From NCBI GenBank assembly GCA_947650365.1, contig OX393551.1, forward strand, positions 91,424,697 through 91,488,696: 64,000 bases of DNA, read 5' to 3'. The DNA is from Chamaelirium japonicum (taxonomy: Eukaryota > Streptophyta > Magnoliopsida > Liliales > Melanthiaceae). Below the pieces are notes generated by a model. It saw only the letters and a program-made list of their open reading frames with translations. It searched no databases and was not told the origin of the DNA. Below are positions 1 to 64,000 of the stretch, one piece after another (position 1 is the stretch's first letter; every line of letters begins with the position of its first letter). The position numbers and the translations under genes were made by a program.

Positions 1-1690
1 CCATTCTAATTCATTAATACGATCCAATCTAATTCATTCATACGATCCATTCTAATTCATTCGTACGATCCATTCTAATTCATTCGCACGATCCATTCTA
101 ATTCATTCGCACGAATGTATCCATTCTAATTCATTCGTACGATCCATTCTAATTCATTCGTACGATCCATTCTAATTCATTCGTACGATCTATTCTAATT
201 CCTTCGTATGATCCATTTCAATTTATTCGCACAATCCATTCTAATTCATTCGTATGATCCATTCTAATTCATTCGTACGATCCATTCTAATTCATTCGCA
301 CGATCCATTCTAATTCATTCGTACGATCCATTCTAATTCATTCGTACGATCCATTCTAATTCATTCGTACGATCCATTCTAATTCATTTGTACGAATGTA
401 TCCACTCTAATTCATTTATACGATCCATTCTAATTCATTCGCACGAATGTATCCATTCCAATTCATTCGTACGATCCATTCTAATTCATTTGCACAATCT
501 ATTCTAATTCATTCGTACGATCCATTCTAATTCATTCGTACGATCCATTCTAATTCATTCATACGATGCATTCTAATTCATTCGTACAATCCATTCTAAT
601 TCATTCGCACGATCCATTCGCATTCACTCAAACGATCCATTCTAATTCATTCATATGATCCATTCAAATTCATTCGCATGAATGTATCTATTCTAATTCA
701 TTCGTACAATCCATTCTATTTCATTCGTACGATCCATTCTTACTCATTCGTACGATCCATTCGTATCCATTCTAATTCATTCGTACGATCTATTCTAATT
801 CATTCGTACGATCCATTCTAATTCATTAATACGATCCAATCTAATTCATTCATACGATCCATTCTAATTCATTCGCACGAATGTATCCATTCTAATTCAT
901 TCACACGATCCATTCTAATTCATTCATACGATCCATTCTATTTCATTCGTACGATCCATTCTTACTCATTCGTACGATCCATTCTAATTCATTCGTACGA
1001 TCCATTCTAATTCCTTCGTATGATCCATTCTAATTCATTCGTACGGTATGATTCATTCTAATTCATTCGTACGATTCATTCTAATTCAATCCATTCTAAT
1101 TCATTCGTACGGTCCATTCTAATTCATTCGTACGATCCATTCTAATTCATTCGTACGATTCATTCTAATTCAATCCATTCTAATTCATTCGTACGATCCA
1201 TTCTTACTCATTCGTACGATCCATTCTAATTCATTCGCACGAATGAATCCATTCTTACTCATTCGTACGATCCATTCTAATTCATTCGCACGAATGAATC
1301 CATTCTAATTCATTCGTATGATCCATTCTAATTCATTTGCTTGAATGTATCCATTCTAATTCATTCGTACGATCCATTCTATCTCATTCGTACAATCCAT
1401 TCTATTTCATTCGTACGATCCATTCTAATTCATTCGCACGATCCATTCTAATTCATTCGCATGATCCATTCTAATTCATTCGTACGATCGATTCTAATTC
1501 ATTCATACGATCCATTCTAATTCATTCGTACGATCCATTCTAATTCATTCGCACAATCTATTCTAATTCATTCATACGATCCATTCTAATTTATTCGCAC
1601 GATCCATTCTAATTCATTCATACGATCCATTCTAATTCATTCATATGATCCATTCTAATTCATTCGCACGATCCATTCTTACTCATTCGT
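1..1690 (+). repeat. + block, left-hand copy of the 1.7-1.9-kb unit
   Basis: CCATTC-oriented monomers. The stretch matches 10223-11940 closely but is 28 bp shorter, because one 28-bp monomer present near 11740-11770 is absent near 1520. It carries two rare landmarks: GCATTCACTCAAACG near 620-634 and GTACGGTATG at 1041-1050. The unit starts to the left of the window. Confidence 0.95.
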
Positions 1691-1698
1691 ACGAATGA
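1683..1698. repeat. Palindromic +/- switch junction, 16 bp
   Basis: TCATTCGTACGAATGA is a perfect palindrome at the point where orientation flips from + to -. With two mismatches the dyad extends to 40 bp. Identical junctions lie at 11933-11948, 16689-16704 and 37453-37468, so this is one inherited junction copied with its unit. Confidence 0.95.
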
Positions 1699-2847
1699 AT
1701 TAGAATGGATCGTATTAATGAATTAGAATGGATCGTGTGAATGAATTAGAATGGATCGTACGAATGAGTAAGAATGGATCGTGTGAATGAATTAGAATGG
1801 ATCATATGAATGAATTAGAATGGATCGTATGAATGAATTAGAATAGATCGTGCGAATAAATTAGAATGGATCGTATGTATGAATTAGAATAGATTGTGCG
1901 AATGAATTAGAATGGATCGTACGAATGAATTAGAATGGATACATTCATGCGAATGAATTAGAATGGATCGTATGAATGAATTAGAATCGATCGTACGAAT
2001 GAATTAGAATGGATCATGCGAATGAATTAGAATGGATCGTGCGAATGAATTAGAATGGATCGTACGAATGAAATAGAATGGATTGTACGAATGAGATAGA
2101 ATGGATCATACGAATGAATTATAATGTATATATTCATGCGAATGAATTAGAATGGATCATACGAATGAATTAGAATGGATTCATTCGTGCGATTGAATTA
2201 GAATGGATCGTACGAATGAGTAAGAATGGATCGTACGAATGAATTAGAATGGATTGAATTAGAATGAATCGTACGAATGAATTAGAATGGATCGTACGAA
2301 TGAATTAGAATGGATCGTACGAATGAATTAAAATGGATCGTACGAATGAATTAGAATGGATTGAATTAGAATGAATTGTACGAATGAATTAGAATGAATC
2401 ATACCGTACGAATGAATTAGAATGGATCATACGAAGGAATTAGAATGGTTCGTACGAATGAATTAGAATGGATCGTACGAATGAATTAGAATGGATCGTA
2501 CGAAGGAATTAGAATGGATCGTACGAAGGAATTAGAATGGATAGTACGAATGAATTAGAATGGATACTTTCGTGCAAATGAATTTGAATGGATCGTACGA
2601 ATGAGTAAGAATGGATCGTACGAATGAAATAGAATGGATCGTATGAATGAATTAGAATGGATTGTGCGAATGAATTAGAATGGATCGTACGAATGAATTA
2701 GAATAGATTGTGCGAATGAATTAGAATGGATCGTACGAATGAATTAGAATGGATCGTACGAATGAATTAGAATGGATCATATGAATGAATTAGAATGGAT
2801 CGTGCGAATGAATTAGAATGGATCGTACAAATGAAATAGAATGGATT
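1691..2847 (-). repeat. - block, 1.15 kb
   Basis: GAATTAGAATGG-oriented monomers, homologous to 11941-13074, 16697-17807 and 37461-38594. The distance from the left junction to GGATTCGC is 1154, 1131, 1108 and 1131 bp in the four copies, i.e. steps of exactly 23 bp. The extra monomer here is near 2330-2353. The landmark CATACCGTAC, reverse complement of the one at 1041-1050, is at 2400-2409. Confidence 0.95.
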
Positions 2848-4247
2848 CGCACGAATGTATCCATTCTAATTCTTTCGTACGATCCATTCTAATTCATTCG
2901 TACAATCCATTCTAATTCATTCGCACGATCCATTCGCATTCACTCAAACGATCCATTCTAATTCATTCATCTGATCCATTCTAATTCATTCGCACGAATG
3001 TATCCATTCTAATTCATTCGTACGATCCATTCTAATTCATTTGTATGAATGTATCCACTCTATTTCATTCATACGATCCATTCTAATTCATTCGCACGAA
3101 TGTATCCATTCCAATTCATTCGTACGATCCATTCTAATTCATTCACACAATCTATTCTAATTCATTCGTACGATCAATTCTAATTCATTAGCATGATCCA
3201 TTCTAATTCATTCGTGCGATCTATTCTATTTCATTCGTATAATCCATTCTTACTCAATCGTGTGATCCATTCTAATCCATTCGCACAATCTATTCTAATT
3301 CATTCGTACGATCCATTCTATTTCATTCGTATGATCCATTCTAATTCATACGATCCATTCTATTTCATTCATACGATCCATTTTAATTCATTCGCACGTT
3401 CCATTCTAATTCATTCATACGATCCATTCTAATTCATTCGTACGATCCATTCTAATTTCTTCGTATGATCTATTCTAATTCCTTCGTACGATCCATTATA
3501 ATTCCTTCGTACGATCCATTCAAATTCATTCGCACGAATCTATCCATTCTAATTCATTCGTACGATCCATTCTAATTCATTCGCACGATCCATTCTAATT
3601 CATTAATACGATCCAATCTAATTCATTTATACGATCTATTCGAATTCATTCGCACGAATATATCCTTTCTAATTCATTCGTACGATCCATTCTAATTCAT
3701 TCACACAATCTATTCTAATTCATTAGTACGATCCATTCTAATTCATTCGTACGATCCATTCTAATTCATTAGCACGATCCAAATTCATTTATCCGTACGA
3801 TCTATTCTATTTCATTCGTCCGATCCATTCTTATCGCACGATCCATTCTAATTCATTCGCATGATCCATTCTCTATTCTAATTCCTTCGTACGATCCATT
3901 CTAATTCCTTCGTATCCATTCTAATTCACTCATACGATCCATTCTAATTCATTCATACGATCCTTTCTAATTTATTCGCATGAATGTATCCATTCTAATT
4001 CATTCGTACGATCCATTCTAATTCATTCGCATGATCCATTCTAATTCATTCATACGATCCATTCTAATTCATTCGTACGATCCATTCTAATTCATTCGCA
4101 CGATCCATTCTAATTCATTCGCATGAATGTATCTATTCTAATTCATTCGTATGATCCATTCTAATTCATTCACACGATCCATTCTAATTCATTCATACAA
4201 TCCATTCTATTTCTTTTGCACGAATGTATCCATTCTAATTCATTCGT
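2848..4247 (+). repeat. + block, left arm of a 3.4-kb inverted repeat
   Basis: CCATTC-oriented. It is homologous in direct orientation to 17808-19230 and 38595-40017, and in inverse orientation to roughly 4870-6268. It contains irregular monomers that serve as landmarks: a short CTTATCGCACG unit near 3832, TTCATTTATCCGTACG near 3786 and CTCTATTCTAATTCC near 3870. The +/- switch at its right end is CATTCGTATGAATG. Confidence 0.95.
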
Positions 4248-6268
4248 ATGAATGAATTAGATTGGATCGTATTAATGAATTAGAATGGATACATTCGTGC
4301 GAATGAATTAGAATGGATTGTATGAATGAATTAGATTGGATCGTATAAATGAATTAGAATGGATCTTACGTATGAATTCGAATGGATTATATGAATGAAA
4401 TAGAATGGATCATACGAATGAAATAGAATGGATCGTACGAAGGAATGAGAATGGATCGTATGAATGAATTAGAGTGGATACATTCGTGCGAATGAATTCG
4501 AATAGATCGTGCGAATGAATTAGAATGGATTGTACGAATGAATTAGAATGGATCGTACGAATGAAATAGAATGGATCGTACGAATGAATTAGAATGGATA
4601 CATTCGTGCAAAAGAAATAGAATGGATTGTATGAATGAATTAGAATGGATCGTGTGAATGAATTAGAATGGATCATACGAATGAATTAGAATGGATACAT
4701 TCGTGCGAATGAATTAGAATGGATCGTGCGAATGAATTAGAATGGATCGTACGAATGAATTAGAATGGATCGTATGAATGAATTAGAATGGATCGTGCGA
4801 ATGAATTAGAATGGATCGTGCGAATGAATTAGAATGGATCGTACGAATGAATTAGAATGGATCGTATGAATGAATTAGATTGGATCGTATTAATTAATTA
4901 GAATGGATCGTACGAATGAATTAGAATAGATCGTACGAATGAATTAGAATGGATACGAATGGATCGTACGAATGAGTAAGAATGGATCGTACGAATGAAA
5001 TAGAGTGGATTGTACGAATGAATTAGAACGGATACATTCGTGTGAATGAATTATGATGGATCGTATGAATGAATTAGAATAGATTGTGCGAATGAATTAG
5101 AATGGATCGTACGAATGAATTAGAATGGATACATTCATGCGAATGAATTACAATGGATTGTATGAATGAATTAGAATGGATCGTATGAGTGAATTAGAAT
5201 GGATACGAAGGAATTAGAATGGATCGTACGAAGGAATTAGAATGGAGAATGGATCGTGCGAATGAATTAGAATGGATCATGCGATAAGAATGGATCGGAC
5301 GAACGAAATAGAATAGATCGTACGGATAAATGAATTTGGATCGTGCTAATGAATTAGAATGGATCGTACGAATGAATTAGAATGGATCGTACTAATGAAT
5401 TAGAATAGATTGTGTGAATGAATTAGAATGGATCGTACGAATGAATTAGAAAGGATATATTCGTGCGAATGAATTAGAATAGATCGTATGAATGAATTAG
5501 ATTGGATCGTATTAATGAATTAGAATGGATCGTGCGAATGAATTAGAATGGATCGTACGAATGAATTAGAATGGATAGATTCGTGTGAATGAATTTGAAT
5601 GGATCGTACGAAGATATTAGAATGGATCGTACGAAGGAATTGGAATAGATCATACGAAGAAATTAGAATGGATCGTACGAATGAATTAGAATGGATCGTA
5701 TGAATGAATTAGAATGGATCGTGCGAATGAATTAAAATGGATCGTATGAATGAAATAGAATGGATCGTATGAATTAGAATGGATCATACGAATGAAATAG
5801 AATGGATCGTACGAATGAATTAGAATAGATTGTGCGAATGGATTAGAATGGATCATACGATTGAGTAAGAATGGATTGTACGAATGAAATAGAATAGATC
5901 GTACGAATGAATTAGAATGGATCATGCTAATGAATTAGAATTGATCGTACGAATGAATTAGAATAGATTGTGCGAATGAATTAGAATGGATCGTACGAAT
6001 GAATTGGAATGGATACATTCGTGCGAATGAATTAGAATGGATCGTATGAATGAATTAGAGTGGATACATTCGTACAAATGAATTAGAATGGATCGTACGA
6101 ATGAATTAGAATGGATACATTCGTGCGAATGAATTAGAATGGATCATATGAATGAATTAGAATGGATCGTTTGAGTGAATGCGAATGGATCGTGCGAATG
6201 AATTAGAATGGATTGTACGAATGAATTAGAATGGATCGTACGAATGAATTAGATTGGATACATTCGTG
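4248..6268 (-). repeat. - block, 2.02 kb, right arm plus spacer
   Basis: GAATTAGAATGG-oriented, homologous to 19231-21254 and 40018-42039 and in reverse to 23080-25104. All four are 2.02-2.03 kb. The first 0.6 kb (4248-4870) has no partner in the left arm. A reversed GTTTGAGTGAATGCG landmark lies near 6169-6183. Confidence 0.95.
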
Positions 6269-6740
6269 CGAATCCATTCTATTTCATTCGTACGATCCAT
6301 TCTAATTCATTCGCACGATCCATTCTAATTCATTCATACGATCCATTCTAATTCATTCGTACGATCCATTCTTACTCATTCGTACGATCCATTCTAATTC
6401 ATTCGCACGATCCATTCTAATTCATTCGCACGATCCATTCTTACTCATTCGTACGATCCATTCTAATTCATTCGCATGATCCATTCTAATTCATTAATAC
6501 GATCCATTCTAATTCATTCGCACGATCCATTCTAATTCATTCACACTCATACGATCCATTCTAATTCATTCGCACGAATGTATCCATTCTAATTCATTCG
6601 TACGATCCATTCTAATTCATTCGCACAATCTATTCAAATTCATTCGAACGATCCATTCTAAGTCATTCGTACGATCCACTCTAATTCATTCACACAATCC
6701 ATTCTAATTCATTAGCACGATCCATTCTAATTCCTTCGTA
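6269..6740 (+). repeat. + block, 0.47 kb
   Basis: Homologous to 21255-21745 (0.49 kb). It contains the long variant monomer ATTCACACTCATACG near 6537-6551. The block ends in CCTTCGTATGAATG, a +/- switch at the monomer core. Confidence 0.93.
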
Positions 6741-7915
6741 TGAATGAATTAGAATGGATCGTACAAATGAATTAGAATGGATCGTACGAATGAATTAGAA
6801 TGGATCGTTCGAATGAATTAGAATAGATTGTGCGAATGAATTAGAATGGATCGTACGAATGAATTAGAAAGGATATATTCGTGCGAATGAATTAGAATGG
6901 ATCGTATGAGTGTGAATGAATTAGAATATATTCGTGCGAATGAATTAGAATGGATCGTATGAGTGTGAATGAATTAGAATGGATCGTGCGAATGAATTAG
7001 AATGGATCGTACGAATGAGTAAGAATGGATCGTACGAATGAGTAAGAATGGATCATGCGAATGAATTAGAATGGATCATATGAATGAATTAGAATGGATC
7101 GTATGAATGAATTAGAATAGATCGTGCGAATAAATTAGAATGGATCGTATGAATGAATTAGAATAGATTGTGCGAATGAATTAGAATGGATCGTACGAAT
7201 GAATTAGAATGGATCGTACGAATGAATTAGAATGGATACATTCGTGCGAATGAATTAGAATGGATCATACGAATGTATTAGAGTTGATACATTCGTGTGA
7301 ATGAATTAAAATGGATAATACGAATGAGTAAGAATGGATCGTAGAATTAGAATGGATCGTATGAATGAATTAGAATGGATACATACGAATGAATTAGAAT
7401 GGATCGTATGAATGAATTAGAATGGATCGTGCGAATGAATTAGAATGAATCGTACGAATGAATTATAATGGATCATACGAATGAATTAGAATGGATCATA
7501 TGAATGAATTAGAATGGATCGTACGAATGAATTAGAATAGATCGTACAAATTAATTAGAATGGATCGTACGAAGGAATTAGAATGGATCGTACGAAGGAA
7601 TTAGAATGGATAGTACGAATGAAGTAGAATGGATCGTGCGAATGAATTAGAATGGATCGTACGAATGAGTAAGAATGGATCGTACGAATGAATTAGAATG
7701 GATCGTACGAATGAATTAGAATGGATACATTCGTGCGAATGAATTAGAATGGATCATATGAATGAATTAGAATGGATCGTTTGAGTGAATGCGAATGGAT
7801 CGTGCGAATGAATTAGAATGGATCGTACGAATGAATTAGAATGGATCGTACGAATGAATTAGAATGGATCATGCGAATGAATTAGAATGGATCGTACGAA
7901 TGAAATAGAATGGAT
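6741..7915 (-). repeat. - block, 1.17 kb, chimeric
   Basis: The left part resembles 21746 onward. From about 7230 the sequence matches the tail of the 2.1-kb unit (compare 32810-33480), including the GGATAATACG landmark at 7313 and GTTTGAGTGAATGCG near 7783. It is therefore a junction between two higher-order families inside one orientation block. Confidence 0.85.
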
Positions 7916-10012
7916 TCGCACGAATGTATCCATTCTAATTCATTCGTACGATCCATTCTAATTCATTCGTACAATCCATTCTAATTCATTCGCACGATCC
8001 ATTCGCATTCACTCAAACGATCCATTCTAATTCATTCATATGATCCATTCTAATTCATTCGCACGAATGTATCCATTCTAATTCATTCTTACGATCCATT
8101 CTAATTCATTCGTTCGATCCATTCTTACTCATTCGTACGATCCATTCTAATTCATTCGTTCGATCCATTCTAATTCATTCTTACGATCCATTCTAATTCA
8201 TTCGCACGATCCATTCTAATTCATGCATACGATCCAATCTAATTCATTCATACGATCCATTCTAATTCATTCGCACGAATGTATCCATTCTAATTCATTC
8301 GTACATGTATGAATGAATTAGAATGGATCGTACGAATGAATTAGAGTTGATACATTCGTGCGAATGAATTAGAATGGATCGTACGAATGAATTAGATTGG
8401 ATCGTATGAATGAATTATAATGGATCATGCGAATGAATTAGAATAGATCATACGAATGAATTAGAATGGATCGTACGAATGAATTAGAATGGATACATTT
8501 GTGCGAATCCATTTATTTCATTCGTACGATCCATTCTAATTCATTCGCACGATCCATTCTAATTCGTTCATACGATCCATTCTAATTCATTCGCACGATC
8601 CATTCTAATTCATTCATACGATCCATTCTAATTCATTCGCACGAATGTATCAATGGATCGTACGAATGAATTAGAATGGATTGAATTAGAATGAATCGTA
8701 CGAATGAATTAGAATGGATCGTGCGAATGAATTAGAATGGATTGTACAAATGAATTAGAATGGATCGTACGAATGAATTAGAATGGATCGTGCGAATGAA
8801 TTTTAATGGATCGTACGAATGAATTAGAAAGGATACATTCGAATTCATTCGTACGATCCATTCTAATTCATTCGCACAATCTATTCTAATTCATTCGTAC
8901 GATCCATTCTAATTAGAATGGATACATTCATGCGAATGAATTAGAATGGATCGTATGAATGAATTAGAATCGATCGTACGAATAAATTAGAATGGATCAT
9001 GCGAATGAATTAGAATGGATCGTGCGAATAAATTAGAATGGATCGTATGAATGAATTAGAATGGATCGTATGAATGAAATAGAATGGATCGTACGAATGA
9101 ATTAGAATGGATCTTGCGAATGAATTAGAATGGATCGTACGAATGAGTAAGAATGGATCGTAGAATGAAATAGAATGGATCGTATGAATGAATTTGAATG
9201 GATCGTGCGAATGAATTAGAATGGATCATACGAATGAATTTGAATGGATACATTCGTGCGAATGAATTAGAATGGATCATACAAAGGAATTAGACTGGAT
9301 CGTACGAATGAATTAGAATGGATCGTACGAATGAATTAGAATGGATCGTACGAATGAATTAGAATGGATACATTCGTGCGAATGAATTAGAATGGATCAT
9401 ACGAATAAATTAGAGTTGATATATTCGTGTGAATGAATTAAAATGGATAATACGAATGAGTAAGAATGGATCGTAGAATTAGAATGGATCGTATGAATGA
9501 ATTAGAATGGATACATACGAATGAATTAGAATGGATCGTATGAATGAATTAGAATGGATCGTGCGAATGAATTAGAATGAATCGTACGAATGAATTAGAA
9601 TGGATCGTACGAATGAATTAGAATGGATCGTATGAATGAATTAGAATGGATCGTACGAATGAATTAGAATAGATCGTACAAATGAATTAGAATGGATCGT
9701 ACGAAGGAATTAGAATGGATCGTACGAAGGAATTAGAATGGATAGTACGAATGAAGTAGAATGGATCATGCGAATGAATTAGAATGGATCGTACGAATGA
9801 GTAAGAATGGATCGTACGAATGAATTAGAATGGATCGTACGAATGAAATAGAATGGATACATTCATGTGAATGAATTAGAATGGATCATATGAATGAATT
9901 AGAATGGATCATTTGAGTGAATGCGAATGGATCGTGCGAATGAATTAGAATGGATTGTACGAATGAATTAGAATAGATCGTATGAATGAATTAGAATGGA
10001 TACATTCGTGCG
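7916..10012. repeat. 2.1-kb compound unit, copy 1
   Basis: Six alternating blocks: + 7916-8306, - 8307-8507, + 8508-8651, - 8652-8840, + 8841-8912, - 8913-10012. The same order and nearly the same lengths occur at 31347-33480 and 33481-35557. The GGATAA landmark recurs 2132 bp after the one at 7313, so a partial copy precedes this one in tandem. A 1-bp deletion (CCATTTATTTC) near 8509-8519 is private to this copy. Confidence 0.92.
8902..8923. repeat. 22-bp perfect palindrome, +/- switch
   Basis: ATCCATTCTAA followed by its exact reverse complement. The flip is inside the AATT of the monomer, not at the CGTACG core. It terminates a 72-bp + islet in - sequence. Copies: 13658-13679, 32335-32356, 34468-34489. 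Confidence 0.95.
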
Positions 10013-11940
10013 AATCCATTCTATTTCATTCGTACAATCCATTCTAATTCATTCGCACGATCCATTCTAATTCATTCTTACGATCCATTCTAATTCATTC
10101 ATACGATCCATTCTAATTCATTCGTACGATTCATTCTAATTCATTCGCACAATCTATTCTAATTCATTCGTACGATCCATTCTAATTCATTCGCACGATC
10201 TATTCTAATTCATTCATACGATCCATTCTAATTCATTAATACGATCCAATCTAATTCATTCATACGATCCATTCTAATTCATTCGTACGATCCATTCTAA
10301 TTCATTCGCACGATCCATTCTAATTCATTCGCACGAATGTATCCATTCTAATTCATTCGTACGATCCATTCTAATTCATTCGTACGATCCATTCTAATTC
10401 ATTCGTACGATCCATTCTAATTCCTTCGTATGATCCATTTCAATTTATTCGCACAATCCATTCTAATTCATTCGTATGATCCATTCTAATTCATTCGTAC
10501 GATCCATTCTAATTCATTCGCACGATCCATTCTAATTCATTCGTACGATCCATTCTAATTCATTCGTACGATCTATTCTAATTCATTCGTACGATCCATT
10601 CTAATTCATTTGTACGAATGTATCCACTCTAATTCATTCATACGATCCATTCTAATTCATTCGCACGAATGTATCCATTCCAATTCATTCGTACGATCCA
10701 TTCTAATTCATTTGCACAATCTATTCTAATTCATTCGTACGATCCATTCTAATTCATTCGTACGATCCATTCTAATTCATTCGTACGATGCATTCTAATT
10801 CATTCGTACAATCCATTCTAATTCATTCGCACGATCCATTCGCATTCACTCAAACGATCCATTCTAATTCATTCATATGATCCATTCAAATTCATTCGCA
10901 TGAATGTATCTATTCTAATTCATTCGTACAATCCATTCTATTTCATTCGTACGATCCATTCTTACTCATTCGTACGATCCATTCGTATCCATTCTAATTC
11001 ATTCGTACGATCTATTCTAATTCATTCGTACGATCCATTCTAATTCATTAATACGATCCAATCTAATTCATTCATACGATCCATTCTAATTCATTCGCAC
11101 GAATGTATCCATTCTAATTCATTCACACGATCCATTCTAATTCATTCATACGATCCATTCTATTTCATTCGTACGATCCATTCTTACTCATTCGTACGAT
11201 CCATTCTAATTCATTCGTACGATCCATTCTAATTCCTTCGTATGATCCATTCTAATTCATTCGTACGGTATGATTCATTCTAATTCATTCGTACGATTCA
11301 TTCTAATTCAATCCATTCTAATTCATTCATACGATCCATTCTAATTCATTTGTACGATCCATTCTAATTCATTCGTACGATTCATTCTAATTCAATCCAT
11401 TCTAATTCATTCGTACGATCCATTCTTACTCATTCGTACGATCCATTCTAATTCATTCGCACGAATGAATCCATTCTTACTCATTCGTACGATCCATTCT
11501 AATTCATTCGAACGAATGAATCCATTCTAATTCATTCGTATGATCCATTCTAATTCATTTGCTTGAATGTATCCATTCTAATTCATTCCTACGATCCATT
11601 CTATCTCATTCGTACAATCCATTCTATTTCATTCGTACGATCCATTCTAATTCATTCGCACGATCCATTCTAATTCATTCGCATGATCCATTCTAATTCA
11701 TTCGTACGATCGATTCTAATTAATTCATACGATCCATTCTAATTCATTCGCACGAATGTATACATTCTAATTCATTCGTACGATCCATTCTAATTCATTC
11801 GCACAATCTATTCTAATTCATTCATACGATCCATTCTAATTTATTTGCACGATCCATTCTAATTCATTCATACGATCCATTCTAATTCATTCATATGATC
11901 CATTCTAATTCATTCGCACGATCCATTCTTACTCATTCGT
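10013..11940 (+). repeat. + block, 1.93 kb
   Basis: Same length (about 1927 bp) as 14770-16696, and about 25 bp longer than 35558-37460. It carries the landmarks GCATTCACTC near 10832 and CGGTATGATTC near 11267. It ends in the 16-bp palindromic switch. Confidence 0.95.
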
Positions 11941-13074
11941 ACGAATGAATTAGAATGGATCGTATTAATGAATTAGAATGGATCGTGTGAATGAATTAGA
12001 ATGGATCGTACGAATGAGTAAGAATGGATCGTGCGAATGAATTAGAATGGATCATATGAATGAATTAGAATGGATCGTATGAATGAATTAGAATGGATCG
12101 TGCGAATAAATTAGAATGGATCGTATGTATGAATTAGAATAGATTGTGCGAATGAATTAGAATGGATCGTACGAATGAATTAGAATGGATACATTCATGC
12201 GAATGAATTAGAATGGATCGTATGAATGAATTAGAATCGATCGTACGAATGAATTAGAATGGATCATGCGAATGAATTAGAATGGATCGTGCGAATGAAT
12301 TAGAATGGATCGTACGAATGAAATAGAATGGATTGTACGAATGAGATAGAATGGATCATACGAATGAATTATAATGGATACATTCATGCGAATGAATTAG
12401 AATGGATCATACGAATGAATTAGAATGGATTCATTCGTGCGATTGAATTAGAATGGATCGTACGAATGAGTAAGAATGGATCGTACGAATGAATTAGAAT
12501 GGATTGAATTAGAATGAATCGTACGAATGAATTAGAATGGATCGTACGAATGAATTAGAATGGATCGTACGAATGAATTAGAATGGATTGAATTAGAATG
12601 AATTGTACGAAAGAATTAGAATGAATCATACCGTACGAATGAATTAGAATGGATCATACGAAGGAATTAGAATGGTTCGTACAAATGAATTAGAATGGAT
12701 CGTACGAATGAATTAGAATGGATCGTACGAAGGAATTAGAATGGATCGTACGAAGGAATTAGAATGGATAGTACGAATGAATTAGAATGGATACCTTCGT
12801 GCAAATGAATTTGAATGGATCGTACGAATGAGTAAGAATGGATCGTACGAATGAAATAGAATGGATCGTATGAATGAATTAGAATGGATCGTGCGAATGA
12901 ATTAGAATGGATCGTACGAATGAATTAGAATAGATTGTGCGAATGAATTAGAATGGATCGTACGAATGAATTAGAATGGATCGTACGAATGAATTAGAAT
13001 GGATCGTATGAATGAATTAGAATGGATCGTGCGAATGAATTAGAATGGATCGTACAAATGAAATAGAATGGATT
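11941..13074 (-). repeat. - block, 1.13 kb
   Basis: Homologous to 1691-2847. Two GGATTGAATTAG units at 12501 and 12585 are 84 bp apart (3 x 23 + 15); in the 1691-2847 copy the spacing is 107 bp, one monomer more. Confidence 0.95.
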
Positions 13075-13407
13075 TGCACGAATGTATCCATTCTAATTCA
13101 TTCGTACGATCCATTCTAATTCATTCGTACAATCCATTCTAATTCATTCGCACGATCCATTCGCATTCACTCAAACGATCCATTCTAATTCATTCATCTG
13201 ATCCATTCTAATTCATTCGCACGAATGTATCCATTCTAATTCATTCGTACGATCCATTCTAATTCATTTGTATGAATGTATCCACTCTAATTCATTCATA
13301 CGATCCATTCTAATTCATTCGCACGAATGTATCCATTCCAATTCATTCGTACGATCCATTCAAATTCATTCATACAATCCATTCTAATTCATTCGCACGA
13401 ATGTATC
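13075..13407 (+). repeat. + block, 0.33 kb, truncated by duplication breakpoint
   Basis: It begins like 2848 and 17808 but is cut at about 13363, where it switches to the sequence that ends the block at 8651 (GAATGTATCAATGG). Confidence 0.9.
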
Positions 13408-14769
13408 AATGGATCGTACGAATGAATTAGAATGGATTGAATTAGAATGAATCGTACGAATGAATTAGAATGGATCGTGCGAATGAATTAGAATGGATTG
13501 TACGAATGAATTAGAATGGATCGTACGAATGAATTAGAATGGATCGTGCGAATGAATTTTAATGGATCGTACGAATGAATTAGAAAGGATACATTCGAAT
13601 TCATTCGTACGATCCATTCTAATTCATTCGCACAATCTATTCTAATTCATTCGTACGATCCATTCTAATTAGAATGGATACATTCATGCGAATGAATTAG
13701 AATGGATCGTATGAATGAATTAGAATCGATCGTACGAATAAATTAGAATGGATCATGCGAATGAATTAGAATGGATCGTGCGAATAAATTAGAATGGATC
13801 GTATGAATGAATTAGAATGGATCGTATGAATGAAATAGAATGGATCGTACGAATGAATTAGAATGGATCTTGCGAATGAATTAGAATGGATCGTACGAAT
13901 GAGTAAGAATGGATCGTAGAATGAAATAGAATGGATCGTATGAATGAATTTGAATGGATCGTGCGAATGAATTAGAATGGATCGTACGAATGAATTTGAA
14001 TGGATACATTCGTGCGAATGAATTAGAATGGATCATACAAAGGAATTAGACTGGATCGTACGAATGAATTAGAATGGATCGTACGAATGAATTAGAATGG
14101 ATCGTACGAATGAATTAGAATGGATACATTCGTGCGAATGAATTAGAATGGATCATACGAATAAATTAGAGTTGATATATTCGTGTGAATGAATTAAAAT
14201 GGATAATACGAATGAGTAAGAATGGATCGTAGAATTAGAATGGATCGTATGAATGAATTAGAATGGATACATACGAATGAATTAGAATGGATCGTATGAA
14301 TGAATTAGAATGGATCGTGCGAATGAATTAGAATGAATCGTACGAATGAATTAGAATGGATCGTACGAATGAATTAGAATGGATCGTATGAATGAATTAG
14401 AATGGATCGTACGAATGAATTAGAATAGATCGTACAAATGAATTAGAATGGATCGTACGAAGGAATTAGAATGGATCGTACGAAGGAATTAGAATGGATA
14501 GTATGAATGAAGTAGAATGGATCATGCGAATGAATTAGAATGGATCGTACGAATGAGTAAGAATGGATCGTACGAATGAATTAGAATGGATCGTACGAAT
14601 GAAATAGAATGGATACATTCATGCGAATGAATTAGAATGGATCATATGAATGAATTAGAATGGATCATTTGAGTGAATGCGAATGGATCGTGCGAATGAA
14701 TTAGAATGGATTGTACGAATGAATTAGAATGGATCGTACGAATGAATTAGAATGGATACATTCGTGCGA
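13408..14769. repeat. 2.1-kb compound unit, 5'-truncated copy
   Basis: Blocks - 13408-13596, + 13597-13668, - 13669-14769 reproduce 8652-10012 at an exact offset of 4756 bp. The first three blocks of the full unit are missing because the duplication began inside it. Confidence 0.92.
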
Positions 14770-16696
14770 ATCCATTCTATTTCATTCGTACAATCCATTC
14801 TAATTCATTCGGACGATCCATTCTAATTCATTCTTACGATCCATTCTAATTCATTCATACGATCCATTCTAATTCATTCGTACGATTCATTCTAATTCAT
14901 TCGCACAATCTATTCTAATTCATTCGTACGATCCATTCTAATTCATTCGCACGATCTATTCTAATTCATTCATACGATCCATTCTAATTCATTAATACGA
15001 TCCAATCTAATTCATTCATACGATCCATTCTAATTCATTCGTACGATCCATTCTAATTCATTCGCACGATCCATTCTAATTCATTCGTACGAATGTATCC
15101 ATTCTAATTCATTCGTACGATCCATTCTAATTCATTCGTACGATCCATTCTAATTCATTCGTACGATCCATTCTAATTCCTTCGTATGATCCATTTCAAT
15201 TTATTCGCACAATCCATTCTAATTCATTCGTATGATCCATTCTAATTCATTCGTACGATCCATTCTAATTCATTCGCACGATCCATTCTAATTCATTCGT
15301 ACGATCCATTCTAATTCATTCGTACGATCTATTCTAATTCATTCGTACGATCCATTCTAATTCATTTGTACGAATATATCCACTCTAATTCATTCATACG
15401 ATCCATTCTAATTCATTCGCACGAATGTATCCATTCCAATTCATTCGTACGATCCATTCTAATTCATTTGCACAATCTATTCTAATTCATTCGTACGATC
15501 CATTCTAATTCATTCGTACGATCCATTCTAATTCATTCGTACGATGCATTCTAATTCATTCGTACAATCCATTCTAATTCATTCGCACGATCCATTCGCA
15601 TTCACTCAAACGATCCATTCTAATTCATTCATATGATCCATTCAAATTCATTCGCATGAATGTATCTATTCTAATTCATTCGTACAATCCATTCTATTTC
15701 ATTCGTACGATCCATTCTTACTCATTCGTACGATCCATTCGTATCCATTCTAATTCATTCGTACGATCTATTCTAATTCATTCGTACGATCCATTCTAAT
15801 TCATTAATACGATCCAATCTAATTCATTCATACGATCCATTCTAATTCATTCGCACGAATGTATCCATTCTAATTCATTCACACGATCCATTCTAATTCA
15901 TTCATACGATCCATTCTATTTCATTCGTACGATCCATTCTTACTCATTCGTACGATCCATTCTAATTCATTCGTACGATCCATTCTAATTCCTTCGTATG
16001 ATCCATTCTAATTCATTCGTACGGTATGATTCATTCTAATTCATTCGTACGATTCATTCTAATTCAATCCATTCTAATTCATTCATACGATCCATTCTCA
16101 TTCATTTGTACGATCCATTCTAATTCATTCGTACGATTCATTCTAATTCAATCCATTCTAATTCATTCGTACGATCCATTCTTACTCATTCGTACGATCC
16201 ATTCTAATTCATTCGCACGAATGAATCCATTCTTACTCATTCGTACGATCCATTCTAATTCATTCGAACGAATGAATCCATTCTAATTCATTTGTATGAT
16301 CCATTCTAATTCATTTGCTTGAATGTATCCATTCTAATTCATTCGTACGATCCATTCTATCTCATTCGTACAATCCATTCTATTTCATTCGTACGATCCA
16401 TTCTAATTCATTCGCACGATCCATTCTAATTCATTCGCATGATCCATTCTAATTCATTCGTACGATCGATTCTAATTCATTCATACGATCCATTCTAATT
16501 CATTCGCACGAATGTATACATTCTAATTCATTCGTACGATCCATTCTAATTCATTCGCACAATCTATTCTAATTCATTCATACGATCCATTCTAATTTAT
16601 TCGCACGATCCATTCTAATTCATTCATACGATCCATTCTAATTCATTCATATGATCCATTCTAATTCATTCGCACGATCCATTCTTACTCATTCGT
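14770..16696 (+). repeat. + block, 1.93 kb
   Basis: Direct copy of 10013-11940. A private A-to-C change near 16098 (CTCATTC for CTAATTC) removes one stop codon and opens an 86-codon frame at 16026-16286. That frame is absent from the sister copy, which shows how such frames arise by chance. Confidence 0.95.
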
Positions 16697-17807
16697 ACGA
16701 ATGAATTAGAATGGATCGTATTAATGAATTAGAATGGATCGTGTGAATGAATTAGAATGGATCGTACGAATGAGTAAGAATGGATCGTGCGAATGAATTA
16801 GAATGGATCATATGAATGAATTAGAATGGATCGTATGAATGAATTAGAATGGATCGTGCGAATAAATTAGAATGGATCGTATGTATGAATTAGAATAGAT
16901 TGTGCGAATGAATTAGAATGGATCGTACGAATGAATTAGAATGGATACATTCATGCGAATGAATTAGAATGGATCGTATGAATGAATTAGAATCGATCGT
17001 ACGAATGAATTAGAATGGATCATGCGAATGAATTAGAATGGATCGTGCGAATGAATTAGAATGGATCGTACGAATGAAATAGAATGGATTGTACGAATGA
17101 GATAGAATGGATCATACGAATGAATTATAATGGATACATTCATGCGAATGAATTAGAATGGATCATACGAATGAATTAGAATGGATTCATTCGTGCGATT
17201 GAATTAGAATGGATCGTACGAATGAGTAAGAATGGATCGTACGAATGAATTAGAATGGATTGAATTAGAATGAATCGTACGAATGAATTAGAATGGATCG
17301 TACGAATGAATTAGAATGGATCGTACGAATGAATTAGAATGGATTGAATTAGAATGAATTGTACGAAAGAATTAGAATGAATCATACCGTACGAATGAAT
17401 TAGAATGGATCATACGAAGGAATTAGAATGGTTCGTACGAATGAATTAGAATGGATCGTACGAATGAATTAGAATGGATCGTACGAAGGAATTAGAATGG
17501 ATAGTACGAATGAATTAGAATGGATACCTTCGTGCAAATGAATTTGAATGGATCGTACGAATGAGTAAGAATGGATCGTACGAATGAAATAGAATGGATC
17601 GTATGAATGAATTAGAATGGATCGTGCGAATGAATTAGAATGGATCGTACGAATGAATTAGAATAGATTGTGCGAATGAATTAGAATGGATCGTACGAAT
17701 GAATTAGAATGGATCGTACGAATGAATTAGAATGGATCGTATGAATGAATTTGAATGGATCGTGCGAATGAATTAGAATGGATCGTACAAATGAAATAGA
17801 ATGGATT
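16697..17807 (-). repeat. - block, 1.11 kb
   Basis: Homologous to 11941-13074 and one monomer shorter (see 17480-17510). CATACCGTAC landmark at 17383-17392. Confidence 0.95.
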
Positions 17808-19230
17808 CGCACGAATGTATCCATTCTAATTCATTCGTACGATCCATTCTAATTCATTCGTACAATCCATTCTAATTCATTCGCACGATCCATTCGCATT
17901 CACTCAAACGATCCATTCTAATTCATTCATCTGATCCATTCTAATTCATTCCCACGAATGTATCCATTCTAATTCATTCGTACGATCCATTCTAATTCAT
18001 TTGTATGAATGTATCCACTCTAATTCATTCATACGATCCATTCTAATTCATTCGCACGAATGTATCCATTCCAATTCATTCGTACGATCCATTCTAATTC
18101 ATTCACACAATCTATTCTAATTCATTCGTACGATCAATTCTAATTCATTAGCATGATCCATTCTAATTCATTCGTACGATCTATTCTATTTCATTCGTAT
18201 AATCCATTCTTACTCAATCGTATGATCCATTCTAATCCATTCGCACAATCTATTCTAATTCATTCGTACGATCCATTCTATTTCATTCGTATGATCCATT
18301 CTAATTCATACGATCCATTCTATTTCATTCATACGATCCATTTTAATTCATTCGCACGTTCCATTCTAATTCATTCATACGATCCATTCTAATTCATTCG
18401 TACGATCCATTCTAATTTCTTCGTATGATCTATTCTAATTCCTTCGTACGATCCATTCTAATTCCTTCGTACGATCCATTCAAATTCATTCGCACGAATC
18501 TATCCATTCTAATTCATTCGTACGATCCATTCTAATTCATTCGCACGATCCATTCTAATTCATTAATACGATCCAATCTAATTCATTTATATGATCTATT
18601 CTAATTCATTCGCACGAATATATCCTTTCTAATTCATTCGTATGATCCATTCTAATTCATTCACACAATCTATTCTAATTCATTAGTACGATCCATTCTA
18701 ATTCATTCGTACGATCCATTCTAATTCATTAGCACGATCCAAATTCATTTATCCGTACGATCTATTCTATTTCATTCGTCCGATCCATTCTTATCGCACG
18801 ATCCATTCTAATTCATTCGCATGATCCATTCTCTATTCTAATTCCTTCGTACGATCCATTCTAATTCCTTCGTATCCATTCTAATTCACTCATACGATCC
18901 ATTCTAATTCATTCATACGATCCTTTCTAATTTATTCGCATGAATGTATCCATTCTAATTCATTCGTACGATCCATTCTAATTCATTCGCATGATCCATT
19001 CTAATTCATTCGCACGATCCATTCTAATTCATTCATACGATCCATTCTAATTCATTCGTACGATCCATTCTAATTCATTCGCACGATCCATTCTAATTCA
19101 TTCGCATGAATGTATCTATTCTAATTCATTCGTATGATCCATTCTAATTCATTCACACGATCCTTTCTAATTCATTCATACAATCCATTCTATTTCTTTT
19201 GCACGAATGTATCCATTCTAATTCATTCGT
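17808..19230 (+). repeat. + block, 1.42 kb, left arm
   Basis: Homologous to 2848-4247 and 38595-40017, and inverse to the right part of 19231-21254. The +/- switch is ATTCATTCGTATGAATGAAT. Confidence 0.95.
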
Positions 19231-21254
19231 ATGAATGAATTAGATTGGATCGTATTAATGAATTAGAATGGATACATTCATGCGAATGAATTAGAATGGA
19301 TTGTATGAATGAATTAGATTGGATCGTATAAATGAATTAGAATGGATCTTACGTATGAATTAGAATGGATTATATGAATGAAATAGAATGGATCATACGA
19401 ATGAAATAGAATGGATCGTACGAAGGAATGAGAATGGATCGTATGAATGAATTAGAGTGGATACATTCGTGCGAATGAATTCGAATAGATCGTGCGAATG
19501 AATTAGAATGGATTGTACGAATGAATTAGAATGGATCGTACGAATGAAATAGAATGGATCGTACGAATGAATTAGAATGGATACATTCGTGGAAAAGAAA
19601 TAGAATGGATTGTATGAATGAATTAGAATGGATCGTGTGAATGAATTAGAATGGATCATACGAATGAATTAGAATGGATACATTCGTGCGAATGAATTAG
19701 AATGGATCGTGCGAATGAATTACAATGGATCGTACGAATGAATTAGAATGGATCGTATGAATGAATTAGAATGGATCGTGCGAATGAATTAGAATGGATC
19801 GTGCGAATGAATTAGAATGGATCGTACGAATGAATTAGAATGGATCGTATGAATGAATTAGATTGGATCATATTAATTAATTAGAATGGATCGTACGAAT
19901 GAATTAGAATAGATCGTACGAATGAATTAGAATGGATACGAATGGATCGTACGAATGAGTAAGAATGGATCGTACGAATGAAATAGAATGGATTGTACGA
20001 ATGAATTAGAACGGATACATTCGTGTGAATGAATTATGATGGATCGTATGAATGAATTAGAATAGATTGTGCGAATGAATTAGAATGGATCGTACGAATG
20101 AATTAGAATGGATACATTCATGCGAATGAATTACAATGGATTGTATGAATGAATTAGAATGGATCGTATGAGTGAATTAGAATGGATACGAAGGAATTAG
20201 AATGGATCGTACGAAGGAATTAGAATGGAGAATGGATCGTGCGAATGAATTAGAATGGATCGTGCGATAAGAATGGATCGGACGAATGAAATAGAATAGA
20301 TCGTACGGATAAATGAATTTGGATCGTGCTAATGAATTAGAATGGATCGTACGAATGAATTAGAATGGATCGTACTAATGAATTAGAATAGATTGTGTGA
20401 ATGAATTAGAATGGATCGTACGAATGAATTAGAAAGGATATATTCGTGCGAATGAATTAGAATAGATCGTATGAATGAATTAGATTGGATCGTATTAATG
20501 AATTAGAATGGATCGTGCGAATGAATTAGAATGGATCGTACGAATGAATTAGAATGGATAGATTCGTGTGAATGAATTTGAATGGATCGTACGAAGATAT
20601 TAGAATGGATCGTACGAAGGAATTGGAATAGATCATACGAAGAAATTAGAATGGATCGTACGAATGAATTAGAATGGATCGTATGAATGAATTAGAATGG
20701 ATCGTGCGAATGAATTAAAATGGATCGTATGAATGAAATAGAATGGATCGTATGAATTAGAATGGATCATACGAATGAAATAGAATGGATCGTACGAATG
20801 AATTAGAATAGATTGTGCGAATGGATTAGAATGGATCATACGATTGAGTAAGAATGGATTGTACGAATGAAATAGAATAGATCGTACGATTGAATTAGAA
20901 TGGATCATGCTAATGAATTAGAATTGATCGTACGAATGAATTAGAATAGATTGTGCGAATGAATTAGAATGGATCGTACGAATGAATTGGAATGGATACA
21001 TTCGTGCGAATGAATTAGAATGGATCGTATGAATGAATTAGAGTGGATACATTCGTACAAATGAATTAGAATGGATCGTACGAATGAATTAGAATGGATA
21101 CATTCGTGCGAATGAATTAGAATGGATCATATGAATGAATTAGAATGGATCGTTTGAGTGAATGCGAATGGATCGTGCGAATGAATTAGAATGGATTGTA
21201 CGAATGAATTAGAATGGATCGTACGAATGAATTAGATTGGATACATTCGTGCGA
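19231..21254 (-). repeat. - block, 2.02 kb, right arm plus spacer
   Basis: Homologous to 4248-6268. The inverted pair of 79-codon frames (18153 on +, first codon at 20908 on -) gives a symmetry centre near 19530 and a separation of 2755 bp. This is 23 bp more than the same pair in the first copy (2732 bp). Confidence 0.95.
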
Positions 21255-21745
21255 ATCCATTCTATTTCATTCGTACGATCCATTCTAATTCATTCGCACG
21301 ATCCATTCTAATTCATTCATACGATCCATTCTAATTCATTCGTACGATCCATTCTTACTCATTCGTACGATCCATTCTAATTCATTCGCACGATCCATTC
21401 TAATTCATTCATACGATCCATTCTAATTCATTCGCACGATCCATTCTTACTCATTCGTACGATCCATTCTAATTCATTCGCATGATCCATTCTAATTCAT
21501 TAATACGATCCATTCTAATTCATTCGCACGATCCATTCTAATTCATTCACACTCATACGATCCATTCTAATTCATTCGCACGAATGTATCCTTTCTAATT
21601 CATTCGTACGATCCATTCTAATTCATTCGCACAATCTATTCAAATTCATTCGAACGATCCATTCTAAGTCATTCGTACGATCCACTCTAATTCATTCGCA
21701 CAATCCATTCTAATTCATTAGCACGATCCATTCTAATTCCTTCGT
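21255..21745 (+). repeat. + block, 0.49 kb
   Basis: Homologous to 6269-6740, with about one additional monomer. It is part of the asymmetric centre of the outer palindrome. Confidence 0.93.
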
Positions 21746-23079
21746 ATGAATGAATTAGAATGGATCGTACAAATGAATTAGAATGGATCGTACGAATGAA
21801 TTAGAATGGATCGTTCGAATGAATTAGAATAGATTGTGCGAATGAATTAGAATGGATCGTACGAATGAATTAGAAAGGATATATTCGTGCGAATGAATTA
21901 GAATGGATCGTATGAGTGTGAATGAATTAGAATATATTCGTGCGAATGAATTAGAATGGATCGTATGAGTGTGAATGAATTAGAATGGATCGTGCGAATG
22001 AATTAGAATGGATCGTGCGAATGAATTAGAATGGATCGTACGAATGAGTAAGAATGGATCATGCGAATGAATTAGAATGGATCATATGAATGAATTAGAA
22101 TGGATCTAATGAATGAATTAGAATGGATCGTGCGAATAAATTAGAATGGATCGTATGAATGAATTAGAATAGATTGTGCGAATGAATTATAATGGATCGT
22201 ATGAATAAATTAGAATGGATACATTCGTGCGAATGAATTAGAATGGATTGTATGAATGAATTAGAATCGATCGTACGAATGAATTAGAATGGATCATGCG
22301 AATGAATTAGAATGGATCGTGCGAATGAATTACAATGGATCGTACGAATGAAATAGAATGGATTGTACGAATGAGATAGAATGGATCGTACGAATGAATT
22401 AGAATGGATACATTCATGCGAATGAATTAGAATGGATCATACAAATGAATTAGAATGGATTCATTCGTGCGAATGAATTAGAATGGATCGTACGAATGAG
22501 AAAGAATGGATCGTACGAATGAATTAGAATGGATTGAATTAGAATGAATCATACGAATGAATTAGAATGGATCGTACGAATGAATTAGAATGGATCGTAC
22601 GAATGAATTAGAATGGATTGAATTAGAATAAATCGTACGAATGAATTAGAATGAATCATACCGTACGAATGAATTAGAATGGATCATACGAAGGAATTAG
22701 AATGGATCGTACGAATGAATTAGAATGGATCGTACGAAGGAATTAGAATGGATCGTACGAAGGAATTAGAATGGATCGTACGAAGGAATTAGAATGGATA
22801 CCTTCGTGCAAATGAATAAGAATGGATCGTACGAATGAGTAAGAATGGATCGTACGAATGAAATAGAATGGATCGTATGAATGAATTAGAATGGATCGTG
22901 CGAATGAATTAGAATGGATCGTACGAATGAATTAGAATAGATTGTGCGAATGAATTAGAATGGATCGTACGAATGAATTAGAATGGATCGTACGAATGAA
23001 TTAGAATGAATCGTATGAATGAATTAGAATGGATCGTGCGAATGAATTAGAATGGATCGTACGAATGAAATAGAATGGA
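21746..23079 (-). repeat. - block, 1.33 kb
   Basis: The left part matches 6741 onward. The right part matches the 1691-2847 family, including GAATCATACCGTACG near 22654 and the GAAGGAATTAG run near 22740-22790. It ends in GGATTCGCACGAATGTATCC. Confidence 0.92.
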
Positions 23080-25104
23080 TTCGCACGAATGTATCCATTC
23101 TAATTCATTCGTACGATCCATTCTAATTCATTCGTACAATCCATTCTAATTCACTCGCACGATCCATTCGCATTCACTCAAACGATCCATTCTAATTCAT
23201 TCATATGATCCATTCTAATTCATTCGCACGAATGTATCCATTCTAATTCATTCGTATGATCCATTCTAATTCATTTGTACGAATGTATCCACTCTAATTC
23301 ATTCATACGATCCATTCTAATTCATTCGCACGAATGTATCCATTCCAATTCATTCGTACGATCCATTCTAATTCATTCGCACAATCTATTCTAATTCATT
23401 CGTACGATCAATTCTAATTCATTAGCATGATCCATTCTAATTCATTCGTACGATCTATTCTATTTCATTCGTACAATCCATTCTTACTCAATCGTATGAT
23501 CCATTCTAATCCATTCGCACAATCTATTCTAATTCATTCGTACGATCCATTCTATTTCATTCGTATGATCCATTCTAATTCATACGATCCATTCTATTTC
23601 ATTCATACGATCCATTTTAATTCATTCGCACGATCCATTCTAATTCATTCGTACGATCCATTCTAATTCATTCGTACGATCCATTCTAATTTCTTCGTAT
23701 GATCTATTCTAATTCCTTCGTACGATCCATTCTAATTCCTTCGTACGATCCATTCAAATTCATTCGCACGAATCTATCCATTCTAATTCATTCGTACGAT
23801 CCATTCTAATTCATTCGCACGATCCATTTTAATTCATTAATACGATCCAATCTAATTCATTCATTTGATCTATTCAAATTCATTCGCACGAATATATCCT
23901 TTCTAATTCATTCGTACGATCCATTCTAATTCATTCACACAATCTATTCTAATTCATTAGTACGATCCATTCTAATTCATTCGTACGATCCATTCTAATT
24001 CATTAGCACGATCCAAATTCATTTATCCGTACGATCTATTCTATTTCATTCGTCCGATCCATTCTTATCGCACGATCCATTCTAATTCATTCGCACGATC
24101 CATTCTCCATTCTAATTCCTTCGTACGATCCATTCTAATTCCTTCGTATCCATTTTAATTCACTCATACGATCCATTCTAATTCATTCATACGATCCATT
24201 CTAATTCATTCGCATGAATGTATCCATTCTAATTCATTCGTACGATCCATTCTAATTCATTCGCATAATCTATTCTAATTCATTCATATGACCCATCATA
24301 ATTCATTCGCACAAATGTATCTATTCTAATTCATTCATACAATCCATTCTATTTCATTCGTACGATCCATTCTTACTCATTCGTACGATCTATTCGTATC
24401 CATTCTAATTCATTCGTACGATCTATTCTAATTCATTCGTACGATCCATTCTAATTCATTAATACGATCCAATCTAATTCATTCATACAATCCATTCTAA
24501 TTCATTCGTACGATCCATTCTAATTCATTCGCACGATCCATTCTAATTCATTCGCACGATCCATTCTAATTCATTCATACGATCCATTCTAATTCATTCG
24601 TACGATCCATTCTAATTCATTCGCACGATCCATTCTAATTCATTCGCATGAATGTATCCATTCTAATTCATTCGTATGATCCATTCTAATTCATTCACCC
24701 GATCCATTCTAATTCATTCGTACAATCCATTCTATTTCTTTTGCATGAATGTATCCATTCTAATTCATTCGTACGATCCATTCTATTTCATTCGTACGAT
24801 CCATTCTAATTCATTTGTACAATCCATTCTAATTCATTCGCACGATCTATTCGAATTCATTCGCACGAATGTATCCACTCTAATTCAGTCATACGATCCA
24901 TTCTAATTCTTTCGTACGATCCATTCTATTTCATTCGTATGATCCATTCTATTTCATTCATATAATCCATTCTAATTCATACATAAGATCCATTCTAATT
25001 CATTTATACGATCCAATCTAATTCATTCATACAATCCATTCTAATTTATTCGCACGAATGTATCCATTCTAATTCATTAATACGATCCAATCTAATTCAT
25101 TCAT
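23080..25104 (+). repeat. + block, 2.02 kb, reversed copy of the 2.02-kb - blocks
   Basis: The 79-codon frame at 23427 and the 76-codon frame at 24676 are 1249 bp apart. In the - block 4248-6268 the corresponding first codons, 5925 and 4676, are also 1249 bp apart. Length and order therefore match in reverse. Confidence 0.93.
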
Positions 25105-26597
25105 ACGAATGAATTAGAATGGATACATTCGTGCAAAAGAAATAGAATGGATTGTATGAATGAATTAGAATGGATCGTGTGAATGAATTAGAATAGATCA
25201 TACGAATGAATTAGAATGGATACATTCGTGCGAATGAATTAGAATGGATCGTGCGAATGAATTAGAATGGATCGTATGAATGAATTAGAATGGATCGTAT
25301 GAATAAATTAGAATGGATCGTGCGAATGAATTAGAATGGATCGTGCGAATGAATTAGAATGGATCATACGAATGAATTAGAATGGATACATTCATGCGAA
25401 TGAATTAGAATGGATCGTATGAATGAATTAGAATGGATCGTATGAGTGAATTAGAATGGATACGAAGGAATTAGAATGGATCGTACGAAGGAATTAGAAT
25501 GGAGAATGGATCGTGCGAATGAATTAGAATGGATCGTGCGATAAGAATGGATCGGACGAATGAAATAGAATAGATCGTACGGATAAATGAATTTGGATTG
25601 TGCTAATGAATTAGAATGGATCGTACGAATGAATTAGAATGGATCGTACTAATGAATTAGAATAGATTGTGTGAATGAATTAGAATGGATCGTACGAATG
25701 AATTAGAATGGATCGTACTAATGAATTAGAATAGATTGTGTGAATGAATTAGAATGGATCGTACGAATGAATTAGAAAGGATATATTCGTGCGAATGAAT
25801 TAGAATAGATCGTATGAATGAATTAGATTGGATCGTAATAATGAATTAGAATAGATCGTGCGAATGAATTAGAATGGATCGTACGAATGAATTAGAATGG
25901 ATAGATTCGTGCGAATGAATTTGAATGGATCGTACGAAGGAATTAGAATGGATTGTACGAAGGAATTAGAATAGATCATACGAAGAAATTAGAATGGATC
26001 GTACGAATGAATTAGAATGGATCGTATGAATGAATTAGAATGGATCGTGCGAATGAATTAAAATGGATCGTATGAATGAAATAGAATGGATCGTATGAAT
26101 TAGAATGGATCATACGAATGAAATAGAATGGATCGTACGAATTAATTAGAATAGATTGTGCGAATGGATTAGAATGGATCATACGATTGAGTAAGAATGG
26201 ATTGTACGAATGAAATAGAATAGATCGTACGAATGAATTAGAATGGATCATGCTAATGAATTAGAATTGATCGTACGAATGAATTAGAATAGATTGTGCG
26301 AATGAATTAGAATGGATCGTACGAATGAATTGGAATGGATACATTCGTGCGAATGAATTAGAATGGATCGTATGAATGAATTAGAGTGGATACATTCGTA
26401 CAAATGAATTAGAATGGATCGTACGAATGAATTAGAATGGATACATTCGTGCGAATGAATTAGAATGGATCATATGAATGAATTAGAATGGATCGTTTGA
26501 GTGAATGCGAATGGATCGTGTGAATGAATTAGAATGGATTGTACGAATGAATTAGAATGGATCGTACGAATGAATTAGAATGGATACATTCGTGCGA
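25105..26597 (-). repeat. - block, 1.49 kb, reversed copy of the 1.4-kb + arms
   Basis: Pairs with 23080-25104 around a centre near 24839. The frame separation is 2824 bp, 69 bp (three monomers) more than in the 17.8-kb copy. A local duplication of GTACTAATGAATTAG units at about 25648 and 25717 accounts for the three additional monomers. Confidence 0.92.
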
Positions 26598-28318
26598 ATC
26601 CATTCTATTTCATTCGTACGATCCATTCTAATTCATTCGCACGATCCATTCTAATTCATTCATACGATCCATTCTAATTCATTCGTACGATCCATTCTAA
26701 TTCATTCGTACGATCCATTCTAATTCATTCGCACAATCTATTCTAATTCATTCGTACGATCCATTCTAATGCATTCGCATGATCCATTCTAATTCATTCA
26801 TACGATCCATTCTAATTCATTCGTACGATCCATTCTAATTCCTTCGTACGATCCATTCTAATTCATTCGTACGATCCATTCTAATTCATTCGTACGATCC
26901 ATTCTAATTCCTTCGTACGATCCATTCTAATTCATTCGTACGGTATGATTCATTCTAATTCATTCGTACGATTCATTCTAATTCAATCCATTCTAATTCA
27001 TTCGTACGATCCATTCTAATTCATTCGTATGATCCATTCTAATTCATTCGTACGATTCATTCTAATTCAATCCATTCTAATTCATTCGTACGATCCATTC
27101 TTACTCATTCGTACGATCCATTCTAATTCATTCGCACGAATGAATCCATTCTAATTCATTCGTATGATCCATTCTAATTCATTTGCATGAATGTATCCAT
27201 TCTAATTCATTCGTACGATCCATTCTATCTCATTCGTACAATCCGTTCTATTTCATTCGTACGATCCATTCTAATTCATTCGCACGATCCATTCTAATTC
27301 ATTCGCATGACCCATTCTAATTCATTCGTACGATCGATTCTAATTCATTCATACGATCCATTCTAATTCATTCGCACGAATGTATCCATTCTAATTCATT
27401 CGTACGATCCATTCTAATTCATTCGCTCAATCTATTCTAATTCATTCATACGATCCATTCTAATTTATTCGCACGATCCATTCTAATTCATTCATACGAT
27501 CCATTCTAATTCATTCTTATGATCCATTCTAATTCATTCGCACGATCCATTCTAATTCATTCATACGATCCACTCTATTTCATTCGTACGATCCATTCTT
27601 ACTTATTCGTACGATCCATTCTAATTCATTTGCACGAAGGTATCCATTCTAATTCATTCGTACTATCCATTCTAATTCCTTCGTACGATCCATTCTAATT
27701 CCTTCGTACGATCCATTCTAATTCATTCGTACGATCCATTCTAATTCATTCGTACGATCCATTCTAATTCCTTCGTATGATCTATTCTAATTCATTCGTA
27801 CGGTATGATTCATTCTAATTCATTCGTACGATTCATTCTAATTCAATCCATTCTAATTCATTCGTACGATCCATTCTAATTCATTCGTACGATCTATTCT
27901 AATTCATTCGTATGATTCATTCTAATTCAATCCATTCTAATTCATTCGTACGATCCATTCTAATTCATTCGCACGATCCATTCTAATTCATTCGTACGAT
28001 CCATTCTATTTCATTCATACAATCCATTCTAATTCATTCATACGATCTATTCTAATTCTTTCGCACGAATGTATCCATTCTAATTTATTCGTACGATCCA
28101 TTCTAATTCATTCGCACGATCTATTGTAATTCATTCATACAATCCATTCTAATTCTTTTGCACGAACGTATCCACTCTAATTCATTCGTACGATCCATTA
28201 TAATTCATTTGTACGAATGTATCCTTTCTAATTCATTCGTACGATCCATTCTAATTCATTCGTATTATCCATTCTAATTCATTCGTACGATCCATTCTAA
28301 TTCATTCGCACGATCCAT
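26598..28318 (+). repeat. + block, 1.72 kb, mosaic
   Basis: Related to the 1.9-kb + blocks, but the CGGTATGATTC landmark occurs twice here (26941 and near 27809). That indicates an internal duplication of about 0.87 kb relative to the other copies. Confidence 0.9.
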
Positions 28319-28346
28319 TGAATTAGAATGGATACATTCGTGCGAA
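28319..28346 (-). repeat. Single-monomer inversion islet
   Basis: GAATTAGAATGG-oriented unit of about 28 bp inside + sequence. It enters at CCATTGAATTAG and leaves through TTCGTGCGAATCC, the same exit used by kilobase-sized - blocks. Confidence 0.9.
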
Positions 28347-29151
28347 TCCATTCTATTTCATTCGTACGATCCATTCTAATTCATTCGCACGATCCATTCT
28401 AATTCATTCATACGATCCATTCTATTTCATTCGTACGATCCAATCTAATTCTTTCGTACGATCCATTCTAATTCATTCGTACGATCCAATCTAATTCATT
28501 CGTACTATCCATTCTAATTCCTTCGTACGATCTATTCTAATTCCTTCGTACGATCCATTCTAATTCATTCGTACGATCCATTCTAATTCCTTCCTATGAT
28601 CCATTCTAATTCATTCGTACGGTATGATTCATTCTAATTCATTCGTACGATTCATTCTAATTCAATCCATTCTAATTCATTCGTACGATCCATTCTAATT
28701 CATTCGTACGATCCATTCTAATTCATTCGTACGATCCATTCTAATTCATTTGTACGAATGTATCCGCTCTAATTCATTCGTACGATCCATTCTAATTCAT
28801 TTGTACGAATGTATCCTTTCTAATTCATTCGTACGATCCATTCTAATTCATTCGTACGATCCATTCTAATTTATTCATACAATCCATTCTAATTCCTTCG
28901 TACGATCCATTCTAATTTATTCGTAAGATCCATTCTAATTCATTCGCACGATCCATTCTAATTCATTCGTACGATTCAATCTAATTTAATCCATTCTAAT
29001 TCATTCCATTCTAATTCATTCGCACGATCCATTCGCATTCACTCAAACGATCCAATCTAATTCATTCATACAATCCATTCTACGATCCATTCTAATTCAT
29101 TCGTACGATCCATTCTAATTCATTCATACAATCTATTCTAACTCATTCGTA
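28347..29151 (+). repeat. + block, 0.80 kb
   Basis: Contains a third CGGTATGATTC landmark near 28620 and GCATTCACTC near 29033, so it is another partial copy of the 1.9-kb + family. It ends in an irregular switch, CATTCGTAGGATCGTGCG. Confidence 0.92.
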
Positions 29152-29736
29152 GGATCGTGCGAATGAATTAGAATGGATCGTGCGAATGAGTTAGAATAGA
29201 TCGTACGAATGAATTAGAATGGATCGAACGAATGAATTAGAATGGATCGTACGAATAAATTAGAAAGGATACATTCGTACAAATGAATTAGAATGGATCG
29301 TACGAATGAATTAGAGTGGATACATTCGTACAAATGAATTAGAATGGATCGTACGAATGAATTAGAATGGATCGTACGAATGAATTAGAATAGATCGTAC
29401 GAATGAATTAGAATGGATTGAATTAGAATGAATCGTACGAATGAATTAGAATGAATCATACCGTACTAATGAATTAGAATGGATCATAGGAAGGAATTAG
29501 AATGGATCGTACGAATGAATTAGAATGGATCGTACGAAGGAATTAGAATAGATCGTACGAAGGAATTAGAATGGATAGTACGAATGAATTAGATTGGATC
29601 GTACGAATGAATTAGAATGGATCGTACAAATGAATTAGATTGGATCGTACGAATGAAATAGAATGGATCGTATGAATGAATTAGAATGGATCGTGCGAAT
29701 GAATTAGAATGGATCATACGAATGAAATAGAATGGA
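29152..29736 (-). repeat. - block, 0.58 kb
   Basis: GAATTAGAATGG-oriented, with a GAATCATACCGTAC landmark near 29452. It is a shortened relative of 1691-2847. Confidence 0.92.
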
Positions 29737-29763
29737 TTCGCACGAATGTATCCATTCTAATTC
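29737..29763 (+). repeat. Single-monomer + islet
   Basis: One 28-bp-type unit (CACGAATGTATCC then ATTCTAATTC) between two - blocks. It enters by the usual GGATTCGCACG junction and leaves abruptly at TTCAATGGATCG. Confidence 0.9.
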
Positions 29764-30723
29764 AATGGATCGTGCGAATGAATTAGAATGGATCGTACGA
29801 ATGAATTAGAATGGATCATATGAATGAATTAGAATGGATCGTACGAATGAATTAGAATGGATCGTACGAATGAATTAGAAAGGATACATTCGTACAAATG
29901 AATTAGAATGGATCGTACGAATGAATTAGAGTGGATACGTTCGTGCAAAAGAATTAGAATGGATTGTATGAATGAATTAGAATGGATCGTGCGAATGAAT
30001 TAGAATGGATCGTACGAATGAATTAGAATGGATACATTCGTGCGAAAGAATTAGAATAGATCGTATGAATGAATTAGAATGGATCGTATGAATGAAATAG
30101 AATGGATCGTACGAATGAATTAGAATGGATCGTGCGAATGAATTAGAATGGATCGTATGAATGAATTAGGATGGATTGAATTAGAATGAATCATACGAAT
30201 GAATTAGAATAGATCGTACGAATGAATTAGAATGGATCGTACGAATGAATTAGAATGGATTGAATTAGAATGAATCGTACGAATGAATTAGAATGAATCA
30301 TACCGTACGAATGAATTAGAATAGATCATACGAAGGAATTAGAATGGATCGTACGAATGAATTAGAATGGATCGTACGAAGGAATTAGAATGGACCGTAT
30401 GAAGGAATTAGAATGGATAGTACGAATGAATTAGAATGGATACCTTCGTGCAAATGAATTAGAATGGATCGTACAAATGAGTAAGAATGGATCGTACGAA
30501 TGAAATAGAATGGATCGTATGAATGAATTAGAATGGATCGTGCGAATGAATTAGAATGGATCGTACAAATGAATTAGAATAGATTGTATGAATGAATTAG
30601 AATGGATCGTACGATTGAATTAGAATGGATCGTACGAATGAATTAGAATAGATCGTATGAATGAATTAGAATGGATCGTGCGAATGAATTAGAATGGATC
30701 GTACGAATGAAATAGAATGGATT
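29764..30723 (-). repeat. - block, 0.96 kb
   Basis: Another relative of the 1.1-kb - family, with GAATCATACCGTACG near 30296 and the GAAGGAATTAG run near 30370-30400. Confidence 0.93.
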
Positions 30724-30924
30724 CGCACAAATGTATCCATTCTAATTCATTTGTACGATCCATTCTAATTCATTCGTATGATTTATTCTAATTCATTCGC
30801 ATGATCCATTTTAATTCATTCATACGATCCAACCTAATTCATTCGTACGATCCATTCTAATTCATTCGCACGAATGTATCAACTCTAATTCATTCGTACG
30901 ATCCATTCTAATTCATTCATACAT
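30724..30924 (+). repeat. + block, 0.20 kb
   Basis: Short + block. Its right switch is at ACATGTACGAATG, the TACATGTA-type junction also seen near 8306, 31738 and 51414. Confidence 0.93.
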
Positions 30925-31346
30925 GTACGAATGAATTAGAATGGATACATTCGTGCGAATGAATTAGAATGGATCGTATGAATGAATTAGATTGGATCGT
31001 ATGCATGAATTAGAATGGATCGTGCGAATGAATTAGAATGGATCGTACGAATGAATTAGAATGGATCGAACGAATGAATTAGAATGGATCGTACGAATGA
31101 GTAAGAAGGGATCGTACGAATGAATTAGAATGGATCGTACGAATGAATTAGAATGGATACATTCGTGCGAATGAATTAGAATGGATCATATGAATGAATT
31201 AGAATGGATCGTTTGAGTGAATACGAATGGATCGTGCGAATGAATTAGAATGGATCGTACGAATGAATTAGAATGGATCGTACGAATGAATTAGAATGGA
31301 TCGTGCGAATGAATTAGAATGGATCGTACGAATGAAATAGAATATA
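30925..31346 (-). repeat. - block, 0.42 kb
   Basis: It ends with the tail of the 2.1-kb unit (GTTTGAGTGAAT near 31212), so it is a truncated copy placed immediately before two full tandem copies. Confidence 0.9.
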
Positions 31347-33480
31347 TTCGCACGAATGTATCCATTCTAATTCATTCGTACGATCCATTCTAATTCATTC
31401 GTACAATCCATTCTAATTCATTCGCACGATCCATTCGCATTCACTCAAACGATCCATTCTAATTCATTCATATGATCCATTCTAATTCATTCGCACGAAT
31501 GTATCCATTCTAATTCATTCGTACGATCCATTCTAATTCATTCATACGATCCATTCTTACTCATTCGTACGATCCATTCTAATTCATTCGTTCGATCCAT
31601 TCTAATTCATTCGTACGATCCATTCTAATTCATTCGCACGATCCATTCTAATTCATGCATACGATCCAATCTAATTCATTCATGCGATCCATTCTAATTC
31701 ATTCGGACGAATGTATCCATTCTAATTCATTCGTACATGTATGAATGAATTAGAATGGATCGTACGAATGAATTAGAGTTGATACATTCGTGCGAATGAA
31801 TTAGAATGGATCGTACGATTGAATTAGATTGGATCATATGAATGAATTATAATGGATCATGCGAATGAATTAGAATAGATCATACGAATGAATTAGAATG
31901 GATCGTACGAATGAATTAGAATTTATACATTTGTGCGAATCCATTCTATTTCATTCGTACGATCCATTCTAATTCATTCGCACGATCCATTCTAATTTGT
32001 TCATACGATCCATTCTAATTCATTCGCACGATCCATTCTAATTCATTCATACGATCCATTCTAATTCATTCGCACGATTGTATCAATGGATCGTACGAAT
32101 GAATTAGAATGGATTGAATTAGAATGAATCGTACGAATGAATTAGAATTGATCGTGCGAATGAATTAGAATGGATTGTACGAATGAATTAGAACGGATCG
32201 TACGAATGAATTAGAATGGATCGTGCGAATGAATTTTAATAGATCGTACGAATGAATTAGAAAGGATACATTCGAATTCATTCGTACGATCCATTCTAAT
32301 TCATTCGCACAATCTATTCTAATTCATTCGTACGATCCATTCTAATTAGAATGGATACATTCGTGCGAATGAATTAGAATGGATCGTATGAATGAATTAG
32401 AATCGATCGTACGAATAAATTAGAATGGATCATGCGAATGAATTAGAATGGATCGTGCGAATAAATTAGAATGGATCGTATGAATGAATTAGAATGGATC
32501 GTATGAATGAAATAGAATGGATCGTACGAATGAATTAGAATGGATCGTGCGAATGAATTAGAATGGATCGTACGAATGAGTAAGAATGGATCGTAGAATG
32601 AAATAGAATGGATCGTATGAATGAATTTGAATGGATCGTGCGAATGAATTAGAATGGATCGTACGAATGAATTTGAATGGATACATTCGTGCGAATGAAT
32701 TAGAATGGATCATACGAAGGAATTAGACTGGATCGTACGAATGAATTAGAATGGATCGTACGAATGAATTAGAATGGATCGTACGAATGAATTAGAATGG
32801 ATACATTCGTGCGAATGAATTAGAATGGATCATACGAATGAATTAGAGTTGATACATTCGTGTGAATGAATTAAAATGGATAATACGAATGAGTAAGAAT
32901 GGATCGTAGAATTAGAATGGATCGTATGAATGAATTAGAATGGATACATACGAATGAATTAGAATGGATCGTATGAATGAATTAGAATGGATCGTGCGAA
33001 TGAATTAGAATGAATCGTACGAATGAATTATAATGGATCATACGAATGAATTAGAATGGATCGTATGAATGAATTAGAATGGATCGTACGAATGAATTAG
33101 AATAGATCGTACAAATTAATTAGAATGGATCGTACGAAGGAATTAGAATGGATCGTACGAAGGAATTAGAATGGATAGTACGAATGAAGTAGAATGGATC
33201 GTGCGAATGAATTAGAATGGATCGTACGAATGAGTAAGAATGGATCGTACGAATGAATTAGAATGGATCGTACGAATGAATTAGAATGGATACATTCGTG
33301 CGAATGAATTAGAATGGATCATATGAATGAATTAGAATGGATCGTTTGAGTGAATGCGAATGGATCGTGCGAATGAATTAGAATGGATCGTACGAATGAA
33401 TTAGAATGGATCGTACGAATGAATTAGAATGGATCGTGCGAATGAATTAGAATGGATCGTACGAATGAAATAGAATGGAT
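31347..33480. repeat. 2.1-kb compound unit, copy 2
   Basis: Blocks: + 31347-31738, - 31739-31938, + 31939-32084, - 32085-32274, + 32275-32345, - 32346-33480. Order and lengths match 7916-10012. The unit is followed directly by another copy. Confidence 0.93.
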
Positions 33481-35557
33481 TCGCACGAATGTATCCATTC
33501 TAATTCATTCGTACGATCCATTCTAATTCATTCGTACAATCCATTCTAATTCATTCGCACGATCCAATCGCATTCTCTCAAACGATCCATTCTAATTCAT
33601 TCATATGATCCATTCTAATTCATTCGCACGAATGTATCCATTCTAATTCATTCTTACGATCCGTTCTAATTCATTCGTACGATCCATTCTTACTCATTCG
33701 TACGATCCATTCTAATTCATTCGTTCGATCCATTCTAATTCATTCTTACGATCCATTCTAATTCATTCGCACGATCCATTCTAATTCATGCATACGATCC
33801 AATCTAATTCATTCATACGATCCATTCTAATTCATTCGCACGAATGTATCCATTCTAATTCATTCGTACATGTATGAATGAATTAGAATGGATCGTACGA
33901 ATGAATTAGAGTTGATACATTCGTGCGAATGAATAAGAATGGATCGTACGAATGAATTAGATTGGATCGTATGAATGAATTATAATGGATCATGCGAATG
34001 AATTAGAATAGATCATACGAATGAATTAGAATGGATCGTACGAATGAATTAGAATGGATACATTTGTGCGAATCCATTCTATTTCATTCGTACGATCCAT
34101 TCTAATTCATTCGCACGATCCATTCTAATTCGTTCATACGATCCATTCTAATTCATTCGCACGATCCATTCTAATTCATTCATACGATCCATTCTAATTC
34201 ATTCGCACGAATGTATCAATGGATCGTACGAATGAATTAGAATGGATTGAATTAGAATGAATCGTACGAATGAATTAGAATGGATCGTGCGAATGAATTA
34301 GAATCGATTGGACGAATGAATTAGAATGGATCGTACGAATGAATTAGAATGGATCGTGCGAATGAATTTTAATGGATCGTACGAATGAATTAGAAAGGAT
34401 ATATTCGAATTCATTCGTACGATCCATTCTAATTCATTCGCACAATCTATTCTAATTCATTCCTACGATCCATTCTAATTAGAATGGATACATTCATGCG
34501 AATGAATTAGAATGGATCGTATGAATGAATTAGAATCGATCGTACAAATAAATTAGAATGGATCATGCGAATTAATTAGAATGGATCGTGCGAATAAATT
34601 AGAATGGATCGTATGAATGAATTAGAATGGATCATATGAATGAAATAGAATGGATCGTACGAATGAATTAGAATGGATCTTGCGAATGAATTAGAATGGA
34701 TCGTACGAATGAGTAAGAATGGATCGTAGAATGAAATAGAATGGATCGTATGAATGAATTTGAATGGATCGTGCGAATGAATTATAATGGATCGTACGAA
34801 TGAATTTGAATGGATACATTCGTGCGAATGAATTTGAATGGATCATACAAAGGAATTAGACTGGATCGTACGAATGAATTAGAATGGATCGTACGAATGA
34901 ATTAGAATGGATACATTCGTGCGAATGAATTAGAATGGATCATACGAATAAATTAGAGTTTATATATTCGTGTGAATGAATTAAAATGGATAATACGAAT
35001 GAGTAAGAATGGATCGTAGAATTAGAATGGATCGTATAAATGAATTAGAATGGATACATACGAATGAATTAGAATGGATCGTATGAATGAGTTAGAATGG
35101 ATCGTGCGAATGAATTAGAATGAATCGTACGAATGAATTAGAATGGATCGTACGAATGAATTAGAATGGATCGTATGAATGAATTAGAATGGATCGTACG
35201 AATGAATTAGAATAGATCGTACAAATGAATTAGAATGGATCGTACGAAGGAATTAGAATGGATCGTACGAAGGAATTAGAATGGATAGTACGAATGAAGT
35301 AGAATGGATCGTGCGAATGAATTAGAATGGATCGTACGAATGAGTAAGAATGGATCGTACGAATGAATTAGAATGGATCGTACGAATGAAATAGAATGGA
35401 TACATTCATGCGAATGAATTAGAATGGATCATATGAATGAATTAGAATGGATCATTTGAGTGAATGCGAATGGATCGTGCGAATGAATTAGAATGGATTG
35501 TACGAATGAATTAGAATGGATCGTACGAATGAATTAGAATGGATACATTCGTGCGAA
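33481..35557. repeat. 2.1-kb compound unit, copy 3
   Basis: Blocks: + 33481-33869, - 33870-34070, + 34071-34217, - 34218-34406, + 34407-34478, - 34479-35557. The GGATAATACG landmark is 2110 bp after the one in copy 2. The pair at 7313/9445 is 2132 bp apart; the difference is one monomer lost near 34900 plus the 1-bp deletion private to the 8.5-kb copy. It ends like 10012, not like 33480. Confidence 0.93.
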
Positions 35558-37460
35558 TCCATTCTATTTCATTCGTACAATCCATTCTAATTCATTCGCA
35601 CGATCCATTTTAATTCATTCTTACGATCCATTCTAATTCATTCATACGATCCATTCTAATTCATTCGTACGATTCATTCTAATTCATTCGCACAATCTAT
35701 TCTAATTCATTCGTACGATCCATTCTAATTCATTCGCACGATCTATTCTAATTCATTCATACGATCCATTCTAATTCATTAATACGATCCAATCTAATTC
35801 ATTCATACGATCCATTCTAATTCATTCGTACGATCCATTCTAATTCATTCGCACGATCCATTCTAATTTATTCGCACGAATGTATCCATTCTAATTCATT
35901 CGTACGATCCATTCTAATTCATTCGTACGATCCATTCTAATTCATTTGTACGATCCATTCTAATTCCTTCGTATGATCCATTTCAGTTTATTCGCACAAT
36001 CCATTCTAATTCATTCGTATGATCCATTCTAATTCATTCGTACGATCCATTCTAATTCATTCGCACGATCCATTCTAATTCATTCGTACGATCCATTCTA
36101 ATTCATTCGTACGATCTATTCTAATTCATTCGTATGATCCATTCTAATTCATTTGTATGAATGTATCCACTCTAATTCATTCATACGATCCATTCTAATT
36201 CATTCGCACGAATGTATCCATTCCAATTCATTCGTACGATCCATTCTAATTCATTTGCACAATTTATTCTAATTCATTCGTACGATCCATTCTAATTCAT
36301 TCGTACAATCCATTCTAATTTATTCGTACGATGCATTCTAATTCATTCGTACAATCCATTCTAATTCATTCGCACGATCCATTCGCATTCACTCAAACGA
36401 TCCATTCTAATTCATTCATATGATCCATTCTAATTCATTCGCATGAATGTATCTATTCTAATTCATTCGTACAATCCATTCTATTTCATTCGTACGATCC
36501 ATTCTTACTCATTCGTACGATCCATTCGTATCCATTCTAATTCATTCGTACGATCTATTCTAATTCATTCGTACGATCCATTCTAATTCATTAATACGAT
36601 CCAATCTAATTCATTCATACGATCCATTCTAATTCATTCGCACGAATATATCCATTCTAATTCATTCACACGATCCATTCTAATTCATTCATACGATCCA
36701 TTCTATTTCATTCGTACGATCCATTCTTACTCATTCGTACGATCCATTCTAATTCATTCGTACGATCCATTCTAATTCCTTCGTATGATCCATTCTAATT
36801 CATTCATACGGTATGATTCATTCTAATTCATTCGTACGATTCATTCTAATTCAATCCATTCTAATTCATTCGTACGATCCATTCTAATTCATTCGTACGA
36901 TCCATTCTAATTCATTCGTACGATTCATTCTAATTCAATCCATTCTAATTCATTCGTACGATCCATTCTAATTCATTCGCACGAATGAATCCATTCTTAC
37001 TCATTCGTACGATCCATTCTAATTCATTCGCACGAATGAATCCATTCTAATTCATTCGTATGATCCATTCTAATTCATTTGCTTGAATGTATCCATTCTA
37101 ATTCATTCGTACGATCCATTCTATCTCATTCGTACAATCCATTCTATTTCATTCGTACGATCCATTCTAATTCATTCGCACGATCCATTCTAATTCATTC
37201 GCATGATCCATTCTAATTCATTCGTACGATCGATTCTAATTCATTCATACGATCCATTCTAATTCATTCGCACGAATGTATACATTCTAATTCATTCGTA
37301 CGATCCATTCTAATTCATTCGCACAATCTATTCTAATTCATTCATACGATCCATTCTAATTTATTCGCACGATCCATTCTAATTCATTCATACGATCCAT
37401 TCTAATTCATTCATATGATCCATTCTAATTCATTCGCACGATCCATTCTTACTCATTCGT
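35558..37460 (+). repeat. + block, 1.90 kb
   Basis: Homologous to 10013-11940. One 23-bp CTTACTC monomer present near 11430 is missing near 36960. The landmark CATACGGTATG near 36807 carries a CpG-to-CpA change compared with its relatives. Confidence 0.95.
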
Positions 37461-38594
37461 ACGAATGAATTAGAATGGATCGTATTAATGAATTAGAATG
37501 GATCGTGTGAATGAATTAGAATGGATCGTACGAATGAGTAAGAATGGATCGTGCGAATGAATTAGAATGGATCATATGAATGAATTAGAATGGATCGTAT
37601 GAATGAATTAGAATGGATCATGCGAATAAATTAGAATGGATCGTATGTATGAATTAGAATAGATTGTGCGAATGAATTAGAATGGATCGTACGAATGAAT
37701 TAGAATGGATACATTCATGCGAATGAATTAGAATGGATCGTAAGAATGAATTAGAATCGATCGTACGAATGAATTAGAATGGATCATGCGAATGAATTAG
37801 AATGGATCGTGCGAATGAATTAGAATGGATCGTACGAATGAAATAGAATGGATTGTACGAATGAGATAGAATGGATCATACGAATGAATTATAATGGATA
37901 CATTCATGCGAATGAATTAGAATGGATCATACGAATGAATTAGAATGGATTCATTCGTGCGATTGAATTAGAATGGATCGTACGAATGAGTAAGAATGGA
38001 TCGTACGAATGAATTAGAATGGATTGAATTAGAATGAATCGTACGAATGAATTAGAACGGATCGTACGAATGAATTAGAATGGATCGTACGAATGAATTA
38101 GAATGGATTGAATTAGAATGAATTGTACGAATGAATTAGAATGAATCATACCGTACGAATGAATTAGAATGGATCATACGAAGGAATTAGAATGGTTCGT
38201 ACGAATGAATTAGAATGGATCGTACGAATGAATTAGAATGGATCGTACGAAGGAATTAGAATGGATCGTACGAAGGAATTAGAATGGATAGTACGAATGA
38301 ATTAGAATGGATACCTTCGTGCAAATGAATTTGAATGGATCGTACGAATGAGTAAGAATGGGTCGTACGAATGAAATAGAATGGATCGTATGAATGAATT
38401 AGAATGGATCGTGCGAATGAATTAGAATGGATCGTACGAATGAATTAGAATAGATTGTGCGAATGAATTAGAATGGATCGTACGAATGAATTAGAATGGA
38501 TCGTACGAATGAATTAGAATGGATCGTATGAATGAATTAGAATGGATCGTGCGAATGAATTAGAATGGATCGTACAAATGAAATAGAATGGATT
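37461..38594 (-). repeat. - block, 1.13 kb
   Basis: Homologous to 11941-13074 with the same 1131-bp landmark distance. Confidence 0.95.
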
Positions 38595-40017
38595 CGCACG
38601 AATGTATCCATTCTAATTCATTCGTACGATCCATTCTAATTCATTCGTACAATCCATTCTAATTCATTCACACGATCCATTCGCATTCACTCAAACGATC
38701 CATTCTAATTCATTCATCTGATCCATTCTAATTCATTCGCACGAATGTATCCATTTGAATTCATTCGTACGATCCATTCTAATTCATTTGTATGAATGTA
38801 TCCACTCTAATTCATTCATACGATCCATTCTAATTCATTCGCACGAATGTATCCATTCCAATTCATTCATACGATCCATTCTAATTCATTCACACAATCT
38901 ATTCTAATTCATTCGTACGATCAATTCTAATTCATTAGCATGATCCATTCTAATTCATTCGTACGATCTATTCTATTTCATTCGTATAATCCATTCTTAC
39001 TCAATCGTATGATCCATTCTAATCCATTCGCACAATCTATTCTAATTCATTCGTACGATCCATTCTATTTCATTCGTATGATCCATTCTAATTCATACGA
39101 TCCATTCTATTTCATTCATACGATCCATTTTAATTCATTCGCACGTTCCATTCTAATTCATTCATACGATCCATTCTAATTCATTCGTACGATCCATTCT
39201 AATTTCTTCGTATGATCTATTCTAATTCCTTCGTACGATCCATTCTAATTCCTTCGTACGATCCATTCAAATTCATTCGCACGAATCTATCCATTCTAAT
39301 TCATTCGTACGATCCATTCTAATTCATTCGCACGATCCATTCTAATTCATTAATACGATCCAATCTAATTCATTTATACGATCTATTCGAATTCATTCGC
39401 ACGAATATATCCTTTCTCATTCATTCGTACGATCCATTCTAATTCATTCACACAATCTATTCTAATTCATTAGTACGATCCATTCTAATTCATTCGTACG
39501 ATCCATTCTAATTCATTAGCACGATCCAAATTCATTTATCCGTACGATCTATTCTATTTCATTCGTCCGATCCATTCTTATTGCACGATCCATTCTAATT
39601 CATTCGCATGATCCATTCTCTATTCTAATTCCTTCGTACGATCCATTCTAATTCCTTCGTATCCATTCTAATTCACTCATACGATCCATTCTAATTCATT
39701 CATACGATCCTTTCTAATTTATTCGCATGAATGTATCCATTCTAATTCATTCGTACGATCCATTCTAATTCATTCGCATGATCCATTCTAATTCATTCGC
39801 ACGATCCATTCTAATTCATTCATACGATCCATTCTAATTCATTCGTACGATCCATTCTAATTCATTCGCACGATCCATTCTAATTCATTCGCATGAATGT
39901 ATCTATTCTAATTCATTCGTATGATCCATTCTAATTCATTCACACGATCCATTCTATTTCATTCATACAATCCATTCTATTTCTTTTGCACGAATGTATC
40001 CATTCTAATTCATTCGT
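38595..40017 (+). repeat. + block, 1.42 kb, left arm
   Basis: Homologous to 17808-19230. Paired with 40018-42039 as an inverted repeat with centre near 40317 and frame separation 2755 bp, equal to the 17.8-kb copy. Confidence 0.95.
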
Positions 40018-42039
40018 ATGAATGAATTAGATTGGATCGTATTAATGAATTAGAATGGATACATTCGTGCGAATGAATTAGAATGGATTGTATGAATGAA
40101 TTAGATTGGATCGTATAAATGAATTAGAATGGATCTTACGTATGAATTAGAATGGATTATATGAATGAAATAGAATGGATCATATGAATGAAATAGAATG
40201 GATCGTACGAAGGAATGAGAATGGATCGTATGAATGAATTAGAGTGGATACATTCGTGCGAATGAATTCGAATAGATCGTGCGAATGAATTAGAATGGAT
40301 TTTACGAATGAATTAGAATGGATCGTACGAATGAAATAGAATGGATCATACGAATGAATTAGAATGGATACATTCGTACAAAAGAAATAGAATGGATTGT
40401 ATGAATGAATTAGAATGGATCGTGTGAATGAATTAGAATGGATCATACGAATGAATTAGAATGGATATATTCGTGCGAATGAATTAGAATGGATCGTGCG
40501 AATGAATTAGAATGGATCGTACGAATGAATTAGAATGGATCGTATGAATGAATTAGAATGGATCGTGCGAATGAATTAGAATGGATCGTGCGAATGAATT
40601 AGAATGGATCGTACGAATGAATTAGAATGGATCGTATGAATGAATTAGATTGGATCGTATTAATTAATTAGAATGGATCATACGAATGAATTAGAATAGA
40701 TCGTACGAATGAATTAGAATGGATACGAATGGATCGTACGAATGAGTAAGAATGGAACGTACGAATGAAATAGAATGGATTGTACGAATGAATTAGAACG
40801 GATACATTCGTGCGAATGAATTATGATGGATCGTATGAATGAATTAGAATAGATTGTGCGAATGAATTAGAATGGATCGTACGAATGAATTAGAATGGAT
40901 ACATTCATGCGAATGAATTACAATGGATCGTATGAATGAATTAGAATGGATCGTATGAGTGAATTAGAATGGATACTAAGGAATTAGAATGGATCGTACA
41001 AAGGAATTAGAATGGAGAATGGATCGTGCGAATGAATTAGAATGGATCGTGCGATAAGAATGGATCGGACGAATGAAATAGAATAGATCGTACGGATAAA
41101 TGAATTTGGATCGTGCTAATGAATTAGAATGGATCGTACGAATGAATTAGAATGGATCGTACTAATGAATTAGAATAGATTGTGTGAATGAATTAGAATG
41201 GATCGTACGAATGAATTAGAAAGGATATATTCGTGCGAATGAATTAGAATAGATCGTATGAATGAATTAGATTGGATCGTATTAATGAATTAGAATGGAT
41301 CGTGCGAATGAATTAGAATGGATCGTACGAATGAATTAGAATGGATAGATTCGTGTGAATGAATTTGAATGGATCGTACGAAGGAATTAGAATGGATCGT
41401 ACGAAGGAATCGGAATAGATCGTAGGAAGAAATTAGAATTGATCGTACGAATGAATTAGAATGGATCGTATGAATGAATTAAAATGGATCGTGCGAATGA
41501 ATTAAAATGGATCGTATGAATGAAATAGAATGGATCGTATGAATTAGAATGGATCATACGAATGAAATAGAATGGATCGTATGAATGAATTAGAATAGAT
41601 TGTGCGAATGGATTAGAATGGATCATACGATTGAGTAAGAATGGATTGTACGAATGAAATAGAATAGATCGTACGAATGAATTAGAATGGATCATGCTAA
41701 TGAATTAGAATTGATCGTACGAATGAATTAGAATAGATTGTGCGAATGAATTAGAATGGATCGTACGAATGAATTGGAATGGATACATTCGTGCGAATGA
41801 ATTAGAATGGATCGTATGAATGAATTAGAGTGGATACATTCGTACAAATGAATTAGAATGGATCGTACGAATGAATTAGAATGGATACATTCGTGCGAAT
41901 GAATTAGAATGGATCATATGAATGAATTAGAATGGATCATTTGAGTGAATGCGAATGGATCGTGCGAATGAATTAGAATGGATTGTACGAATGAATTAGA
42001 ATGGATCGTACGAATGAATTAGATTGGATACATTCGTGC
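40018..42039 (-). repeat. - block, 2.02 kb, right arm plus spacer
   Basis: Homologous to 4248-6268 and 19231-21254. Private single-base changes are visible, e.g. TTTACG near 40300 and TAGGAAGAAATT near 41423. Confidence 0.95.
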
Positions 42040-43613
42040 GAATCCATTCTATTTCATTCGTACGATCCATTCTAATTCATTCGCACGATCCATTCTAATT
42101 CATTCATAAGATCCATTCTAATTCATTCGTACGATCCATTCTAATTCATTCGTACGATCCATTCTAATTCAATCGCACAATCTATTCTAATTCATTCGTA
42201 CGATCCATTCTAATTCATTCGCACGATCCATTCTAATTCATTCATACGATCCATTCTATTTCATTCGTACGATCCATTCTTACTCATTTGTACGATCCAT
42301 TCTAATTCATTTGCACGAAGGCATCCATTCTAATTCATTCGTAATATCCATTCTAATTCCTTCGTACGATCCATTCTAATTCCTTCGTACGATCCATTCT
42401 AATTCATTCGTACGATCCATTCTAATTCATTCGTACGATCCATTCTAATTCCTTCGTATGATCCATTCTAATTCATTCGTACGGTATGATTCATTCTAAT
42501 TCATTCGTACGATTCATTCTAATTCAATCCATTCTAATTCATTCGTACGATCCATTCTAATTCATTCGTATGATTCATTCTAATTCAATCCATTCTAATT
42601 CATTCGTACGATCCATTCTTACTCATTCGTACGATCCATTCTAATTCATTCGCATGAATGAATCCATTCTAATTCATTCGTATGATCCATTCTAATTCAT
42701 TCGCATGAATGTATCCATTCTAATTCATTCGTACGATCCATTCTATCTCATTCGTACAATCCATTCTATTTTATTCGTACGATCCATTCTAATTCATTCG
42801 CACGATCCATTCTAATTCATTCGCATGATCCATTCTAATTCATTCGTACGATCGATTCTAATTCATTCATACGATCCATTCTAATTCATTCGCACGAATG
42901 TATCCATTCTAATTTATTCGTACGATCCATTCTAATTCATTCGCACAATCTATTCTAATTCATTCATACGATCCATTCTAATTTATTCGCATGATCCATT
43001 CTAATTCATTCATACGATCCATTCTAATTCATTCAAATGATCCATTCTAATTCATTCGCACGATCCATTCTTACTCATTCGTACGATCCATTCTAATTCA
43101 TTCGCACGATCCATTCTAATTCATTAATACGATCCATTCTAATTCATTCGCACGATCCATTCTAATTCATTCACACTCATACGATCCATTCTAATTCATT
43201 CGCACGAATATATTCTAATTCATTCACACTCATACGATCCATTCTAATTCATTCGCACGAATATATCCTTTCTAATTCATTCGTACGATCCATTCTAATT
43301 CATTCGCACAATCTATTCTAATTCATTCGAACGATCCATTCTAATTCATTCGTACGATCCATTCTAATTCATTCGTACGATCCATTCTAATTAATTCGCA
43401 CGATCCATTCGAATTCATTCGCACGATCCATTCTAATTCATTCGCACGATCCATTCTAATTCATTCGTACGGTCCATTCTAATTCATTTATATGATCCAA
43501 TCTAATTCATTCATACGATCTATTCTAATTCTTTCGCACGAATGTATCCATTCTAATTCATTCGTACGATCCATTCTAATTCATTAGCACGAAAAAACAC
43601 GATCCACTCACAT
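42040..43613 (+). repeat. + block, 1.57 kb, 5.7-kb repeat copy 1
   Basis: Direct homologue of 47813-49262. CGGTATGATTC near 42482. A duplicated ATTCACACTCATACG segment lies near 43167 and 43223. It ends in the A6 junction segment. Confidence 0.93.
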
Positions 43614-43620
43614 ACGAATA
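43584..43620 (+). repeat. A6 junction segment, copy 1
   Basis: Non-canonical stretch TAGCACGAAAAAACACG then ATCCACTCACATACGAATAA. The six-A run (43592-43597) is the longest homopolymer I saw. It sits at a +/- switch. Other copies: 49233-49270, 52024-52063 (reverse complement) and 58655-58692. Confidence 0.92.
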
Positions 43621-43729
43621 AATTAGAATGAATTAGAATGGATTGTGTGAATGAATTAGAATGGATCGTGCGAATGAATTAGAATATGGATCGTACGAAG
43701 GAATTAGAATGGATCGTACGAATGAATTC
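43614..43729 (-). repeat. - islet, 0.12 kb
   Basis: Five or so - monomers between the A6 segment and the switch GAATTCGAATGTATCC. The same islet follows the A6 segment at 49263-49399 and 58682-58823. Confidence 0.92.
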
Positions 43730-44141
43730 GAATGTATCCTTTCTAATTCATTCGTACGATCCATTCTAATTCATTCGCACGATCCATTCTAATTCATTCG
43801 TACGATCCATTCTATTTCATTTATACGATCCATTCTAATTCATTCATACGATCTATTCTAATTCTTTCGCACGAATGTATCCATTCTAATTCATTCGTAC
43901 GATCCATTCTAATTCATTCGCACGATCCATTCTAATTCATTCATACAATCCATTCAAATTCTTTTGCATGAATGTATCCATTCTAATTCATTCGTTCGAT
44001 CCATTCAAATTCATTCGTACGATCCATTCTAATTCATTCGCACGATCCATTCTAATTCATGCATACGATCCAATCTAATTCATTCATACGATCCATTCTA
44101 ATTCATTCGCACGAATGTATCCATTCTAATTCATTCGTACA
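43730..44141 (+). repeat. + block, 0.41 kb
   Basis: Ends in the TACATGTATGAATG switch. Homologous to 49400-49859. Confidence 0.93.
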
Positions 44142-44799
44142 TGTATGAATGAATTAGAATGGATCGTACGAATGAATTGGAGTTGATACATTCGTGCGAA
44201 TGAATTAGAATGGATCGTACGAATTAATTAGATTGGATCGTATGAATGAATTATAATGGATCATGCGAATGAATTAGAATAGATCATACGAATGAATTAG
44301 AATGGATCGTACGAATGAATTAGAATGGATACATTCGTGCAAAAGAATTAGAATGGATTGTATGAATGAATTAGAATGGATCGTGCGAATGAATTAGAAT
44401 GGATCGTATGAATGAATTAGATTGGATCGTATGAAAGAAATAGAATGGATCGTGCGAATGAATTAGAATGGATCGTACGAATGAATTAGAATGGATCGTT
44501 TGAATGAATTAGAATGGATCGTACTTATGAATTAGAATGGGTCATACGAATGAAATAGAATGGATCGTACGAAGGAATTAGAAAGGATCGTACAAACGAA
44601 TTAGAATAGATCGTATGAATGAAATAGAATAGATCGTACGAATGAATTAGAATGGATCATATGAATGAATTAGATTGGATCGTATGAATGAATTAGAATG
44701 GATTGTACGAATGAAATAGAATAGATCGTACGAATGAATTAGAATGGATCGTGCGAATGAATTAGAATGGGTCGTACGAATGAATTAGAATGGATACAC
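44142..44799 (-). repeat. - block, 0.66 kb
   Basis: Resembles the first part of 49860-50825. It ends irregularly at GGATACACGATCCAGATCC, a switch with no counterpart elsewhere in the window. Confidence 0.9.
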
Positions 44800-45605
44800 G
44801 ATCCAGATCCATTCTAATTCATTCGCACAATCTATTCTAATTCATTCGTAGGATCCATTCTAATTCATTACTACGATCAATTCTAATTCATTCATACGAT
44901 CCATTCTAATTCATTCGTACGATCCATTCTAATTCATTTGCACGATCCATTCTAATTCATTCATACGATCCATTCTAATTCATTCGTATGTATCCATTCT
45001 AATTCATTCATACGATCCATTCTAATTCTACGATCCATTCTTACTCATTCGTATTATCCATTTTAATTCATTCACACGAATGTATCAACTATAATTCATT
45101 CGTATGATCCATTCTAATTCATTCACACGAATGTATCCATTCTAATTCATTCGTACGATCCATTCTAATTCATTCGTACGATCCATTCTAATTCCTTCGT
45201 ATGATCCATTCTAATTCATTCGCACGAATGTATCCATTCTAATTCATTCGTACGATCCATTCTAATTCATTCGTACGATCCATTCTAAATCCTTCGTATG
45301 ATCCATTCTAATTCATTCGTACGATCAATTCTAATTCATACGATCCATTCTAATTCATTCGCACAATCTATTCTAATTCATTCGTACGATCCATTCTAAA
45401 TCATTCGCACGAATGTATCCATTCTAATTCATTCGTACGATCCATTCTAATTCATTTATACGATCTAATCTAATTCATTCATACAATCCATTTTAATTCA
45501 TTCGTACGATCTATTCTAATTCATTCGTACGATCTATTCTAATTCATTTGCACGAATATATCCATTCTAATTCATTCGTACGATGCATTCTAATTCATTC
45601 GCACG
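44800..45605 (+). repeat. + block, 0.81 kb
   Basis: CCATTC-oriented, with irregular units such as a truncated monomer near 45025 (ATTCTACGATCC). The right switch GCACGGAATGGATCG is abrupt, with no palindromic core. I found no close homologue of the full block in the window. Confidence 0.9.
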
Positions 45606-47812
45606 GAATGGATCGTACGAATGAATTAGAATGGATACATTCGTGCGAATGAATTCGAATGGATCGTACGAACGAGTTAGAATGGATTAATTCGTGTGAA
45701 TGAATTAGAATGTTTTGTATGAATGAATTAGATTGGATCGTATAAATGAATTAGAATGGATCTTACGTATGAATTAGAATGGATACATTCATGGGAATGA
45801 ATAAGAATGGATCGTACGAAGGAATTAGAATGGATCATACGAATGAAATAAAATGGATCATACGAATGAATTTGAATGGATCGTATGAATGAATTAGAGT
45901 GGATACATTCGTACGAATGAATTAGAATGGATCGTACGAATGAATTAGATTGGATCGTATTAATGAATTAGAATGGATCGTGCGAATGAATTAGAATGGA
46001 TCTTACGAATGAATTAGAATGGAACGTACGAATGAATTAGAATGGATACATTCGTGCAAATGAATTAGAATGGATATATTCATGGGAATGAATTAGACTG
46101 GATCGTACAAAGGAATTAGAATGGATCATACGAATGAAATATAATGGGTCTTTCAAAGGAATTAGAATGAATCGTACGCAGGAATTAGAATGGTTTGTAC
46201 GAAGGAATTAGAATGGATCGTACAAATGAATTAGAATGGATACATTCGTGCGAATGAATTAGAATGGATCGTACGAATGAGTAAGAATGGATCATACGAA
46301 TGAAATAGAATGGATCGTACGGATGAATTAGAATGGATCGTGCGAATGAATTAGAATGGATCGTACGAATGAGTAAGAATGGATCGTATGAATGAATTAG
46401 AATGGATCGTACGAATGAATTAGAATGGATCGTATGAATGAATTAGATTGGATCGTATTAATGAATTAGAATGGATCGTACGAATGAATTAGAATAGATC
46501 GTACGAATGAATTAGAATGGATTCGAATGGATCGTACGATGAGTAAGAATGGATCGTACGAATGAAATAGAATGGATTGTACGAATGAATTAGAATGGAT
46601 ATATTCGTGCGAATGAATTAGGATGGATCGTATGAATGAATTAGAATAGATTGTCCGAATGAATTAGAATGGATAATACGAATGAATTAGAATGGATACA
46701 TTCATGCGAATAAATTAGAATGGATCGTATGAATGAATTAGAATGGATCATATGAGTGAATTAGAATGGATACGAAGGAATTAGAATGGAGAATGGATCG
46801 TGCGAACGAATTAGAATGGATCGTGCGATAAGAATGGATCGTACGAATGAAATAGAATAGATCGTACGGATAAATGAATTTGGATCGTGCTAATGAATTA
46901 GAATGGATCGTACGAATGAATTAGAATGGATCGTACTAATGAATTAGAATAGATTATGCGAATGAATTAGAATGGATCGTACGAATGAATTAGAAAGGAT
47001 ATATGTGCGAATGAATTAGAATAGATCGTATGAATGAATTAGATTGGATCGTATTAATGAATTAGAATAGATCGTGCGAATGAATTAGAATGGATCGTAC
47101 GAATGAATTAGAATGGATAGATTCGTGCGAATGAATTTGAATGGATCGTACGAAGGAATTAGAATGGATCGTACGAAGGAATTAGAATAGATCATACGAA
47201 GAAATTAGAATGGATCGTACGAATGAATTAGAATGGATCGTATGAATGAATTAGAATGGATCGTGCGAATGAATTAAAATGGATCGTATGAATGAAATAG
47301 AATGGATCGTATGAATTAGAATGGATCGTACGAATGAAATAGAATGGATCGTACGAATGAATTAGAATAGATTGTGCGAATGGATTAGAATGGATCATAC
47401 GATTGAGTAAGAATGGATTGTACGAATGAAATAGAATAGATCGTACGAATGAATTAGAATGGATCATGCTAATGAATTAGAATTGATCGTACGAATGAAT
47501 TAGAATAGATTGTGCGAATGAATTAGAATGGATCGTACGAATGAATTGGAATGGATACATTCGTGCGAATGAATTAGAATGGATCGTATGAATGAATTAG
47601 AGTGGATACATTCATACAAATTAATTAGAATGGATCGTACGAATGAATTAGAATGGATACATTCGTGCGAATGAATTAGAATGGATCATATGAATGAATT
47701 AGAATGGATCGTTTGAGTGAATGCGAATGGATCGTGCGAATGAATTAGAATGGATTGTACGAATGAATTAGAATGGATCGTACGAATGAATTAGAATGGA
47801 TACATTCGTGCG
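45606..47812 (-). repeat. - block, 2.21 kb
   Basis: From about 46.4 kb it is homologous to the 2.02-kb - blocks, with the 79-codon frame at 47228-47467. The first 0.8 kb is divergent and contains unusual units (GGGAATGAAT near 45794 and 46084). Confidence 0.93.
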
Positions 47813-49262
47813 AATCCATTCTATTTCATTCGTACGATCTATTCTAATTCATTCGCACGATCCATTCTAATTCATTCATACGATCCATTCTAATTCATTC
47901 GTACGATCCATTCTAATTCATTTGTACGATCCATTCTAATTCATTCGCACAATCTATTCTAATTCATTCGTACGATCCATTCTAATTCATTCGAACGATC
48001 CATTCTAATTCATTCATACGATCCATTATATTTCATTCATACAATCCATTCTTACTCATTCGTACGATCCATTCTAATTCATTTGCACAAAGGTATCCAT
48101 TCTAATTCATTCGTACTATCCATTCTAATTCCTTCGTACGATCCATTCTAATTCCTTCGTACGATCCATTCTAATTCATTCGTACGATCCATTCTAATTC
48201 ATTCGTATGATCCATTATAATTCATTCGTACGGTATGATTCATTCAAATTCATTCGTACGATTCATTCTAATTCAATCCATTCTAATTCATTCGTACGAT
48301 CCATTCTAATTCATTCGTACGATCCATTCTAATTCATTCGTACGATTCATTCTAATTCAATCCATTCTAATTCATTCGTACGATCCATTCTTACTCATTC
48401 GTACGATCCATTCTAATTCATTCGCACGAATGAATCCATTCTAATTCATTCGTATGATCCATTCTAATTCATTCGAATGAATGTATCCATTCTAATTCGT
48501 TTGTATGATCCATTCTATCTCATTCGTACAATCCATTCTATTTCATTCGTAGGATCCATTCTAATTCATTCGCACGATCCATTCTAATTCATTTGCATGA
48601 TCCATTCTAATTCATTCGTACGATCGATTCTAATTCATTCATATGATCCATTCTAATTCATTCGCACGAATGTATCCATTCTAATTCATTCGTACGATCC
48701 ATTCTAATTCATTCGCACAATCTATTATAATTCATTCATCGATCCATTCTAATTTATTCGCACGATCCATTCTAATTCATTCATACGATCCATTCTAATT
48801 CATTCATATGATCCATTCTAATTCATTCGCACGATCCATTCTTACTCATTCGTACGATCCATTCTAATTCATTCGCACGATCCATTCTAATTCATTAATA
48901 CGATCCATTCTAATTCATTCGCACGATCCATTCTAATTCATTCACACTCATACGATCTATTCTAATTCATTTGCACGAATGTATCATATCTAATTCATTC
49001 GTACGATCCATTCTAATTCATTCGCACAATCTATTCTAATTCATTCAAACGATCCATTCTAATTCATTCGTACGATCCATTCTAATTCATTCGTACGATC
49101 CATTCTAATTCCTTCGCACGATCCATTCTAATTCATTCGAACGATCCATTCTAATTCATTAGCACGATCCATTGTAATTCTTTCGCACGAATGTATCCAT
49201 TCTAATTCATTCGTACGATCCATTCTAATTCATTAGCACGAAAAAACACGATCCACTCACAT
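47813..49262 (+). repeat. + block, 1.45 kb, 5.7-kb repeat copy 2
   Basis: Starts 5773 bp after 42040 with the same order of landmarks. The A6 runs are 5649 bp apart and the TACATGTA switches 5718 bp apart, so copy 2 has lost and gained monomers internally. Confidence 0.93.
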
Positions 49263-49270
49263 ACGAATAA
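49233..49270 (+). repeat. A6 junction segment, copy 2
   Basis: TAGCACGAAAAAACACG, then ATCCACTCACATACGAATAA, with A6 at 49241-49246. Identical to copy 1 over the segment. Confidence 0.92.
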
Positions 49271-49399
49271 ATTAGAATGAATTAGAATGGATTATGTGAA
49301 TGAATTAGAATGGATCTTATGAATGAATTAGAATGGATTGTGCGAATGAATTAGAATATGGCTCGTACGAAGGAATTAGAAAGGATCGTACGAATGAAT
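49263..49399 (-). repeat. - islet, 0.14 kb
   Basis: Counterpart of 43614-43729, one monomer longer. It exits at GAATTCGAATGTATCC. Confidence 0.92.
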
Positions 49400-49859
49400 T
49401 CGAATGTATCCTTTCTAATTCATTCGTACGATCCATTCTAATTCCTTCGTACGATCCATTCTAATTCATTCGTACGATCCATTCTAATTCATTCGCACGA
49501 TCCATTCTAATTCATTCGTACGATCCATTCTATTTCATTCATACGATCCATTCTAATTCATTTATACGATCTATTCTAATTCTTTCGCACGAATGTATCC
49601 ATTCTAATTCATTCGTACGATCCATTCTAATTCATTCGCACGATCCATTCTAATTCATTCATACAATCCATTCTAATTCTTTTGCACGAATGTATCCATT
49701 CTAATTCATTCGTTCGATCCATTCTAATTCATTCGTACGATCCATTCTAATTCATTCGCACGATCCATTCTAATTCATGCATACGATCCAATCTAATTCA
49801 TTCATACGATCCATTCTAATTCATTCGCACGAATGTATCCATTCTAATTCATTCGTACA
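49400..49859 (+). repeat. + block, 0.46 kb
   Basis: Counterpart of 43730-44141 with about two extra monomers, ending in the TACATGTATGAATG switch. Confidence 0.93.
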
Positions 49860-50825
49860 TGTATGAATGAATTAGAATGGATCGTACGAATGAATTAGAG
49901 TTGATACATTCGTGCGAATGAATTAGAATGGATCGTATGAATGAATTAGATTGGATCGTATGAATGAATTATAATGGATCATGCGAATGAGTTAGAATAG
50001 ATCATACGAATGAATTAGAATGGATCGTACGAATGAATTAGAATGGATACATTCGTGCAAAAGAATTAGAATGGATTGTATGAATGAATTAGAATGGATC
50101 GTGCGAATGAATTAGAATGGATACATTCGTGCGAATGAATTAGAATGGATCGTATGAATGAATTAGATTGGATCGTATGAATGAATTATAATGGATCGTA
50201 TGAATGAATTAGAATGGATCATACGAATGAATTAGAATGGATCGTATGAATGAATTAGAATGGATTGTACGAATGAATTAGAATGGATCATTTGAATGAA
50301 TTAGAATGGATCGTACTTATGAATTAGAATGGGTCATACGAATGAAATAGAATGGATCGTACGAAGGAATTAGAAAGGATCGTACAAACGAATTAGAATG
50401 GATCATATGAATGAAATAGAATAGATCGTTCGAATGAATTAGAATGGATCGTATGAATGAATTAGATTGGATCGTATGAATGAATTAGAATGGATTGTAC
50501 GAATGAAATAGAATAGATCGTACGAATGAAATAGAATGGATCGTACGAATGAATTAGAATAGATTGTGCGAATGGATTAGAATGGATCATACGATTGAGT
50601 AAGAATGGATTGTACGAATGAAATAGAATAGATCGTACGAATGAATTAGAATGGATCGTATGAATAAATTAGAATGGATCGTGCGAATGAATTAGAATGG
50701 ATCGTACGAATGAATTAGAATGGATCGTATGAATGAATTAGAATGGATCATAGTAATGAATTAGAATGGATCCTACGAATGAATTAGAATAGATTGTGCG
50801 AATGAATTAGAATGGATCTGGATCG
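49860..50825 (-). repeat. - block, 0.97 kb, with conversion-like tract
   Basis: The tract 50521-50653 carries the rare variants of 47331-47458 in the same order (ATTGTGCGAATGGATTAG, then ACGATTGAGTAAG), but the flanking sequence differs. This is consistent with gene conversion or insertion of a short patch. Confidence 0.88.
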
Positions 50826-51414
50826 TGTATCCATTCTAATTCATTCGTACAACCCATTCTAATTCATTCGCACGATCCATTCTAATTCATTCATACGATC
50901 TATTCTATTTCATTCGTACAATCCATTCTAATTCATTCATACGATCCAATCTAATTCATTCATACGATCCATTCTAATTCATTCGTACGATCTATTCTAT
51001 TTCATTCATACGATCCATTCTAATTCGTTTGTACGATCCTTTCTAATTCCTTCGTACGATCCATTCTATTTCATTCGTATGACCCATTCTAATTCATAAG
51101 TACGATCCATTCTAATACATTCAAACGATCCATTCTAATTCATTCGTACGATCCATTCTAATTCATTCACACGATCCATTCTAATTCATTCATACGATCC
51201 ATTCTAATTCATTCGCACGAATGTATCCATTCTAATTCATTCGCACGATCCATTCTAATTCATTCATACAATCCATTCTAATTCTTTTGCATGATCCATT
51301 ATAATTCATTCATACGATCCAATCTAATTCATTCATACGATCCATTCTAATTCATTCGCACGAATGTATCAACTCTAATTCATTCGTACAATCCATTCTA
51401 AATCATTCATACAT
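50826..51414 (+). repeat. + block, 0.59 kb
   Basis: Enters at GGATCTGGATCGTGTATCC, an irregular switch. Exits at ACATGTACGAATG, as at 30924. Confidence 0.92.
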
Positions 51415-51872
51415 GTACGAATGAATTAGAATAGATACATTTGTGCTAATGAATTAGAATGGATCGTATGAATGAATTAGATTGGATCGTATGCATGAAT
51501 TAGAATGGATCGTGCGAATGAATTAGAATGGATCGTACGAATGAATTAGAATGGATCGAACGAATGAATTAGAATGGATACATTCGTGCAAAAGAATTAG
51601 AATGGATTGTATGAATGAATTAGAATGGATCGTGCGAATGAATTAGAATGGATCGTACGAATGAATTAGAATGGATACATTCGTGCGAAAGAATTAGAAT
51701 AGATCGCATGAATGAATTAGAATGGATCGTATGAATAAAATAGAATGGATCATACGAATGAATTAGAATGGATCCTGCGAATGAATTAGAATGGATCGTA
51801 CGAATGAATTAGAATGGATCGTATGAAGGAATTAGAATGGATCGTACGAATGAATTAGAAAGGATACATTCG
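51415..51872 (-). repeat. - block, 0.46 kb
   Basis: Similar to 30925 onward (shared GTATGCATGAATTAG unit), then exits via ACATTCGAATTCATTCG, the GAATTC-type switch seen near 8840. Confidence 0.92.
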
Positions 51873-52030
51873 AATTCATTCGTACGATCCATTCTAATTC
51901 CTTCGTACGATCCATATTCTAATTCATTCGCACGATCCATTCTAATTCATTCGCACGATCCATTCTAATTCATTCATACGATCCATTCTAATTTATTCAC
52001 ACAATCCATTCTAATTCATTCTAATTTATT
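51873..52030 (+). repeat. + islet, 0.16 kb
   Basis: Reversed counterpart of the - islets at 43614, 49263 and 58682. It lies just before the reversed A6 segment. Confidence 0.9.
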
Positions 52031-52063
52031 CGTATGTGAGTGGATCGTGTTTTTTCGTGCTAA
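52024..52063 (-). repeat. A6 junction segment, inverted copy
   Basis: Reverse complement of the other three copies, with T6 at 52050-52055. Its inverted position shows that the A6 segment moved as part of a larger inverted unit. Confidence 0.92.
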
Positions 52064-55000
52064 TGAATTAGAATGGATCGTACGAATGAATTAGAATGGA
52101 TACATTCGTGCGAAAGAATTAGAATGGATCGTATGAATGAATTAGATTGGATCGTATAAATGAATTAGAATGGATCGTACGAATGAATTAGAATGGATCG
52201 TGCTAATGAATTAAAATGGATCGTGCGAATGAATTAGAATGGATCGTGCGAATGAATTAGAATGGATCGTACGAATGAATTAGAATGGATCGTACGAATG
52301 AATTAGAATGGATCGTACGAATGAATTAGAATGGATCGTTCGAATGAATTAGAATAGATTGTGCGAATGAATTAGAATGGATCGTACGAATGAATTAGAA
52401 AGGATACATTCGTGCGAATGAATTAGAATGGATCGTATGAGTGTGAATGAATTAGAATGGATCGTGCGAATGAATTAGAATGGATCGTATTAATGAATTA
52501 GAATGGATCGTGCGAATGAATTAGAATGGATCGTACGAATGAGTAAGAATGGATCGTGCGAATGAATTAGAATGGATCATGTGAATGAATTAGAATGGAT
52601 CGTATGAATGAATTAGAATGGATCTTGCGAATAAATTAGAATGGATCGTATGAATGAATTAGAATAGATTGTGCGAATGAATTAGAATGGATCGTACGAA
52701 TGAATTAGAATGGATACATTCGTGCGAATGAATTAGAATGGATCGTATGAATGAATTAGAATCGATTGTACGAATGAATTAGAATGGATTATGCGAATGA
52801 ATTAGAATTGATCATGCGAATGAATTAGAATGGATCATACGAATGAAATTGAATGGATTGTACGAATGAGATAGAATGGATCGTACGAATGAATTAGAAT
52901 GGATACATTCATGCGAATGAATTAGAATGGATCATACGAATGAATTAGAATGGATTCATTCGTGCGAATGAATTAGAATGGATCGTACGAATGAGTAAGA
53001 ATGGATCGTACGAATGAATTAAAATGGATTGAATTAGAATGAATCGTACGAATGAATTAGAATGGATCGTACGAATGAATTAGAATGGATTGAATTAGAA
53101 TGAATCGTACGAATGAATTAGAATGAATCATACCGTACGAATAAATTAGAATGGATCATACGAAGGAATTAGAATGGATCGTACGAATGAAATAGAATGG
53201 ATCGTACGAATGAATTAGAATGGATCGTACGAAGGAATTAGAATGGATCGTACGAAGGAATTAGAATGGATAGTACGAATGAATTAGAATGGATACCTTC
53301 GTGCAAATGAATTAGAATGGATCGTATGAATGAATTAGAAAGGATACATTCGTGCGAATGAATTAGAATGGATCGTATGAGTGTGAATGAATTAGAATGG
53401 ATCGTGCAAATGAATTAGAATGGATCGTATTAATGAATTAGAATGGATCGTGCGAATGAATTAGAATGGATCGTACGAATGAGTAAGAATGGATCGTGTG
53501 AATGAATTAGAATGGATCATATGAATGAATTAGAATGGATCGTATGAATGAATTAGAATGGATCGTGCGAATAAATTAGAATGGATCGTATGAATGAATT
53601 AGAATAGATTGTGCGAATGAATTAGAATGGATCCTACGAATGAATTAGAATGGATACATTCGTGCGAATGAATTAGAATGGATCGTATGAATGAATTAGA
53701 ATGGATCGTACGAATGAATTAGAATAGATCGTACGAATGAATTAGAATGGATACGAATGGATCGTATAAATGAGTAAGAATGGATCGTACGAATCAAATA
53801 GAATGGATTGTACGAATGAATTAGAATGGATACATTCATGCGAATGAATTAGGATGGATCGTATGAATGAATTAGAATAGATTGTACGAATGAATTAGAA
53901 TGGATCGTACGAATGAATTAGAGTGGATACATTCATGTGAATGAATTAGAATGGATCGTATGAATGAATTAGAATGGATCGTATGAGTGAATTAGAATGG
54001 ATACGAAGGAATTAGAATGGATCGTACGAAGGAATTAGAATGGAGAATGGATCGTGCGAATGAATTAGAATGGATCGTGCGATAAGAATGTATCGTACGA
54101 ATGAAATAGAATCGATCGTACGGATAAATGAATTTGGATCGTGCTAATGAATTAGAATGGATTGTACTAATGAATTAGAATGGATCGTACTAATGAATTA
54201 GAATAGATTGTGCGAATGAATTAGAATGGATCGTACGAATGAATTAGAAAGGATATATTCGTGCGAATGAATTAGAATAGATCGTATGAATGAATTAGAT
54301 TGGATCGTATTAATGAAGTAGAATGGATCGTGCGAATGAATTAGAATGGTTCGTACGAATGAATTAGAATGGATAGCTTCGTGCGAATGAATTTGAATGG
54401 ATCGTACGAAGGAATTAGAATGGATCGTACGAAGGAATTAGAATAGATCATACGAAGAAATTAGAATGGATCGTATGAATGAATTAGAATGGATCGTATG
54501 AATGAATTAGAATGGATCGTGCGAATGAATTAAAATGGATCGTTTGAATGAAATAGAATGGATCGTATGAATTAGAATGGATCGTACGAATGAAATAGAA
54601 TGGATCGTACGAATGAATTAGAATAGATTGTGCGAATGGATTAGAATGGATCATACGATTGAGTAAAAATGGATTGTACGAATGAAATAGAATAGATCGT
54701 ACGAATGAATTAGAATGGATCATGCTAATGAATTAGAATTGATCGTACGAATGAATTAGAATAGATTGTGCGAATGAATTAGAATGGATCGTACGAATGA
54801 ATTGGAATGGATACATTCGTGCGAATGAATTAGACTGGATCGTATGAATGAATTAGAGTGGATACATTCATACAAATGAATTAGAATGGATCGAACGAAT
54901 GAATTAGATTGGATACATTCGTGCGAATGAATTAGAATGGATCATATGAATGAATTAGAATGGATCGATTGAGTGAATGCGAATGGATCGTGCGAATGAA

Positions 55001-55068
55001 TTAGAATGGATTGTACGAATGAATTAGAATGGATCGTACGAATGAATTAGAATGGATACATTCGTGCG
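52031..55068 (-). repeat. - block, 3.04 kb
   Basis: The longest - block. It holds two tandem copies of an approximately 0.9-kb segment (GTATGAGTGTGAATG near 52435 and 53376), then a copy of the 2.02-kb - family with the 79-codon frame at 54484-54723. Confidence 0.92.
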
Positions 55069-58000
55069 AATCCATTCTATTTCATTCGTACGATCCATTC
55101 TAATTCATTCGCACGATCCATTCTAATTCATTCATACAATCCATTCTGATTCATTCGTACGATTCGTTCTAATTCATTCGTACGATCCATTCTAATTCAT
55201 TTGCACAATCTATTCTAATTCATTCGTACGATCCATTCTAATTCATTCGCACGATCCATTCTAATTCATTCATACGATCCATTCTATTTCATTCGTACGA
55301 TCCATTCTTACTCATTCTTATGATCCATTTTAATTCATTTGCACGAAGGTATCCATTCTAATTCATTCGTACTATCCATTCTAATTCCTTCGTACGATCC
55401 ATTCTAATTCATTCGTACGATCCATTCGAATTCCTTCGTATGATCCATTCTAATTCATTCGTACGGTATGATTCATTCTAATTCATTCGTACGATTCATT
55501 CTAATTCAATCCATTCTAATTCATTCGTACGATCCATTCTAATTCATTCGTACGATCCATTCTAATTCATTCGTACGATTCATTCTAATTCAATGCATTC
55601 TAATTCATTCGTACGATCCATTCTTACTCATTCGTACGATCCATTCTAATTCATTCGCACGAATGAATCCATTCTAATTCATTCGTATGATCCATTCTAA
55701 TTCATTCGCATGAATGTATCCATTCTAATTCATTCGTACGATCCATTCTATCTCATTCGTACAATCAATTCTATTTCATTCGTACGATCCATTCTAATTT
55801 ATTCGCACGATCCATTCTAATTCATTCGCATGATCCATTCTAATTCATTCGTACGATCGATTCTAATTCATTCATACGATCCTTTCTAATTCATTCGCAC
55901 GAATCTATCCATTCTAATTCATTCGTACGATCCACTCTAATTCATTCGCACAATCTATTCTAATTCATTCATACGATCCATTCTAATTTATTCGCACGAT
56001 CCATTCTAATTCATTCATACGATCCATTCTAATTCATTTATATGATCCATTCTAATTCATTCGCACGATCCATTCTTACTCATTCATACGATCAATTCTA
56101 ATTCATTCGCATGATCCATTCTAATTCATTAATACGATCCATTTTAATTCATTCGCACAATCCATTCTAATTCATTCACACTCATACGATCCATTCTAAT
56201 TCATTCGCACGAATGTATCCTTTCTAATTCATTCGTACGATCCAATCTAATTCATTTGCACAATCTATTCTAATTCATTCGAACGATCCATTCTAATTCA
56301 TTCGTATGATCCATTCTAATTCATTCGTACGATCCATTCTAATTCCATTCGCACAATCTATTCTAATTCATTCGTACGATCCATTCTATTTCATTCGTAC
56401 GATCCATTCTAATTCATACGATCCATTCTATTTCATTCATACGATCCATTTTAATTCATTCGCATGATCCATTCTAATTCATTCATACGATCCATTCTAA
56501 TTCATTCGTACGATCCATTCTAATTTCTTCGTATGATCTATTCTTATTCATTCGTACGATCCATTCTAATTCCTTCGTACGATCCATTCAAATTCATTCG
56601 CACGAATCTATCCATTCTAATTCATTCGTACGATCCATTCTAATTCATTTGCACGATCCATTCTAATTCATTAATACGATCCAATCTAATTCATTCATAC
56701 GATCTATTCTAATTCATTCGCACGAATATATCTTTTCTAATTCATTCGTAAGATCCATTCTAATTCATTCGCACAATCTATTCTAATTCATTAGTACGAT
56801 CCATTCTAATTCATTCGTACGATCCATTCTAATTCATTAGCACGATCCAAATTCATTTATCCGTACAATCTATTCTATTTCATTCGTTCGATCCATTCTT
56901 ATCGCACGATCCATTCTAATTCATTCGCACGATCCATTCTCCAATCTAATTCCTTCGTACGATCCATTCTAATTCCTTCGTATCCATTCTAATTCACTCA
57001 CACGATCCATTCTAATTCATTCATACGATCCATTCTAATTCATTCGCATAAATGTATCCATTCTAATTCATTCGTACGATCCATTCTAATTCATTCGCAC
57101 AATCTATTCTAATTCATTCATACGATCCATCCTAATTCATTCGCACGAATGTATCCATTCTAATTCATTCGTACAATCCATTCTATTTCATTCGTATGAT
57201 CCATTCTTACTCATTCGTACGATCCATTCGTATCCATTCTAATTCATTCGTACGATCTATTCTAATTCATTCGTACGATCCATTCTAATTCATTAATACG
57301 ATCCAATCTAATTCATTCATACGATCCATTCTAATTCATTCGTACGATCCATTCTAATTCATTCGCACGATCCATTCTAAATCATTCGCACGATCCATTC
57401 TAATTCATTCGTACGATCCATTCTAATTCATTCGTACGATCCATTCTAATTCATTCGCACGATCCATTCTAATTCATTCGCATGAATGTATCCATTCCAA
57501 TTCATTCGTACGATCCATTCTAATTTATTCGCACAATCTATTCTAATTCATTCGTACGATCAATTCTAATTCATTAGCATGATCCATTCTAATTCATTCG
57601 TACGATCTATTCTATTTCATTCGTACAATCCATTCTTACTCAATCGTATGATCCATTCTAATCCATTCGCACAATCTATTCTAATTCATTCGTACGATCC
57701 ATTCTATTTCATTCGTACGATCCATTCTAATTCATACGATCCATTCTATTTCATTAATACGATCCATTTTAATTCATTCACACGATCCATTCTAATTCAT
57801 TCATACGATCCATTCTAATTCATTCGTACGATCCATTCTAATTTCTTCGTATGATCTATTCTAATTCCTTCGTACGATCCATTCTAATTCCTTCGTACGA
57901 TCCATTCAAATTCATTCGCACGAATCTATCAATTCTAATTCATTCGTACGATCCATTCTAATTCATTCGCACGATCCATTCTAATTCATTAATACGATCC

Positions 58001-58681
58001 AATATAATTCATTCATACGATCTATTCTAATTCATTCGTACGAATATATCTTTTCTAATTCATTCGTACGATCCATTCTAATTCATTCGCACAATCTATT
58101 CTAATTCATTAGTACGATCCATTCTAATTCATTCGTACGATCCATTCTAATTCATTAGCACGATCCAAATTCATTTATCCATACGATCTATTCTATTTCA
58201 TTCGTACGATCCATTCTTATCACACGATCCATTCTAATTCATTCGTACGATCCATTCTTATCACACGATCCATTCTAATTCCTTCGTATCCATTCTAATT
58301 CATTCATACGATCCATTCTAATTCATTCGCATGAATGTATCCATTCTAATTCATTCGTACGATCCATTCTAATTCATTCGCACAATCTATTCTAATTCAT
58401 TCATACGATCCATTCGTATCTATTCTAATTCATTCGTACGATCTATTCTAACTCATTCGTACGATCCATTATATTTCATTCGTATGATCCATTCTAATTC
58501 CTTTATACGATCCAGTCTAATTCATTCCCATGAATGTATCCATTCTAATTCATTTGCACGAATGTATCCAATCTAATTCATTCATACGATCCATTCTAAT
58601 TCTTTCGCACGAATGTATCCATTCTAATTCATTCGTACGATCCATTCTAATTCATTAGCACGAAAAAACACGATCCACTAA
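55069..58681 (+). repeat. + block, 3.61 kb
   Basis: The longest single-orientation block. It includes a 1.9-kb-family segment (CGGTATGATTC near 55465), then two successive copies of the left-arm sequence: ATTAGCACGATCCAAATTC near 56836 and again near 58155, about 1.3 kb apart. The 79-codon frame is at 57579-57818. Confidence 0.92.
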
Positions 58682-58692
58682 CATACGAATAA
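58655..58692 (+). repeat. A6 junction segment, copy 3
   Basis: A6 at 58663-58668. It differs from the other copies by CACTAACATACG instead of CACTCACATACG. Confidence 0.92.
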
Positions 58693-58823
58693 ATTAGAAT
58701 AAATTAGATTGGATTGTGTGAATGAATTAGAATGGATCGTATGAATGAATTAGAATGGATCGTGCGAATGAATTAGAATATGGATCGTACGAAGGAATTA
58801 GAATGGATCGTACGAATGAATTC
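58682..58823 (-). repeat. - islet, 0.14 kb
   Basis: Counterpart of 43614-43729 and 49263-49399, exiting at GAATTCGAATGTATCC. Confidence 0.92.
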
Positions 58824-59509
58824 GAATGTATCCTTTCTAATTCATTCGTACGATCCATTCTAATTCCTTCGTACGATCCATTCTAATTCATTCGTACGAT
58901 CCATTCTAATTCATTCGCACGATCCATTCTAATTCATGCATACGATCCATTCTAATTCATTCGTACGATCCATTCTAATTCATTCGTACGATCCATTCTA
59001 ATTCATTCGCACAATCTATTCTAATTCATTCGTACGATCCATTCTAATTCATTCGCACGATCCATTCTAATTCATTCATACGATCTATTCTATTTCATTC
59101 GTACAATCCATTCTTACTCATTCGTATGATCCATTCTAATTCATTTGCACGAAGGTATCCATTCTAATTCATTCGTACTATCCATTCTAATTCCTTCGTA
59201 CGATCCACTCTAATTCCTTCGTACGATCCATTCGGATACATTCGTGCGAATCCATTTTATTTCATTCATACGATCCATTCTAATTCATTCGCACGATCCA
59301 TTCTAATTCATTCATACGATCCATTCTAATTCATTCATACGATCCATTTTAAATCATTCGCACGATCCATTCTAATTCATTCATACGATCCATTCTAATT
59401 CATTCGTACGATCCATTCTAATTTCATCGTATGATCTATTCTAATTCCTTCGTACGATCCATTCTAATTCCTTCGTACGATCCATTCAAATTCATTCGCA
59501 CGAATCTAT
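58824..59509 (+). repeat. + block, 0.69 kb, with 17-bp - islet
   Basis: CCATTC-oriented, interrupted at 59234-59250 by GGATACATTCGTGCGAA, the exit sequence of a - block with the rest missing. This looks like a deletion scar of a larger - block. Confidence 0.88.
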
Positions 59510-59657
59510 TTGAATGGGTCGTACGAATGAATATGAATGAATTAGAATGGATCGTTTGAGTGAATGCGAATGGATCGTGCGAATGAATTAGAATGGATTG
59601 TATGAATGAATTAGAATGGATCGTACGAATGAATTAGAATGGATACATTCGTGCGAA
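59510..59657 (-). repeat. - block, 0.15 kb
   Basis: Short remnant containing GTTTGAGTGAATGCG near 59547-59561, the marker of the end of the 2.0-kb - blocks. Confidence 0.92.
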
Positions 59658-59824
59658 TCCATTCTATTTCATTCGTACGATCCATTCTAATTCATTCGCA
59701 CGATCCATTCTAATTCATTCATACGATCCATTCTAATTCATTCGTACGATCCATTCTAATTCATTCGCACGAATGTATCCATTCTAATTCATTCGTACGA
59801 TCCATTCTAATTCATTCGCACGAT
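59658..59824 (+). repeat. + block, 0.17 kb
   Basis: Short + block ending at CGATCGATACG, a switch through a GATCGAT palindrome. Confidence 0.9.
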
Positions 59825-60152
59825 CGATACGAAGAAATTAGAATGGATCGTACGAATGAATTAGAATGGATCGTATGAATGAATTAGAATGGATACCTTC
59901 GTGCAAATGAATTAGAATGGATCGTACGAATGAGTAAGAATGGATCGTACGAATGAAATAGAATGGATCGTATGAATGAATTAGAATGGATCGTGCGAAA
60001 GAATTAGATTGGATCGTACGAATGAATTAGAATAGATCGTACGAATGAATTAGAATAGATTGTGCGAATGAATTAGAATGGATCGTACGAATGAATTAGA
60101 ATGGATCGTACGAATGAATTAGAATGGATCGTACGAATGAAATAGAATGGAT
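59825..60152 (-). repeat. - block, 0.33 kb
   Basis: Relative of the tail of 1691-2847 (GGATACCTTCGTGC near 59892), ending in GGATTCGCACGAATGTATCC. Confidence 0.92.
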
Positions 60153-61103
60153 TCGCACGAATGTATCCATTCTAATTCATTCGTACGATCCATTCTAATT
60201 CATTCGTACAATCCATTCTAATTCATTCGCACGATCCATTCGCATTCACTCAAACGATCCATTCTAATTCATTCATATGATCCATTCTAATTCATTCGTG
60301 CGAATCCATTCTATTTCATTCGTATGATCCATTCTAATTCATTCGCACGATCAATTCTAATTCATTCATACGATCCATTCTAATTCATTTGCACGAATGT
60401 ATCCATTCTAATTCATTCGTATGATCTATTCTAATTCATTCGTACGATCCATTCTAATTCATTAATACGAGCCAATCGCATTCACTCAAACGATCCATTC
60501 TAATTCCTTCGTACGATCCATTCTAATTCCTTCGTATGATCCATTCTAATTCATTCCCATGAATGTATCCATTCTAATTCATTCGCACGATCCATTCTAA
60601 TTCATTCATACGATCCATTCTAATTCATTCGTACGATCCATTCTAATTCATTCGCACGATCCATTCTAATTCATTCGCACGAATGTATCCATTCTAATTC
60701 ATTCGTATGATCCATTCTAATTCATTCACACGATCCATTCTAATTCATTCATACAATCCATTCTATTTCTTTTGCACGAATGTATCCATTCTAATTCATT
60801 CGTACGATCCATTCTATTTCATTCGTACGATCCATTCTAATTCATTCGTACAATCCATTCTAATTCATTCGCACGATCTATTCGAATTCATTCGCACGAA
60901 TGTATCCACTCTAATTCATTCATACGATCCATTCTAATTCCTTCGTACGATCCATTCTATTTCATTCGTATGATCCATTCTATTTCATTCATATAATCCA
61001 TTCTAATTCATTCGCACGATCCATTCTAATTCATTCATACGATCCATTCTAATTCATTCGTATGATCCATTCTAATTCATTCATACGATCCATTCTAATT
61101 CAT
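60153..61103 (+). repeat. + block, 0.95 kb
   Basis: Contains a 76-codon frame at 60707-60937 homologous to that at 24676, and two GCATTCACTC landmarks near 60240 and 60477. It ends at the 46-bp palindrome. Confidence 0.93.
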
Positions 61104-61126
61104 ATGAATTAGAATGGATCGTATGA
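61081..61126. repeat. 46-bp perfect palindrome, +/- switch
   Basis: The centre is at 61103/61104 in AATTCATATGAATT, and all 23 positions on each side pair. This is the longest perfect dyad I could verify in the window and spans two complete monomers placed tail to tail. Confidence 0.95.
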
Positions 61127-61225
61127 GTGTGAATGAATTAGAATGGATCGTGCGAATGAATTAGAATGGATCGTATTAATGAATTAGAATGGATCGTGCG
61201 AATGAATTAGAATGGATCGTACGAA
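61104..61225 (-). repeat. - islet, 0.12 kb
   Basis: Resembles 52435-52520 (GTATGAGTGTGAATG, then GTATTAATGAATTAG). It exits abruptly at CGTACGAAATTCTAATTC. Confidence 0.92.
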
Positions 61226-62120
61226 ATTCTAATTCATTCGCACGAATGTAAACATTCTAATTCATTCGTACGATCCATTCTAATTCATTCGCATAATCTA
61301 TTCTAATTCATTCATACGATCCATTCTAATTTATTCGCACGATCCATTCTAATTCTTTCATACGATCCATTCTTATTCATTCATATGATCCATTCTAATT
61401 CATTCGCACGATCCATTCTTACTCATTCGTACGATCCATTCTAATTCATTCGCACAATCCATTCTAATTCATTAATATGATCCATTCTAATTCATTCGCA
61501 CGATCCATTCTAATTCATTCACACTCATACGATCCATTCTAATTCATTCGCACGAATGTATCCTTTCTAATTCATTCGTACGATCCATTCTAATTCATTC
61601 GCACAATCTATTCTAATTCATTCTTACGATCCATTCTAATTTATTCGCACGATCCATTCTAATTCATTCATACGATCCATTCTAATTCATTCCTATGATC
61701 CATTCTAAATCATTCGCACGATCCATTCTTACTCATTCGTACGATCCATTCTAATTCATTCGCACGATCCATTCTAATTCATTAATACGATCCATTCTAA
61801 TTCATTCATACGATCCATTCTAATTCCTTCGTATGATCCATTCTAATTCATTCGTACGGTATGATTCATTCTAATTCATTCGTACGATTCATTCTAATTC
61901 AATCCATTCTAATTCATTCGTACGATCCATTCTAATTCATTCGTACGATCCATTCTAATTCATTCGTACGATTCATTCTAATTCAATCCATTCTAATTCA
62001 TTCGTACGATCCATTCTTACTCATTCGTACGATCCATTCTAATTCATTTGCACGAACGAATCCATTCTAATTGATTCGTATGACCCATTCTAATTCATTC
62101 ATACGATCCTTTCTTATTTA
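61226..62120 (+). repeat. + block, 0.90 kb
   Basis: A mosaic of 1.9-kb-family sequence in changed order: ATTCACACTCATACG near 61517, CGGTATGATTC near 61857. Confidence 0.92.
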
Positions 62121-62505
62121 TTGTGCGAATGAATTAGAATGGATCGTACGAATGAGTAAGAATGGATCGTACGAATGAATTATAATGGATTGAATTAGAA
62201 TGAATCGTACGAATGAATTAGAATGGATCGTACGAATGAATTAGAATGGATCGTACGAATGAATTAGAATGGATTGAATTAGAATGAATCGTACGAATGA
62301 ATTAGAATGGATCGTACGAATGAATTAGAATGGATCGTACGAATGAATTAGAATGGATTGAATTAGAATGAATCGTACGAATGAATTAGAATGAATCATA
62401 CGAATGAATTAGAATGAATCGTACGAATGAATTAGAATGGATTGAATTAGAATGAATCGTACGAATGAATTAGAATGAATCATACGAATGAAATAAAATG
62501 GATCA
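62121..62505 (-). repeat. - block with local 84-bp tandem repeat
   Basis: GGATTGAATTAG occurs at 62187, 62271, 62355 and 62439, spaced exactly 84 bp (three 23-bp monomers plus one 15-bp truncated unit). Elsewhere only two such units occur, 84 or 107 bp apart. Confidence 0.95.
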
Positions 62506-63370
62506 TAATCTAATTAATTCATACGATCCATTCTAATTCATTCGCACAATCAATTCTAATTCATTCGTACGATCCATTCTAATTCATTCGCACGATCTAT
62601 TCTAATTCATTCGTACGATCCATTCTAATTCATTCGCACGAATGTATCCATTCTAATTCATTCATACAATCTATTCTAATTCATTCGTACGATCCATTCT
62701 AATTCATTCGTATAATCCATTCTATTTCATTCGTACGATCCATTCTTACTCATTCGTATGATCCATTCTAATTCATTCGCACGAATGTATCCATTCTAAT
62801 TCATTCGTACGATCCATTCCAATTCATTCGTACGATCCATTCTAATTCATTCGTCCGATCTATTCTAATTCATTCATACGATCCATTCTAATTCAGTCAT
62901 ACAATCCATTCTAATTCTTTCACACGATCCATTCTAATTCATTCATACGATCCATTCTAATTCATTCGTACGATCCATTCTAATTCATTCGCACGAATGA
63001 ATCCATTCTAATTCATTCGTACAATCCATTCTATTTCATTCGTACGATCCATTCTTACTCATTCGTAAGATCCATTCTAATTCATTGGCACGAATGTATC
63101 CGTTCTAATTCATTCGTACGATCCACTCTAATTCATTTGTACGATCCATTCCAATTCATTCTAATTCTAATTCATTCGCACGAATGTATCCATTCTAATT
63201 CATTCGTACGATCCATTCTAATTCATTCGCACAATCTATTCTAATTCATTCGTACGATCCATTCTAATTCATTCGCACGATCCATTCTAATTCATTTGCA
63301 CGATCCATTCTAATTCATTCATACAATCCATTCTAATTCTTTTGCACGAATGTATCCATTCTAATTCATT
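62506..63370 (+). repeat. + block, 0.86 kb
   Basis: CCATTC-oriented. The entry is irregular (GGATCATAATCTAATTAATTC) and the exit is at TCATTACGAATGAG. I noticed no full-length homologue. Confidence 0.92.
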
Positions 63371-63880
63371 ACGAATGAGTAAGAATGGATTGTACGAATG
63401 AATTAGAATGGATACATTCTTGCGAATAAATTAGAATAGATCATACGAATGAGTAAGAATGGATTGTACGAATGAAATAGAAGTGATTGTACGAATGAAT
63501 TAGAATGGATCGTGCGAATGAATTAGAATGGATCGTACGAATGAATTAGAATGGATCGTACGAAGGAATTAGAATGAATCGTACGAATGAATTAGAATGG
63601 ATCGTACGAATGAATTAGAATGGATCGAATGAATGAATTAGAATGGATACATTCGTGCAAAGGAATTAGAATGGATTGTATGAATGAATTAGAATGGATC
63701 GTGCGAATGAATTAGAATGGATCGTACGAATGAATTAGAATGGATACATTCGTGCGAAAGAATTAGAATTGATCGTATGAATGAATTAGAATGTATCGTA
63801 TGAATGAAATAGAATGTATCGTACGAATGAATTAGAATGGATCGTACGAAGGAATTAGAATGGATCGTACGAATGAATTC
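63371..63880 (-). repeat. - block, 0.51 kb
   Basis: GAATTAGAATGG-oriented, exiting at GAATTCGAATGTATCC like the islets after the A6 segments. Similar to parts of 51.55-51.84 kb. Confidence 0.92.
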
Positions 63881-64000
63881 GAATGTATCCTTTCTAATTC
63901 ATTCGTACGATCCATTCTAATTCCTTCGTACGATCCATTCTAATTCATTCGTACGATCCATTCTAATTCATTCGCATGATCCATTCTAATTCATTCGTAC
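63881..64000 (+). repeat. + block, continues past the window
   Basis: Five canonical + monomers, matching the sequence after 43730, 49400 and 58824. The array is not finished at the window edge. Confidence 0.95.

Follow-up and report, generated by a model that had tools for sequence, protein, structure and literature searches.

The nested palindrome of about 8.8 kb near 22 kb in the window is real, and it is a local detail of an already described satellite array rather than a new kind of element: it has been copied along as an ancient segment of what appears to be a known plant centromere satellite, in which the short repeats often change strand. The window is the whole stretch of DNA that we analysed, 64,000 nucleotides long (C3:91424697-91488696, positions 1..64000). 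With a probability of about 0.75, a few old strand switches, some of them at a short dyad in the satellite monomer, were followed by amplification and shuffling of the segments that carried them, and this array turnover left the nested symmetry behind as a by-product. We directly observed the copy relations among units, a small number of junction classes, a dyad bias among tail-to-tail switches and a collinear second copy of the mirrored block.

Results

A strand-switching satellite fills the window

A single AT-rich satellite runs through the window from end to end (GC about 0.33, 0 N). Its 23-bp monomer (rotation TCGTACGAATGAATTAGAATGGA) is accompanied by a 28-bp variant, with spacings of 23 bp occurring 1113 times and spacings of 28 bp 135 times, and the 23-bp form differs from the 28-bp form by a 5-bp deletion and one substitution (GAATGAATTAGAATGGATACATTCGTGC versus GAATGAATTAGAATGGATCGTAC, both window monomers). 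The motif TTCGTACGA is present 441 times forward and 423 times in reverse. Monomer strand reverses about every kilobase, giving alternating forward and reverse arrays and about 70 strand switches (72 above a minimum-size filter); part of the evidence behind this array annotation relates to positions 17000-27500 only. A scan of the window against Rfam for structured RNA returned 0 matches at the gathering score. On C3 the satellite was found at 71-73 and 91-92 Mb, and the 71-73 Mb region holds a megabase-scale mirror that could be two haplotigs.

The available text of Kuo et al. 2023 (PMC10264360) describes Chio1 and Chio2, satellites of 23 and 28 bp to which CENH3 binds in the holocentric plant Chionographis japonica, with monomers separated by one 5-bp deletion and one substitution, a mixture of forward and reverse arrays, and several megabase-scale arrays per chromosome. 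In the available part of Kuo et al. 2025 (PMC12722358), TTCGTACGA is common to Chio and Chama, and Chio orientation is given as frequently alternating. Because the monomer lengths, the deletion and substitution, the shared motif and the alternating orientation all match, the window array is very probably Chio1/2 of Chionographis japonica, with both species and satellite recognized from these described features. It would then be centromeric, a function that we infer from the two Kuo et al. papers.

Table 1. Positions of the array, its unit copies and their junctions in the window.
Feature	Position	Strand	Basis or remark
Strand-switching array of 23-bp monomer and 28-bp variant	1..64000	.	monomer spacings
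Unit copy U1, direct copy of A	2848..6271	+	99.45%
Stretch directly collinear with C3:91402970-91417448	16401..28400	+	300-bp tiling
Left outer arm	17200..21425	+	tile identity; left limit approximate
J1, head-to-head, exact, left end of A	17799..17822	-
Unit A, imperfect palindrome with loop, 3447 bp	17808..21254	+	self-alignment
Unit A left arm, minus-oriented monomers	17808..19234	-	self-alignment
Unit A loop (spacer), about 590 bp	19235..19821	+	tail-to-tail strand switch at left edge
Unit A right arm, plus-oriented monomers	19822..21253	+	inner end at TCGTACGA, 19822-19829
J1, head-to-head, exact, right end of A	21239..21262	+
Asymmetric spacer of the outer palindrome, 1438 bp	21426..22863	.
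Right outer arm	22864..27020	-	tile identity; right limit approximate
J1, head-to-head, exact, left end of B	23073..23096	-
Unit B, inverted copy of A	23081..26597	-	alignment, 98.06%
J1, head-to-head, exact, right end of B	26582..26605	+
Unit copy U3, direct copy of A	38595..42041	+	98.9% (A-U3 98.93%)

The 3.4-kb unit is itself an inverted repeat

The preliminary description took each 3.4-kb unit for an inverted repeat, and unit A bears this out: its two arms of 1.42 kb each are 95.3% identical, and the full-length unit is 92.0% identical to its own reverse complement. The tail-to-tail switch sits within TCGTATGA (19228-19235), and both inner arm ends fall in the 8-bp dyad TCGTACGA or a one-base variant of it. 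This layout is what would be expected if a strand had folded back at the dyad and copied itself. Because the arms flank a loop, the switch lies at the edge of that loop and the inner ends fall in the dyad, hairpin-mediated inverted duplication is a plausible origin for the founder 3.4-kb unit; taken by itself the position of the inner ends is weak evidence, since the dyad covers 8 of the 23 monomer bases. Among the 16 other full unit copies, 10 are 97.1-98.9% like A (BLAST, indels included) and 6 are 90.7-96.8% like it. The ten are closer to A than A's arms are to each other, so a fold-back would predate the amplification of these closer copies; the lower identity of the six confines that statement to the closer copies, and conversion between unit arms could alter it.

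Mirror symmetry of A and B, and its limits

Aligned with the reverse complement of B, A gives 3380 matches, 67 mismatches and 70-71 gap columns (98.06%), as against 92.5% in the direct sense. This inverted identity exceeds that of most random pairs of 3447-bp blocks, 20 of 24 of which fall at 0.75-0.91 aligned identity in both senses; in the remaining four, which are fragments of other duplications, identity rises to 0.96-0.99 in one sense but matches cover only 44-75% of the block. The outcome that would have refuted the preliminary description, arms matching no better than random blocks, was thus not obtained. The units lie where the preliminary description placed the arms (17808-21254 and 23080-26597), but the arms run further, to the limits in Table 1, with 200-bp tiles mostly at 0.95-1.0 and weaker homology out to about 16800 and 27600. 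What was described as an 8.8-kb palindrome thus stands as a pair of reverse-complementary units with an asymmetric middle. The stretch between the units (21255-23079, 1825 bp) matches its own reverse complement at 81%, the background level of unrelated satellite, and none of the window's strand switches is at the symmetry centre, about 22.16 kb. Three landmark centres had been offered as independent support; they are not independent, because all three lie on one alignment. The A-B mirror is also not singular in the window but ordinary for this array, since the window contains 12 inverted and 15 direct chains longer than 2 kb, with many different centres, and four full unit copies.

Copies of the unit and of the whole mirrored block

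The four full copies in the window stand in the order + + - + and are joined by partial copies; outside C3, copies lie on C2, C35, C150 and C237. We aligned 17 unit copies and built a tree of them (four from the window and 13 from other loci, with C3:72959363 and C152:40828 left out), a tree that gene conversion could blur. The nearest relative of A among the 17 is the direct copy U1, at 99.45%, compared with 98.1% between A and B; that of B is C3:91412145-91415568, 36 kb away, at 99.18%. The tree groups A with U1 (0.932), places U1, A, U3 and the 91404k copy in one clade (0.989), and joins B to the 91412k copy (0.996).

The entire block of A, spacer and B recurs collinearly 36-38 kb upstream at about 99% identity. 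When 16401-28400 was cut into 40 tiles of 300 bp, 35 had their best direct hit on the diagonal in C3:91402970-91417448 (32 of these at 0.98-1.0, gaps counted) and the other 5 had theirs elsewhere in the same 20 kb. Beside the outer spacer, near 21.2-21.5 kb, an indel of about 2.45 kb distinguishes the two versions of the block. The upstream A part is 98.82% identical to A, below U1, and for the A half, copies within the window are often as close as the upstream collinear copy, or closer. On the simplest reading, the mirror arrangement was present before the direct duplication that carried it. Within the window, two duplicates overlap by about 450 bp: 17510-22230 repeats 2450-7200 in the direct sense (about 99%), and 21780-27500 repeats 37500-43150 in the inverted sense (about 98%).

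Few junction classes account for the strand switches

Strand switches were classified in a sample of 290,196 bases, comprising the window and other loci, mostly around matches to A, after removal of overlapping loci and of the satellite-free locus L009. The flank at L009 carries a long Copia-like open frame, judged by eye. The 312 sampled switches fall into 57, 42 or 30 junction classes at edit limits of 2, 3 and 5, with 32, 16 and 9 of them single-member classes; these are lower bounds of switch events, because switches that arose separately at the dyad resemble one another and may have been merged. One head-to-head class, J1 (GGATACATTCGTGCGAATCCATTC), has 84, 87 and 95 members at the same limits, the last figure representing 95 of 160 head-to-head switches in the sample.

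Exact copies of J1 number 19 in the window, where they bound both units, and 13,395 across the genome (1,518,659,071 bases in 3253 contigs), J1 being the sole junction counted genome-wide. The strands are balanced (6705 forward and 6690 reverse; two-sided P = 0.90), and a reversed-pattern control gave 0 forward and 0 reverse. These scans were exact or allowed substitutions only; a 3-edit scan also matches ordinary 28-bp monomers. Among the matches listed, J1 sites on C2 (1.65-2.17 Mb) are all on the plus strand, so that free flipping does not hold everywhere. J1 sites occur at many places on C1 among the matches listed; the four C1 sites examined, which had seemed isolated and were considered as candidate foldback transposons, were rejected as lying in satellite. 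The junction classes suggest that strand alternation has for the most part been passed down from a few dozen old switch junctions rather than being made anew all the time.

Tail-to-tail switches favour the dyad

In-register joins at TCGTACGA account for 8/37, 6/29 and 5/19 tail-to-tail classes (edit limits 2, 3 and 5), against 2.4% of 500 random joins (binomial P from 2e-6 to 7e-5, in a test chosen post hoc, after the junctions had been seen, whose outcome depends on class definition). Head-to-head classes showed no enrichment of such joins, with 1/20, 1/13 and 0/11 compared with 2.0% at random. A less telling measure than in-register joins, the average fraction of breakpoints that fall in any part of the dyad, was 0.49, 0.44 and 0.60 for tail-to-tail classes against a null of 0.41, and 0.41-0.42 for head-to-head classes against 0.33. 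The in-register joins suggest a preference of tail-to-tail founder switches for the conserved 8-bp dyad, and this bias suggests that founder switches arose by ancient fold-back and were amplified afterwards. Recent fold-back left no sign at the window's switches, since their arms are on average near background: identity was 0.77-0.83, compared with 0.81-0.84 for random opposite-strand segments (100, 200 and 400 bp), except that head-to-head arms at 100 bp were slightly higher (0.830 versus 0.808).

Discussion

How the nested symmetry may have arisen

A few strand switches would have occurred in the array long ago, some of them at the monomer's 8-bp dyad, probably when a broken or stalled strand folded back or switched template, and one such event would have produced the 3.4-kb unit of arm, loop and inverted arm. 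Unequal exchange, conversion or duplication would later have multiplied long segments carrying these old switches and rearranged them in both orientations. From this shuffling the A-spacer-B mirror pair would have emerged, to be carried along afterwards within a direct duplication spanning at least 12 kb. We infer the fold-back step, the mechanism of exchange and the order of events from the copies and junctions.

The preliminary description proposed template switching or hairpin-mediated inverted duplication for the symmetry as a whole; we retain this as plausible for the founder unit and drop it for the outer palindrome. That a recent fold-back directly made the outer palindrome would suit arms 98% alike over about 4 kb and a monomer whose 8-bp dyad is enriched in tail-to-tail switches. 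However, we consider it distinctly unlikely: a fresh hairpin product is unsupported because each of A and B has a closer relative than the other among the 17 copies, a 1.44-kb spacer separates the arms and the block recurs collinearly upstream, and in addition the centre is without a strand switch and switch arms in the window are near background identity. An older fold-back, preceding the direct duplication, is possible. A stronger contender, to which we give somewhat less than even odds, is that homologous exchange between inverted repeats in the array flipped one of several direct unit copies and so created the mirror pair. Exchange within a shared repeat would leave an overlap such as the approximately 450 bp common to the two duplicates, and the genome-wide strand balance of J1 agrees with it. 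The overlap could also come from the later U1 duplication and the spacer indel, and this later deletion or insertion makes it ambiguous; moreover, among the matches listed J1 keeps one orientation over 0.5 Mb on C2.

An assembly artefact, from chimeric fold-back reads or from collapsed or duplicated haplotypes, is very unlikely, even though satellite arrays are hard to assemble, the C3 mirror at 71-73 Mb could be two haplotigs, a scaffold gap is possible in the 4.7 kb that separate the window from the upstream copy, and the assembly (1.52 Gb) exceeds the 1C value of 1.368 Gb given for Chionographis japonica in the available text of PMC10264360. A fold-back read artefact in particular is unlikely because the arms differ by 2%, with indels, a spacer is present and unit copies lie on C2, C35, C150 and C237; the window has 0 N, and the published Chionographis japonica assembly was built with HiFi reads, according to the same part of PMC10264360. 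Least probable of all is that the 3.4-kb unit is a foldback-type transposon, with long terminal inverted repeats made of short tandem repeats. The terminal inverted repeats of foldback transposons are tandemly repeated, and the unit resembles them in that its inverted arms consist of short tandem repeats and enclose a loop, and in its 17 near-full copies on several contigs. It differs in that no element boundary is visible: the copies examined lie inside the same satellite, which continues on both sides, and homology runs through the unit ends.

The strand alternation of Chio itself is already published, and the outer palindrome was probably inherited by direct duplication. What this analysis adds is evidence that alternation goes back to a small set of amplified junctions and that tail-to-tail founders have a preference for the dyad. 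One of these old junctions, J1, would have been multiplied to over 13,000 exact copies. A bolder proposal, which we think unlikely, is that Chio centromeres spread among the many centromere units of these holocentric chromosomes by way of the J1-bounded palindromic higher-order unit rather than the 23-bp monomer, possibly via fold-back or circular intermediates at the conserved dyad. If true, the genome-wide strand balance of J1 would reflect the replication mode or selection for strand-symmetric centromere chromatin.

Comparison with known satellites

Few amplified junctions and a dyad preference were not found in the main text available for PMC10264360 and PMC12722358 or among titles from a literature search. 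The monomer of Chio1/2 holds the 8-bp dyad seen in the window array (PMC10264360); the 3.4-kb palindromic unit, J1 and its copy number go beyond what the available text of that paper describes, and the higher-order cluster CL73 named there for Chionographis japonica may overlap the 3.4-kb unit. Chio alternates and its sister genus keeps one orientation, a difference for which the same parts of PMC10264360 and PMC12722358 gave no reason that we found. Chama, the satellite of Chamaelirium luteum, shares the 9-bp TTCGTACGA with Chio, but has a 60-bp monomer in consistently oriented arrays without alternation, as given in the available text of PMC12722358.

Mirror symmetry on contig C3 and J1 orientation on contig C2

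Two regions of C3 separated by 2.1 Mb match each other in inverted orientation over at least 16 kb. Of the 16 leading 1-kb tiles, 14 showed 99.0–99.7% identity and the remaining two 98.3% and 94.7%, the 94.7% tile adjoining an indel of ~1 kb; beyond these 16 tiles, identity declines where the compared partner sequence ends, and 16 kb is a lower bound. Because five pairs of matches to the 3.4-kb palindromic unit share a common centre at ~72.28–72.30 Mb, an entire 2-Mb centromere unit could form one palindrome; alternatively, two haplotigs may have been joined head to head in scaffolding. The stretch around this centre (C3:72276000–72295999) is free of N bases.

Orientation of the head-to-head strand-switch junction J1 is regionally coherent in places, as all C2 sites among the matches listed lie on one strand across ~0.5 Mb; the genome-wide total is balanced.

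Coordinates of the features described
Feature	Sequence	Positions
Inverted match, first region compared (L020, L021)	C3	71245000–71264999
Inverted match, second region compared (L022, L023)	C3	73340000–73359999
J1 sites among the matches listed	C2	1652905–2172340
Satellite-free flank (L009)	C3	91300000–91309999
Tandem duplication, copies	window	8621–13361; 13377–18094
Outer palindrome	window	17808–26597
Satellite monomers	window	1–64000

Local sequence context

The satellite-free flank on C3 (GC 0.475) contains several minisatellites, some GATCGG-rich, and an open frame of 1,045 residues that, judged by eye, resembles Copia. In the window, a 4.7-kb tandem direct duplication (shift 4,756) overlaps the left end of the outer palindrome. 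Each satellite monomer carries two CATTC motifs, a possible likeness to the CATTC-derived human satellites.
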